Assembly (NCBI GenBank): GCA_028281625.1
Contig: JANQJN010000005.1
Span: 1-54,389 of the forward strand
DNA from: Emcibacteraceae bacterium
GTDB lineage: Bacteria; Pseudomonadota; Alphaproteobacteria; Sphingomonadales; Emcibacteraceae
Reading direction: 5' to 3'
Length of the DNA stretch: 54,389 nucleotides
This document shows, piece by piece, positions 1 to 54,389 of the stretch. The notes under the pieces are model-generated. The model had not been told where the DNA came from. It was given only the letters and a program-made list of their open reading frames with translations, and did no database searches. Made by a program: the position numbers and the translations under genes. The stretch's first letter is position 1. Each line of letters opens with the position of its first letter.

Positions 1-540
1 TGCGATGAACATCGCTTTGTAATCAACCATTTCCATGTGGCTGGTCGATATGGGTAAATTGGAGAATTGGACAATGGTGACAATCAACAACAGGCCAAAT
101 GAAATCACTACGAGTTCAGTTAGCCAGATCGAAATATAGCGCAATAACCCAAGCAGAATACCCACCGATAGGCCATACAAAAGAGCCTGCTCAGTAAAGG
201 ACAAGTCAAACCAACCTGTTTGGTAAAACTGCATCAGGCCGTAGTAAAAGGCGCAGATACCGCTTAAGAACGGTACTGAATATCGCCTGAGATAGAACAA
301 GCTCAGCATACATTCGGTTAGGCCAATTATTGCGACAATCTCGCCATACTGAGCCAATTGCTCATGCACATCCAAAAGACTTAGGGTGGAAAAATAATCA
401 GCGGCAATAGCTGCCAAAAATATCGGCAATAAAACAATTACCGGTAAGGCGTATTTTTGCTTATGCTGGGAAAGTTGCCCACCCATCATCAGTAAAATAG
501 CTATTGCCGCTGATATCAACCAAGCTTCGTGATTAAGCAT
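1..540 (-). CDS. Partial integral membrane protein (C-terminus beyond window start); begins MLNHEAWLISAAIAILLMMGGQLSQHKQ
   Basis: Manual reverse-strand translation gives about 180 uninterrupted codons to the window edge, with several hydrophobic segments. The ATG (538-540) overlaps the stop of the upstream CobN-like gene (ATGCTTAA). Not in the supplied ORF track. Confidence 0.75.
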   Translation of the reverse strand, partial: MLNHEAWLISAAIAILLMMGGQLSQHKQKYALPVIVLLPIFLAAIAADYFSTLSLLDVHEQLAQYGEIVAIIGLTECMLSLFYLRRYSVPFLSGICAFYYGLMQFYQTGWFDLSFTEQALLYGLSVGILLGLLRYISIWLTELVVISFGLLLIVTIVQFSNLPISTSHMEMVDYKAMFIA

Positions 541-3500
541 TTCTTCTTCTCATAACCATAAATGATATAGGGATCAGAATGAGAAAAAGCCAAAGCGGAT
601 TAAAGGAAGAACCTGACGTTGCCTCCGCACTTTGTGGTGCGGTTTGTTCAACTTGCTCCGTATTTTGAGGGGTTTCGGTTTGAGCGCTCGGCTGCACTTC
701 CTGTCTTTTCAGCACCACGCCTTGCCCCTGATTGGAGTCCGACAGTGCCGCTGTCATCTGGGTCTGGTATTCTGTAAGCAAGCTCTGATTTTGTGCAAGC
801 TGATCAACAATGAAACTCTGAAGTGCTTCGTTACCACAAGTGAAGTTTCCACAACCTGCTTCATACTCTGCAACCATTTCCGCATGAATTGTGGCCAACT
901 CCACGAGTTGTTCTTCGGAAGCCTGCCATAATCCCTTGCGGGCAGTCTCAAGCATGACACCAGACATTTCCTGAAGTGCATATGGATTTTCACGTTCAAA
1001 AAACGATTGGAGATCCAGATTCTCGCTGTCGCGAATATAAACGTCGTGAAGCCTGTTCCAAACACTATCATCAATGGCATCTGGCTTCATAACATTCCAG
1101 CCGTACGTATTTCGGAAAGTCTCAGCAAATGTTTCGGCGCTGCTGGCACCACCACTGCTGAGTTCAGAAATATAAGTTGGGTTTAGAAGCGTTGTGCGCA
1201 TCTCTGTCCATACGGCTTCGTTTAGGGTTTGTAGTTTCGCCTGATTTGCGTTTCTAAAATCATTGAAATACGCTTTGGGATCACTTCCTGTCACTTCCCG
1301 CACCGCGAGGTTAAGACCGCCCATAAATTCATAAACATGATCAAGACTCAAAGCGCCCCAGGTGTTGCTGCTTCGTGGCTGAATGACCACTTCCGTGTTT
1401 TGCAGCGCCGCAGCGAACAGGTGTGGTTGATAATCACCCCAACTTCCGCTGTCTCCATATACCGCGCCCATATTTTCAAGATATTGCCGGGCAATTTCCT
1501 GATCCGTTTGCCAGCTATCACCTTGCTCTACATTTTCCATGATCGCTGTGCCGTACGCACCATTTATTCCACCAAAACTGCGACGGTAAGAATCTTCTCT
1601 TGCCTTTTGTGGCGCAACGCCTTTTTCCAACAGGTAAACTTCAGCGTCTCTAACGCCTTTGGCAACAAAGTTCTGTTCGTAGTTGTCTTCCGCTTCTGCG
1701 GCCATCACCACTGCTTCTTCGATTAACGCGAGGCGCGACGCTGCAAGATCCCGAAGTTGTCCGGCCGATTGCAAGACTACATCAATGCGGGGTCTTCCAA
1801 GTTGCTCAAGCGGGATCAAGCGAATGCCCCCCACCCGTCCAAACGGATCACGGACCGGTTCAACACCGAGAAGGTATAAAATTTCTGCGATCGTCGCCCC
1901 CTGTGTATGAATAAACTCACTGGGCCAAAGGGTGAAGCTGATTTTTTCAGGATATTCACCCTGTTCCTGATAATGCTGCTCAAGTAATGTATCAGCCAGT
2001 CTTTTGCCAACATCCCATGCTGCGACGCTCGGGGTTGTTTCAGCGTCAATGGAATACATATTTCGGCCTGTGGGAAGTGCGGATGGGTTACGCACGGGAT
2101 CACCTCCTGTGCTTGGCTCTGTATAACCACCACCAAGTGCATTTAAGATGGCATTAAACTCATAATCGGCCCCGTTTATCAGATAACTCTGATAATCCGT
2201 CACATTTTCCATCGCCTGTTTGAAGAGCTGAACATTTTGCGCAATTTTCGCTTCATGAATGCGACTGTTATTTAGCTCTTCACCAGTTTCTTCAATCGTA
2301 TTGCTTAGAGCAACGTGAAACTCAATCGGTGACATTTGATATTGCGCAGCGATATCTCCGGATAGTTTTGTTTCTAGTTCTGGCTGATCAATAAGTGTCT
2401 TTTTATAACTTTCCAGAAAGTTCAGTCGATGCGTAAGGTGCTGCCAGTCTGTTTCAACCTCCTCGTTTCTGAGGATCACCTGTGGCAGCGCCGTCAACGC
2501 TTGTTGATACTCCGCCTCTAGTCGCGCTTCTTTTTGCGCGGCAACCCGGACGGCCAGATCATCACTTTTCACCCAGCCCAGAACTTTTTCTTTGGTTTCG
2601 GGTGTCTGCATGGCAATCACAACTTGTCGCACGTCATCCTTTTCAAGTTGCGCGAGTGCTTTTCCAATGGGCGGAATGACTTTTGCCAGAAGCTTCGCTT
2701 TTTCGGCGACTTCGGGATCCAGCGCACGTGATACATCCGTAAAGGTTTGATCATTTTCCAATCCAAGCAGAAATTCCTGGGTTTCCCCGTCGCTCATGGC
2801 CTTGGCGGTTAGGTCCATCAATTCTTCTTCAGATAGATCCCGACCCACTATTTCACCGCTTCCGTCGGACGACATCGCAATGAAACCTCTGATCATTTCG
2901 CCTTGATCGATTCCCTGGTTTTCCGCGATCCAAACTTCTGTACGCTCGAGGAGCGATGGATCAACCAGTTCAGCCATTAAGGCATCGCTTTCTGTTCCGG
3001 TAAGTCGCTGATTGATCCAGTTTTGCACCTGTTCGCGTAGTTGTTGATCAACAAGTGCACTTTCCGACTGTTCCTCCGAAATGACCTGATAACTTTGAAA
3101 CATTGCATCCAAAGTCATCAGAAGCGCTGTCTGGTCGGTTTCATCCTCCGAATAGCGGTTTCCAAGTGTATAGAGGCCTTTGGTAATCTTACTTTGGGCA
3201 AGGGTTTCCAGCCACTCGGATACAGGCGAAAGCACTTCTTCCCGCCAATTCTCAAGTTCTGCTTGTAACTGACTTTCGGAAAGCTCCAGATCCTGCGCAA
3301 GTTCCAGTGACACGATCAGTTCGTTAATTTGATCCTTAAGTTCGAGCTGAACAGTCCCCTCCGTAATCGCAAATTCTGCTATGCGATCAGAAAGAACCCT
3401 AAGTTCACTGTAAAGGCCGCTTTCAAGGAAGGGCGGTGTCAGGTGCGACAAAATCGTCGCGTAGCTACGGCGTTTTGCAATGATCGCCTCTCCCACATTA

Positions 3501-5257
3501 CTCATGGTGTAAACGTAGAAATGTGGCAGATCACCGATCAGAACATCTGCCCAATCGTATGAAGAAAGTGCGACTTGTTTTCCTTGTGTGAATTCAAGGC
3601 TGCCATGGGTGCCGTAATGCATAATGGCGTCGGCTTCAAAAACTTCCTTAAGCCACATGTAAGGGGCCATGTAACTGTGGGGTGGCGCTTTTTCAGTGCC
3701 ATGCACAAGTTTAAAGGTATCCTCACCAATACCAGGCAAAGGCTGAGGAAGGAGCGCAACATTACCATACTGAAGACGTGCTACAGCGAGATATGTTTCT
3801 CCGTCCTTTTCAGTTACCATAAAGTTTCCTGGTGCGGGGCCGTACGTATTGTTTACACGTTCACACACCCCGGCGGCGAGGCTGTTCTCGCACCACTCTG
3901 CATATTGCGCGGCCGGAATAAGGGCGGGATTTCCTTCATTATAAAACTGCTCCAATAGTCCTTCAGCATAAGGGGCCATAACGGTTCCCTGAAGGTTTAT
4001 ATCGGCCTTGAACTCTTCAATATCATCTGGTAGCTCACCAAGAAAATATCCATCTTTTTTTAGCGCATGAAGCGTGTTAAAGAGGCTTGGTATAACTTCC
4101 ATATTCCCCGCAACAAGACTATTTTTTCCCGGCCCGCGGAAATAAACGATTGCAAGTTTTTTGCTCAGGTTGTCCTGATCTTTCAGAGCGAACCAGCGTT
4201 CCAGCACATCGGTAAATGTGTTCAGACGGTCCGGGATCGCCTTAAAAATTTCAAGTTGATTATCATCGCTAAATTGGGCATTGATCGCATATGGGAGGGT
4301 TGCACCGTCAATCTCCGGCATGACAATATTCATTGTGAGAAGATTTGACGTGTACCCTTGTGGGTCGTCGAGCCATTTTTCATAATTTTGAAAAACGGAT
4401 ACCGGTGCAAGGAGTGGAATATTCTGCTGTTTTAACCACTGAATGGTGCTGCTGCCACTTCCCAGCTGCAAACGGCCATGTGGCATCATCAGAACAGCAT
4501 CCGGGTCCACTTCCTGAATGAGTTCAAGCCTGCGATCAAAGCTGGCGATTGGATAAACCTGCATTCCCCGACCTTCAAGTTCATTTATAAGGCTATCCAA
4601 ATGATCCCGGTTGGCATTAAATGGGCCGGGAACACTGGTCATTAAGGCGATTTTTTTGCCTTCAGGGCTAAATTGCGGCAGCGTTTTATAATATTCCAGA
4701 TAGTTCGCCACTGTGCTGAACATTTTACTCTCGTCGAAATGGAAGAGCACGTCCATATCGATTTCTTGAGGTTCTTGCGCCGCTTCAACACCAAATGTTT
4801 TTTCGTCCAGTTTAACACGGCTATAGCGGATTAGCTGTGTGTAATTAAATTCGCCGCCATAGCGGAAATAGTCCTGAACACGCGTACGTTCCGACGCGTA
4901 TAGATTTGTCACATCGATTTGTGGATTTGTAGAAGCTTCAACAAGAATTCTTGTGCCGTTTTCGCCTGCTTCATTGAAGGCGGCTACTTGTTCGGGAGTA
5001 AGGGATAACCCTCTACCAAAAATATAGATAACATCATAATCCCCATAAGAATCTGTAGCGTTTTTGTCCAGCTGATCAATAGTGATCCAGTCGCTATCAA
5101 GTGACCCGATAATGCGGGCAGCTTGAAACCCTGCATAGTTCACCAGTGCGACTTTTGTGGTGGAAATCCAGTTGAAATAGCTCCAAACTGCAGTTGATAC
5201 CAATGCTATGGATAGAAACCAGGTTAAAAACTTCTTGTTAAATATGGACCTCAGCAT
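533..5257 (-). CDS. CobN/HmuS-like cobaltochelatase-family protein, membrane anchored and probably periplasmic
   Basis: 1574 aa; CobN core motif MHYGTHGSLEFTQGK; N-terminal hydrophobic signal/anchor (FLTWFLSIALVSTAVWSYF) and C-terminal TM plus basic tail (FNPLWLFLILIPISFMVMRRRNA). Confidence 0.9.
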   Translation of the reverse strand: MLRSIFNKKFLTWFLSIALVSTAVWSYFNWISTTKVALVNYAGFQAARIIGSLDSDWITIDQLDKNATDSYGDYDVIYIFGRGLSLTPEQVAAFNEAGENGTRILVEASTNPQIDVTNLYASERTRVQDYFRYGGEFNYTQLIRYSRVKLDEKTFGVEAAQEPQEIDMDVLFHFDESKMFSTVANYLEYYKTLPQFSPEGKKIALMTSVPGPFNANRDHLDSLINELEGRGMQVYPIASFDRRLELIQEVDPDAVLMMPHGRLQLGSGSSTIQWLKQQNIPLLAPVSVFQNYEKWLDDPQGYTSNLLTMNIVMPEIDGATLPYAINAQFSDDNQLEIFKAIPDRLNTFTDVLERWFALKDQDNLSKKLAIVYFRGPGKNSLVAGNMEVIPSLFNTLHALKKDGYFLGELPDDIEEFKADINLQGTVMAPYAEGLLEQFYNEGNPALIPAAQYAEWCENSLAAGVCERVNNTYGPAPGNFMVTEKDGETYLAVARLQYGNVALLPQPLPGIGEDTFKLVHGTEKAPPHSYMAPYMWLKEVFEADAIMHYGTHGSLEFTQGKQVALSSYDWADVLIGDLPHFYVYTMSNVGEAIIAKRRSYATILSHLTPPFLESGLYSELRVLSDRIAEFAITEGTVQLELKDQINELIVSLELAQDLELSESQLQAELENWREEVLSPVSEWLETLAQSKITKGLYTLGNRYSEDETDQTALLMTLDAMFQSYQVISEEQSESALVDQQLREQVQNWINQRLTGTESDALMAELVDPSLLERTEVWIAENQGIDQGEMIRGFIAMSSDGSGEIVGRDLSEEELMDLTAKAMSDGETQEFLLGLENDQTFTDVSRALDPEVAEKAKLLAKVIPPIGKALAQLEKDDVRQVVIAMQTPETKEKVLGWVKSDDLAVRVAAQKEARLEAEYQQALTALPQVILRNEEVETDWQHLTHRLNFLESYKKTLIDQPELETKLSGDIAAQYQMSPIEFHVALSNTIEETGEELNNSRIHEAKIAQNVQLFKQAMENVTDYQSYLINGADYEFNAILNALGGGYTEPSTGGDPVRNPSALPTGRNMYSIDAETTPSVAAWDVGKRLADTLLEQHYQEQGEYPEKISFTLWPSEFIHTQGATIAEILYLLGVEPVRDPFGRVGGIRLIPLEQLGRPRIDVVLQSAGQLRDLAASRLALIEEAVVMAAEAEDNYEQNFVAKGVRDAEVYLLEKGVAPQKAREDSYRRSFGGINGAYGTAIMENVEQGDSWQTDQEIARQYLENMGAVYGDSGSWGDYQPHLFAAALQNTEVVIQPRSSNTWGALSLDHVYEFMGGLNLAVREVTGSDPKAYFNDFRNANQAKLQTLNEAVWTEMRTTLLNPTYISELSSGGASSAETFAETFRNTYGWNVMKPDAIDDSVWNRLHDVYIRDSENLDLQSFFERENPYALQEMSGVMLETARKGLWQASEEQLVELATIHAEMVAEYEAGCGNFTCGNEALQSFIVDQLAQNQSLLTEYQTQMTAALSDSNQGQGVVLKRQEVQPSAQTETPQNTEQVEQTAPQSAEATSGSSFNPLWLFLILIPISFMVMRRRNA

Positions 5258-5283
5258 CTTATGCCTCTCCCTTATTTGTAATG

Positions 5284-5307
5284 GCGGAGCGAATAAACCC
5301 GCTCCGC
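5284..5307. other. Intercistronic hairpin (GCGGAGCG-aataaacc-CGCTCCGC)
   Basis: Perfect 8-bp inverted repeat between the TonB receptor stop and the CobN-like start. Confidence 0.7.
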
Positions 5308-5324
5308 TTTGATTTCAGTTACCT

Positions 5325-7610
5325 CTAAAAACGCACACCTACGGAAGCGGCAAAGCTTCTGCCAGGTGCTGCCGATGCATCAAGGTTGCCGGCTGCGTTG
5401 CTGCCTTTTGAATGAGCGCCCCAATATTTCTTGTTGGTGAGGTTATAAACAGACGCCATCACATTAAGATTTTCATTGAGCGCCCAGCGGATGGAAACGT
5501 CCTGGACACTATATGCAGGGGGTTCAAACGCCGGTAAGGGTTGACCTTGTTGAGTGAGTGGCTCCGCGTCATCGGCTGTACCAGCACCTCTCAAATGCCA
5601 ATGAAATTGCCATTCTTCAGCGGGGCTTAGGCTGATGCCCAAAACGTAACTATGCGGTGGTACGCTGTTTAGGCCGGTATCTGTAATTTTGTTCTTACCA
5701 TCAATGAAACTGGCTGCCATATTCAGGCTACCGCTCCACCCATCAGGAAGTACGCTGTCAATGAAGATCTTACTGCTGAATTCAATACCTTTAATCCGGA
5801 CTTCTTCGATATTTTGATATTGAATTTGGCGAATGGCCGTCGGACCGACAAAGATTGGTGGTTGATTCCTAAAGCCTATGGTTTGGCTGTCGATGAAATT
5901 GTCATAATTATTGTGGTACGCCGCAATTTCTGCACTTATGACATCATTGCGAAGTCTCAGCCCTACTTCAAAACCGTCACTGGTTTCCGCGGACAGATCA
6001 TTATTTGGAATGACTTCATGAGGAACACCAGGTACCGGTATCAGAATAGAGCGGCTGATATATTGCTCGGCCACTGGTGGTGATCTGAATCCAGTAGCGT
6101 AGTTGGCAAACAGAGAAAGACTATCTGTCGCGTCAAAAACCATTCCGATATGCGGTGAAAACGCTTCATCGGAGTATGTCGCTGGTACAGCATTGGCGAT
6201 ATTGAAGTTTTGATATTGTTGGTCTACCTCAGGTTTGTTCTTAAAGTAGTCATAACGAATACCCGCTGTGATATGCAAATTATCAAGCAGATCATAATAA
6301 TCCTGCAGGAAAATACCCACTTGTGTCACCTTTGCATCCGGGAAAGTCTTTCCTGGATACTGAAAGCCATTGATCACATCAGTGCTGGTTCCAGCGATCA
6401 CATCTGTTTGAAGTCGATCAACCGGCCTTGTAACAGAGCGATGCGTGAAATCGGAACCAATAAGGAAGTTATGATCACCGAACTTTTTCTGCAGGGTAAA
6501 ACTGGCGCCAAATTGCTTTTGCTCAAATTCTTCCCGCTCTTCATCAAGCATTTCTGACGCTGGGATTGGAGGAAAGACCGACCCAGGATTTTCAGTGGTT
6601 TCAAGTTCATATTGTTTGTAATTGGAATATTGGTAGCTTACCTGCCACTGCAGCTTATCGGCAAATGACAAGTCTGCTATTTCATGGGTGAGGGCAAATC
6701 GCATATTTTCCGATTTGTCCTCAGCTTCTGAACTGGTGATAGAGGTACCAGGTGGCCCGGCGATTGGTCCAATATTTGTGTTTAACTGAATATCTGAATC
6801 CTGGCGGAAATAGTCAGCCAGGATGTTAAAGGTTTGATTATCCCCACTCTTTACTTGCCATTTAAATAACACGTTATTGGCGTTGCCGTCCTTTGGATTA
6901 GGGGCAAAATCGCTGTTGATGTCCGTTTCTTCGAATTGTTGGTGCTGTACTTGGATCATGGCATGGCTGCTGCCAATTTCACCAGCGACTGTGCCGCCAA
7001 TCCTGTAGCGGTTGTCTTCACCAAAATAACCTGCGTTGGCTGACAAATAGGGTGCGCCCCCATTTGAATTCACAAGTGTCTCAGGTTCAGCTGACTTGAT
7101 AAGCACAACGCCGCCAAGAGCGTTACTTCCGTAAAGCGCTGAAGCGGGTCCTTTTAAAACTTCGATTTGTTGCAATTGAAATGGATCGAAGTTTCCCCGT
7201 CCCTGTGACGCACCGGCTGAACCAAAACCTTCCGGCATAAGGACGCCATCTTTGACCATCAATACCCGGTTACCACCGATGCCGCGAATAATGATATTGG
7301 CATCACCGTGACGATCCCCGGTTCTGTCAACTGTTATACCTGGCTCGTAACGCAGTAAATCGCTTAATTTATTCGGAGCCAGTTGTTCAATTTCCTGCTT
7401 ATCCAATACCGCGATACTGGCGGGTACCTGGTTTAGTTCGAGTACCATTCTTGGCGCGGTCACCTGAATAACATCAGTTGTATCATCCTGGGCAAACGCT
7501 GCTGAAGATGTAATGATCGATCCCGTTAGAAGGGCAGTTTTCAAACTAAACCTTATCAATCCCTTTTTTGAAATGCCATTATGGGCATAAGTGTTTGTTT
7601 TTTCACACAT
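5325..7610 (-). CDS. TonB-dependent outer-membrane receptor, heme/hemoglobin-receptor-like
   Basis: 761 aa; plug domain (IIIRGIGGNRVLMVKDG, EVLKGPASALYGSNALGGVV); GFRSPP...PHEV..PNNDL resembles the FRAP/His/NPNL signature of heme receptors; ends in an aromatic residue (GVRF). Confidence 0.9.
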   Translation of the reverse strand: MCEKTNTYAHNGISKKGLIRFSLKTALLTGSIITSSAAFAQDDTTDVIQVTAPRMVLELNQVPASIAVLDKQEIEQLAPNKLSDLLRYEPGITVDRTGDRHGDANIIIRGIGGNRVLMVKDGVLMPEGFGSAGASQGRGNFDPFQLQQIEVLKGPASALYGSNALGGVVLIKSAEPETLVNSNGGAPYLSANAGYFGEDNRYRIGGTVAGEIGSSHAMIQVQHQQFEETDINSDFAPNPKDGNANNVLFKWQVKSGDNQTFNILADYFRQDSDIQLNTNIGPIAGPPGTSITSSEAEDKSENMRFALTHEIADLSFADKLQWQVSYQYSNYKQYELETTENPGSVFPPIPASEMLDEEREEFEQKQFGASFTLQKKFGDHNFLIGSDFTHRSVTRPVDRLQTDVIAGTSTDVINGFQYPGKTFPDAKVTQVGIFLQDYYDLLDNLHITAGIRYDYFKNKPEVDQQYQNFNIANAVPATYSDEAFSPHIGMVFDATDSLSLFANYATGFRSPPVAEQYISRSILIPVPGVPHEVIPNNDLSAETSDGFEVGLRLRNDVISAEIAAYHNNYDNFIDSQTIGFRNQPPIFVGPTAIRQIQYQNIEEVRIKGIEFSSKIFIDSVLPDGWSGSLNMAASFIDGKNKITDTGLNSVPPHSYVLGISLSPAEEWQFHWHLRGAGTADDAEPLTQQGQPLPAFEPPAYSVQDVSIRWALNENLNVMASVYNLTNKKYWGAHSKGSNAAGNLDASAAPGRSFAASVGVRF

Positions 7611-7790
7611 AATAAACTCTTTAGTCGTATAAAATTTTGTGTCTATCTCAGAGAGAGACCTGTTAGAAAATAAAGTTCGAGTGTGAGGAACAATTTATCC
7701 AATAAACAATTAACCAAGCATGCCAGCAATTCGAAATTGCTCGGCACCTAATTGCATAGATTGTATTTTGGAAAACTGATAATCTCCCCA

Positions 7791-8171
7791 CTATAAAAGC
7801 AGGGACGGAGGAGCGCGTTTTTGCGAAATACTACCACTAAAACTTCCCAGAGAGAAATTGGTAAATGGCAACTTAGTGGTGAGTAAATGGTCGCTAGCAA
7901 CCAAAGAAAAATATAGGTCACAGAAACCATAGATAGATTTTTCATATGCATGGAACAGCTCACAACTATATTCAGTTTGATGCTCATCCTGATGGTCATG
8001 ACCGTGATCATGGTCGTGATGATGGTGGTGGTGATGGTGACCATCTTCATAATGAATTGTTGCATGGTGAAAAGTCGCAATCTGCATGCAAACACATGCA
8101 GAAAATGCGAGAAGTAATAGTCTCTTTATTATACTTTTGTTTCTGAGCACCAAACCCCCCAGAGAATCCAT
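7791..8171 (-). CDS. Small His-rich secreted/membrane protein, putative zinc chaperone-like
   Basis: 126 aa; hydrophobic N-terminus; HHHHHHHHDHDHGHDH run; C-terminal RAPPSLLL tail typical of small metal-related proteins near zinc/copper uptake loci. Confidence 0.7.
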   Translation of the reverse strand: MDSLGGLVLRNKSIIKRLLLLAFSACVCMQIATFHHATIHYEDGHHHHHHHHDHDHGHDHQDEHQTEYSCELFHAYEKSIYGFCDLYFSLVASDHLLTTKLPFTNFSLGSFSGSISQKRAPPSLLL

Positions 8172-8193
8172 TTATAATTTTGAGGAACTATAA

Positions 8194-8212
8194 AACGTTA
8201 TAGTATAACATT
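8194..8212. promoter_or_regulatory. Putative Zur box
   Basis: AACGTTATAGTATAACATT: perfect 13-bp palindrome GTTATA-G-TATAAC (8197-8209) with further matching flanks; close to the remembered Zur consensus GAAATGTTATANTATAACATTTC; lies about 26 bp upstream of the His-rich ORF start. Confidence 0.75.
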
Positions 8213-8323
8213 AAAGTGTTTTTGTTCGTTCAGTGCAAACATTTTTCGAGCGGAAAATCTTTAGATGTGTCTGCTGAGACTAATGATATTGATGTTCTAA
8301 AACGCCAATTAGTTTGATTGTTT

Positions 8324-8359
8324 TTGAATGTCCGGTTTAGGTCGTTAGCGGACACTCAA
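8324..8359. terminator. Imperfect hairpin with T-rich flank
   Basis: TTGAATGTCCG ... CGGACACTCAA (10/11 complementary) followed by ATTTT on the + strand and preceded by T-run. Confidence 0.45.
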
Positions 8360-8381
8360 ATTTTACAGAAAAAACAATAGA

Positions 8382-8431
8382 CCTGCCTCCGAAGGCAGAG
8401 GCCGTGAGTTCGAATCTCGCCGGGTGCGCCA
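8382..8431 (+). pseudogene. 3' half of a tRNA (tRNA-Arg(CCG)-like), anticodon arm through CCA; no 5' half
   Basis: CCTGCCTCCGAAGGCAGAGGCCGTGAGTTCGAATCTCGCCGGGTGCGCCA: T arm GTGAG-TTCGAAT-CTCGC, 5-nt variable region, encoded CCA. No D arm or 5' acceptor strand upstream. Confidence 0.7.
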
Positions 8432-8517
8432 GTAAACTGCTGAATAACAAATCTCGTTTGCATTTGACGTCTATAATATGAGAGATTAACGGCTTACCTT
8501 CTTATGTGTAAGGCTCC

Positions 8518-9057
8518 TTAACTCAAATTACAGCCGAGAAGCCCAGAAACAGCTAAAATATTCTGACTTTGATCCTGGTTTTTAACAGTAAGAACGCCCG
8601 AGGGGATTTTGATGCCTTCATATAGATTTCGACCAACTTCCGGTTTTAGACGGACTATGAGTTCGGTTGTGTCCGATTTAAAGCTTTGCTGCGCATAAAA
8701 CCCCGGAATAATCATGTCACTTGCGCCATCGCGGGCAAGGTCTACTGATTTCTGGTTGATCAGCATTGTCGACTGTTCAGAAGCAATATTCTGAACATAT
8801 ACAAGTGGCCGCGAACTTTCCTCAGACCATAGAAATACAGCACACTCCCCTTTCTCCATTTCGCGCGGTGGCAATGTCGTTAGGACAGCACCTGTGCCAT
8901 TTGGCTGAATAGAAGCAGGCTGGCGAAGCGAAGGATGCGGCCCCACTCCCACATCGACACCACAAGCGCTAAGCAATATCACAACAGGCACAATCAACTC
9001 AATTTTACAAAAAATAGTTTTACTTAACATTATGAAATCTCCATTCGTGACTGCCAA
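8518..9057 (-). CDS. Putative lipoprotein, last gene of the T2SS operon (start may be the internal MLSKTIF)
   Basis: 179 aa; lipobox-like LLSAC; overlaps the GspN-like gene. Confidence 0.65.
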   Translation of the reverse strand: MAVTNGDFIMLSKTIFCKIELIVPVVILLSACGVDVGVGPHPSLRQPASIQPNGTGAVLTTLPPREMEKGECAVFLWSEESSRPLVYVQNIASEQSTMLINQKSVDLARDGASDMIIPGFYAQQSFKSDTTELIVRLKPEVGRNLYEGIKIPSGVLTVKNQDQSQNILAVSGLLGCNLS

Positions 9058-9794
9058 CCTGGGCCACTTCTGTTAAAGCCAGCAGCAGTTAGCTCATTTA
9101 AAAGGTGCGGATTATTTTCAAGACTTTCCGGGAGTGTAACATCAACAACTAAATCAGGAGCTTGCTGGGATATTTCACCAACAACCGAAATAGTGATGCC
9201 ATTTTTTTCAGATGTGGCAAAAAGTGATACTGTTCCTTCACGGCATTCACCCTTCCCTGCAAGTGGTGGCATATCCAATGAGAAACCAGCTAGAAGACTT
9301 ACAAGGAATTCTGAACGAAAGTCAAATTGCCCAGCAACACACTCTCCTTTACTATTTGTCTCTAAATGATCTGAATTCATGGTGAGCGTAGCATTATAGG
9401 GCACACCATTATGGATAATACGTATGGCCGTTGAGCCAGATAAATCATGAAGCACAAGCTGACTGTTTTGCCTCATCTCCAATTGCCCAGCGAATTGCTT
9501 ATCAATGTCTTTCGCAAAGAACTTAATCTTCCCTCTTCCTGTAAGGAGTGCTAATTTAATCATGGAAAATTCTAGCTCCCGCCAACTTTCGCCGGCAATG
9601 GTCAATGAATTCAATGATCCATTCCAAATAGTGCCTGAAATATTATGATACTTTACCCCGGCAGCATTAAATGAACTTCCCACGATGGACGCGGGAATCC
9701 GGGCAACGCTGAACAATATGCAGCACAACACAAAAATGCCGATCAACCATTTTATAGAAAAGCCATTATGCACATCATTCAATGTCAAAATCAT
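9030..9794 (-). CDS. gspN: Type II secretion protein N
   Basis: 254 aa; N-terminal TM, position after GspM, GspN-like pattern (VARIPASIVGSSFNAAGVKYHNISGTIWNGSL). Confidence 0.8.
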   Translation of the reverse strand: MILTLNDVHNGFSIKWLIGIFVLCCILFSVARIPASIVGSSFNAAGVKYHNISGTIWNGSLNSLTIAGESWRELEFSMIKLALLTGRGKIKFFAKDIDKQFAGQLEMRQNSQLVLHDLSGSTAIRIIHNGVPYNATLTMNSDHLETNSKGECVAGQFDFRSEFLVSLLAGFSLDMPPLAGKGECREGTVSLFATSEKNGITISVVGEISQQAPDLVVDVTLPESLENNPHLLNELTAAGFNRSGPGWQSRMEIS

Positions 9795-10270
9795 AGTGCA
9801 GAACCCCCAAACTCAAACTGACCGCGTAGTGTTTCGCCATCCGAATTTTTATTCAATGAAACCTTTGAGACCTGCCAGCCATATTGATCTTTTAAAAGTA
9901 AAAGCCAACTATTCATCTCCTGGGTATTTGCGTTATCGATCCAGAATGTAACTTTGTCATCACTACCTGGTTGAATGCGCGATATCGCTACACCAACAGT
10001 GCGCGACGCTTCAGTTGCTGCCTCCCTGATTGGCAGTTGTCTGGATATGCTATTGGCGTTGTGCCTATCCACACGCTCTGCCTGTACCGCAAGTGACAAT
10101 ATCTTTGAATAAGATTGTTTTTGCGCCTCAAGGGCTGCGTATGCGGACTGTTTATTGCTTAAAATTGGGTTTATAACCAGTACATATAAAAGAAAACATA
10201 GGACCGTTACGCCGCAGGCGACTATCAATATTTGTTCTCGTTGCGTAAGGCCAAGCCAGAATTTATTCAT
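9791..10270 (-). CDS. gspM: Type II secretion protein M (start trimmed from ORF 10372)
   Basis: MNKFWLGLTQREQILIVACGVTVLCFLLYVLV single-TM start typical of GspM; adjacent to GspL. Confidence 0.8.
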   Translation of the reverse strand: MNKFWLGLTQREQILIVACGVTVLCFLLYVLVINPILSNKQSAYAALEAQKQSYSKILSLAVQAERVDRHNANSISRQLPIREAATEASRTVGVAISRIQPGSDDKVTFWIDNANTQEMNSWLLLLKDQYGWQVSKVSLNKNSDGETLRGQFEFGGSAL

Positions 10271-11276
10271 TTTTATTCTCCTGTAGCGCATAACTGCTGA
10301 GAATATTATCTTCTGATTGCGTACTTTCCCCTTGGCTAACCATAAAACCACTTTCCAAAAGCTTGCTTTCAAAAAGGTTTGCTTGCGCGTAACTGGGAGA
10401 AGAAATCGTAATATCTACCCTCGGACCAGCTATCGATGATGTATCAAAACTAAGGCTTTCTAGCCTTACACCAGCTGATTCACCAACGACTTTAAAGACT
10501 CGTTCAGCGATAGGAATATAGGCAGTACCACCTTCGCCACCTCCCTGCGATAACAGCGCTCTCATTTGGGCTTCCGGATTCACAATACGCGTTACATTTG
10601 GATAAGTTTGCTTAAATACATCAACTGAGGCATTTTGATAACGATCACGTTCTTGTTCATAGTGATTAATGGTAAGCAAACTTACCAATACCCAAGTCAG
10701 AAACCCAATCGCCGCGAGCACTCCTACTCTTTTTAGCGCTTGAAGGTAACGCAGAACTGGTGGTCTTGCGCTATATTTGCCGCTGGCCAGTCCGACGCCA
10801 TTCGGAACAATCCTGCTTTCATAAACTTCCGAGTATGGTTGATCACCAATTACATGCGTCAAATATTCCTGCTTAACATTAAATCCGGTGCCATTTGCCC
10901 GCCTTGCCAAAACCCGGCCAGAGAGCTGCATAATTGCGACATCTTGATCCGGAACTTCAAGCAACGCATAGTCCGGCCAAATCGCTTTTAGAATCTTATT
11001 TTCCTTAAGCGCAGCAGTTTTTGCCATTTCAAGCCACGTATGATCACATACAGCAACAAGGTGCTCGCCGTCGCTTTTCTTTTCGATAAGTGACAAGTGC
11101 ATTTCATTTACGTCACCTGCCACATAGTCTGCCATGACGCCAGGCAGAATTTTTTCAAGCTTGGATGGTGGGATTTCAGGCAATTTGACACTGAAAAAAC
11201 TGACATATTCACCGGGCAATATCGCGATCGCTCCGGTTTGCACTTTGTTCGGGATTATTTTTATCGGCTCACTCAT
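10263..11276 (-). CDS. gspL: Type II secretion protein L
   Basis: 337 aa; cytoplasmic actin-like N-domain, single TM (VGVLAAIGFLTWVLVSLL), between GspK and GspM. Confidence 0.8.
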   Translation of the reverse strand: MSEPIKIIPNKVQTGAIAILPGEYVSFFSVKLPEIPPSKLEKILPGVMADYVAGDVNEMHLSLIEKKSDGEHLVAVCDHTWLEMAKTAALKENKILKAIWPDYALLEVPDQDVAIMQLSGRVLARRANGTGFNVKQEYLTHVIGDQPYSEVYESRIVPNGVGLASGKYSARPPVLRYLQALKRVGVLAAIGFLTWVLVSLLTINHYEQERDRYQNASVDVFKQTYPNVTRIVNPEAQMRALLSQGGGEGGTAYIPIAERVFKVVGESAGVRLESLSFDTSSIAGPRVDITISSPSYAQANLFESKLLESGFMVSQGESTQSEDNILSSYALQENKNE

Positions 11277-11279
11277 AGA

Positions 11280-12260
11280 TCATATCCCGATCTTACGGCT
11301 GATAATGGTGTAGGTAGCGTCGCGGCTTACCCCAATAAGACTTTCCTGATGAACTCGGCTATCTCCATATCTAACATCCACAACCAGTTTGTATCTTTGT
11401 GGTTTAATTGAAAATTGCCTTCGGATATCACTTCCAATTTCTAAATTTGCCAAAAGGTTATTATTCCAAAATCGCGCAATATTATCGAAGCCATTCGCTG
11501 GCCGCCCTTCGATAACGCTTACTATATTCTGTTGCGACACCGATGGCCCCAAGAGTGCATGCAAAAGTGGTGCATGGGAAATGGTCGTTGAGTTGACGTT
11601 AACGACGGTTTCCATGGTTCCCACGTCGATACAAGCAAATGGTTTTAAGGCTTCGATAAGGTCTTCAGAGTATCCCTGGACAAGCCTTAGCTCTTCTATT
11701 TCCTTGATCGGCTGATTGGATGCACGGTACGGAGTATCCAATTGTGTGTAACTGAAGCTCTCAGCTCCCATTGACATTGGTCTTTCATCAGAATCCTGCC
11801 AGTCTACAAGTGCCGCCGCAAGAGAAGTTGCCAGACGCGCCCCAATTCCTAAATTATTTAATAAACGAATATATTGTTCGTAACTGTTGGTGTTGACCTC
11901 ATAACTGGCGCCATTGTTCACCTGCACCAATGAAGATAGATTAAAGCAATTTGAGGTTTCAATAAGCTCACCCGTAACTTCACCACCTTCGATTTGAAAA
12001 CTGACCTTTTGATCTGGGTGTGTCATATTCAAAAAAGCTGCAAGCTCTTGGTTCTGAGAGAGCTTTAGGGCCTGCTCACCACCAACAATTTCTGCTGCCA
12101 GTGCGTATTCACGCGCTTGGTATGACTGAGATTGTGTCCCACTGATATACGTAAAATGGCTCAGCACTTCAAAAGTTGCAACCATAGCGGCGCTCATCAC
12201 AGATACCAGCAATAGTACAGATAAAAGAGCAGCACCATCTTCATTTTTCCGAAAATTCAT
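11280..12260 (-). CDS. gspK: Type II secretion minor pseudopilin K
   Basis: 326 aa; NEDGAALLSVLLLVSVMSAAMVATF class III signal; large GspK-type domain. Confidence 0.88.
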   Translation of the reverse strand: MNFRKNEDGAALLSVLLLVSVMSAAMVATFEVLSHFTYISGTQSQSYQAREYALAAEIVGGEQALKLSQNQELAAFLNMTHPDQKVSFQIEGGEVTGELIETSNCFNLSSLVQVNNGASYEVNTNSYEQYIRLLNNLGIGARLATSLAAALVDWQDSDERPMSMGAESFSYTQLDTPYRASNQPIKEIEELRLVQGYSEDLIEALKPFACIDVGTMETVVNVNSTTISHAPLLHALLGPSVSQQNIVSVIEGRPANGFDNIARFWNNNLLANLEIGSDIRRQFSIKPQRYKLVVDVRYGDSRVHQESLIGVSRDATYTIISRKIGI

Positions 12261-12874
12261 TGGCCCGCTCCAAGTTGAAAACGGTTCACATATGAAAATG
12301 GCTGAAGATTTTCTGCTTCTTTAAGTGACCAGGTAATCTCAATTGCTCGTGGGTACGAGCGGTTCGCTACATCGGAATATCCTAACCACTGATTTTGCCA
12401 AAGAGTTCCGTCATAATACCGAAGCGCGATCTCTTGAACATTATCAAGTAGTATATAATCTCTGTAAGGCGTATCGGGCGTAATATTAGGCCGCTCGTAG
12501 GAACGTCTGATCAGTTTCGTATCTTCGATCAAATATTCAATGCTTTCGGCGGGCGAAAGATTAACATCGATTTTTGAAAATTCACCATTGCCACGTGTTA
12601 GCTCGATAACCGTATTGCCTGTCATTTGATTACGACCATTAAAAGCAATTTTATGCTCATGAACATTTAGCAGATCTTCTCGTAAAAAAGATCGTGCCTT
12701 TTCAATATCCTGTAAATGAGCCGTTTTATCAGTCATCATCTGATTTGAATCTGCGAAGCTGCTCATGATGGCTAGCGACATAATTGAGACCACCGAAAGA
12801 ATAAACACACCAACCAGGGTTTCCACCAGGGTGAAACCGTCGTCTGCTTGAATATTGATCGCATTTTTATTCAT
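12257..12874 (-). CDS. gspJ: Type II secretion minor pseudopilin J
   Basis: DDGFTLVETLVGVFILSVVSIMSLAIM prepilin motif, GspJ length and order. Confidence 0.85.
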   Translation of the reverse strand: MNKNAINIQADDGFTLVETLVGVFILSVVSIMSLAIMSSFADSNQMMTDKTAHLQDIEKARSFLREDLLNVHEHKIAFNGRNQMTGNTVIELTRGNGEFSKIDVNLSPAESIEYLIEDTKLIRRSYERPNITPDTPYRDYILLDNVQEIALRYYDGTLWQNQWLGYSDVANRSYPRAIEITWSLKEAENLQPFSYVNRFQLGAGQ

Positions 12875-13263
12875 CGGTTTTTTCTAAATCCGTTAATTTC
12901 AAACAGTGGCGCCCTACCATCCATTTTCATTACGCTTAGCGAAATCGCCATCAGTGGCTGCTGGGGTATATTTCTTACCTCGGCTTGCCAGATAAACTCC
13001 ATTCCAGCTTGATATTCGGTTCCATTTATCGATCCCGGCGCCGGCGGAATTTCTGAAAGACGTAGTTCAGTGAGCGCGTTCTCCGCGACAATCCGCGCAA
13101 GCAATCTTTCATTTAGATCGCTTGTACTCTTTAATGCACCGGTTTGCGTGGAAATCATTGGAATGACCGCCATCGACAAAATAGCGATCGCTACAAGCAG
13201 TTCCAGCAGCGAAAAACCGTCTTCTGTCGAGGTTTGATAACGCAATTTTAGCCTTCCTCCCAA
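12871..13263 (-). CDS. gspI: Type II secretion minor pseudopilin I
   Basis: EDGFSLLELLVAIAILSMAVIPM; ARIVAENALTELRL GspI-like region. Confidence 0.85.
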   Translation of the reverse strand: MGGRLKLRYQTSTEDGFSLLELLVAIAILSMAVIPMISTQTGALKSTSDLNERLLARIVAENALTELRLSEIPPAPGSINGTEYQAGMEFIWQAEVRNIPQQPLMAISLSVMKMDGRAPLFEINGFRKNR

Positions 13264-13712
13264 TTTCCGATATCAAGATTCAGTCCTTCACCGCCAAGGC
13301 GGCCATCAGCACCAAGTGAAAAAATATCAAACACACCATGCTCACCGGGAATCAAGTACTGATATTCCATGCCCCATGGATCGGTGGGTAGTGATTTGAT
13401 GTAACCTTCACTACGGATGCTACTCCCCTGCGGTGCGGCGGTTAGAATCTCAATCCCTTCTTCCATTGTCGGGTATTTCATTTGATCCATCCGGTACATT
13501 TCCACAGCTTGTGCAATGGTGCGAATGTCAGCCTTGGCTTTTTCGACCATCGCTCGGTCCTGATTGGGCAATACGTTCATGACAACCACAGTTGTCAACA
13601 GCCCCATAATCACCACAACCACCATCAATTCAATCAGTGAAAAGCCATCTTCTGCTTTTGCTGTATTTATGGCATCTTCGCTTTTATTGATATATTTCAA
13701 TACGTTAATCAT
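13248..13712 (-). CDS. gspG: Type II secretion major pseudopilin G
   Basis: EDGFSLIELMVVVVIMGLLTTVVVMNVL; LPTDPWGMEYQYLIPGEHG...DIFSLGADGRLGGEG, classic GspG C-terminus. Confidence 0.95.
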   Translation of the reverse strand: MINVLKYINKSEDAINTAKAEDGFSLIELMVVVVIMGLLTTVVVMNVLPNQDRAMVEKAKADIRTIAQAVEMYRMDQMKYPTMEEGIEILTAAPQGSSIRSEGYIKSLPTDPWGMEYQYLIPGEHGVFDIFSLGADGRLGGEGLNLDIGNWEEG

Positions 13713-13727
13713 AATATTTCCAATCCA

Positions 13728-14951
13728 TTATCCTAATACCAGACTGTTAAGTTGCATAATTGGCAACATGATCGACATCACAATAAGTCCGACGGCGACC
13801 CCCATTACAATAACGATCATTGGCTCTAGCAAGCTCAGCGCTTTTTGGCTAATGCCATCAAATTCATTTTCCAGATAATCCGATATTTTGAGCAGCAAGT
13901 AAGAAAGTCTGCCGCTCTTTTCGCCCATTGAACTCATATAGACCAACAGCGATGAAAATATACCGGTACGCTTCATCGCAACTGATAGGTTGTGCCCCTC
14001 ACGAACCTGAAGATAGACATCGTCAATCGCATCGCGAATAACTTCATTGGATACTGTTTCTTTCGCTGCCTTTATCGCTTGCAAGACCGGGCTTCCGCCG
14101 TCGATAAGCGTTGCCAACGTTCTTGCAAACCTGGCACTTGAAACCGATTTAGTAAGGCGCCCAATAAACGGTGTTTTTAAAAGTAACCTATGTACCTTAA
14201 GTCGAAATGATCGGCGTCTGTTAAGGCCGATAAACATTGCTATTGCCCCAACAAACAACACAAGCAAGAAAAGACCATAGCTTATAAAAAAATCAGACAG
14301 ACCCATGACTGCGCGTGTAAGAAATGGCAACTCAGCGTCCATCCGATCAAACTGTGACACGACTTTTGGTACAACCGCGGTCATTAGAATGACAATCACC
14401 GTAAATGCCACGACACTGAGAACTGCCGGGTAAATCATTGCGGTGCTAATTTTTCTTTTTATGTCTTCGCTTTTTTCATAATAGTCAGCAATCCGTTCCA
14501 TAATCGGACCGAGCTCACCTGACGCTTCACCAGCAGCAATCATCGCCCGATAAAGGTTTGGAAAGCTCGCTTCTTCCGCCTTCATCGCTTCTGAAAGCGT
14601 CTTGCCCTCTGACACCTGTACACGCACGTTTGTCAGTATATTTTTAATGGTTGGTTTTTCGCTTTGTGATGCAAGCGCAACAAGGGATTCCTCAACTGGC
14701 GTACCCGCACTGAACATTGTCGCCATCTGGCGCGTAAGCAAGGTCAAATCACGTGAATTTATCGCTTTGGTGTGGCTAAAAGAGAGGGTACCAACTTTAA
14801 ATTGCTTTTTATTCTTGCCCTGTTTGAGCTCAATAGGAAAAAGCGACGCGGCATTTAATTTTTGCCGCGCATCACGCAAGCTGTCAGCCGCAATGACACC
14901 CTTCTTGGTCTGACCCGCTGCATCCATGGCTTCATAGCTATATGCCGGCAT
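13728..14951 (-). CDS. gspF: Type II secretion inner-membrane protein F
   Basis: 407 aa; PAYSYEAMDAAGQTKKGVIAADSLRDARQKL, two T2SSF domains. Confidence 0.95.
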   Translation of the reverse strand: MPAYSYEAMDAAGQTKKGVIAADSLRDARQKLNAASLFPIELKQGKNKKQFKVGTLSFSHTKAINSRDLTLLTRQMATMFSAGTPVEESLVALASQSEKPTIKNILTNVRVQVSEGKTLSEAMKAEEASFPNLYRAMIAAGEASGELGPIMERIADYYEKSEDIKRKISTAMIYPAVLSVVAFTVIVILMTAVVPKVVSQFDRMDAELPFLTRAVMGLSDFFISYGLFLLVLFVGAIAMFIGLNRRRSFRLKVHRLLLKTPFIGRLTKSVSSARFARTLATLIDGGSPVLQAIKAAKETVSNEVIRDAIDDVYLQVREGHNLSVAMKRTGIFSSLLVYMSSMGEKSGRLSYLLLKISDYLENEFDGISQKALSLLEPMIVIVMGVAVGLIVMSIMLPIMQLNSLVLG

Positions 14952-16467
14952 GATCCTGATTCCCGAATTTTGAAACGCGCATCACTTCTTCGATTGTCGT
15001 AACACCACTTAGAATAAGTTCACGCCCGTTATCAGCCAAAGTTGATTGATTTTTAAACGCATATTCGCTCATTGCCTGCTCACTTGCACCTTCCTGGATC
15101 ATTGTCCGAAGTTCATCTGTGACTGTGACGAGTTCATAAAGTGCTGTTCGCCCACGATAGCCTGTGTTTTTGCAGTCAACACAGCCCACAGGGCGACAGG
15201 CCATTTTGGCATTTTCCTCATCAACATTCATTTGATTGAGAAAGGCAGGTGTCGGATCAATTTCCGTTTTACAATTGTTACACAGTCTGCGCACCAAACG
15301 CTGTGCCAATATGGCATTGACCGATGACGATAGAAGATATCGTTCCACGCCCATATCAACCAAGCGTGTTATGGCCGAAACTGCGCTGTTGGTATGGACT
15401 GTCGATAGCACTAAATGACCAGTAAGGCTTGCTTGCACGGCCATTTCTGCTGTTTCCATATCTCGAATTTCACCGACCATTACAACGTCGGGATCTTGTC
15501 GCAGTATAGAACGCAGTCCACTGGCAAAGGTCATCCCTACTTTAGAGTTCACCTGTGTTTGGCTAATGCCAGGAAGGGCATATTCAACCGGGTCTTCAAC
15601 CGTCATAATATTTCTGGTTTGATCATTCAGGTGCGTCAGCGCCGCATAAAGCGTGGTTGTTTTACCAGAGCCCGTTGGACCCGTTACCAGTATGATGCCG
15701 TTTGGCTCCGCGAGAGAGTTTTCAAGACGCTTAAGCGTCTTTTTATCCATTCCGAGTTCAGCCAATTTAATTTTTGCACTGTCTGTATCCAACAGCCTCA
15801 TAACAACACGTTCGCCGTATCTAATTGGCAGCGTTGATACGCGCACGTCATAGGCTTTACCACCTAATGTAAGGGAAAGACGTCCATCTTGCGGCAATCT
15901 TTTTTCCGCGATATCGAGCCTTGCCATCACTTTAATGCGCGATACGAGGTATGGTGCCAGTTTTGGCGAAAGTTCTGCGAGCTCGGTAAGTACTCCATCA
16001 ATCCTGAGCCTCGCCTTCATACACCCTTCAAAAGGTTCCAAATGAATATCTGACGCGCCGGATTTAACGGACTCACTCAAAAGCGAGTTGAGCAATCTGA
16101 TGACCGGTGCATCGTCTTCACCACCAAGCAAATCTGCTGATCGTTCAACTCCTTCAAGAATTGCATCAAGGTCTTCATCCGTCTTATCTTGAAGTGACGT
16201 ATCAATGTCGTCCTGCAGACTCCGCGTAGAGTAAACTGTGGATAAAATTTCATTATATTCTTGTTCTGAAAAACGCTTAACTTCATCAATTGACCCAAAA
16301 ACCCTGAGTACTTCTGGGAGCATTTCATTATTTGCGGCATCGCTCATACATAACGTATAACCGTTATCATCTTCCCCAATTAAAATACCATTTGCCTTTG
16401 CAAAGCTATAAGGCAGCAAATGCGGATCACGGAATGTTTTCTTTTGATTTTTTTCTTGTTTTCCCAT
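14938..16467 (-). CDS. gspE: Type II secretion ATPase E (start trimmed to MGKQEK)
   Basis: Walker A GPTGSGKTTTLYAAL; SQTQVNSKVGMTFASGLRSILRQDPDVVMVGEIRD; tetracysteine motif. Confidence 0.95.
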   Translation of the reverse strand: MGKQEKNQKKTFRDPHLLPYSFAKANGILIGEDDNGYTLCMSDAANNEMLPEVLRVFGSIDEVKRFSEQEYNEILSTVYSTRSLQDDIDTSLQDKTDEDLDAILEGVERSADLLGGEDDAPVIRLLNSLLSESVKSGASDIHLEPFEGCMKARLRIDGVLTELAELSPKLAPYLVSRIKVMARLDIAEKRLPQDGRLSLTLGGKAYDVRVSTLPIRYGERVVMRLLDTDSAKIKLAELGMDKKTLKRLENSLAEPNGIILVTGPTGSGKTTTLYAALTHLNDQTRNIMTVEDPVEYALPGISQTQVNSKVGMTFASGLRSILRQDPDVVMVGEIRDMETAEMAVQASLTGHLVLSTVHTNSAVSAITRLVDMGVERYLLSSSVNAILAQRLVRRLCNNCKTEIDPTPAFLNQMNVDEENAKMACRPVGCVDCKNTGYRGRTALYELVTVTDELRTMIQEGASEQAMSEYAFKNQSTLADNGRELILSGVTTIEEVMRVSKFGNQDHAGI

Positions 16468-16471
16468 TTCG

Positions 16472-18406
16472 TCACTCACTTGAATTTCGCGTTGTTTCAA
16501 TGACGTTTTGCAGCATTTCATCTACTGAGAGGCCCGAACCGGATAGGGTTTGACGCTGTCGCATATAGTCGAATTTTTTATTGGTTACACGCTCCAGGTC
16601 TTCCTGATCGCGTACGATCGTTGGACGCAGAAAAATCATGAGATTTGTATTTTCGCGTGTTTTGCCTTCACTTCTGAACGCACGCCCTAAAAGCGGAATG
16701 TCACCAAGCACTGGCACTTTATCCACGCTTATGCGCTCGTTTTGCTGGATAAGGCCACCGAGGACGATAATCTCGCCGTCGCTAACTCTGACCGTCGTTT
16801 GTATCTCTCTCTTGTTGGTGACAAGTTCCGTTGATATGGCGCTAACGGGTCCAGAAATGGTTGATACTTCCTGGCGAATATCAAGTCTGATTTCGCTGTT
16901 ATCGTTAATTTGCGGTTTGATATCAAGCTGGATACCAACATTTTTGCGCTCGATGGTTCTGAAAGGATTGCTGTTTGCACTTCCGAGTGCTTCGCCGGTT
17001 GTGATGGGAATTTCCTGGCCAGCCATAAAGGTCGCCGATTCATTATCAAGTGCCATTACGGACGGGGTGGACAAAATATTGCTGTCAGTATCACTGGCCA
17101 GTGCGTTTAAAATAACCCCGAAGACACCATTATCAGATGTGCGCCCCGCTGCACCGACAGCAAAACCATCAAGACCGAGAAAACTATCAACTGCTGCCGC
17201 CTTGAGAATATTTGATGCACTGTTGCTTGAGTTATCATTGCCATCATTAACAACAATGGCGCCAGTTGCCGCCAAAATGTTAGGCGCAGCATTGGAATAG
17301 TTGGCCACCGTAAAGGGAATATTGCTGCTGTCACCACCAGCAAGAATATACTGAAGCCCCAACTCTTTAGAGGCATTTTCAGAAACCTCAACAACGATTG
17401 CTTCCACCAGCACCTGATCCTGTGGCACATCAAGTTCAGAGATCACATCCGCCAGCCTTTGCTGCATTTCCGGGCCAGCATTAATCACCAGCGAATTGGT
17501 ACCCTGGAATTCTGCGATCGTTACGTCTTCACCGTCCGCACCAACCGCTGCACCCCCATTTTCCATAGTGATCGCGTCCACAAGCTGTTGCAGCACCGGA
17601 AGCATTTTATCTGTGGTGGCATATTTTAACCTGATCATGCGCATATCGCCACGGCTGGCGTTATTGGCATCAATATCAGCAAGCACTGGCATATATTGAT
17701 CCAGCACTTCCGGCATCCCTTTTAGGATCAATGAATTGCTGCCTTTAACCGGGATTGTTTGGATAAGTTGACCGGCAGCGCCATCAAAGCCTGATTGTGC
17801 TGTAAGTTGAGTTGCCACTTCGGCCATTTCAGTTGGTGATGTATGAGTAAGATTTAGGGTTCGAATTACTGTTTGATCGACGTCGATTGATGTCACAATT
17901 TTCGAAAGTCTAATCAGATTATCCGCGTGATCTGTAACAATTACCATCGGAAGGCCAGCACGCGAAAAACTGCTGCCGCCACGTGAAATATAAGGCTTAA
18001 GCGCTGTCGCAACAGTTACAGGATCGGTGTGCTTGATCGTAAATACACGCGTAATCAGCATATCACCACTGATATTTTCACCTACTGGGCCGGCGTCACC
18101 AAGGGCTATTTCACTTCTTGTAATTTTAAAGGCGCCACTTGATGTCGGAACCGCTGCCATGCCATTGACTTTAAGTACCGACAGCAGCGTTTCAAACAGG
18201 AGCTCTCCGGATATTGGCTCGGAAGAAATAAGGTTTACCTGCCCGTTTACCTGGGGATCGATAATGAAAGTCCGGCGCGTCTCAAGTGCTACATCCTCAA
18301 TGAAGGTACGCAAGTCAGCATCCCGGTAGTTCAGTGTTGTGCCATTTTGCTGCGCGAATGAAGCAAAAGAAAATAAACACAGATATATTGCGAATAAATA
18401 TCTCAA
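16472..18406 (-). CDS. gspD: Type II secretion secretin D
   Basis: 644 aa; N-domains plus secretin core (VPVLGDIPLLGRAFRS). Confidence 0.95.
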   Translation of the reverse strand: MRYLFAIYLCLFSFASFAQQNGTTLNYRDADLRTFIEDVALETRRTFIIDPQVNGQVNLISSEPISGELLFETLLSVLKVNGMAAVPTSSGAFKITRSEIALGDAGPVGENISGDMLITRVFTIKHTDPVTVATALKPYISRGGSSFSRAGLPMVIVTDHADNLIRLSKIVTSIDVDQTVIRTLNLTHTSPTEMAEVATQLTAQSGFDGAAGQLIQTIPVKGSNSLILKGMPEVLDQYMPVLADIDANNASRGDMRMIRLKYATTDKMLPVLQQLVDAITMENGGAAVGADGEDVTIAEFQGTNSLVINAGPEMQQRLADVISELDVPQDQVLVEAIVVEVSENASKELGLQYILAGGDSSNIPFTVANYSNAAPNILAATGAIVVNDGNDNSSNSASNILKAAAVDSFLGLDGFAVGAAGRTSDNGVFGVILNALASDTDSNILSTPSVMALDNESATFMAGQEIPITTGEALGSANSNPFRTIERKNVGIQLDIKPQINDNSEIRLDIRQEVSTISGPVSAISTELVTNKREIQTTVRVSDGEIIVLGGLIQQNERISVDKVPVLGDIPLLGRAFRSEGKTRENTNLMIFLRPTIVRDQEDLERVTNKKFDYMRQRQTLSGSGLSVDEMLQNVIETTRNSSE

Positions 18407-18408
18407 AG

Positions 18409-19269
18409 TTACTGTCCCAATATAGAGGTGGAAATGGATAGACTTAAAGGCTCGCCTCGCCGTTCCAGCTTTAGTTCGAGTGTCCCTGACTGCGCTTCTT
18501 CAGGAATTTCACTTACACGCTCCCACGAGTGCAGCTCATTGCCATTAACGACACTGATGATGTCCCCTACCTCAAGACCCGCCAAGATCAGAAGCGCTCT
18601 ATCTGAATCAGGTCCGATAACAAAACCAGCGATACTGCGACCGTTGCGATAGGGACTAAGGGCCAAAGCATTAATGAAACCTGAGATTACGTCCTCTGGT
18701 ACCGCTGAGGTCTCCGGTGCATGGGACGTTGTGCTATTTGACAGTGGTGAAGCCATGCGATCTTCGTCCAGATAAATTGTCTCCATCCTTCCACTACGCC
18801 TAAATTCAATTCGGTCTTGATAAATCGCGGTCAAAACCGTATTTGGTGCAATTTCGCTTCCCACCTGAGCGAGCTGCTGGACCGATCCCTGCGACGTCAA
18901 AATAACAGTTCCATCGCCGCCGCCGTTCGCACGAATTCCAAAAATCTTCACATCCAACGTACTTTCAGGAAGCGCAGCAGTTGGTTGTTGGTCAATAATT
19001 TGATTATTCGGATAAAAAGCATCAACTGTTTTTAGGTATGTGATTTTACTTGCATCACCCATATTATCCGACGTCGCGCTGGATGCCTGAACCGTCGTAG
19101 GAATTTCAGCAGCAGTATTTTTTTCAATAAAAAACAAAACTAAATTTGCACTGAAGAACGCAAGAGTAACCACAGCAATTAATTCCAGTCCTGCTACGGA
19201 CAAGCGAAATGGAACAGGCAATTCTGCTTGCATTATATTTCGTGAATTTTGCTTTACTTCAGCGGTCAC
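18409..19269 (-). CDS. gspC: Type II secretion protein C
   Basis: 286 aa; N-terminal TM, HR domain, C-terminal PDZ (GLEVGDIISVVNGNEL). Confidence 0.88.
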   Translation of the reverse strand: MTAEVKQNSRNIMQAELPVPFRLSVAGLELIAVVTLAFFSANLVLFFIEKNTAAEIPTTVQASSATSDNMGDASKITYLKTVDAFYPNNQIIDQQPTAALPESTLDVKIFGIRANGGGDGTVILTSQGSVQQLAQVGSEIAPNTVLTAIYQDRIEFRRSGRMETIYLDEDRMASPLSNSTTSHAPETSAVPEDVISGFINALALSPYRNGRSIAGFVIGPDSDRALLILAGLEVGDIISVVNGNELHSWERVSEIPEEAQSGTLELKLERRGEPLSLSISTSILGQ

Positions 19270-19386
19270 AACAATGGTCCCAGCTCGTGATTGATTAGGT
19301 GATTCTTTTATTTCTCGTAAATTTTTAGCAAACTTCTGTTATGGTTATGTTTCACAAATGCTACAAAAATATTTCACTTTCCAAAA

Positions 19387-19414
19387 AGAAAAAGCCCGGT
19401 GGTTAGCCGGGCTT
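19387..19414 (-). terminator. Rho-independent terminator for the TonB receptor transcript
   Basis: Minus strand AAGCCCGG-ctaacca-CCGGGCTTTTTCTTTTT: 8-bp stem plus U-rich tail. Confidence 0.85.
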
Positions 19415-19442
19415 AATAGTTTGAAAATATTAGATATTTTAT

Positions 19443-22025
19443 TTAGAATTCGTAATTAAACCCTAGCTGGAATGTTCTACCAATCTCAAAAGATTCAGCA
19501 ATTTCCGTACCTTGCATCCTCAGCGCCTTCTCATTAAGAAGGTTTTGTGCCTTAAATGTTACAGTTACCGGATTCTCACCCCAAAGGTTGACATCGCGAC
19601 TGTAAAGAAGGTTCAACTGAAGCGGAATATCTTCAATCAAATCAGGTCTGTTTGAAGAACCAAGACGGTAAATCCGATCTCCCTGATAATTGACGATGAT
19701 ATTGAACTTTTCACCGATATCGAGGTTTTCGAAACCAACCTGGAGGTTCGCCAGATAGTCAGACTGACCTTGCAATCTTCCAACCAGATTGGTAATGCGG
19801 TCAAAGTTATCAGCGCTTCTGGTCACTTCGGAGTCGATGTATGACGCGTTAGCCTTTACAAAGAATTCCCGGTCACCAACTGTGGTAAGAACTTTTTCAA
19901 TTTCCGCTTCAAAACCTTTTAGTGTTGCATTTTCCGCATTGGCAATTGTATCGGCTTCACCGTCCCCACGCGCGAAGATTGATTGCTCGATCGGGTTATC
20001 AATTTCCTTATAGAAGGCACCCAGCGTCAAACTTTCACCAGCCGCAAAGTACCATTCAAACCGTGCGTCATAACTGCGAATTGTTGCTGGCGTCAGATCA
20101 GGATTACCTCTTTCTGTACGGCCATCTTCACGAACGAAGAACACAGGTGCCAGCTCGCGGCTGTCAGGTCTGTTGATCGTTTCAGAGAAGGCAAGACGAA
20201 TTTGCATATTTTCAACAAATTCCCACGTCACTGTTGCAGAAGGAAGCCACTTGGTGAGTTCCTGATTGATGGTGATGTCTTCAAAGGTTGTACGGTCTGT
20301 TGAGTTAACGGACTGGACACTGTCTTCGTAGCGTACACCCGCAGAAACACGAACTGTGTCTGTCACCTGCGCATCGATTTGCGCAAACAGTTGAGTATTT
20401 TCGAACTCAGCCGTAAAGGCACTTGAAGCGTCAAAGAATTCGTCCAGATAGATGCCATTTGGATCAATATTGACTGACCCGAAAATTACTTCTGGAACGA
20501 AAGTTCTTAGCTCGTCATTGGAGACTTGCGAGAGGTTAAAGCCATATTTCTTATAATCAGAATCACGGCTTTTCTCGTTGTAGCTCGCACCAAATTTGAA
20601 ATCGAGTGCAACGCTTTCAATGTAAAATGGTTGTTTAACATTGAAACCGATGTCATTGGAGGTATCGTCCAGGTCACCATACTCAATCCGGTTACTATCG
20701 TTACGACGAAGCATTTCGAAAGCGTCCGAATTGTTGTCATACACATAAGTATAACGCTTGCGCATCGGCACATCACGCTTTGCTTTGGTTGTATTGGCAT
20801 GCCAGTAAAGCTCCGTTTCAGAAGCATCGAAAAAGTCGAAGATATGTTCACCATCAAGTGTGTGTGACCATACTTGTCGCTCCACCCAGTCGAGGCGGGT
20901 GAAGTTCGCAAGATCTTCAGAGTTGGTACGACCTTGTTGAATTTCAACTGTTTTCTGGCTTGATCGTAGAAGCAACGATGTATATTTGATCGCGTGATCC
21001 ACATTGATCTGCCAACCAAGTGACGTAAATGCATTGAGATCAATATCCCATGTGGTCACATCGTAACCACATTCGGATCCCGCAACACCAACGGCTTCAC
21101 AAGCCCGTGGGCTAAAATCACGGTCTGCTTCAAGGCCCGATGCAGTTGCACTTGATGCCTTATAGGAGCTTCGCTGGCCAAATTTATTTCTGAATTTGCT
21201 GCCATAATCGACCGCAAAAATCACACCAAACTCTCCTTCGTCACCAGCAGCCATACTGGTACCACCGGCAGTGTTAAAGTCAAAGTCAGGTGCGTTATTC
21301 TGAAAGTCAATCGACCAAACATATGGAATGGCTTCACCTGCCTGCTCAAGCGTGGCCGGGCTCATACCTTCCAATGTTGGATTTGCCGCAATGATTGATG
21401 GAATTTCACGTGTACCATCATCAAAGCCAAATAAATCGGTGTCACTACCATAATAAGTCAGGCCATCTTTGAATGTAGAAGCGGTATTGAACCCCGTACC
21501 CAAGCCAATTTCAAAAAATGGCTCGTCTGGAACTACTTTTGTGCGGATATCAATGACACCGCCACCAAAGGCCCCCGGAAATTCAGCAGAGTATGTTTTT
21601 TGAATTAACACACTGCCCACAAGTGAAGTCGGGAAGATATCCAGTGGCACCGCTCTTTTGAGCGGATCCGGTGAAGGAAGCTCAATTGCGTTAAGCAGTG
21701 TAGATGTATAACGCTCGTTAAGACCTCGAATTACAACATATTTGCCGGTTACGTCCGGTGAAATACCAGGCAGTCGAGTAAGCGCAACCGCGATGTCACT
21801 ATCCCCCGCCAGACTAAAATCGTCAGAGCCGACAACGTTCGAAATTTCAGATGTCGCCCTTTTTTCGTTTGGAATATATCGCCCTATTGTAACGATAGTA
21901 TCCACATTACTTTGATCTGCTTGCTGCGCCTCTTGTGCTGAAACAAGTTGCGGTGCTGTAAGTGCACAGGAAGCGAGTAACGCGCATTTTAATGTATTTT
22001 GGAACATTTTCATATTTGTCACCAT
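19443..22025 (-). CDS. TonB-dependent receptor (plug + beta-barrel), T2SS-associated
   Basis: 860 aa; VVIRGLNERYTSTLLNAIELPSPDPLKRAVPLDIFPTSLVGSVLIQKTYSAEFPGAFGGGVIDIRT; ends FQLGFNYEF. Confidence 0.92.
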   Translation of the reverse strand: MVTNMKMFQNTLKCALLASCALTAPQLVSAQEAQQADQSNVDTIVTIGRYIPNEKRATSEISNVVGSDDFSLAGDSDIAVALTRLPGISPDVTGKYVVIRGLNERYTSTLLNAIELPSPDPLKRAVPLDIFPTSLVGSVLIQKTYSAEFPGAFGGGVIDIRTKVVPDEPFFEIGLGTGFNTASTFKDGLTYYGSDTDLFGFDDGTREIPSIIAANPTLEGMSPATLEQAGEAIPYVWSIDFQNNAPDFDFNTAGGTSMAAGDEGEFGVIFAVDYGSKFRNKFGQRSSYKASSATASGLEADRDFSPRACEAVGVAGSECGYDVTTWDIDLNAFTSLGWQINVDHAIKYTSLLLRSSQKTVEIQQGRTNSEDLANFTRLDWVERQVWSHTLDGEHIFDFFDASETELYWHANTTKAKRDVPMRKRYTYVYDNNSDAFEMLRRNDSNRIEYGDLDDTSNDIGFNVKQPFYIESVALDFKFGASYNEKSRDSDYKKYGFNLSQVSNDELRTFVPEVIFGSVNIDPNGIYLDEFFDASSAFTAEFENTQLFAQIDAQVTDTVRVSAGVRYEDSVQSVNSTDRTTFEDITINQELTKWLPSATVTWEFVENMQIRLAFSETINRPDSRELAPVFFVREDGRTERGNPDLTPATIRSYDARFEWYFAAGESLTLGAFYKEIDNPIEQSIFARGDGEADTIANAENATLKGFEAEIEKVLTTVGDREFFVKANASYIDSEVTRSADNFDRITNLVGRLQGQSDYLANLQVGFENLDIGEKFNIIVNYQGDRIYRLGSSNRPDLIEDIPLQLNLLYSRDVNLWGENPVTVTFKAQNLLNEKALRMQGTEIAESFEIGRTFQLGFNYEF

Positions 22026-22047
22026 TTTATAAATAAAATTACAAAAT

Positions 22048-22077
22048 GCTGTGGCGGTAACAGTGTATCGCCACAGC
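22048..22077 (-). terminator. Intercistronic hairpin/attenuator
   Basis: GCTGTGGCG-(12 nt)-CGCCACAGC perfect 9-bp stem; minus strand continues ATTTTGTAATTTTATTT. Confidence 0.65.
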
Positions 22078-22093
22078 TTTCGTTATCGTTTCC

Positions 22094-24823
22094 TTAGTCG
22101 TTGACCCAAACTGTCCAACCGTTGAGCCAGTTGCCAGCTTCATTCGGAACCGCACCAATGTGTGTGGTTGCATCGAACCAGGCATCCAGTGTTGTTGGAT
22201 CTGTTACGGTCACACCATTTTCGGTTGCACCGTTAATGAAGGCGTGCGAACCACCGGTTGGCGCAACCAGTGTGCTTGCACCAGTTCCATTATTGGCTTG
22301 ACCGTTAAACCATGCCGCCAGGTCGCCATCTTCAGCGTCTGAAGCAAAGCTTGTTGTACAGGACATGTAGGTTGAGGTGATGGTGATACCATCGGCACCG
22401 TCACGTCTTGCGTATGTCGCGGCCTGGTCAAGGTCCAGACATTGATCAAGGAAGTTTGCAACAACTGTGTTGGTGATTTTGGCACCGGTACCTTCACGAA
22501 GGAGCATACCGATGTCGCCGCGCGTATCACCACCTACCAGCGTAATATTCGATAGCAGGGGTTGCGCATATGGTGTTGCATCGTTGTCGCTTCCGTTGTT
22601 ATCCGCTTCGATACCCTGGTCAGTAGCAGCCTGGTTATCGTTTTGAACAACGACGGCATGTTGAATTGCACCGCGCCATCCTTTGGTCCAGTCGATACTG
22701 TCATCGTCCGCACCTGTAACAACCAAATGCTTTACGCGAACTGTACCGCCGAAGAATTCAACGCCGTCGTCAGCTCCGTTATGAACCTGCAGATAATCAA
22801 CTTCTGTACCGCGGCCAACACCTTCAAAGGCGATGCCGTTAAGTTCATCATCATCCGTGATTGGGTTACCTGCATATTTCACAACGACATAGTACATTTG
22901 ACCACTGTCGTCGTCATCGTCGTTACCGCCGTAAAGGCCGCTATCGCCTTCACCTGCTGCTTCACAGATGCCAACGCCACAGCCGTTGATGGTTGCGCGA
23001 CCATTGATCACCAGACCGCCCCATAGAGATGTATCTGTATCAAGGTTACGTGTCGCATCGTTGGTTGCTGTCATTGTGATTGGCGCATCTGCCGTACCGT
23101 TAGCAAAGATTTTCGAACCGCGTGAGATCACGAGGAAGGAAAGTGGATCTTCACCTGCAATGGTTACACCTGCGTCAATAAACAGGTTACCTGCTTCGGC
23201 GTCAGCAATTGGGTTATTCACATCACCGCCAAGGTCTTCACCGATAACCACTTTTCCGCGAAGGAAGTAGTCAAGGCCTGCCGCCAGGCGGATGTTACCA
23301 GTATATTCACCTTGAAGGATACAGCCACCGGCACCGTTTGATGTTGAGCCTACTGGGCAAACTGGGTTCGGGTTAATGGCATATGACCATCCGAGTGTCC
23401 AGTTATCCGCAGCGTCATCTGACTCTACAGCACCAATATATGTTGTTGCGTCAAACCAAGGGTCAATTGCGTTTACGTCAGTTGCTGTTACACCATTTTC
23501 AGTAACACCGTTGATAAAACCAGAAAGCGTTGAAGGCTGAGCCGAGTTATTGGCTTGTCCAAGGAACCAGGCCTCAAGGTCGCCATCTTCCGCGTCAGAA
23601 GCAAATGGAACATCACAGCCCAGTAATGTTGATTGGATTGTGATACCATCTGCACCGTCACGACGTGTGTATGTTGCTGTCTGATCGAGGTCGAGACAGA
23701 AATCCAAGAAATCTGTTACAACCGTATTGTAAATATTGGCACCTGTACCTTCACGAAGAAGCATACCAATGTCACCGCGTGTTTCGCCGCCAATGATTGT
23801 TACATTTGACAAAGTTGGCTGTGCAAATGGTGTAGCATCGTTGTCACTGCCATTGTTATCGGCTTCAATACCTTGGTCGGAAGCTGATTGGTTGTCATTT
23901 TGCATGATAAGAACGTGCTGGGCACGACCGCGCCAGCCTTTTGTCCAGTCAAGACTGTCATCGTCAGCACCAGTAATGATCAAATGTTTGATGTCAGCTG
24001 TACCACCGAAGAACTCAACACCATCGTCCGCACCGTTATGAACGTGAATGAAGTCTAGCGTTGTGCCGCGACCAACACCTTCAAAGGCGATACCATTAAG
24101 CTCGTCATCATCTGTGATTGGGTTACCAGCGTAGCGAACCTGAATGTAACGCATTGTACCTGAGCTATCATTATCATCTATACCGCCGTACATTCCGCTA
24201 TCACCTTCACCAGCAGCTTCACAAATACCTGCGTCACAACCGTTAATGGTTGCTAGACCGTTTACAACGATACCGCCCCATTCGGATGTAAATGCTTCTG
24301 AAAGAGCGTTGGCATTGGCATTAAAACCGCGCTCAATGTCTGCAGCAGAGGTAAAGATAATCGGCTGACCAACATTGCCGTCAGCATCAATTGTTGAACC
24401 ACGTGCAATTACAAGGAATGAATTTTCATCAAGACCGGCAATTGTTGTGCCAGGCTGAATTTCAAGATTTACACGTGTACCGCCAGTACCGTCAGAAAGT
24501 GTTTCCTGACCAATTGTCACTTTACCATTCAATAGGTAAGTGTTTCCGGCTGTTAGCGTAAGATTTTGTGTAACTGTACCTGAAATTTGGCAAGCACTAC
24601 CTGTTCCCAGCGCCACTTCCGTGGTTCCAGCAGGACAGTCAACAACGACGCCACCGCCACCACCACCGCCGCTGCCACCGCCGCTGCCGGTGCCAGGATT
24701 ATCACCGGTTTCACCTTTCGAGGCAAGCTCGGTATTTTTGTCTGCACAACTTGTAAAAGCTGAAAGAGAAACTGCTGCGAAAATAATCAGAAGCAGTCTT
24801 TTAACATTATTGAGATTTGTCAT
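22094..24823 (-). CDS. Large secreted lipoprotein with tandem internal duplication, ElpS-like T2SS substrate candidate
   Basis: 909 aa; lipoprotein signal (LSAFTSCADKN), Gly/Ser linker GTGSGGGSGGGGGGG, two about 420-aa repeats sharing GNPITDDDELNGIAFEGVGRGT and GIEADNNGSDNDATP. Confidence 0.8.
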   Translation of the reverse strand: MTNLNNVKRLLLIIFAAVSLSAFTSCADKNTELASKGETGDNPGTGSGGGSGGGGGGGVVVDCPAGTTEVALGTGSACQISGTVTQNLTLTAGNTYLLNGKVTIGQETLSDGTGGTRVNLEIQPGTTIAGLDENSFLVIARGSTIDADGNVGQPIIFTSAADIERGFNANANALSEAFTSEWGGIVVNGLATINGCDAGICEAAGEGDSGMYGGIDDNDSSGTMRYIQVRYAGNPITDDDELNGIAFEGVGRGTTLDFIHVHNGADDGVEFFGGTADIKHLIITGADDDSLDWTKGWRGRAQHVLIMQNDNQSASDQGIEADNNGSDNDATPFAQPTLSNVTIIGGETRGDIGMLLREGTGANIYNTVVTDFLDFCLDLDQTATYTRRDGADGITIQSTLLGCDVPFASDAEDGDLEAWFLGQANNSAQPSTLSGFINGVTENGVTATDVNAIDPWFDATTYIGAVESDDAADNWTLGWSYAINPNPVCPVGSTSNGAGGCILQGEYTGNIRLAAGLDYFLRGKVVIGEDLGGDVNNPIADAEAGNLFIDAGVTIAGEDPLSFLVISRGSKIFANGTADAPITMTATNDATRNLDTDTSLWGGLVINGRATINGCGVGICEAAGEGDSGLYGGNDDDDDSGQMYYVVVKYAGNPITDDDELNGIAFEGVGRGTEVDYLQVHNGADDGVEFFGGTVRVKHLVVTGADDDSIDWTKGWRGAIQHAVVVQNDNQAATDQGIEADNNGSDNDATPYAQPLLSNITLVGGDTRGDIGMLLREGTGAKITNTVVANFLDQCLDLDQAATYARRDGADGITITSTYMSCTTSFASDAEDGDLAAWFNGQANNGTGASTLVAPTGGSHAFINGATENGVTVTDPTTLDAWFDATTHIGAVPNEAGNWLNGWTVWVND
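22097..24645 (-). repeat. Tandem coding duplication (unit A about 23365-24645, unit B about 22097-23364)
   Basis: Two homologous blocks seen in protein and DNA; boundaries approximate. Confidence 0.85.
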
Positions 24824-25147
24824 TTCGACCCCATTTTAATTAATAAATTGAACACTTTTGTTCAGCCTTATGTTTGGTTTGGACTCACCCGAGTCCTTTA
24901 AGCTGTTCCTACATAGGGGGGGTATGTGATGTTTTTGTTTCAGTGGTGTGATAAAATTATGAAATAGAAATTAACGAATTAGAAATTGATTAAAACGCTT
25001 AAATAACAGTAGCTTATTCGAAAATTTTCAATAAACCAAAAAATCATAATTAACGATCATTACAGTTTTGTTGATCAATTTTCGGAAAAGATTACAAGTT
25101 TACATACTGAAAATTCATAGAGTCCAGATGAGACTCGGAGGCCGATC

Positions 25148-25681
25148 CTAGGAAAGCAGCAGAAGTATTTCGTCTTCAAACAACCAACAAATCCAGATGG
25201 CGATAGCAATGAATGGACCAAAGGGTATTTTGAACTCGCTCAGGCCTGATTTTTTAGTCATCAGTTTGGGCGTAGCATACAAAATAGCCCCTATCGAAGA
25301 GATCAACATCATGATCGGCAGAACAATCGGATTAAGCCACACGGCCCCGGCAGCAAAAAGTTTAACATCGCCCATACCAAGTCCCTGCTTCCCCCTTATC
25401 ATTTTGTAGAAAATCGAAATCAGAAGAAACGCCGTCAATGCAATTGAAAATGAAATTAAGGGACTTATAACGCCAATCCCCGAAATTGTGGTATAGGCAA
25501 TCCCCCATACCAAAACAGCGCCAGTTAATATATTCGGCAACTTCAGCGTTTTAAAATCGAAGTAACAAAGCGCCACAAACAGTCCCCAAAGTGGCAACGC
25601 AAAATAAAATGGCCTTTCTGAAAAAAACATCATAGTAAGAGATGCCAAAATCAGAAAGGCCACTGAAATCTTTTTTGCCAC
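25148..25681 (-). CDS. Prepilin peptidase, A24 domain only (GspO-like)
   Basis: 177 aa; multiple TMs, GLGMGDVKLFAAGAVWL active-site motif, first Asp in YFDFKTLKLPN; no N-terminal methylase domain. Confidence 0.85.
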   Translation of the reverse strand: MAKKISVAFLILASLTMMFFSERPFYFALPLWGLFVALCYFDFKTLKLPNILTGAVLVWGIAYTTISGIGVISPLISFSIALTAFLLISIFYKMIRGKQGLGMGDVKLFAAGAVWLNPIVLPIMMLISSIGAILYATPKLMTKKSGLSEFKIPFGPFIAIAIWICWLFEDEILLLLS

Positions 25682-25740
25682 TTATCGAACCCGCATATAG
25701 ATTGCTAATGTTCGAGCATAGTGGAGGAAATTATATATTT

Positions 25741-26112
25741 TTACAAGTTCCCAAGACGCTCAATACCGTCTTTTGCAATATATTTTACTTTTCGGGGCAT
25801 ACCTGACAAAGTCATGGCAAAACTATTATCATGCCCGTCCAAAATTTCCTGATAAAGTGCGTGCGCCTGCTCAATACGACCTGTTGCGCTATATATAAAA
25901 GCAAGATTCACTTTCGCAAAAATTTGATCTTCAGGACCAAAGTCGGTTGAAATTAATTCGGCTTCGGCTGATGACCAGTCGCGGTTAGCGATTTTATCAG
26001 CCGCAATGCTACTTTCTTGTAAAAGAATAAGTGATGAAGAAAGATCTTCTGCATTTGCCGCACTTATTCCCAGTCCAAGGGTGAGTGCTATTCCTATCGC
26101 CAATTTCTTCAT
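25741..26112 (-). CDS. Small secreted TPR-like protein
   Basis: Start trimmed to MKKLAIGIALTLGLGISAANA (signal peptide) with AGGAG just upstream; helical repeat-like body. Confidence 0.6.
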   Translation of the reverse strand: MKKLAIGIALTLGLGISAANAEDLSSSLILLQESSIAADKIANRDWSSAEAELISTDFGPEDQIFAKVNLAFIYSATGRIEQAHALYQEILDGHDNSFAMTLSGMPRKVKYIAKDGIERLGNL

Positions 26113-26153
26113 ATTGTACTCCTTTGCATTATTTAACGTAATTTTTTTTAATA

Positions 26154-26171
26154 CTGTCACATAACTGTAAT
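26154..26171 (+). promoter_or_regulatory. Pho-box-like direct repeat
   Basis: CTGTCAC-ataa-CTGTAAT, two heptamers at 11-bp period. Confidence 0.5.
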
Positions 26172-26256
26172 ATTCGAGTGATATGATAATATCGATTAAT
26201 GATAAATTGACCTCGAATCGGCGGGAAGTCAACGGCTTACGCTGAACCTCCTTCAT

Positions 26257-26289
26257 GTTTAACAAAACTGTAACAAAACTTTAACTTAA
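26257..26289 (+). promoter_or_regulatory. Pho-box-like triple direct repeat
   Basis: GTTTAAC-aaaa-CTGTAAC-aaaa-CTTTAAC-ttaa, three heptamers at exact 11-bp period. Confidence 0.5.
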
Positions 26290-26382
26290 TGGTCATTTCG
26301 ACTTAATGTCCTTGTCATTTTCTGCTGCTTTTATGTCTAAATTGTAAAATTTATTAATTTTTTATTTAGGCATAATATTCAA

Positions 26383-26946
26383 ATGGGCAAATTTCTCGCA
26401 GCAATTTCAATTGTTATACACTTCTATATGGCAGCGACCAGTACGTCATATGCTGGCAGCGGTGTGGTAGGCGAAATTAATATTCCGTCTGAGTTAACCC
26501 GATATGCTTATGCTGTGCCAGCTCCTACTGCAGAAACACGCGATCCTTCTTATTCAGTTGCAGTTACCTTTGTAAGATCGACTGGTCTACACAAAAGTCT
26601 TTCTCTATTGCTGCTTGATTCAGTAAAAACCGATGAAGTGGTGGAAGCCGCGATTTTAAAATATGGATTTGAGAACGTAAAAAACATTGTAGTCGACAAC
26701 ATCAAACACACCACCACAGACTATCGTGATCAATGGAATGACTTACTTGCCACAATCTATAGCAGTCAGTTTGACGCGCACATTTTGATGTCAATTGTTA
26801 AAAAGGGTGAGAAGTCACCTTATTTTGCTGACTTTATTGCCCGGCAAAAGCAAATGAATACCAGTGAGCAGCTGGCTACAAGTGATGTTTTCAAAAAAGC
26901 TCACAAAGAACTTATTAATTCTCTTAGAATAAATTTCGATAGCTAA
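26383..26946 (+). CDS. Secreted protein of unknown function
   Basis: 187 aa with signal-peptide-like N-terminus; no family recognised. Confidence 0.6.
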   Translation: MGKFLAAISIVIHFYMAATSTSYAGSGVVGEINIPSELTRYAYAVPAPTAETRDPSYSVAVTFVRSTGLHKSLSLLLLDSVKTDEVVEAAILKYGFENVKNIVVDNIKHTTTDYRDQWNDLLATIYSSQFDAHILMSIVKKGEKSPYFADFIARQKQMNTSEQLATSDVFKKAHKELINSLRINFDS

Positions 26947-27049
26947 CTTCTTCCCATCGAAAATTGAGCCCCTTGAGTCCAATACTTGCGGGCTGCATTA
27001 ACGTTCTGTTACGCCATAATCCATTAAGTATAAAAGTCGCCAACTAAAC

Positions 27050-27958
27050 TTACCGATTACCCAATATCTGTACGGAATCGCTTTGTGCACTCTTGTCCGG
27101 TACGACGTAAACCTTAACCCCATTTAAAATTTCTGACATTTCTTCGAGATATATGCGTCGCTCCATCGTTTCAGGCGACTTCTGCCATTCTTCCGCAAGG
27201 CTGGTAAAACGAACCACCTCGCCCCTTGCTGTTTCAAGCCGGCTAAACTGATCTGCCAGTCCCTCATTTCTAATCCGGGTGGCTTCAGCTTCTGCGTCAA
27301 ACAACATTTGGTTTTTCTGGGTTTCTGCCTGTTCTATTCTTCTGTAGCGATCGGAGTTGGCATTTTGAACCAACTGGAACGCGTCCGCAACACCATCATT
27401 ATTTGGCGGCGAAAGAGACTTAACAATAACATCCTGAACTTGAATTCCGGTATTGGCACCATCCAGTTCATCTTGCATGGCCTGCCGGATGCGGCTTCCA
27501 AGCAGCTGGCGCCCTGTTGTCAGAATATCGTCAACACTTTGTTCCACCAAAGATCTTGTCAACATCTTTTGTGCCACGTAATCAAGGAATACTTCCGGAT
27601 TATCATGAGACGTTTCATAGAGATCCAGCTGCGTTATCGTATATTGAATATCAACCTGGATTTCCACCAGACTGGCACCGCCCGTCATCCATAAGTTTCT
27701 CGCACCAAACGTGAAGCTCTCAAGTGTGGGAGCGGTATCTCCCACCGAAAGAATCAGGTTTGCTTTGGTTGTTCTTACTGTTTGACTGCCAAATGGATAC
27801 GGCGCATTCCAATGAATACCTGCTTCGACATTACGGTCAATCATTTTACCGAATATGTAGGTGACAGCGGTTTCTTCTGGTTCCACCGCATAAAAGCCGG
27901 AGACGGCATAGAGCGGTAGCAGCAATAATCCTAAGCCATATAGAAGTTTCTTAATCAT
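27050..27958 (-). CDS. SPFH/band 7 protein, HflK-like
   Basis: 302 aa; N-terminal TM; FYAVEPEETAVTYIFGKMIDRNVEAGIHWNAPYPFGS; VQDVIVKSLSPP; coiled-coil tail. Confidence 0.85.
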   Translation of the reverse strand: MIKKLLYGLGLLLLPLYAVSGFYAVEPEETAVTYIFGKMIDRNVEAGIHWNAPYPFGSQTVRTTKANLILSVGDTAPTLESFTFGARNLWMTGGASLVEIQVDIQYTITQLDLYETSHDNPEVFLDYVAQKMLTRSLVEQSVDDILTTGRQLLGSRIRQAMQDELDGANTGIQVQDVIVKSLSPPNNDGVADAFQLVQNANSDRYRRIEQAETQKNQMLFDAEAEATRIRNEGLADQFSRLETARGEVVRFTSLAEEWQKSPETMERRIYLEEMSEILNGVKVYVVPDKSAQSDSVQILGNR

Positions 27959-28881
27959 TATCTATCCGCCGATCTGTTTTCAAGAGGTGGATTTGTTAGA
28001 AGATCAAGCAGTGGGGAATCTTCCGGCAGTATCAATGTTGTATCAAGATCAATGATGCTTCCATACACTTCCAAAGTTCGCAAAAATTCGTAAAAATCTT
28101 CTTTATCTTTATAGGCTTCCGCGTAAATGCGTGCTGCTTCTGCTTCTGCTTCACCACGTGCGATCTCCGCTTCAGCTTCGGCTGAAGCAATTATCTCAGC
28201 GCTTTGTCTGCTTGCGTCCGCAAGGATTTTTCTAGCTTCTGCATCCCCTTCTGAGCGGTAAGATTTCGCAATACGCTCACGCTCCGCACGCATACGGGCA
28301 TACACACTGATCAAGTTCTGTGCAGGGAAATTGAATTTTGAAACTCCAATGTTGGTAAATTCAATACCATAATCGCGACTGGCCAGCGTGGAGGCCTCAT
28401 TAAAGATCGATTGTTCCATTGCGGAAATATTTTCAGCTGCCATCATGTCACTGAGCTGACTAATGTCGGCAGGGATATAATCCGTGAATGGTTTTTGCCC
28501 TAGCGCTGCACCAAAAAGGGACTTCACCAGATTTTCTATACGAGCTTCCGCTGCATCTCTGGTTCTAAGTGCCGTCAGGAACTTTTCCGGATCCACAATC
28601 CGCCATGTCAGGAAGGAAGAAACAATGATATTCTTTTTGTCTGACGTTAAAAATTCTTCTTCTGGTATAATCTGATACATATTGCGTTTATCGAAACGGA
28701 CAACCCTTTCAAAGGGCATAGGAAGCTTCATTCTGAGACCGGGCTCATCATGCACTGCAACCGTACGACCGAAACGTGTCACAATACTAAATTCCGCTTC
28801 ATTGACCACGAAAAAGGACGTCATCAAGTAAGAGACTATTAATATTGAAATTACGACAATTGGGGCTTTTTTCTTCATCAT
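27958..28881 (-). CDS. SPFH/band 7 protein, HflC-like (start trimmed to MMKKKAPI)
   Basis: FFVVNEAEFSIVTRFGRTVAVHDEPGLRMKLPMPFERV; AEAEAEIARGEAEAEAARIYAEAYKDKEDFYEFLRTLEVY typical of HflC; SD-like GGGAAGAG. Confidence 0.88.
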   Translation of the reverse strand: MMKKKAPIVVISILIVSYLMTSFFVVNEAEFSIVTRFGRTVAVHDEPGLRMKLPMPFERVVRFDKRNMYQIIPEEEFLTSDKKNIIVSSFLTWRIVDPEKFLTALRTRDAAEARIENLVKSLFGAALGQKPFTDYIPADISQLSDMMAAENISAMEQSIFNEASTLASRDYGIEFTNIGVSKFNFPAQNLISVYARMRAERERIAKSYRSEGDAEARKILADASRQSAEIIASAEAEAEIARGEAEAEAARIYAEAYKDKEDFYEFLRTLEVYGSIIDLDTTLILPEDSPLLDLLTNPPLENRSADR

Positions 28882-28897
28882 TTTAAATCTCTTCCCT

Positions 28898-31039
28898 TTA
28901 ATCCTTAAATTTGAACCTGACGACATCTTCTGCATTCGGGTCGAGCCATAAATCAACTCCGTCCGAATTCTGTAGTCCATTAAGATAAAGTGTTGGCAGG
29001 ATGAGCCATCTTTCCTGAGCCTCTAACTGCAGTCTTTTTTCTGTCAGATATGGATAGCTTTGATGCACGTCTGCAAGTGGTTTAAAGGCTGCTGCCTGCC
29101 CTCTTGCAAATGCTAATTCTCGTGCGGCGCTTACGCTGGCGTTTGCTTTAACGGTTTCAGAATTACCTCGGGCTTCATTAAGCATGGAAATAGCGTCACC
29201 ATCAGCCAAAAACAGTGATCTTTGCATATCCTCGAGCGAGCTAGCTACGTCACGAAATGCGTCATGCACACGGTTCGGGGCGTGGACATATACGAGTCTG
29301 GCATCAAGAACATTAAAACCCTGATCAAGCGCATTTACTTTATTTTTTAATTGATCCCGAAACCGTTGCTCAAGTCCGCCACGCTCCGTGGTAAATACTG
29401 AATCAATAGGAAGCTGCACGGCTTCAGACACAAGAACCTGCCGCGCTAGATCCATCAACAGGTTGTCATTTTTTTCGCTGTAAAAATGGTAATTATAAAT
29501 ATCGTCAATTTCATATGTTATTACCGATTTTATAAGTAGAACATTTTCATCTGCTGTTAGATACGTGTTTGAATTTTCGTATGAATTTACTCTTTCCCCG
29601 CTCACTGTGAAATTACCGAGGCTTTCATCGATTGAAATTTGCCGAACATTGCCGGTGTCAATAACCACCGCTTCAGTAATGGGGGATGGCAGTCTAAAAT
29701 ACAGGCCAGGTGATAATTCACTGTCCACCACTTCACCGAACCTGAGAATCATGCCCTGACTTCCAGGTGGGACCTGCACAGTATAATAGGGGTAAAGCGC
29801 AATAATTACGATCGCGGCCGTCGCGCGCATCAAATTCTTTTGATGCGATTTTAAAAAACCACCAGCAAGAGAAGCTTGCATTTTTAAGTCGTTAACCGGA
29901 TCAATATAACTTTTACGTCCAAAACTGACGATAACCAATCCTACAAAGATAACGGTAGCTGCCCATTTCGCGACCATCCAAAATGTGCTATCGGGGCTAT
30001 TCAAAGCAACGATCGTGTCGGCTCTGACAATATCTGCAGCAAAATAATCAAGCAAAAGACCGGCACTAATAGCAACTACAATAATTGATGATAGATAAGC
30101 CCACATCACTCTGTAACCAAGCATCTTGCCAACAATATTTATAGTCGCGATACTGGTCGCCGGACCTGTTAGAAGATAAACAAGCGCAGCCCCTGGCGAC
30201 AATCCGCTGATAATCAAACCAGCTGCGACAGGTGTAGACATGCTGGCACAAGTGTATAGCGGCACACTAATCAAAACCATCAGAAGCATGGAAAGAATGC
30301 TGGCGAGCAGCCCATCTCCAAAATTAAAAAAGTTATCGGGTACAAGAGCAAGCATTATCCCCGTAATCACCAGCCCTGCCACAATCCAGAAAGCAATGTC
30401 ATCAATCATTGGGCCAAAACCATAATTGAAAACGCCTTTTGCCTTTTGCTTCCAGCCTACGTTTTTGGAGGCCGCCAGTTCTCCTTCATCGTGATGATGG
30501 TGATGGTGCTCATGGTCGTGATCGTGATCGTGATGATGATGGTGGTGGGTTAGCTCTTCCAGTTCTTTTTGGTCTTCTTCTGAAAGCTCGTCATCATCCT
30601 TCTCATCACGTGTCAGAAAAGCACAGGAAAGGCCAGCTGCAATTGCACTTACCAGGGCCGCAAACGGTCTATAGATGGCCATGAAAGGTCCAAGTAGTCC
30701 GTAAGAGACAATTACCGAATCCACACCTGTTTCCGGCACGGATACAATGAAGGAAGCTGTAGCTGGTTTTGAAGCACCTTTTTTGCGCAGTGTTGCTGCT
30801 GCTGGAAGCACGCTGCAAGAACATAATGGTAAGGGGGCACCCAGAATTGTGGCCCAGAAAATTCCCTTAATTCCCTTTTGGCCAAGATTCTTGGTGATCA
30901 GTTTCATGGGAATAAATTCATGCAAAACGCCCGCAAAAAACAGACCAAATAGAATGAATATTGAGCTTTGATAAAATATTCCTACTGTCTCAGTAACAAT
31001 GCTGACAGCAATATCATATAAGGCTAATAAAAACTCCAT
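28898..31039 (-). CDS. Fusion of COG0701/SO_0444-type metal permease (His-rich loop) and SPFH domain
   Basis: 713 aa in one frame: permease (GAPLPLCSCSVLPAAATLRKKGASKPATASFIVSVPETGVDS), loop THHHHHHDHDHDHEHHHHHHD, then a TM and SPFH (YPYYTVQVPPGSQGMILRFGEVVDSELSPGLYFRLPSPI). Confidence 0.9.
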   Translation of the reverse strand: MEFLLALYDIAVSIVTETVGIFYQSSIFILFGLFFAGVLHEFIPMKLITKNLGQKGIKGIFWATILGAPLPLCSCSVLPAAATLRKKGASKPATASFIVSVPETGVDSVIVSYGLLGPFMAIYRPFAALVSAIAAGLSCAFLTRDEKDDDELSEEDQKELEELTHHHHHHDHDHDHEHHHHHHDEGELAASKNVGWKQKAKGVFNYGFGPMIDDIAFWIVAGLVITGIMLALVPDNFFNFGDGLLASILSMLLMVLISVPLYTCASMSTPVAAGLIISGLSPGAALVYLLTGPATSIATINIVGKMLGYRVMWAYLSSIIVVAISAGLLLDYFAADIVRADTIVALNSPDSTFWMVAKWAATVIFVGLVIVSFGRKSYIDPVNDLKMQASLAGGFLKSHQKNLMRATAAIVIIALYPYYTVQVPPGSQGMILRFGEVVDSELSPGLYFRLPSPITEAVVIDTGNVRQISIDESLGNFTVSGERVNSYENSNTYLTADENVLLIKSVITYEIDDIYNYHFYSEKNDNLLMDLARQVLVSEAVQLPIDSVFTTERGGLEQRFRDQLKNKVNALDQGFNVLDARLVYVHAPNRVHDAFRDVASSLEDMQRSLFLADGDAISMLNEARGNSETVKANASVSAARELAFARGQAAAFKPLADVHQSYPYLTEKRLQLEAQERWLILPTLYLNGLQNSDGVDLWLDPNAEDVVRFKFKD

Positions 31040-31380
31040 GGTTCTCCCTCTAAACTAAGCGCTATTAAAGTAAGCGCGTGGCAATACAGCCATCCACTCC
31101 CCCAAAACAAATAAATCTCGGAAAGTGGGATAATAAACAGTTATTTCTAAACAATAAAGTCTTTATGACATAATATTTTGCTTAATCCTGCTTACCAATC
31201 GTTTCTCGAAATTTTTGTGCCTGAATTGCAACGATTAATTTCTTCATTGATATATTATAACGCCTTACATTTTTGTCAATTTATTAGCGCAAGTGGTGGC
31301 TGTCTCGTTTTCAACAGGGACCGATGGAGCATCGCTGACGCAAATAAACTTGCAATCAGTTTAAAAAATGTCCCGGAAAC

Positions 31381-33681
31381 TCACAGCGCCAATGTTATTT
31401 TTTGTCCCTTGACGCGCGAACAACAGGTCATCATTCTATCGCCCTGCTTTCTTTCCTTACTGGTAAGAACCTGATCCCTGTGATCTATATCCCCCTCAAT
31501 CACTTCGATTTCGCAAGTCCCGCAAATACCTTCCTTGCAATCATTGGGTACATCCATTCCTTTTGCAAGTAACGCCTCTAGGACCGTCTGATTCGCACCG
31601 ACTTTGATTGTCAGTTCAGAATCCTGCAAATAAGCATCAAAGCTATGTTCCTCTTCAGCATTAAGCGTTGCAACGTTGGAATTGAAATACTCGTAATGAA
31701 GAGCTCCCTCTGGCCAATTTTCAGCTAAGAACTTGAGTTCATGGAGCAACCGCTCTGGACCACAAGCATAAACCTGCTGGCCTTGGACCAAATCAGCGGT
31801 TAGTTCCGAAAGTTGCATTCTCATGCCGTCTTCGCCTGAATAAAAAGAAAGGCAATCACCATGCTGTTCTTTTAGTCGTTTTGCAAACGTCATGGAACTA
31901 AGGGACCGCCCTGCATAATGAACAGTGTAATCCTTGCCAAGCTCCCTCAATCTATCAGCCATGGCAATGATTGGTGTGATGCCAATACCACCCGCAATTA
32001 GCATGTATTTTTCAGCGGTTTCATCTAGCTTAAAATGATTTTTTGGCCCAACGATCTGAACTTTGTCACCGACAGCAAGTTTTTCATGAAAATGAAGCGA
32101 ACCGCCACGACCTTCCGTTTCTTTTAAAACCGCAATTTTGTATTGGTCGCCGGCTTCTGAAGACCCACAAAGCGAATATTTGCGGCTAAACTCCCCGTGA
32201 ATGAAATCGATATGAGCGCCCGCCGTCCAATTAGGAAGGCTTTTACCATTTAAACTGGCAATTGTAATTTCAATCACATCTTTTGTTTTTGATGAGATCT
32301 CCTCAACCCGTACCGTTCGATAAAGCTCGTCTTTGGACGGTGGCCCAATTTTAAAATGTGTGTGCTCAGTAAGAATTTCAGGGTCGGCCTTTTCAGGGTT
32401 TTTGTCTGGATCCCAAGTGACCCAAAGCTCTGAAGCTCCGCGAAAGGATGTATTGGGCAAGAACTCAAACTTTTGATCAGTTTTAAGTTCCATATGAGGG
32501 AGTCTCTTTACAAACTCTTCGAGGAAGATCCTCATTTCCATACGACCTATGTTCTTGCCCATACATTGGTGACTGCCGTAACCAAAGGTAAGATGATCCG
32601 TTGTATTGTCGCGGTAAAGATCAATTTCATCAGGGTTTTCAAAATGCCGTTCGTCATGATTGGCCGATGCCGTTACCATCAGAAGCCGAGCATCCTTGGG
32701 GACTTTTACATCACCAATCTGTGTGTCACGTGTTGCCTGCCGCCTCCAGGCAACAACTGATCCTTCAAAGCGCAAACATTCTTCAACAGCATTGGGTATG
32801 AGCTTCGGGTTTTCACATATTTCCTTCCATTTCTCCTTATTACCGAGAAGAACACGAAACATATTACTGGTTGCGTTGGAAGTGGTTTCATGAGCCGCAG
32901 CGAGGATCGCCATCATCATTGAGTTCAAGTAAGACTCTGTCACGATCTCCGGATACTTTAGGTGCTGGCGTACCGTAAGATACATCCACCCTTCACCCTC
33001 AGGATTTTCTTTCATCTTCTTTATGATATCGACAGCAACCGTCCAAAACTTGCCCACCGAATGAGCAACATCAATTTGTTCTTCCGGTGTTGGCCTTCCC
33101 CAGGTATTTACCGTGTGCGCAACCGAAAAACTTCTGATTTTCTCACTATCCTCATCGGGTACACCTAAAAAATGAAGCGCCACCATTAAGGGTATTTCCT
33201 TAAACATTTCAGCGACGAGATCCGCTTCGCCCTTTTCAATGAAGCGGTCCATATATTCACGGGTAAGAGCACGCACGGCAGGCTGATGTTTTTCAAGTTC
33301 TTCAGGATCAAAGCTGTCCATTAAAACGCGGCGCCGCTCCATATGGGCTGGTTCATCCTCATTTACCAATGTGCGGTTCATCGCGTAACCATAACTTTTG
33401 AGGACCTCCATCGCTTCGGGTGGTGCCGGTGTTATTTTTTCGAGCGCAATGCAGGGAGAAAATAAGATATTGTCACGAAAAATTGCTTTTACGTCATCGT
33501 ATCTGCTGACAATCCAATATCCTAAACGAGGACTATAAAATACTGGCTCCTGTTCCCTGGCCCATTTCAGCGCCTCTGCGGGGTTGACATGATAGTCGCC
33601 TTCGAACGCATCAAATTTTCGTGCACCATGGGAAATGGGACATCCGGTTGGTGTTAGCTTTTGATGATCTTGATTACTCAT
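31381..33681 (-). CDS. Self-sufficient cytochrome P450 (P450 + FMN/NADH reductase + 2Fe-2S ferredoxin), CYP116B-like
   Basis: Heme motif FGYGSHQCMG, AAHETTSN I-helix, reductase domain GGIGITPI, C-terminal CKEGICGTCEIEVIEG...C ferredoxin. ATGA overlap with the IclR gene. Confidence 0.92.
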   Translation of the reverse strand: MSNQDHQKLTPTGCPISHGARKFDAFEGDYHVNPAEALKWAREQEPVFYSPRLGYWIVSRYDDVKAIFRDNILFSPCIALEKITPAPPEAMEVLKSYGYAMNRTLVNEDEPAHMERRRVLMDSFDPEELEKHQPAVRALTREYMDRFIEKGEADLVAEMFKEIPLMVALHFLGVPDEDSEKIRSFSVAHTVNTWGRPTPEEQIDVAHSVGKFWTVAVDIIKKMKENPEGEGWMYLTVRQHLKYPEIVTESYLNSMMMAILAAAHETTSNATSNMFRVLLGNKEKWKEICENPKLIPNAVEECLRFEGSVVAWRRQATRDTQIGDVKVPKDARLLMVTASANHDERHFENPDEIDLYRDNTTDHLTFGYGSHQCMGKNIGRMEMRIFLEEFVKRLPHMELKTDQKFEFLPNTSFRGASELWVTWDPDKNPEKADPEILTEHTHFKIGPPSKDELYRTVRVEEISSKTKDVIEITIASLNGKSLPNWTAGAHIDFIHGEFSRKYSLCGSSEAGDQYKIAVLKETEGRGGSLHFHEKLAVGDKVQIVGPKNHFKLDETAEKYMLIAGGIGITPIIAMADRLRELGKDYTVHYAGRSLSSMTFAKRLKEQHGDCLSFYSGEDGMRMQLSELTADLVQGQQVYACGPERLLHELKFLAENWPEGALHYEYFNSNVATLNAEEEHSFDAYLQDSELTIKVGANQTVLEALLAKGMDVPNDCKEGICGTCEIEVIEGDIDHRDQVLTSKERKQGDRMMTCCSRVKGQKITLAL

Positions 33682-34481
33682 ATAGCGTCCCAAGAACCCA
33701 ATTTTTCGTTCAAGCGTTGCTGCGATTCTAATAAGGCTTGCTTTATTTTCTGCGCCGCCCTGCTGTCCTCTTCCCCTATATCATGTTCATAACCAATGAC
33801 AGTTAAGACGAATTCTGCCTCTCCGCGAACTCCCACCACAGGAACGGAAAGGGAAATGACATTTGGCTGAAAATCACCCATTCCGATTGAAAGGCCAGTT
33901 CGTTTTATCTCTGCCAGCTCATCCTTAAATTCGGCTTTGTCAAGTTCGAGGCCACCTATTTTTGGCTTTACGGGCAATGCACCATAAGATGAAAGCAACG
34001 CGTCTTTCTTTGCATCGTCAATCAATGCTGCGAACATCCTGCCGGTTGCACTATATATTGGGGAGAGCACTTCACCTATTCTAACCATCAGTGTGATTGG
34101 TCGTGAAGAGGCTTTTCGACCAACCACAAGTGCGGCGTCATCATTCCAGATCGACAAAAACACTGTCTCGTCAACTTTCGCATTTAGAATATCCAGTTCT
34201 TCATTGGCAAGGCTCACTCTATCAATACGCTTAATAGCCTTAAAGCCAATATCAAGGGCCTTTGGCCCTAAATCATATAAACCCGGCTCCTTTAAACGCG
34301 TAACCAAGCCCGTTTCAATTAGACTTACCAGATAACGATGAACTTTCGCTGGGGACATATCAATTTGCTGTGAAAGGGCATTTAGTGATATTGGCCCACC
34401 CGCATCAACGATAGCATCCAGAACCGTCATGCCAATAACGACAGAATTGATACCTTGCTGTATTTTCCTTGGTTCAGACAT
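33678..34481 (-). CDS. IclR-family transcriptional regulator
   Basis: 267 aa; N-terminal wHTH (PISLNALSQQIDMSPAKVHRYLVSLIETGLV) and IclR ligand domain. Confidence 0.9.
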   Translation of the reverse strand: MSEPRKIQQGINSVVIGMTVLDAIVDAGGPISLNALSQQIDMSPAKVHRYLVSLIETGLVTRLKEPGLYDLGPKALDIGFKAIKRIDRVSLANEELDILNAKVDETVFLSIWNDDAALVVGRKASSRPITLMVRIGEVLSPIYSATGRMFAALIDDAKKDALLSSYGALPVKPKIGGLELDKAEFKDELAEIKRTGLSIGMGDFQPNVISLSVPVVGVRGEAEFVLTVIGYEHDIGEEDSRAAQKIKQALLESQQRLNEKLGSWDAI

Positions 34482-35465
34482 TCATTCCTCTAATGGTTTG
34501 ACCACTTGATCAATGGCACCGAATATGGAGTTTCCTTCATAATCGGTAAGATCGATTTTTACACGATCATCAAATTGAAGAAGGGCAGTTTTGGCCGCAC
34601 CTTCATTTATGATTTCAAGGGCTCGAATTTCACCAATACAGCCACACCCAACGCTTTCGTCTTCGTTTGACACAGTCCCCATGGCAATAATGGTCCCAGG
34701 TTCAAACGTTCTGGTTTTTGCCACATGCGCGATCATATCACCATAACTAAAAGGCGAACCAATACCTGCTTCCAGTTTACCAACCTTTTCGCCCCTCACC
34801 CAACAATGCATCTCTCCAGAAACGAAGCGACTATCCCAAAGATCGCCCAACTCATCAGGTGTAACCACAATGGGTCCCAGCGATGATGATGGTTTTCCCG
34901 TTAGAAACCCGAAAGATCGTTTTAATTCAGGCGGAATCAACGCGCGTAATGAAATATCATTAAGCAGACCAAAAAGCTTAATGTGTTCTGCTGCTATTTC
35001 GGACGATACGCCTACGGGCACCTCGTCCGTAATCGCCGCGATTTCTGCTTCAAAATCAATGCCGTGCTTTTCGCATGGCAATCTAATAGGATCATTCCAC
35101 GCCATATAACCATGAGAAATGCCCTGATAAATGAGCGGTGCATCCAATATGTCGTCCGGAAGACTATCGCCTCTTGCAGCGCGATTACGGCTGATATGGC
35201 TTATGTAACAGGCACCATCCAGATATTGATAGGCCCGAGGCAGCGGCGCGCCAAGGTCATTAAAATCAAGGTCAAACACATCAGATACTTCATTGCAATT
35301 CAGATTTTCATAAAGCGATTGCAGTTTTGGCGCCACTTGATCCCAATCATCAAGTGCGGCTTGCAGTGTGGGTGCGATATTATCTGCATGACAACCCCGC
35401 TTCATATCTTGACTTACAACGATCAACCGACCGTCACGTCCTCCTTTTAACGACGCCAACTTCAT
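34482..35465 (-). CDS. Fumarylacetoacetate hydrolase-family protein
   Basis: 327 aa; FAH-like sequence (GKPSSSLGPIVVTPDEL, EMHCWVRGEKVGKLEAG). Confidence 0.85.
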   Translation of the reverse strand: MKLASLKGGRDGRLIVVSQDMKRGCHADNIAPTLQAALDDWDQVAPKLQSLYENLNCNEVSDVFDLDFNDLGAPLPRAYQYLDGACYISHISRNRAARGDSLPDDILDAPLIYQGISHGYMAWNDPIRLPCEKHGIDFEAEIAAITDEVPVGVSSEIAAEHIKLFGLLNDISLRALIPPELKRSFGFLTGKPSSSLGPIVVTPDELGDLWDSRFVSGEMHCWVRGEKVGKLEAGIGSPFSYGDMIAHVAKTRTFEPGTIIAMGTVSNEDESVGCGCIGEIRALEIINEGAAKTALLQFDDRVKIDLTDYEGNSIFGAIDQVVKPLEE

Positions 35466-35468
35466 TTA

Positions 35469-36020
35469 TTAATCCCGTTTGTAGCCAGTTTTGCCGCCAA
35501 ATACCTTTTCTCTTTGCGACCAGTCGTGTGTTTGATCCCAAAGTTCCAGTACTTCGTAAGCTTCATTTTCAAATACTTCATCGCGCATGTTGTCGGATGT
35601 ATCTGCTGTCATTTCAAGGCGGTGCCCATTTGGATCATGAAAATAAATAGACATTATAAAGTCGTCATGATTTACAGGACCGAGCACGTCAATCCCCAAG
35701 CTTTCAAGCCTTTCTTTTTCAGAAAGCAAAACATCCACACTTTCCACTTTAAATGCAAAATGCTGTACCCAGTCAGGCGTGACTTGGTCCTTCACATTCC
35801 CCGGATCATTTGGAAGTTCAAAAAATGCGATCGATGAGCCATCTTCCATTTGTAAAAATATATGTACATGTGGGCTATATTCGCCGGTGGAAGGGACATG
35901 ATCTTCACCCATAGCATGAGCAAACTTTAGGCCAAGAATATCTGCATAAAAATGAACTGTTTCCTTCGCATCACGGCACCTGAAGGCCGCATGATGTAAT
36001 CTCTTTATAATCATGTTCAA
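35469..36020 (-). CDS. VOC-superfamily (glyoxalase/extradiol dioxygenase fold) protein
   Basis: 183 aa; HHAAFRCRDAKETVHFYADILGL ... FFEL ... WVQHFAFKV ... DPNGHRLEMT. Confidence 0.88.
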   Translation of the reverse strand: MNMIIKRLHHAAFRCRDAKETVHFYADILGLKFAHAMGEDHVPSTGEYSPHVHIFLQMEDGSSIAFFELPNDPGNVKDQVTPDWVQHFAFKVESVDVLLSEKERLESLGIDVLGPVNHDDFIMSIYFHDPNGHRLEMTADTSDNMRDEVFENEAYEVLELWDQTHDWSQREKVFGGKTGYKRD

Positions 36021-37117
36021 ATTACTCCTTGCATCTTAAGTGATTTCATCACATCAACCAGCAATCTTAACGATTCCTCCGGCCCGATTGTGATCCGCAT
36101 ACAGTCTGGCAATCCCGCCCCACCACAGGGCTTTACAGATATTCCATGTTCAACGAGCCGCGCATTTACCACATTACATTGCTCAGCTCCACCTGAGAAG
36201 CGCACCAATGAAAAGTTGCACACGCTGGGCGCCGTTTCCAACCCAAGTGAATTTAGTTCCGTTTCCAGCCATTTTCTCATGGAGGCGTTATAGTGCTGCA
36301 CCTTTTCTTCATGTTCAATATCCTGGATGGCTTCAATACCAGCTGCGATCGCCGCAACGTTAATGTTAAAGCCTGCACGTACCTTATTGAGGACTTCTAT
36401 GATCGAAATTGAGGCATATGCCCAACCCAGGCGCAATCCTGCAAGTCCATACATTTTGGACATTGTCCTTGTCATTATGACGTTATCTTTTCCATTATCA
36501 CACAGCGTCCACCCCGGACAGTAATCATCAGCGTGAACAAATTCCGCATATGCTGAATCGATGACCAGAAGAATATCTTCGGCCAGTTCATCCCTTAACC
36601 GTGCCATTTCACTGTTTGGGATATATGTTCCGGTTGGATTTCCTGGATTTGCGACATAAACAACTTTGGTGTTGCTCGTGACCGATGATAGAATCTGATC
36701 CACATCAACAAACAGATTACTTTCACGTGCAACCACCGTATTTGCGCCAACGCAGCTGGCGGCAATGGGATATATCACCATGCCATGTTCCGTATAAAGG
36801 ACATCATCACCAGCATCGGCGTAACCACAAGCGATAAGCCGCAATATATCTTCTGAACCTGAACCGCAGAATATCTTCTCAATATCCCGATTATATCGGT
36901 CAGCAATTGCCCTCCTTATTTCAGGGTTCCCCGGAGGCGGATAACGATCACAACCGTTTAAAGCACTTTGTGCCGCCGCGATCGCTTTTGGACTGGGACC
37001 AAGCGCAGATTCGTTAAAGGAAAGCCTGTGAATTTTATCGACATTCTTAAACTTCATGGCACCTGGCGTATAACCAGACATGTTATAAATCGATTTTTTT
37101 GGCTGAACGAATGTCAT
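36017..37117 (-). CDS. PLP aminotransferase, HisC/aromatic-aminotransferase-like (class I/II)
   Basis: 366 aa; NPGNPTGTYIP, TMSKMYGLAGLRLGW lysine motif. Confidence 0.9.
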   Translation of the reverse strand: MTFVQPKKSIYNMSGYTPGAMKFKNVDKIHRLSFNESALGPSPKAIAAAQSALNGCDRYPPPGNPEIRRAIADRYNRDIEKIFCGSGSEDILRLIACGYADAGDDVLYTEHGMVIYPIAASCVGANTVVARESNLFVDVDQILSSVTSNTKVVYVANPGNPTGTYIPNSEMARLRDELAEDILLVIDSAYAEFVHADDYCPGWTLCDNGKDNVIMTRTMSKMYGLAGLRLGWAYASISIIEVLNKVRAGFNINVAAIAAGIEAIQDIEHEEKVQHYNASMRKWLETELNSLGLETAPSVCNFSLVRFSGGAEQCNVVNARLVEHGISVKPCGGAGLPDCMRITIGPEESLRLLVDVMKSLKMQGVI

Positions 37118-37163
37118 GTTTTCTCTTGTTTAATAGCTGCAGAATTAAATTTTATTATAAGTA

Positions 37164-37186
37164 AATTATTTATTCAATAAATAATT
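37164..37186. promoter_or_regulatory. Perfect 23-bp palindrome in divergent promoter region (operator candidate)
   Basis: AATTATTTATT-C-AATAAATAATT, 11-bp arms, between the divergent aminotransferase and ALDH genes. Confidence 0.6.
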
Positions 37187-37319
37187 AAAGCTAAATCATT
37201 ATCTACAAAATTCACGCATAACATCTATATATTCAGCTAATTTATACACTTTTTTCTTGATTTTGACCATCATGTTCGTATTTACTTTATGTTTAACATA
37301 TACATTATAACAGAAAATC

Positions 37320-38747
37320 ATGAACAATCATCATAAGCTTTATATTGGCGGAAAATGGGTTGGAAGCGACCAGAATGATTTAATCTCAATTATTAATCCT
37401 TGCAACAAAGAGGTGGTATCAAATTTATGTGCCGCTTCAGAGGAAGATATTGAAGCAGCACTAAGCGCAGCACAATCAGCCTTTGAAAAATGGTCAAAAA
37501 CCACAGCGGAGCAAAGATCAAATTTCCTTAAGAAGGTCGCCAATATTATGCAGGGACGCGCCGAAAAAATGGCGCGCATTTTGACCATAGAACAAGGAAA
37601 ACCTATCGCAGAAGCCACAGGTGAAGTCGCAACAGCAATTCGTGCATTCGAGTGGGCTGCCGGTGAAATTGAGAAAATTCAATCTAAATCATATGGGGAT
37701 GGGCCACCAGGCTACACTCAAAAAACCGAGTATGAACCAGTTGGCGTTGTTGCTGCATTCGCGCCTTGGAATTTTCCGGCTATGCTGCCCGCTCGTAAAA
37801 TTGCATTTGCACTTGCCGCAGGTTGCACCATGATCATCAAGCCCGCAGAGGAAGCACCAGGGGTTACCCTTGAAATCGCAAAAGCAATCGACGAAGCGGA
37901 CCTACCTGCTGGAGTTCTGAACATAGTGTTTGGCGATCCTGCAATGATCTCAACAAAACTGATAACATCCAAAATCGTTCGTAAAGTAAGTCTGACCGGA
38001 TCTACGGCGGTTGGTAAATTACTGGCAGGAATGGCTGCTGAAAACCTAACCCCTTGCGTACTTGAATTGGGCGGCCATGCACCCGTACTGGTATTTGATG
38101 ATATAGATGTTGAAAAAACGGCCAAAGCGCTGGCGGCATTTAAATATAGAAATGCCGGTCAGGTTTGCGTGTCACCTACCAGATTTTTTATTCATGAAAA
38201 TATTGCTGACGATTTCCTAAGGGTTTTCAAAGAATACGCTTCAAACATAGTGGTTGGTAACGGGCTTGATATTGATACAGATATGGGACCCCTCGCCCAC
38301 GAACGAAGACTGGCAGCGGTTGATGCGCTTGTTAAGGATGCAGTTAACAAGGGAGCGACACTTTTGCTTGGTGGTAGTGCCGTTGAAGGTGATGGATACT
38401 TTTATACACCGACTATCCTGACCGAAGTACCCGAAGATGCATCGATTTTGAAAACTGAAATTTTTGGCCCGGTTGCTGTTATTTCAACATTTTCAGATAT
38501 TGACAACGTGATCAGCCAGGCAAACGGTACAGATTATGGCCTGGCTTCCTACCTGTTTTGCGAAGATCAAACAAAAATAGAGTATGTTAGAAGGCGCCTG
38601 GAAGCGGGATTGGTTAGCATCAATATAGTGACCCCTATCCTCGAAAATGTTCCGTTTGGTGGTGTTAAAGAAAGCGGCTATGGTTACGAAGGTGGCAGAG
38701 AAGGACTGCTTTCCTTTATGAACTTAAAACTTGTTCACGAGGCCTGA
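37320..38747 (+). CDS. NAD(P)-dependent aldehyde dehydrogenase (succinate-semialdehyde dehydrogenase-like)
   Basis: 475 aa; LELGGHAPVLVFDD, NAGQVCVSPTRFF catalytic Cys, PFGGVKESGYGYEGG. Confidence 0.93.
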   Translation: MNNHHKLYIGGKWVGSDQNDLISIINPCNKEVVSNLCAASEEDIEAALSAAQSAFEKWSKTTAEQRSNFLKKVANIMQGRAEKMARILTIEQGKPIAEATGEVATAIRAFEWAAGEIEKIQSKSYGDGPPGYTQKTEYEPVGVVAAFAPWNFPAMLPARKIAFALAAGCTMIIKPAEEAPGVTLEIAKAIDEADLPAGVLNIVFGDPAMISTKLITSKIVRKVSLTGSTAVGKLLAGMAAENLTPCVLELGGHAPVLVFDDIDVEKTAKALAAFKYRNAGQVCVSPTRFFIHENIADDFLRVFKEYASNIVVGNGLDIDTDMGPLAHERRLAAVDALVKDAVNKGATLLLGGSAVEGDGYFYTPTILTEVPEDASILKTEIFGPVAVISTFSDIDNVISQANGTDYGLASYLFCEDQTKIEYVRRRLEAGLVSINIVTPILENVPFGGVKESGYGYEGGREGLLSFMNLKLVHEA

Positions 38748-38750
38748 GCG

Positions 38751-40346
38751 ATGGGAGACAGAACCAATTTCATTTACATTATGGTTGATCAGGCAAGAAA
38801 TGATTTCTTTGGCTGTTACGGTAATAAAATTATTAAAACTCCCAATATTGATGCGTTGGCTGCTCGGGGCGCAGTATTTGATCAGATGTATGTGGCAAAT
38901 CCTTTTTGTATGCCATCGCGTTCTGCCATAATGACTGGCAGGATGCCATCCGCAAATGGTGCCAGAACAAACGGCACCCCACTTAGCCTTGATGCCCGTA
39001 CTTTTGTTGGCTCGCTTTTAGAGGATGGTTATGAAACAGCACTGATTGGGAAATGCCACCTTCAAAATATGACCGGCTTGCCGCGTGCACACACGCCCGA
39101 TGACATTGAGCGTTTCAAATTGGATGCAAATGGTTATCCAAACCAGCCGACAAAGTCCCGGCTTATGGGGCCGGATTATGAAAGTGAAAACTCCAGACTT
39201 TGGCACCAAGATGGCAATCACACCGTAAAAACACCCTATTATGGTTTTTCGCAGGTGAATTTATGCACCCTTCACAGTGATAACGTTGGCGGCGAATACA
39301 GGCGTTGGCTGGAAAGCAGGATCGGTGATCCGGATAAAATAAAAGGTGCGAAGAACGGTCTGGATAAAGGTGATTATTCTGCTCCCCAGGCATGGCGAAC
39401 CGCCATCAAGGAAGAACATTATTCAACATCTTATATTGGTGAACAAACGATAAACTGGCTAAAAGATCATTCTAGAAATGACACAGAGAAGCCTTTCTTT
39501 CTTCATTGTTCATTCCCTGATCCACACCACCCGTTCGCACCACCAGGAAAATACTGGGATATGTATGATCCGGCAGAGATGAAACTACCCGAAAATTTTG
39601 GCAAAGGTTCCGGAGCTGTCCTCAATCACATGCGAAGTGAGCTTGAAGATGGCACGGCTGGGCGTGAGAGCACTTTGCCATATGCGGTCAGTGAAAAGGA
39701 AGCCAGAGAAGCGATTGCCTTAACTTACGGTATGGTCACAATGATCGATGATTGGGTAGGAAATATCATGTCTTCACTGGATGAGCTTGGCCTTGCTGAC
39801 AACACAGTGATTATATTCTCGTCTGATCACGGGGAATATATGGCCAATCATGGTATTATGCTGAAAGGTCCGCTTCACTATCAGGGTCTGGTGAGAATTC
39901 CATTTATCTGGTGTGACCCTAAAGATAAAAACCCTAGCCGTATCAATGCGTTGTGCTCAGCAATTGACATCGCGCCAACCGTAGTCGAAGCAAGCAAAGC
40001 ACCCGCTTATTACGGTATTCAGGGAATAAGTTTGGCTAACCTTATCAATGGCGAAAAAAGCAGTCATAGAGACAGCGTTCTTATAGAGGATGACCGTGAA
40101 GTTATCTATCTGGGTTTTGAAGAGCCGCAAAGAGTAAGGACAATGGTCACTAATAACTATCGCATGAGCATGACATTACCCGCAAATATATTTGAACTTT
40201 ATGATCTAAAGAGTGACCCGCTTGAAATAAATAATATTTGGGATCACCCCGACTATGAAAATGCGCGCATCCAGGAAACGGAGCGCTTCTTAAAGCTAAT
40301 GAGCGAAATGCAAGATTGGGCACCACTACCAACAGGTAGAGCGTGA
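38751..40346 (+). CDS. Sulfatase-family hydrolase (Cys-type formylglycine motif)
   Basis: 531 aa; NPFCMPSRSAIMTGR (C-x-P-S-R); IFSSDHGEYMANHG. Confidence 0.92.
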   Translation: MGDRTNFIYIMVDQARNDFFGCYGNKIIKTPNIDALAARGAVFDQMYVANPFCMPSRSAIMTGRMPSANGARTNGTPLSLDARTFVGSLLEDGYETALIGKCHLQNMTGLPRAHTPDDIERFKLDANGYPNQPTKSRLMGPDYESENSRLWHQDGNHTVKTPYYGFSQVNLCTLHSDNVGGEYRRWLESRIGDPDKIKGAKNGLDKGDYSAPQAWRTAIKEEHYSTSYIGEQTINWLKDHSRNDTEKPFFLHCSFPDPHHPFAPPGKYWDMYDPAEMKLPENFGKGSGAVLNHMRSELEDGTAGRESTLPYAVSEKEAREAIALTYGMVTMIDDWVGNIMSSLDELGLADNTVIIFSSDHGEYMANHGIMLKGPLHYQGLVRIPFIWCDPKDKNPSRINALCSAIDIAPTVVEASKAPAYYGIQGISLANLINGEKSSHRDSVLIEDDREVIYLGFEEPQRVRTMVTNNYRMSMTLPANIFELYDLKSDPLEINNIWDHPDYENARIQETERFLKLMSEMQDWAPLPTGRA

Positions 40347-40350
40347 GTAA

Positions 40351-42036
40351 TTGGAAGAAATCAGTATGGAAAAATTAGAATTAACAGGCGGTCGGCTGCT
40401 CGTCAAATGTCTGCAAAATCAAGGGGCAAATATCGGCTATTCCGTGCCTGGGGAAAGCTATCTGGGTGTGCTGGATGCACTTTACGAAGCTGAAGATGAG
40501 TTTGATTTGATCATTTGCCGCCAGGAAGGCTCGGTTGCCTTTATGGCGGAAGCATATGGCCGCATGACAGGTCGACCAGGACTTGGGTTCGTGACCAGAG
40601 GTCCCGGTGCCGCAAACGCGGTAATTGGTGTTCAAACAGCGTACCTGGACGGCACACCAATGATCCTTTTTGTCGGCCAGGTCCCCCGTAAAAACCGCGA
40701 GCGGGGTGCCTTTCAGGAGCTGGATCTTAAGGGCTTATTCGGATCGACCGCCAAGCTGGTTATGGACATTGATGACCCGGCCCGTATCCCCGAAATTATC
40801 GCCCGCGCCTATCGAACCGCCTGTTCCGGGCGCCCAGGCCCCGTTGTAATCGGCCTTCCGGATGATATGCAGCTGGAATCGGTTGAGGCAAGCCCATGTG
40901 ATCGGACCACACGGACAACATCAGGCGTGGATAGTGAAAACTTGATACGTTTAGGACTTAGTATTGCCAACGCCAGGAAACCATTGATCCTATTGGGCGC
41001 CAAACCCGCCAATTGGTCACAGCTGGATTCAGATAACCTTCAAAAATTTTCTGAAAATCATTCCCTGCCAGTTGTTACCGTTTTTCGCCGTCAGGACCAG
41101 TTCAACAATAGTCATCCCAATTATGTCGGTGTCAAAGGCGTCGGAAATGATCCAAAGCTGGAGCAAATGGTTGATGAGGCTGACACATTGATTGTCATCG
41201 GCGCTGAAATCACCGACATTGAAAGCAATGGCTATACCAAATATGAAATCCCGCATCCCAGCAAAAAACTTATTCACTTATGCGATAATTCTGAAGACAT
41301 TGGCCGGGTTTTCCAACCTGATATTGCAATTCAAAGCGATTACAAGAATATGACTGAGGCGCTTGCCAGTTTAGTGACAAAACATGATGCACCGTGGAAA
41401 AGCTGGGTGACACAGTGCCGAAACAATTATGAGGTATTCACAGCTGATCCCGGTAATCAGCAAAAAGCCGACCTTTCAGGTGTAATTAAATACCTTCGTG
41501 AAGAAACAGCCGATGACACAATCGTGTCGTTCGGTGCTGGGAATTATACACAGTGGGTTCAGCGCTACTTTACTCACCATCAATTTGGCACTCAAATGGC
41601 CACCCAGTCTGCTGTCATGGGATATTCTGTTCCTGCCGCGATTTCGGCCAGCCTCCAATATCCGGATCGAACAATATTGTCCTTTGCTGGCGATGGCTGC
41701 TTTTTAATGAACGGACAGGAACTGGCAACAGCAGCGCGTTACGACACAAATGTAAAATTTATTGTGATCAATAACTCACTATATGGTTCCATTCAAATGC
41801 ATCAGGAAAAACGCTTTCCCAATCGTTCAATTGCTTGTAGCCTTACCAATCCTGATTTCGCAAAACTGGCAGAGTCCTATGGCTTAAAAGCGCGCCAGGT
41901 GTTTACCAGGGAAGAATTTGTTAAAGCCTATCAGGAAATAGGCAAACCCAAGGGCAATTGCCTTATCGAGATTATTACCGATCCAAATGTTGTAACACCG
42001 AGCATCATGCTAAGTGACTTAAGAAAAGGAAGTTAA
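40351..42036 (+). CDS. TPP-dependent enzyme (acetolactate synthase / 2-oxoacid decarboxylase family)
   Basis: 561 aa; CRQEGSVAFMAEAYGRMTGRPG, GDGCFLMNGQELATAARYDTNVKFIVINNSLYGS TPP motif. Confidence 0.92.
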   Translation: MEEISMEKLELTGGRLLVKCLQNQGANIGYSVPGESYLGVLDALYEAEDEFDLIICRQEGSVAFMAEAYGRMTGRPGLGFVTRGPGAANAVIGVQTAYLDGTPMILFVGQVPRKNRERGAFQELDLKGLFGSTAKLVMDIDDPARIPEIIARAYRTACSGRPGPVVIGLPDDMQLESVEASPCDRTTRTTSGVDSENLIRLGLSIANARKPLILLGAKPANWSQLDSDNLQKFSENHSLPVVTVFRRQDQFNNSHPNYVGVKGVGNDPKLEQMVDEADTLIVIGAEITDIESNGYTKYEIPHPSKKLIHLCDNSEDIGRVFQPDIAIQSDYKNMTEALASLVTKHDAPWKSWVTQCRNNYEVFTADPGNQQKADLSGVIKYLREETADDTIVSFGAGNYTQWVQRYFTHHQFGTQMATQSAVMGYSVPAAISASLQYPDRTILSFAGDGCFLMNGQELATAARYDTNVKFIVINNSLYGSIQMHQEKRFPNRSIACSLTNPDFAKLAESYGLKARQVFTREEFVKAYQEIGKPKGNCLIEIITDPNVVTPSIMLSDLRKGS

Positions 42037-42037
42037 T

Positions 42038-43426
42038 ATGTCCGATAGTCCGCAAACAACCACAACACCCCGCGCCACCTGGTCGTCAGAACGGGTGTTT
42101 CTTTTTGCGGTAATCGGTGGTGCGGTCGGCGTCGGAAACTTATGGCGTTTTCCATATCTTGCCGGCGAAAATGGCGGCGGTACATTCATCTGTATTTATA
42201 TCATTTCCGTTATTGTTCTGAGCATTCCCCTAAAAATGTCGGAAGTAGCGTTGGGAAAAGCCGGTCGCGCGAGTCCGGTTACCAGTTTTAGAAACATCGC
42301 CAAACAAGAAGGACGATCCAGTTTATGGAGTTGGGTTGGTTGGTCAATGAGCCAGTCTCAACTACTTATTCTCAGTTTTTATGCAGTGATTGGCGGATGG
42401 AGCCTCAAATACGCTATACTAAGCTTGCAAGGGGCGCTTAACGCCATCGACACCGAAGGAGTTGAGCGGGTCTTTAACTCAATAAACGACGACCCGTTTA
42501 CTCTCGGCACTTGGCATTTCATCTTTTTATTTTTAACAACCCTCATCGTTTCGAGGGGCATCAAAGGCGGACTGGAACAGGCTTTTAAAAAACTGGTTCC
42601 TAGTTTGCTCATCATTTTAATCGCCCTTGTTATCTGGGCTGCGATCGCCGCTGACTTCAGCGCGGCTGTGCAGTTTTTATTTCATTTTGATATTTCAAAA
42701 CTGTCCTGGGCTATGGTGCTTGCGGCCGTTGGTCAGGCATTCTTTTCATTGGGCGTCGGTGCAGGCATCTTTATGGCATATGGAAGCTATGTCCCAAAAG
42801 GAACTTCGGTTCCTAAGACCATGCTTATTACCGGTGTCGCTGATACATTCGTGTCTTTAATTGCGGGTCTTGCCATATTCCCGTTTGTCTTTGCATATGA
42901 CCTGCCCACCGCGCAAGGTCCAGGGCTGTTCTTTCTGACATTACCGCTTGCCTTTGGCGCGATGCCGCTTGGATCTCTTGTAAGCTTCCTGTTTTTTACC
43001 CTTGTCTTTTTCTCAGCACTCTCAAGTTCACTGGGAATGCTTGAAGTTTCCATTTCACGATTTAAAGAAATTTGGCCCGGCAAAACCCTTAAACTGGCCG
43101 TCTATTTTGGTATTGGCTGCTGGCTTATTGGGCTTTTATCAGTATTTTCATTTAACATTCTTGAACATGTTGAGCCATTGCATTGGATACCACTTTTTGA
43201 AGGACGTAATATTTTCCAGAGCTTTGATTATTTCCTGGGAAATATTGTGCTTCCGGTTAATGGACTATTGATCGCTATCTTCTGCGGATGGGTATTAAAG
43301 TATCAAACCGCCAAATCCTATTTAGGATTTAAGTCAGAAAGGATCGCTCGTATCTGGCATATGATCGTGAGATATTTTGTGCCAGTTACGCTAAGCCTTG
43401 TCATCGTAGGTAGCTTTAGTTCTTAG
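42038..43426 (+). CDS. Sodium:neurotransmitter/amino acid symporter family (NSS/SNF) transporter
   Basis: 462 aa; AVIGGAVGVGNLWRFPYLAGENGGGTF; about 11-12 TMs. Confidence 0.92.
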   Translation: MSDSPQTTTTPRATWSSERVFLFAVIGGAVGVGNLWRFPYLAGENGGGTFICIYIISVIVLSIPLKMSEVALGKAGRASPVTSFRNIAKQEGRSSLWSWVGWSMSQSQLLILSFYAVIGGWSLKYAILSLQGALNAIDTEGVERVFNSINDDPFTLGTWHFIFLFLTTLIVSRGIKGGLEQAFKKLVPSLLIILIALVIWAAIAADFSAAVQFLFHFDISKLSWAMVLAAVGQAFFSLGVGAGIFMAYGSYVPKGTSVPKTMLITGVADTFVSLIAGLAIFPFVFAYDLPTAQGPGLFFLTLPLAFGAMPLGSLVSFLFFTLVFFSALSSSLGMLEVSISRFKEIWPGKTLKLAVYFGIGCWLIGLLSVFSFNILEHVEPLHWIPLFEGRNIFQSFDYFLGNIVLPVNGLLIAIFCGWVLKYQTAKSYLGFKSERIARIWHMIVRYFVPVTLSLVIVGSFSS

Positions 43427-43446
43427 TAATTTGGGCCGTTAAAACC

Positions 43447-44736
43447 TTAATTACCAGCAAGTTCGCCAAGAACATCTTCAAGTATATCAAGACCTTCATT
43501 AAGGATTTCATCCGAAGCTGTAAGCGCAGGCAGAAAGCGGATCACGTTTCCACGCACACCACAGGACAGCAGAACCAGTCCTTTCTTGGCAGCTTCCTGA
43601 ACCACTCGACCGGTAAACTCAGCATCCGGTTTATCGGCGTCACCGTCCTTGACCAGCTCAACCGCAATCATGGCACCAACATTTCTTATATCGCCCAGGC
43701 ATGTGATTTGGTTTGAGCGCATTTGAGTGAGACGCTTGGTGAACAAATCACCAATTTCATTTGCACGCTCAATCAAGTTATCGCTTTCAATTATTTCCAT
43801 GACCTTAAGACCAGCAACACATCCTAGAGGTGAGCCGCCATAGGTACCGCCAAGCCCACCAGGCGCCGCTGCGTCCATAATATTCGCTTTACCAACAACA
43901 GCAGAAATAGGGAAACCGCCAGCCATGGCTTTTGCCGCTGTCATGATATCTGGCTCAATACCGGTATGCTCTGTCGCAAACATTTTACCAGTTCTGGCAA
44001 AGCCCGTTTGGATTTCATCACAAATCAGCAATATACCATGCTCGTCACATACCTTGCGCAAGGCTTGCATAAAACTTGGCGACGCCTGATAGAAGCCGCC
44101 TTCACCCTGGACCGGCTCAATAATGATCGCCGCTACGCGGGATGCCTCAATATCTGATTTAAATAGCGCATCCAACGCATTCAATGAATCTTCTTCACTG
44201 ATACCGTGATATTCCACCGGAAACGGTGCGTGGAAAATATCCCCCGGAAATGGCCCAAACCCAACCTTATAGGGCACGACTTTACCGGTAAGTGCCATCC
44301 CCATCATGGTGCGGCCATGAAACGCCCCCTTAAAGGCGATGATGCCGGTACGACCAGTTGCTGCGCGGGCGATCTTAATGGCATTTTCAACCGCTTCCGC
44401 ACCGGTGGTCAGGAAGATGGACTTTTTCGGTGTATCACCAGGTGCGGCTTCATTTAACTTTTCCGCAAGTTCAATATAGCTCTCATACGGGTTTACCTGA
44501 AAACACGTATGGGAAAAATTATCGATCTGCGCCTTAACCGCTTCTGTGATGCGCGGATCACTATGACCGGTGTTGGTCACTGCAATACCGGTGGCAAAAT
44601 CGATGTAGCGATTACCTTCAACATCAATAATTTCAGCATTCTTCGCTGACGCGGCAAAACGTTGATGCATGGTACCAATTCCACGTGGAATGGCAGCTTC
44701 GCGGCGGGCCCATAGTTCTTTATTGTTTGCGGTCAT
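43447..44736 (-). CDS. gabT: 4-aminobutyrate aminotransferase-like class III aminotransferase
   Basis: 429 aa; GIAVTNTGHSDPRI, FKGAFHGRTMMGMALTGK, ICDEIQTGFARTGKMFA. Confidence 0.9.
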   Translation of the reverse strand: MTANNKELWARREAAIPRGIGTMHQRFAASAKNAEIIDVEGNRYIDFATGIAVTNTGHSDPRITEAVKAQIDNFSHTCFQVNPYESYIELAEKLNEAAPGDTPKKSIFLTTGAEAVENAIKIARAATGRTGIIAFKGAFHGRTMMGMALTGKVVPYKVGFGPFPGDIFHAPFPVEYHGISEEDSLNALDALFKSDIEASRVAAIIIEPVQGEGGFYQASPSFMQALRKVCDEHGILLICDEIQTGFARTGKMFATEHTGIEPDIMTAAKAMAGGFPISAVVGKANIMDAAAPGGLGGTYGGSPLGCVAGLKVMEIIESDNLIERANEIGDLFTKRLTQMRSNQITCLGDIRNVGAMIAVELVKDGDADKPDAEFTGRVVQEAAKKGLVLLSCGVRGNVIRFLPALTASDEILNEGLDILEDVLGELAGN

Positions 44737-44930
44737 TTGTAATCCCTCCTTACAGGCGAAATCAGTATCAGTTTGTCTTTTGAGGATTAATTCTCAAAGG
44801 AATCGAAAATTGTATTTTCTTTATGCCACTAGTGTGCAGCGCGGCCAAGTAAATTACTCACTATTGCGCGCTGGTTGCTGCAGTGGCCCAAGACTAAGAT
44901 CACCGAGCTCACGTGTGCTGTAAGATGGGT

Positions 44931-45653
44931 TTATTTGCCAGATAATATTTTCTCAACGAACTTTGGTACTACTTGTGTGGCAGGACCATAATATCCGGTA
45001 GTAAACTGACGAGCGTTTAACGATGGCTCGAGATTAAGCTCAACTGTTTGCGTCAGCGCATTTTCTGACGCCACCTGAACAAATCCCGCAGCGGGGTAAA
45101 CATTTCCTGATGTACCGATGGATATGAATAGATCACAACGTTTCAGTTTTCTGTATATTTCTTCCATGTGCATTGGCATTTCGCCAAACCAAACCACATC
45201 AACACGCATTGCACCGACCGCACAACAGTTTGGGCACTCGCTAGTTAAATCCATATCATCGTGCCACACCGCTCTTTCGCCACACACGACACAGCGACCT
45301 TTCAGAAGTTCACCATGCATATGAATTAATTTTTTGGATCCGGCCGCCTCATGAAGATTATCTACATTCTGAGTGACCAAGGTAAACTCGCCCGGCCATT
45401 CCTGCTCCAGTTTTTGCAATGCTACATGCGCATCATTGGGTTTTATTTCCGTGCCTAAAAGCGCTTTTTTGCGAGCATTGTAAAAATCATGAACCAATTC
45501 GGGGTTTGCGGCAAATGCCTCTGGCGTCGCCACCTGCTCAACTCTCACCCCCTGCCATAAGCCGCCATGTCCACGAAAGGTTGAGAGCCCGGATTCTTTA
45601 GAAATACCGGCTCCTGTTAAAATGACAATCGATTGATCAGGACTGATTTTCAT
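44931..45653 (-). CDS. cobB: NAD-dependent protein deacylase (sirtuin, CobB type; start trimmed)
   Basis: GAGISKESGLSTFRG, TQNVDNLHEAAGS, HMHGE, Zn tetracysteine; FYNAR matches the Y-x-x-R desuccinylase motif. Confidence 0.9.
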   Translation of the reverse strand: MKISPDQSIVILTGAGISKESGLSTFRGHGGLWQGVRVEQVATPEAFAANPELVHDFYNARKKALLGTEIKPNDAHVALQKLEQEWPGEFTLVTQNVDNLHEAAGSKKLIHMHGELLKGRCVVCGERAVWHDDMDLTSECPNCCAVGAMRVDVVWFGEMPMHMEEIYRKLKRCDLFISIGTSGNVYPAAGFVQVASENALTQTVELNLEPSLNARQFTTGYYGPATQVVPKFVEKILSGK

Positions 45654-45738
45654 AAACTCGAACATAAAGCACGAACAACGAAGGACGCAATTGTTTGTTT
45701 GCGGCCATTCTGCTAAAACTACCCCATAAGGGGAATAA

Positions 45739-46977
45739 ATGGCGTTGATAAACCAAAAACTCACAGAAATAGCACATTCGCGTAACTTAAATTATCTTGC
45801 GTATACCATTGGGCTATTTGGGATTACGTACCTGATATGGAAACTGATCAGCTTGCAAGGCACGGACCTAACCTTCAGGTATATCTGGATCGCAGGATCA
45901 ATTTGGTCACAAGGACTTAATCCTTACGGTCCTGAATACTTTATCACCGCATCAAATATGTTCGAAACATTTAATGGACAGCCCTTTTATTATCCTCCCA
46001 ATTGGTGGGGACCAGCGCAGCTGCTTGCCATTTTCGAATATCAAGTCGCAATGGAAATTTGGCGCTTTCTCAATGTCACGTTGATCCTGCTATCATCTCT
46101 CCTTTTAAACAGGGCATTTCGAACAGCGGATATACCGATTTCAAACAGCTATCTTGCCTTCTACACAGGCCTGGTTTCGCTTATGCAAATCACGGCGGTA
46201 GTCTTAGCCACAGGCCAAACAGTAGTATTGATGTATTTTGGTGTCGTGCTTGTTGTATGTGGGTTTATGCACTCAAGCCGTTGGCAGATGGTTTTGGGGC
46301 TGACGATATTGCTGCTTAAACCGCAAATAGGTGTCGCACTTTGTTTTGCGCTACTTATGTTTAAACGACACCATGTGACTCTATTTTGGACTGGGGGCAT
46401 CACGTTCCTATTAACATTGCCTGCGCTTGTAAGCACCGGCCCAATCGAAACAATGCGCTCTTTTCTTGGCGGACTTAGCAAACATTCGTCATTCCCTTCA
46501 AACATTGCTGAATTTTCAACGGGTTTAAAAAACCTTGTTGCTCATACAATTGGGGCAGCACCTTCCAGCACGTTGTATATGTTAATCGCTATTGGCATTT
46601 TGATGGTGATTGGGGCAATTGTGAACCTGAAATCATCTAAGCTTAATGAAGACATGTACTTTAGAAGCCAGATTTCATATTTGATGTTCGCACTCAGTGT
46701 GCTCGCATTTCTTTCACCGATCCATGAGTATGATATGCTGGTCCTTCTTCCGATTTTGATGCTTGCAACCATTTGTGAGCTAAAAGTTCAAGCAGCGTTG
46801 CTTGTCATTTTTTTGCTCATGAGCCGCGCAGGAAATCTGGCAAATATCATGGGTTATGCAAGCCTAGATGACGAGCGCTTGTTTGTAAGCGCCTATTACA
46901 CCTTAATGTTGATTATTCTAATATTTGTTACCGCACGAAATTTAGTGCATCAATTAAGCTCCGCTACATCTGACTGA
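45739..46977 (+). CDS. DUF2029/GT87-type polyprenyl-linked glycosyltransferase
   Basis: 412 aa; multiple TMs; SQGLNPYGPEYF, YYPPNWWGPA. Confidence 0.7.
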   Translation: MALINQKLTEIAHSRNLNYLAYTIGLFGITYLIWKLISLQGTDLTFRYIWIAGSIWSQGLNPYGPEYFITASNMFETFNGQPFYYPPNWWGPAQLLAIFEYQVAMEIWRFLNVTLILLSSLLLNRAFRTADIPISNSYLAFYTGLVSLMQITAVVLATGQTVVLMYFGVVLVVCGFMHSSRWQMVLGLTILLLKPQIGVALCFALLMFKRHHVTLFWTGGITFLLTLPALVSTGPIETMRSFLGGLSKHSSFPSNIAEFSTGLKNLVAHTIGAAPSSTLYMLIAIGILMVIGAIVNLKSSKLNEDMYFRSQISYLMFALSVLAFLSPIHEYDMLVLLPILMLATICELKVQAALLVIFLLMSRAGNLANIMGYASLDDERLFVSAYYTLMLIILIFVTARNLVHQLSSATSD

Positions 46978-47906
46978 TTGATGATTTTCTTAGTCATATA
47001 AAGCGGCCGGTCTTTCGTTTCATTGAATACCCGACCGAGATATTCACCAATGATGCCCAGAAATAGCAATTGAAGCCCCCCTAAAAATAGCATCACCACC
47101 ATTTGCGAGGGATAACCCGCAACATCAACACCAAAAAACAGCGCCTGAGAAAACACAATGAGTGCGTAAACAAATGATACAAATGAAATTATAATCCCCA
47201 AATAACTTGCAAGCCTTAATGGTAATGTTGAAAAGGAAGTGATCCCTTCAATCGCAAAATTCCACAGTGTCCAATAATTCCACTTGGTTTCACCAGCAGA
47301 GCGCGCATCGCGCTTATATTCGATAGCGACTGTGTTAAAGCCGACCCATGCGAATAAGCCTTTCATAAAGCGTTGGCGTTCTGGCAACTTCCTAATGGCT
47401 TCAATCGTTCGTTTGCTGAGCATTCTGAAGTCTCCTGCATTCTGAGGAATATCAACAAAGCTCATTTTCTTTAGCACACTATAGAAAATCTCAGCGGTTT
47501 TTAGTTTTATCCAGGATTCACCTTCCCTTTCTGTGCGAACGCCATAAATATTGTCGTATCCCTGCTCCAACATTTTAATAAATTCAGGGATTAATTCCGG
47601 CGGATCCTGAAGATCCGCATCCAGAATGAGCGCAGCATCGCCAGTCATTAAATCGATACCCGCTGACATGGCCGCTTCCTTTCCAAAATTCCGGCTTAGA
47701 TCAACAAACAATACGCGCTTATCCTGCATACATAGTTCGCCAATTAGCTCTGCGGTTCGATCACTGCTACCATCATTGATAAAAACAAGCTCTAAATGGT
47801 AATTTATATCTGCGAAGACGGTCGTTACACGCCGATAGCATTCCTCAATTACTTCTTCCTCATTAAAGCAAGGTATTAAAACTGAAATCTTCCTGTTTTC
47901 ATTCAT
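46950..47906 (-). CDS. GT2 glycosyltransferase, DPM/GtrB-like
   Basis: 318 aa; VLIPCFNEEEVIEECY, LDADLQDPPELIPEF, C-terminal two TMs. Confidence 0.92.
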   Translation of the reverse strand: MNENRKISVLIPCFNEEEVIEECYRRVTTVFADINYHLELVFINDGSSDRTAELIGELCMQDKRVLFVDLSRNFGKEAAMSAGIDLMTGDAALILDADLQDPPELIPEFIKMLEQGYDNIYGVRTEREGESWIKLKTAEIFYSVLKKMSFVDIPQNAGDFRMLSKRTIEAIRKLPERQRFMKGLFAWVGFNTVAIEYKRDARSAGETKWNYWTLWNFAIEGITSFSTLPLRLASYLGIIISFVSFVYALIVFSQALFFGVDVAGYPSQMVVMLFLGGLQLLFLGIIGEYLGRVFNETKDRPLYMTKKIINQSDVAELN

Positions 47907-47927
47907 AGGCTTACCTTTCCCTATTGT

Positions 47928-48344
47928 TCAATGCTTGTGGCTGGAATAAACCCAGTATTTTGAAATAATAAAATTAAGTATAAACACCACCAAAGTGGCA
48001 GTTACCTGTGCAGCTATATAGATAATGCTGCTGAGTGACATCATGATCACAGCATTTAGCAAAAAGCCTATCACTATCATGACCAAAAATTTTGGAATTG
48101 CCTTGGCGTGCGTCGCTTCCGACTTAAACGTATAACGCAGATTAAAAATGTAGTTTGTAACGGCACCAACTGCGTAACCAATCATTGAAGCATGAAGAGG
48201 AATCACTGAAACAAGCTCAACCAGGATCACCAAGGTCGCATAGTGAAAAAGCGTGCTCAGCGCACCGACGCCCGTAAATTTGATATATTCAACCGCCAGC
48301 TTTCCACTATCTGCTTTTACGTTTTTCAACTTTAGCGACCCCAC
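47928..48344 (-). CDS. GtrA-family membrane protein
   Basis: 138 aa, four TMs; FTGVGALSTLFHYATLVILVE, NYIFNLRYTFKS. Confidence 0.88.
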   Translation of the reverse strand: MGSLKLKNVKADSGKLAVEYIKFTGVGALSTLFHYATLVILVELVSVIPLHASMIGYAVGAVTNYIFNLRYTFKSEATHAKAIPKFLVMIVIGFLLNAVIMMSLSSIIYIAAQVTATLVVFILNFIISKYWVYSSHKH

Positions 48345-48456
48345 TTCATTTCACTACCCAAACTTAGAATACTTGAATTATCGACGTCTTGCACGTCTTA
48401 AGTAAATCGCATATCGTTTAATATGCTGGCATAATAAATCAGGGTGGAGAAAAAAC

Positions 48457-50307
48457 ATGAGCAGCATTTTGTTTCAGGCGTTTGTCTATCTCATCGCAGC
48501 AGTAGTCGCAGTACCTATAGCCAAGCGGATTGGCCTTGGATCGGTCCTTGGCTATCTGATAGCTGGGTTAATCATCGGACCCTTTTTGGGTCTAGTGGGT
48601 GCCGAAACCCAGGATCTTCAGCATTTCGCTGAATTTGGTGTGGTGATGATGCTGTTTCTTGTGGGGCTTGAGCTCGAACCGCGCCTTCTCTGGGAAATGA
48701 AGAACAGGCTAATTGGACTTGGCGGTTTTCAAGTAGGTATCACAACATTATTGATAGCCCTTATTGCTTACAATTTTGGTTTTGCCTGGCAAACGTCTAT
48801 TGCGATCGGATTTATTGGAGCACTTTCCTCCACTGCAATTGTGCTGCAAACTCTTGGTGAAAAAGGACTAATGAAAACGGAAGGTGGGCAGTCGAGCTTT
48901 TCTGTACTCCTGTTTCAGGATATTGCCGTCATCCCCATGCTCGCTATTGTGCCATTGCTCACACTCCCTGAATTTGCGATGACACCAATGGGAGATGATC
49001 ATGGATCCTCACATAGTCTGGTGGACGGCCTGCCAGGATGGGCGATGGCCCTGACAACACTTGGCGCAATTGCAGCCGTCGTGTTTGGCGGCCATTATTT
49101 GTCACGGCCACTGTTTCGTTTTATTGCCCAATCCAAACTAAGGGAAATATTCACAGCTTCGGCACTGATGCTCGTAATCGCTATCGCTCTTCTCATGGAA
49201 CTTGTTGGCTTGTCCCCTGCGCTGGGTACATTCCTTGCGGGTGTGGTACTTGCAAATAGTGAATACCGCCATGAACTGGAAAGCGACATAGAGCCCTTTA
49301 AAGGACTACTGCTCGGTCTCTTTTTCATTACCGTAGGCGCAGGCATAAATCTGGATCTGCTGACAGATCAATTTTCACTGATTGCTATGCTCACACTTGG
49401 TGCTATCTTGCTTAAATTTTCCGTACTGCTTTTTGTAGGGCATTTCATGGGGCTACCAAAGCCCGCCAGCTGGCTGATGGCCATGGGACTTTGCCAGGTC
49501 GGTGAATTTGGTTTTGTGCTGATTAACTTCAGTTTGCAAAATCACGCGATACCGCAGGAGCTGGCCTCGCTGCTTTCACTGGTTGTTGCTCTTTCCATGT
49601 TGCTGACGCCATTTCTGTTTATCCTGTATGACAAGGTGATCTCAGGCCGGATGGCTGACGATGAACAGGAAGCAGATGAAATTGATGATCAGGGAACCGT
49701 CATCATCGCTGGTCATGGCCGGTTTGGACAGGTCATCAACCGTGTGCTGCTTGCCAGCGGAACCAAAACGGTGGTGCTGGATCATCAAAGCACGCTGGTG
49801 GAAGGCATGCGTAAATTCGGCATGCGAACCTTTTTTGGGGATGCCTCCAGGCCAGATTTGCTTCACGCGGCCGGCCTTCATTCTGCTAGAATGTTGATTA
49901 TTGCCATTGATGATCCGGAGCGTACGATTGAAATGGTCAAATTTGCAAAACGCGAACATCCTGAAATTCATATCGTCGCCCGTGCAACTGACCGCCATCA
50001 TGTGTATGAACTTTTCCGAGCCGGAGCGGATGACATCGTCCGTGAAACCTTTGACAGTGCCGTTCGCGCGAGCCGCTACGCGCTACAGGGGCTTGGTGAG
50101 GAAGAAGAAAATGCGAGACGCATTACATCACTTTATGTGGAGCATGACCGTAAAAACCTACTTGATCTCGCGCGCGTTTGGGAACCCGACATGGTGGTTG
50201 CAGATAATGAAGAATATAAGTCAGTCGCCAAAGAAAATCGCGAGCTTCTTACTGAGGCGATCCAAGCCCTTAAAGGCAAATGCGGTAAGGAGCAATTGGA
50301 AGAATGA
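48457..50307 (+). CDS. CPA2 monovalent cation:proton antiporter with TrkA-N domain (Kef type)
   Basis: 616 aa; GYLIAGLIIGPFLGLV; C-terminal VIIAGHGRFGQVINRVL Rossmann. Confidence 0.92.
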   Translation: MSSILFQAFVYLIAAVVAVPIAKRIGLGSVLGYLIAGLIIGPFLGLVGAETQDLQHFAEFGVVMMLFLVGLELEPRLLWEMKNRLIGLGGFQVGITTLLIALIAYNFGFAWQTSIAIGFIGALSSTAIVLQTLGEKGLMKTEGGQSSFSVLLFQDIAVIPMLAIVPLLTLPEFAMTPMGDDHGSSHSLVDGLPGWAMALTTLGAIAAVVFGGHYLSRPLFRFIAQSKLREIFTASALMLVIAIALLMELVGLSPALGTFLAGVVLANSEYRHELESDIEPFKGLLLGLFFITVGAGINLDLLTDQFSLIAMLTLGAILLKFSVLLFVGHFMGLPKPASWLMAMGLCQVGEFGFVLINFSLQNHAIPQELASLLSLVVALSMLLTPFLFILYDKVISGRMADDEQEADEIDDQGTVIIAGHGRFGQVINRVLLASGTKTVVLDHQSTLVEGMRKFGMRTFFGDASRPDLLHAAGLHSARMLIIAIDDPERTIEMVKFAKREHPEIHIVARATDRHHVYELFRAGADDIVRETFDSAVRASRYALQGLGEEEENARRITSLYVEHDRKNLLDLARVWEPDMVVADNEEYKSVAKENRELLTEAIQALKGKCGKEQLEE

Positions 50308-50492
50308 CTATTTTCTGGCGTATGGTAGGTATATTATTGTTGGCGTGGGTTGGTTGGGACCTATATCACGGTTATACGCTTTTGACCGATTTTATCTACC
50401 GCGACCAGGAACCGGTAAAATATTGGGCTGTTCTGGGAATCTGGTTTATACTCGCGGTCAGCTGCTTCTTTTCCTGGGATGGAAAAAAATAG
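50304..50492 (+). CDS. Small two-TM membrane protein coupled to the Kef gene
   Basis: 62 aa; ATGA overlap with the upstream stop. Confidence 0.6.
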   Translation: MTIFWRMVGILLLAWVGWDLYHGYTLLTDFIYRDQEPVKYWAVLGIWFILAVSCFFSWDGKK

Positions 50493-51500
50493 CTAACTAA
50501 GGTTATCGATGATTGCATCCGTGCCATCAATCAGCGGATCGACGCAGGGAAGACCCATACGTTTTGATAAAATTTCAAGATAGTCTTCGCGATCTTCTGC
50601 CGCTAATGCCGACGTGTTAACGGCTACGCCTACGCATCTGATGTTCGGATTAACTTGATTTCCAAGATCAACCGTGCGTTCAATTACCTGTTCAATGGTA
50701 GGAAGCGGGAAGTTATCCCATTCTTCGATCACTTTACGGCCGGCTTCATGGCACACCACGAAGGCATCGGGTTGAGAGCCTATAAGCAGCCCTAACGTAA
50801 CCGAACTATAGCCGGGATGGAAAATGCTTCCCTGCCCTTCAATCACATCCCAGTGGTCTGGTTCATTTTCCGGTGACAAAAGTTCAGCTGCACCAGAAAG
50901 AAAATCAGACACCACCGCATCCATGGGAATACCGCGCCCGGCGATCATAATGCCAGTTTGGCCGGACGCGCGAAAATCCGCGTTCATTCCCCGCTTTTTC
51001 ATATCCCGTTCCATGGCAAGGGCAGTGTATTTCTTTCCAACTGCGCAGTCCGTGCCCATCATCAGAATACGTTTTCCGCTGCGCTTCCTGCCTGTTCCCA
51101 CCGGGAGATCAGCTGGTGGTGTGCGTACATCCACAAGGCGCGACCCGGTCCTTTCAGCAACTGCAACAAGCCTTGGAATATCATTAAGTTTCTTATGAAC
51201 GCCCCCAACCACATCAAGACCAGCTTCAAGCGCTTCTTCCAATGTATCCAGCCATTCTTCTGGAATACCGCCACCAACGGATGCTGTGCCGATTACAAAG
51301 GATTTAACGCCCGCTGCCGCCGCTTCATCGATTGTCATATTAGGCAGACCCAGATCAAGACCATCATCGATAAAACTATATTGCCCCGCGCATAAATCCC
51401 TGCGCCAATCGGCAATGCCGGACGCCGTTTTAGCGTATGTAGGTTCTTTTTCATCGGCAACAAAAATTAAGTATGGTGGCTTTATTTCGATGGTGATCAT
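50493..51500 (-). CDS. DUF1611-family protein, DgcN-like
   Basis: 335 aa; MMGTDCAVGKKYTALAMERDMKKRG, GQTGIMIAGRGIPMDAVVSDF, EGQGSIFHPGYSSVTLGLLIGSQPD. Confidence 0.85.
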   Translation of the reverse strand: MITIEIKPPYLIFVADEKEPTYAKTASGIADWRRDLCAGQYSFIDDGLDLGLPNMTIDEAAAAGVKSFVIGTASVGGGIPEEWLDTLEEALEAGLDVVGGVHKKLNDIPRLVAVAERTGSRLVDVRTPPADLPVGTGRKRSGKRILMMGTDCAVGKKYTALAMERDMKKRGMNADFRASGQTGIMIAGRGIPMDAVVSDFLSGAAELLSPENEPDHWDVIEGQGSIFHPGYSSVTLGLLIGSQPDAFVVCHEAGRKVIEEWDNFPLPTIEQVIERTVDLGNQVNPNIRCVGVAVNTSALAAEDREDYLEILSKRMGLPCVDPLIDGTDAIIDNLS

Positions 51501-51510
51501 ATGTGGATCC

Positions 51511-52596
51511 TTAAATAGTTTCTTTTCTTGTTATTTTCCAAACACCTATAGTGAGCATTGGTACAATAAGTACCGCAATAAATGCAATGGTGATATAACC
51601 GTATCCTTGCGCAATCAAATCAACAATTCCGATGAGCTCCGCTGCAAAGACAGCCGCAATCAGAAACCCAATTGCGATAATCGGCCGGGCTATTTGAGGT
51701 AGGTGCTTACCTTGCTCCGCAAAGGTTCCTTCAAGTCTCTCATTAACAGCATGAAGCATCGCTGATCCGGTCTCCACGAAGGTGCCAAAAACGACAATTT
51801 GAAAAATGACTTCCAGCCAACTGATCTCAAGCGCAGACATAAGGAATGTCGCCGGTACAGGCTGATCACCAATTTGCGGGTACTGCCCCATCATGGCAAT
51901 GAAAAAGAGCATCGCCGGGATCACGGTTATTGCACCACAAATGAATCCAGCACTTAAGGTTTCATGCCGGTTCTGATGGCGCGCGACCGCATATAGGATC
52001 AGCGGAAGAGACGCAAGATTATAACCGGTATAGAGCACGCCTTGGGACGCCCAACGTTCACCGGTATCGGCGCTCCCATAAACCCCCGTTATCACATCGC
52101 CAAAAGCCATAAAGGCTAAAATGAAGAGAAGGATATAGACCCCGTACAGCAGGATCGACCAGCCAGCGAGCACTTTTTTGATCAGCTCCGTACCCTTAAA
52201 GGTCAAAATTCCGATCAGCGTCATGAGAGCCAATGTCCCAACAAGCGAAGGTACGCCGAAATTTTGCGCTGCAATTTGACCTGATGCAGATCCAATAACC
52301 GAAAGCACCAGAAGCAATTGAAAGAAATAGAAAAATTCGAATAGTACCCATCCGCGTCCAAGAAGCACTTTACAAAAATGTCTATAATCAAACGCTTTGA
52401 AACGCCGCGCCAACTCAAAGCCCACTGCAGACACCAGCCCGAACACTGCTCCTGCTACCAATAGTCCCAGAAGCCCGCCGATGGGGCCGGACGCGAAGAA
52501 AAATTCGATCAGTTCACGGCCAGTGGCATAGCCACCGCCGATCACCACCGACTGGAACATAAATCCTGGCAGTAAATATGTATTAAAAAACTTCAT
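51511..52596 (-). CDS. YkvI-like integral membrane protein (putative transporter)
   Basis: 361 aa; about 10 TMs; GGGYATGRELIEFFFASGPIGGLLG. Confidence 0.8.
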   Translation of the reverse strand: MKFFNTYLLPGFMFQSVVIGGGYATGRELIEFFFASGPIGGLLGLLVAGAVFGLVSAVGFELARRFKAFDYRHFCKVLLGRGWVLFEFFYFFQLLLVLSVIGSASGQIAAQNFGVPSLVGTLALMTLIGILTFKGTELIKKVLAGWSILLYGVYILLFILAFMAFGDVITGVYGSADTGERWASQGVLYTGYNLASLPLILYAVARHQNRHETLSAGFICGAITVIPAMLFFIAMMGQYPQIGDQPVPATFLMSALEISWLEVIFQIVVFGTFVETGSAMLHAVNERLEGTFAEQGKHLPQIARPIIAIGFLIAAVFAAELIGIVDLIAQGYGYITIAFIAVLIVPMLTIGVWKITRKETI

Positions 52597-52645
52597 GTGA
52601 TCCCTTTCCCTTGAACAAGGATCAAATCACACTAAAGGACGATAA

Positions 52646-54370
52646 TCAACTGTTCATCAGATATTGATCCGCAAGTACTTCCCGTACTGCCCTATGAGCT
52701 TGATCAATGGCCGCGTCTGTAAACGGGCTTGCATCCGCATCACTATTGGCCACCGAAAGCCGACCGAGTTGCTGACGTGCGACCACACACGGCCGGTCAT
52801 CGGTAGGGAACATGGACCAGTGATAGGGTTCTGTGATGGTATCATAGGCATACGCATTACCATGAGGCCAGCGGTTTACCGTGATCGCAACAATATCCCG
52901 CGCGGCATCAAACCCGCCCGCACCAAGCATGCGTTGCAGTTGTTCACGAATATTGCGTTCAAACGTTTCAAAGGGTGTATTGAGCAAATCATAACGACCA
53001 AGGCGTAGCTGATCGCGGCGAAGCTCGCCTGGTGCATTTGGGGCCCTATGCATTTTAACAATCACTGGTTCATCCATATTGCGTGGTGGAACATAATCCC
53101 CTACATTTAGCGCGTAATGAAGGCTGGAGGTTGTGTGATAAAGACCAGGTGATGTGATAGAACTGATTCCAAGGTTTTCCCATGCTTTGCCGTCCCGAAG
53201 CAACACATTGGTATAGACCCGCGGCGCCTTGATGCCGTAAAGCATGGCACCCTTTTGCTCATCCGAAAAATCATCGCAGATATAAGGAATAACATTGTGC
53301 CAGCAACCGAAAATCACATTTTTAGCCTTTACGGTCAGCGCCTTGCCATCCTGCATATAATCCACGTTCACGTCTTTGGCCGTTTTCGGGTCCCCATTAT
53401 GAGCGACTTTGATCACCGTTGCATTCAAGCGAAGACGTGTTGAGTTGGATGGCAGGTCCAGTTTTCCATAGTCCACTTTTGCGGTAAAAACATCATCCAA
53501 GGTTTCACCTGGGATAGCATCTGGAATAAGTTTCCGCACTGTCATCCGGGTTATGGTGGCATTGCCATCGGGAAAATAGATACTGTCGTCATCATATTCA
53601 TGTTCGCGGCCGTGTTGCGACCCAGCTATATGATGCATAGGACCAATTTTTTCAGTGGGCTTAAGCTCAAGATGATCAAAACCCGGCATACCACCCAATT
53701 CCCAGCAAAAAAGCGCCGGCACCTGTTCCGCCCCGACATAAAAGCGAAAATGTAGCCCGGATCTGAATGAAGGTAGCACCCGCTCATCAATCCCCAAGTG
53801 ATGGGTGACATATTCCGCGTAAGTAATGGACGCGAGCTTCTGTTTCTTTTCATCGTCGGATAGACCAACAAATTCTTCAGCGATGATTTCCTCGCTATAG
53901 AGTTTTTTAAATTCGTCCTTTAGATCATCTGGAAGCGGCGTTGTGTCAAAAAACGCATTCCAGTTTCCCCGGTCGCGACGGTTCCTTTTTACGAGCCCTT
54001 CTCCACCGAAAGTTTCACTGTCATAGTAAAACGCTCCGCTATGGCCAAATTCACGGCTGTAGTGACGCATCATTGGCTGGGTTCTCGCGTGATATTCTTC
54101 GGTATCAATACCAATTTCACGAAGGTATCCCATAGCGACCGGACTATAATTCATCGGCTGCTCGATATTGAGGGTTCCCCCGTTCACGATGATATTACGC
54201 CCCTCAAAATTATATTCATTTCGCTTGGCGTGCCCCCCAAAATCATCGTGGTTGTCCAGAATGAGTATTTTTTTGTCTGGCCCGGCGCTCTGGCGGTAAA
54301 ACCATGCGGCCGCAAGACCACTAATGCCACCGCCCACGACCACAAGGTCATATTCTTCGTCTGTATTCAT
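52646..54370 (-). CDS. FAD-dependent oxidoreductase, spermidine dehydrogenase-like
   Basis: 574 aa; YDLVVVGGGISGLAAAWFYRQSAGPDKKILILDNHDDFGGHAKRNEY. Confidence 0.85.
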   Translation of the reverse strand: MNTDEEYDLVVVGGGISGLAAAWFYRQSAGPDKKILILDNHDDFGGHAKRNEYNFEGRNIIVNGGTLNIEQPMNYSPVAMGYLREIGIDTEEYHARTQPMMRHYSREFGHSGAFYYDSETFGGEGLVKRNRRDRGNWNAFFDTTPLPDDLKDEFKKLYSEEIIAEEFVGLSDDEKKQKLASITYAEYVTHHLGIDERVLPSFRSGLHFRFYVGAEQVPALFCWELGGMPGFDHLELKPTEKIGPMHHIAGSQHGREHEYDDDSIYFPDGNATITRMTVRKLIPDAIPGETLDDVFTAKVDYGKLDLPSNSTRLRLNATVIKVAHNGDPKTAKDVNVDYMQDGKALTVKAKNVIFGCWHNVIPYICDDFSDEQKGAMLYGIKAPRVYTNVLLRDGKAWENLGISSITSPGLYHTTSSLHYALNVGDYVPPRNMDEPVIVKMHRAPNAPGELRRDQLRLGRYDLLNTPFETFERNIREQLQRMLGAGGFDAARDIVAITVNRWPHGNAYAYDTITEPYHWSMFPTDDRPCVVARQQLGRLSVANSDADASPFTDAAIDQAHRAVREVLADQYLMNS

Positions 54371-54389
54371 GGAAGAATAAGTATTTTTT

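Follow-up and report, generated by a model that had tools for sequence, protein, structure and literature searches.

HmuS of Bacteroides thetaiotaomicron (PDB 9d26, 9p4s) is a membrane-bound, NADH-dependent heme dechelatase of gut bacteria that turns heme into protoporphyrin IX and Fe(II), and its authors proposed that NADH reduces the heme bound at a Met/His-ligated site 1 (PMC12583661). For the Porphyromonas protein, a periplasmic location has been argued (PMC13227078). Direct demonstration that HmuS is a biological dechelatase dates only from 2025 and is confined to heme iron in Bacteroidota. CobN (of CobNST) and ChlH/BchH (of Mg-chelatase) share the superfamily fold and an HxGTHG motif with the protein described here but are cytoplasmic, have AAA+ subunit partners, and are separate from it in our tree. 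In Pseudomonas aeruginosa, the PA1922-PA1925 operon encodes a TonB-dependent receptor and a CobN-like protein; it rises more than 100-fold under zinc depletion, its control by Zur was established by RNA-seq and EMSA, and its function is given as undetermined, with cobalt or zinc import as guesses (PMC4542158, PMC8531726, PMC11761036). This operon, which we liken to ours by its published description rather than by the sequence of PA1923, is the nearest published case with the same regulation, and the literature we found contains no paper that ties it to HmuS.

The window analyzed here, 54,389 nucleotides long, is one whole contig (C180) of the 3.9-Mb draft genome of an Emcibacteraceae bacterium, a marine-type alphaproteobacterium. 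We propose, with about even confidence, that it carries an operon for periplasmic metal salvage, controlled by Zur and centered on an HmuS-type dechelatase, with Zn(II) as the most likely metal. The proposal is built on kinship with HmuS, retention of the catalytic residues, the distinct sites of a subfamily, gene order, and a Zur-type box that recurs at related loci; secretion, Zur binding, ligand, metal, and reaction are what we infer from these observations.

Operon layout and genomic setting

A first-pass annotation had described a CobN homologue paired with a heme-type receptor at 533-7610, and both genes (533-5257 and 5325-7610, minus strand) were confirmed, the former by a full-length match to PF02514 and the latter by passing both TIGR heme-receptor models. 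The unit is larger than first described. Read along the minus strand, a Zur-type palindrome and the gene of a His-rich protein stand upstream of the receptor and CobN-like genes, and a membrane-protein gene stands downstream (Table 1). The order receptor, HmuS, membrane protein is shared with B. thetaiotaomicron, but HmuY is missing here. The hmuS-like and membrane-protein genes overlap by 8 bases, and gaps of 67 and 180 bases separate the receptor gene from the hmuS-like and His-rich genes, respectively; a pattern scan of the coding strand found no terminator in the 180-base gap. The operon genes are likely to form one transcript.

Table 1. Features of the operon and of its junction with the type II secretion cluster
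Feature	Coordinates	Strand	Evidence or remark
HmuT-position multi-pass membrane protein, 5' part (180 codons)	1..540	-	cut by contig end
HmuS-type class I chelatase relative, Arg/Met subtype, 1574 aa, probably anchored at both ends	533..5257	-	PF02514, HmuS 9d26 1127 bits, tree, catalytic residues, AlphaFold model of residues 27-725
Domain IV insertion region (residues 719-1001), predicted all-helical	2255..3103	-	stands where Bacteroides HmuS has methionine-rich insertion
TonB-dependent outer-membrane receptor, heme/hemoglobin type, HmuR position, 761 aa	5325..7610	-	TIGR01786, TIGR01785, PhuR match, motif alignment
Small His-rich, probably exported protein, 126 aa, HHHHHHHHDHDHGHDH	7791..8171	-	first gene after Zur-type box
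Perfect Zur-type palindrome GTTATAGTATAAC, inside ACGTTATAGTATAACAT	8197..8209	.	palindrome scan and shuffles
tRNA-Arg(CCG) gene, 3' fragment, at junction with genus-conserved T2SS cluster	8394..8431	+	likely attachment-site remnant

The truncated membrane protein had no match in a Pfam search and clustered by BLAST with the product of the gene that immediately follows the HmuS-like one in L033, L065, L073, L077, L087, and L089; of these relatives, L033, L065, L073, and L089 carry T, U, and V genes. HmuU and HmuV partners were not seen at the window locus, whose contig ends inside the HmuT-position gene, and DUF2149 was not found in the assembly of this genome. The conserved order among related loci is receptor, HmuY (at some loci), HmuS-like protein, membrane protein, MotA/ExbB-like protein, and DUF2149. 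A profile search with the His-rich protein returned only a sub-cut-off match to ZrgA, driven by histidine.

Its distribution and its junction suggest that the operon was most likely acquired horizontally on a mobile island. An HmuS-like gene was found in none of the 13 other same-genus genomes searched, and the receptor likewise in none of those searched. The neighboring T2SS genes are 72-86% identical to those of the genus at GspD, and the T2SS cluster is syntenic in three genomes, with a different far side in each. The tRNA-Arg(CCG) fragment lies exactly at the junction between this cluster and the operon, in an orientation that puts the operon on the element's side, and a similar fragment occupies the same junction in another same-genus genome (L145). 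A further tRNA-Arg(CCG) fragment is present on contig C110, and the intact tRNA-Arg, on contig C116, precedes a gene whose sequence looks by eye like that of an integrase.

Elsewhere in the window, the product of the gene at 31381-33693 (770 aa) joins a cytochrome P450 to a ferredoxin-reductase-like region bearing a 2Fe-2S domain; among the genes clustered with it are a sulfatase and others that look catabolic. The gene at 22094-24823 encodes a 909-residue exported protein with two similar halves (DDDELNGIAFEGVGRGT... repeated) and adjoins a TonB-dependent receptor gene.

Family membership, membrane anchors, and catalytic residues

The 1574-residue CobN-like protein is the only PF02514 member in the genome and matches Pfam CobN-Mg_chel (PF02514) across the full profile (E 2e-299). 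First, its score fell short of the cut-off for all NCBIfam CobN and BchH models, including the BchH/ChlH equivalog TIGR02025 (621 bits vs a cut-off of 829), and its bit scores against solved structures were 1127 for HmuS (9d26), 407 for ChlH, and 340 for CobN; identity to B. thetaiotaomicron HmuS was 45% over the aligned parts. Second, the structure was predicted in two separate pieces, the N-terminal half (residues 27-725) and the domain IV insertion, and the model of the N-terminal half (pLDDT 77) had 9d26 as its top fold match (E 7e-53), with CobN third. Third, in a tree of 91 proteins built from the C-terminal half only, with head and neck sites left out, 82 HmuS-type proteins, including B. 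thetaiotaomicron HmuS and the window protein, formed one side of a branch with SH-aLRT 99, and BchH, CobN, and a second secreted CobN-like class formed the other. Within its side, the window protein grouped with Pseudoalteromonas inside a marine gammaproteobacterial clade of 12 (SH-aLRT 100). These scores, the fold match, the tree, and the catalytic residues described below make the protein almost certainly kin of HmuS; a phylogeny against CobN, ChlH, and HmuS was a check that the first-pass annotation had proposed. Identity as CobN or ChlH was rejected on the sub-cut-off NCBIfam scores, the best structure match, and the tree. The wider meaning is that many genes annotated cobN are misnamed.

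With 45% identity and no HmuY, the window protein lies below the working set of the HmuS paper (at least 50% identity and a complete hmuYRSTUV operon). Because the Met-79/His-254 site and the Met-rich insertion are not kept, it is not HmuS proper by that paper's definition, and its sequence is that of a sister subtype that should work likewise.

Anchors at both ends, a feature of B. thetaiotaomicron HmuS, had also been claimed. At the C terminus a membrane helix is clear at residues 1551-1569, ahead of RRR, and this half of the claim stood; the N-terminal segment (FLTWFLSIALVSTAVWSYF, after RSIFNKK) is an anchor by eye and falls just below the hydropathy threshold of 1.6 for membrane segments. 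Of 74 relatives, 57 exceeded this threshold at their N-terminal end and 70 at their C-terminal end, and positive charges lie on the cytoplasmic side of both terminal segments. This pattern points to an enzyme whose body would be periplasmic and anchored in the inner membrane.

Every demetallation residue that the HmuS paper names is present: His-538, Glu-577, Asp-1208, His-1209, and Glu-1212 of HmuS correspond to His551, Glu590, Asp1306, His1307, and Glu1310 of the window protein, and His-506 in loop I corresponds to His519. The HFG(T/A)HG signature that contains His-538 reads HYGTHG, the sole change being F535 to Y, the LSLDHxxEFMGG signature that contains His-1209 and Glu-1212 reads LSLDHVYEFMGG, and HGR at 254-256 is also common to both proteins. 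The axial pair of heme site 1, by contrast with HmuS, is broken, with Arg82 in place of Met-79 and His260 kept at His-254; Gln-299 is replaced by Met309.

In a survey of 79 related loci from named genomes, columns 79 and 299 sorted the family into three types: Met/Gln, which covers Bacteroidales hmu operons and others; His/Met, confined to a subset of Bacteroidales; and Arg/Met, which is that of the window and forms a distinct subfamily. All 37 Arg/Met members have Arg for Met-79 and have Met or Leu for Gln-299, and H254, H506, H538, E577, D1208, H1209, and E1212 (HmuS numbering) are kept in 37 of 37 rows. These differences provide site swaps for asking why a second heme site is needed for iron. 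That the Arg/Met type arose more than once was considered and set aside: independent pairs were too few, and a single clade was not rejected (p-AU 0.595). Planctomycete loci L058 and L059 (Kuenenia) and L067 (Aquisphaera) have Arg at 79 and keep Gln at 299, between the two main types, and a COG0523 gene lies near the Kuenenia HmuS-like loci. The Vicinamibacterales loci L079 and L095 each carry two HmuS-like copies; in the second, Leu and not Met stands in place of Gln-299, and the domain IV insertion is short.

The helical insertion that replaces the Met-rich one of B. thetaiotaomicron HmuS has 8 Met in 283 residues and was modelled as an ordered, all-helix bundle (pLDDT 88); a PDB fold search with this model gave no significant match, and no function was read from the insertion. 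Its length in the Arg/Met subtype runs from 42 to about 300 residues. Because the nearest relative, L065, has just 66 residues at this place, this part is dispensable.

The Zur-type box and zinc-gene neighborhood

The palindrome ahead of the operon occurred 0 times in 100 shuffles of the window. A Zur site established by EMSA at P. aeruginosa zrmABCD reads GCGTTATAGTATATCAT (PMC8456098), and 15 of its 17 bases are equal in the window box. The window genome has 5 perfect sites, some of them upstream of genes with no obvious link to zinc, and because the reversed control was the commoner at up to one mismatch genome-wide (26 vs 17), the box is weak on its own without the comparative data. Among proteobacterial Arg/Met loci, 10 of 18 had an operon Zur-type box, defined as a palindrome with at most 2 mismatches within 300 bases of the operon start, and the expectation, taken from the other genes at these loci, was 0.49. 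Two Zur-type palindromes without mismatch are present in L065.

Genes for ZnuA, COG0523 GTPases, and MerC are recurrent neighbors of Arg/Met loci, and in Comamonas, Pollutimonas, Castellaniella, and Rubrivivax a Fur-family gene adjoins the receptor. In the flanks fetched, a Fur/Zur-family, COG0523, MerC, or ZnuA gene was present at 18 of 35 Arg/Met loci, and thus missing at about half, vs 1 of 32 loci of other types (Fisher p 7e-6); for Bacteroidota alone the counts were 6 of 9 and 1 of 27 (p 3e-4). Flavodoxin or PepSY reductase-like genes showed the opposite distribution (10 of 32 classical loci vs 1 of 35 Arg/Met loci, p 0.002), as did hemerythrin genes (6 of 32 classical loci vs 0 Arg/Met loci). 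The Arg/Met subfamily differs from HmuS in having a Zur-type box and zinc neighbors, not iron or redox ones. These tests ignore descent, and because the Arg/Met rows fit a single clade, the zinc association is to be read as that of one lineage and not as many independent events. The zinc genes involved differ between phyla, which suggests that the neighborhood was assembled repeatedly.

The same genome encodes zur-znuCB on contig C126. With the perfect box in the window and the boxes and zinc genes at related loci, Zur control of the window operon, which the first-pass annotation had put forward, is highly probable. On contig C10 (L115), a Zur-like gene has as neighbors a second His-rich exported protein, a box with one mismatch, and a divergent receptor; BLASTP gave no support for homology between the His-rich proteins of C10 and the window.

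In a separate cluster in the window (27050-31039), an ArsP-type permease that has a long His run is fused to an SPFH/Band 7 domain; HflK- and HflC-like Band 7 genes come next, and a one-mismatch Zur-type palindrome lies upstream (31249-31261). The arrangement recalls PA2434-PA2439 of P. aeruginosa, the Zur-linked hmtA-HflKC locus (PMC4542158).

Ligand, released metal, and alternative explanations

With 379 bits for TIGR01786 and 329 bits for TIGR01785, the receptor passed both NCBIfam heme/hemoglobin cut-offs, and its nearest solved structure is the heme receptor PhuR. With PhuR and HmuR receptors it shares the receptor family, the FRxP motif, the apical His, and the NxxL motif; the motif GFRSPP...GVPHEVIPNNDL begins at residue 507, and the apical His ahead of N-x-x-L is kept in nearly all aligned receptors. 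The heme-receptor likeness first seen by eye therefore held up. Unlike PhuR, the window receptor has no His at the QTHRNY plug-motif position; it has one in RHGDANI, close to where the Porphyromonas-type receptor L105 has its KHG His. HmuY is a porphyrin-binding hemophore. Because HmuY is kept in the Bacteroidota Arg/Met loci (9 of 9) and the receptor scores above the heme-receptor cut-offs, a tetrapyrrole would be the likeliest ligand.

This tetrapyrrole need not be heme b. Predicted heme-propionate positions are changed in most Arg/Met members (S1014 to Pro or Ala in 36 of 37, S1067 to Ala in 29 of 37), the window protein having Pro for Ser-1014 and Ala for Ser-1067, and Q1198, a propionate-contact residue, is also altered; for this reason the ligand may not be protoporphyrin. 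Trp-1202 and Ser-1199 in the central cleft and both His-carboxylate pairs are kept.

We propose that in zinc shortage Zur would leave the palindrome at 8197-8209 and that the His-rich protein, the receptor, the HmuS-like enzyme, and the downstream membrane protein would then be made. The receptor would bring a metallated tetrapyrrole across the outer membrane, and the enzyme, tethered to the inner membrane and with a periplasmic body, would grip this ligand through His551 and His1307 and protonate the ring, driving out a divalent metal, most likely Zn(II), for capture and import by the His-rich protein and ZnuABC. Periplasmic demetallation of an imported chelate is the probable activity, and the chances that the released metal is zinc are roughly balanced. 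More specifically, and tentatively, this zinc-starvation branch of HmuS might strip zinc in the periplasm from scavenged Zn-tetrapyrroles, such as Zn-porphyrins or Zn-substituted chlorophyll derivatives. Heme-bound iron must be reduced for release; a redox-inactive metal would need no reduction, which would fit the loss of the Met-79 ligand and of the flavodoxin/PepSY neighbors. In the literature searched, there was no description of zinc-tetrapyrroles as a nutritional zinc source or of enzymatic zinc dechelation, and we know of no Arg/Met member with a known activity or ligand. If the proposal is true, a widespread Zur-wired sister type extends enzymatic demetallation to zinc nutrition and hints at the role of Zur-controlled 'CobN' operons, possibly including PA1922-PA1925, open since 2015.

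Several of the same observations would suit a heme-iron dechelatase like Bacteroides HmuS, with heme as substrate and iron as the metal, placed under Zur for regulatory reasons such as iron-zinc cross-talk: the receptor scores, its apical His and NxxL motif, HmuY in the Bacteroidota members, the identical set of proposed demetallation residues, and His-254 of site 1. We consider this explanation unlikely in light of the invariant Arg at position 79 and Met/Leu at 299, the altered propionate contacts, and zinc-gene neighbors in place of the flavodoxin/PepSY genes of classical loci.

The ligand could instead be a non-tetrapyrrole metal chelate (zincophore), or a cobalt or nickel corrinoid that yields a substitute for zinc. 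The receptor and HmuY are of the porphyrin-binding kind, and the retained Trp-1202, Ser-1199, and His-carboxylate pairs of the cleft argue in the same direction, making such a ligand quite improbable, even with the changes at S1014, S1067, and Q1198 in its favor. Two further points are in its favor: P. aeruginosa defective in zinc uptake raises both PA1922-1925 expression and cellular cobalt (PMC4542158), and the B12 salvage genes of a same-family genome (L132) have among them, beside a receptor, a secreted CobN-like protein of a different kind.

It is very doubtful that the protein is a non-catalytic binder that passes on a metal complex in a receptor or sensor role, as invariance of the catalytic pairs in all rows counted would be unexpected for a mere binder, although the heme site 1 cleft resembles periplasmic binding proteins (PMC12583661) and the domain IV insertion varies widely in length within the subtype.

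An ordinary cytoplasmic cobaltochelatase subunit CobN, as automatic annotation would have it (Pfam CobN-Mg_chel), is exceedingly improbable given the scores below every NCBIfam CobN/BchH cut-off, the place in the HmuS clade, and predicted terminal membrane segments that speak against a cytoplasmic subunit; moreover, because CbiC was not found in the window genome and CobT, which it encodes, is equally present in relatives without a CobN-like gene, no corrin pathway calls for CobN. The first-pass annotation had held that clustering with cytoplasmic cobaltochelatases, together with cobS/cobT and no secretion, would count against its reading. CobT was present in 20 of 20 relatives searched, including same-genus genomes without a CobN-like gene, and was for this reason rejected as a sign of a cobaltochelatase; the protein itself clusters with HmuS.

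Our placing of the Arg/Met type as a zinc-linked sister of HmuS is independent of PA1923. PA1923 itself was sought, and a plasmid search returned Bacteroidota records only. It could be either of the HmuS type or of the other secreted CobN-like class (NCBIfam NF004644), because same-family genomes carry that class with a receptor, ExbB, and DUF2149 (L133). Proteins of this second class stand beside TonB receptors at L131-L134 (genomes G014, G015, and G016), with NF004644 as their nearest NCBIfam model; L133 has ExbB-like and DUF2149-like genes, and L132 lies within a B12 salvage cluster.

Follow-up and report, generated by a model that had tools for sequence, protein, structure and literature searches.

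A metal permease fused to an SPFH domain at the head of a three-gene SPFH operon, and unrelated metal transporters fused in the same position

SPFH rings occur across life, and the function of most of them is unsettled; the proteins themselves are widely described as scaffolds. The locus analyzed here lies in a stretch of 54,389 nucleotides from an Emcibacteraceae bacterium (hereafter the window, meaning the whole stretch), and it can be set beside several described systems. With the HflK/HflC-FtsH assembly of E. coli (7vhp, 7wi3, 9cz2) it shares an SPFH part that is alike from the membrane helix to the long helix, as well as an HflC-like partner, but the window has three SPFH genes rather than two, carries a transporter fused at the N-terminus, encodes a fusion protein that scores below the HflK equivalog cut-off, and shows no ftsH partner. 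The complex of aquaporin-1 with stomatin (9zd2, as described by its entry title) is a case in which an SPFH assembly holds a membrane transport protein, as is proposed here, although that complex is non-covalent, human and built with a water channel, whereas the window encodes a covalent fusion with a metal transporter. With the SO_0444 family, whose SO_0444 mutants fail in zinc/copper excess (PMC3219624), the permease of the window has in common the CSC motif and a score above the family cut-off, and it differs in length and in being fused to an SPFH domain.

The best lead, which the preliminary description of this DNA had missed, is an unfused relative, the PA2439-PA2435 (hmtA) locus of the zinc-starvation response of Pseudomonas aeruginosa. 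Like the window, this locus has three consecutive HflK/HflC-type SPFH genes (PA2439-PA2438-PA2437) and an adjoining metal transporter gene, hmtA (PA2435). In P. aeruginosa, however, the transporter is a P-type ATPase encoded by a separate gene, whereas in the window it is an SO_0444 permease, it is fused, and no P-type ATPase lies downstream. Expression of PA2437-PA2439 and hmtA rises 5.6- to 14-fold in a P. aeruginosa znuA mutant (PMC4542158), the trio and hmtA proteins increase in zinc depletion (PMC11761036), the promoter of PA2439 is bound by Zur (PMC8531726), and the trio, a part of the Zur regulon, is among the genes that react to N-acetylcysteine (PMC9431628); in one study, hmtA mRNA did not fall upon zinc addition (PMC8531726). 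HmtA has been reported as an importer (reviewed in PMC10393844). The PA2437-2439 trio has also been named as FtsH modulators, and its genes correspond to PA14_33110, 33080 and 33070 (PMC9431628), which are called PaFlo5-7 in PMC13086221. According to that paper, deletions of SPFH genes in P. aeruginosa PA14, including PaFlo5-7, caused no strong phenotype under conditions apparently without metal variation; the paper does not mention HmtA.

The preliminary description, made from the sequence alone, had reported one uninterrupted 713-aa frame in which a permease with a CSCS motif and a His/Asp loop is joined to a membrane-anchored SPFH domain, and this was confirmed (Table 1). The frame lies on the minus strand, the preliminary description having given no strand, begins with an ATG preceded by a purine-rich stretch, has zero internal stops, and contains, both above the respective Pfam cut-offs, ArsP_1 at residues 18-331 (135 bits) and Band_7 at residues 422-599 (53 bits, cut-off 23.6). 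The assignment of the permease to a copper/zinc-linked family was likewise upheld: the match to the NCBIfam model of SO_0444 Cu/Zn efflux permeases, NF033936, spans residues 20-370 with 378.5 bits against a curated cut-off of 300, and the family has been linked to zinc/copper tolerance (PMC3219624). The SPFH part reaches 114.2 bits against the NCBIfam HflK equivalog TIGR01933, under the cut-off of 159.4. The CSCS motif is situated in the first half of the permease, and CSC is retained in all seven fusions checked. The His-rich loop did not hold up as a constant feature, as residues 131-230 include 15 histidines in the window protein versus none and one, respectively, in the fusions of genomes G721 and G885; since the loop varies in this way among fusions, it cannot be the key element and was dropped as such.

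Table 1. Features of the fusion locus, with positions in the window
Feature	Position	Strand	Basis
Fusion gene, 713 aa: SO_0444/ArsP_1-type permease and HflK-like SPFH domain	28898..31039	minus	Pfam, NCBIfam
Permease part, residues about 1-373; CSCS motif at residues 73-76	29921..31039	minus	ArsP_1, NF033936
His/Asp-rich loop, residues about 165-184	30488..30547	minus	read directly in the sequence
Linker, residues 374-402, basic, predicted cytoplasmic	29834..29920	minus	positive-inside count, 23 first-gene proteins
Membrane helix, SPFH domain and long helix, residues 403-713, predicted periplasmic	28901..29833	minus	Band_7, 7vhp match, fold search
Second gene, HflC-like SPFH, about 307 aa from ATG at 28881	27958..28881	minus	TIGR01932
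Third gene, HflK-like SPFH, 302 aa	27050..27958	minus	Band_7; TIGR01933 below cut-off
GTTATAATATATC, one mismatch from a Zur-type palindrome, 222 bp upstream of the fusion start	31249..31261	minus	suggestive

A frame of this kind could be a chance product, arising from read-through, an assembly error or a neutral fusion without functional coupling. Such an origin would fit the occurrence of the fusion in only four of the 14 genomes of the genus sampled (it was not seen in the other ten), and also the fact that, in a 399-genome sample of the phylum, a frame long enough for a fusion exists only for the window's own permease. However, the same architecture, 82% identical to the window fusion, is present in three other species of the genus (genomes G001, G002 and G013), one of which, G013, is represented by a single 3.37-Mb contig, so the fusion is not an assembly error; the missed stop or frameshift that the preliminary description had considered is not there. 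Across the four fusion genomes, dN is 0.06-0.27, whereas dS is saturated or >1.5 in each segment, the linker included, which indicates purifying selection on the whole fusion frame. In addition, distant homologues with the same architecture were found, so that the lack of homologues named in the preliminary description as a refutation does not apply, and three transporter superfamilies share the same slot, as described below. The fusion of the window is a real gene, and we consider an artefactual origin hardly credible.

Two further SPFH genes had been noted downstream of the fusion, and both are present, the first HflC-like and the second HflK-like. The HflC-like gene scores 182 bits against the NCBIfam model TIGR01932 (cut-off 134); in the list of open reading frames its start, at 28980, overlaps the fusion, and the actual start is probably 28881, 16 bases past the fusion stop. 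The HflK-like gene, the ATG of which overlaps the stop of the preceding gene by one base, scores 144.2 bits against TIGR01933, under the cut-off of 159.4 (NCBIfam). The fusion, the HflC-like gene and the HflK-like gene are a three-gene operon (hereafter, a trio), with the gene spacing expected of an operon. In trees built from SPFH domains, the second genes of the trios all fall in one branch distinct from canonical HflC, with support of 98/96 in the tree with 12 rows and 91/84 in that with 21 rows. The first and third genes formed a common group outside canonical HflK in the smaller of the two trees (97/99), a grouping that the larger tree did not recover. By its second gene, the trio is a single family. 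A single origin of the permease fusion is neither demonstrated nor rejected by a p-AU of 0.136, a value from a run in which three fused sequences were entered twice, once labelled as unfused, and of which only the topology test itself, which left these sequences free, was used.

The kinship of the partners with HflK and HflC, together with the naming of the P. aeruginosa trio as FtsH modulators, raises the question of whether the trio regulates the FtsH protease in response to metal, its transporter part either sensing metal or merely anchoring the ring. We regard this as very improbable: no ftsH was recognised in the gene neighbourhoods read, the window genome has a separate canonical HflK besides the trio, both the fusion and the third gene fall under the HflK cut-off, and the catalytic motifs of the fused ATPases discussed below are intact, which argues for live transporters. 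The locus is also a caution for annotation: a gene labelled HflK, HflC or FtsH modulator may have no connection with FtsH.

A scan of named genomes yielded full-length relatives of the permease fusion in a Gammaproteobacteria MAG (L024, 827 aa) and in a Thermoanaerobaculia MAG of the phylum Acidobacteriota (L025, where a run of N breaks the His-rich region). In both, an HflC-like and then an HflK-like gene follow downstream; the operon order of the window is thus conserved. In the phylum of the window, the permease was detected at E 1e-40 or better in 40 of 399 genomes, and only that of the window lies in a frame of fusion length: the 42 other SO_0444 matches (E <= 1e-40) have open frames of 349-531 aa, compared to 718 aa in the window. 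In the Acidobacteriota sample, the permease is found at 1e-60 in 24 of 247 genomes, in four of which (G721, G768, G947 and G885) it is fused to an SPFH domain. Those unfused permeases whose flanks were read have no SPFH neighbour, except for one on the opposite strand, and a search of viral contigs produced no matches. Several other long permease frames were rejected as SPFH fusions upon inspection, their contents being different: the frame in L079 has an extra C-terminal segment that resembles, by eye, an HMA domain, those in L068/L075 are probably the result of spurious upstream extension, and the one at L077:417-2369 consists of a ZIP-like membrane domain (its ZIP match lies under the Pfam cut-off) located N-terminal to an ArsP_1 permease, with no SPFH domain. 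As a separate observation, the permease::SPFH trios at L024:10864-12669 and L104:3875-5588 are followed by genes for a Peripla_BP_6 binding protein and a small protein of 158-173 aa, the latter probably a membrane protein; these are possibly extra parts of the system.

The 247 genomes of the phylum Acidobacteriota were searched with a second-gene profile (A2). This gave 23 matches at 1e-76 in 21 genomes and, when read, every one of them proved to belong to a trio; two genomes, G708 and G759, encode two different trios each. The first gene is a permease::SPFH fusion in six of the 23 trios, a P1B-ATPase::SPFH fusion in 13, a CDF::SPFH fusion in three, and a fusion of SPFH with a membrane domain of no known family in one, where a separate P-type ATPase is encoded downstream. 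The CPC and DKTG motifs are intact in all 13 ATPase fusions, most of which come from close relatives, so that the number of independent cases is below 13 (L098 and L102/L103 stand clearly apart), and the ATPase fusion of L091 scores 538 bits against TIGR01525, with a cut-off of 346. Outside this sample, the first gene of a trio on a plasmid of Aquibium oceanicum encodes a CDF transporter (PF01545, 89 bits) fused to SPFH, with a gene for a heavy-metal P-type ATPase further downstream; the HxxxD/HxxxD metal site is kept in this plasmid protein and in the two Acidobacteriota CDF fusions checked. Conserved proteins without a Pfam match accompany the ATPase-type loci L091-L101, namely a 251-aa membrane protein with a GIDH motif upstream of most of these trios and a protein of about 159 aa downstream of many.

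The occupation of one slot by three unrelated metal-transporter superfamilies is the strongest piece of evidence, and it points to metal transport as the shared purpose of these proteins. The preliminary description had suggested that the transporter is built into an SPFH ring or cage; a built-in metal transporter is strongly favoured by the recurrence of P1B ATPases and CDF transporters in the same fusion slot, whereas the ring or cage is predicted from homology. Control searches with A2 gave best scores of 308 bits in the phylum of the window (apart from the window's own gene, at 443) and 292 bits in 300 Bacillota genomes. As CDF-type trios score in the same range, 24 such control loci were opened; all 24 turned out to be plain hflK-hflC pairs, and these matches were rejected as further trios.

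Relatives in which the ATPase is not fused are present on plasmids of Burkholderia, Paraburkholderia, Rhizobium and Klebsiella (L111-L114), where gene four, after the trio, encodes a separate P-type ATPase; this gene order matches that reported for P. aeruginosa PA2439-PA2435. In these loci, as well as at L054:3814-4670, a membrane domain of about 230-330 aa that belongs to no known family precedes the SPFH domain. The second genes of the plasmid relatives fall in the branch of the window trio (91/84, in a tree of 21 second genes with P. aeruginosa sequences not among the rows).

Structural comparisons place the SPFH part of the fusion close to HflK. The sequence matches E. coli HflK (7vhp) at 1.3e-45 through the membrane helix, the SPFH domain and the long helix, and an AlphaFold2 model of this part, built with six sequences (pLDDT 69), has HflK (7vhq_E) as its best solved fold match in Foldseek (8.4e-17); assemblies of prohibitin, stomatin and erlin come next. 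An AlphaFold2 model of the whole fusion, for which two sequences were used, had a pLDDT of 34 and was discarded. Within the 23 first-gene proteins, 114 basic residues are found before the SPFH membrane helix and 58 after it, that is, they are twice as frequent before the helix, and therefore the linker is predicted to be cytoplasmic and the SPFH domain to be periplasmic, as in HflK. The membrane domains of P1B ATPases and CDF transporters end in the cytosol, and a cytoplasmic linker fits that topology.

We propose that the products of the trio would form one membrane complex, in which the fusion, through its SPFH domain, and the two partners, one HflC-like and one HflK-like, together build a ring or dome of the HflK/C type at the periplasmic face of the inner membrane, while several copies of the permease sit in the membrane at the foot of the dome. 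The permease would move Zn(II), perhaps also Cu, over the inner membrane, most likely out of the cytosol, and the metal would be released beside the dome or beneath it instead of into the periplasm at large. Such an arrangement would serve controlled metal handling, that is, homeostasis or delivery to periplasmic proteins. The assembly and the topology are suggested by homology, and we infer the substrate, the direction, the enclosure and the purpose; taken as a whole, we would give the explanation an even chance of being right. Zinc-importer genes beside some trios and the zinc control of the unfused relative count in favour of this proposal as well; the lack of a metal gene next to the window fusion, its unenriched and unconserved Zur-like site (see below) and the absence of a strong phenotype in the PaFlo5-7 deletions count against it. 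In its most general form, which we put forward tentatively and with less than even confidence, the trio might be a general bacterial device whose three-component SPFH dome bears at its base, by covalent attachment, any one of several unrelated, interchangeable metal transporters, through which metal would pass into a protein-walled periplasmic pocket.

A chamber may also be irrelevant. In keeping with the usual description of SPFH proteins, the trio could simply gather numerous copies of the transporter into a patch of membrane and stabilise them there; the aquaporin-1/stomatin complex, which appears in the list of fold matches, provides a precedent. However, the presence of three SPFH genes in a fixed order across phyla suggests a defined hetero-oligomer, although one that is compatible with scaffolding too, and we consider plain clustering improbable.

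The direction of transport is where the available evidence divides. The SO_0444, CDF and most P1B families are exporters, and the export indicated by these transporter families sits uneasily with the literature on the unfused relatives, which speaks for a role in metal shortage. The same anatomy could serve the opposite purpose or work in the opposite direction, with the transporters importing or re-supplying zinc or copper and the SPFH dome concentrating scarce metal near the membrane. This fits the induction of PA2437-PA2439 and hmtA in the znuA mutant and in zinc depletion, the binding of Zur at the PA2439 promoter and the reported import by HmtA, all cited above. It also fits gene neighbourhoods, in that zinc-type ABC transporter genes follow the trios of L074 and L088/L025, with ABC-3 zinc-importer permeases in L074 and L088 and with ZnuA (L025) and MerC-like genes at the L088/L025 trio, and a Zur-like site is found upstream of the window fusion. 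That site, however, is not conserved, as none was found upstream of the fusion orthologues or of other trios, nor is the pattern enriched in the window genome, with 17 Zur-like sites compared to 26 for a control pattern; a Zur box as a shared regulator found no support beyond the near-match upstream of the fusion, which is kept as suggestive. The exporter nature of the transporter families, the failure of SO_0444 mutants in metal excess and the study in which hmtA mRNA did not respond to added zinc further weigh against a shortage role, which we judge to be unlikely and nonetheless to be taken seriously. Our preference, at no more than even confidence, stays with export to a site beside or beneath the dome. 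As for copper, a PCuAC copper chaperone gene lies directly upstream of the fusion in G013, and a PCuAC gene and a metal ABC permease gene are found near the Paraburkholderia trio; no metal gene was seen directly beside the window fusion.

Searches of the open-licence literature found no papers describing transporter::SPFH fusions, in agreement with the earlier statement that no mechanism has been described for such a protein. The parts were known before; what appears to be new is that they are covalently combined, that this has recurred with three superfamilies of transporters, and that trios with and without the fusion can be linked to zinc. The joining of the same ring subunit to three unrelated transporter superfamilies speaks strongly for at least one SPFH family whose role is to work with metal transporters. 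The PaFlo5-7 trio of P. aeruginosa, the deletion of which had little effect in standard assays (PMC13086221), gains a testable function, zinc/copper handling together with HmtA. Covalent tethering, in turn, could bring a complex of transporter and SPFH protein within reach of structural studies.

Other parts of the window and of its genome also deserve mention. Positions 533-8209 contain a likely Zur-controlled operon, with a perfect palindrome, GTTATAGTATAAC, at 8197-8209, located 25 bp upstream of a His-rich 126-aa open reading frame (7791-8171), which is followed by genes for a TonB-dependent receptor (5325-7610) and a 1574-aa CobN-like protein (533-5257); this operon resembles PA1922-PA1923 of the P. 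aeruginosa zinc response. Elsewhere in the same genome (L125, L126), a Fur-family gene is followed by ZnuC- and ZnuB-like genes, and there is a second ZnuC/ZnuB-like pair. Finally, at positions 31381-33693 of the window, a single 770-aa frame combines a cytochrome P450, a reductase-like domain and a 2Fe-2S ferredoxin domain, apparently encoding a self-sufficient P450.
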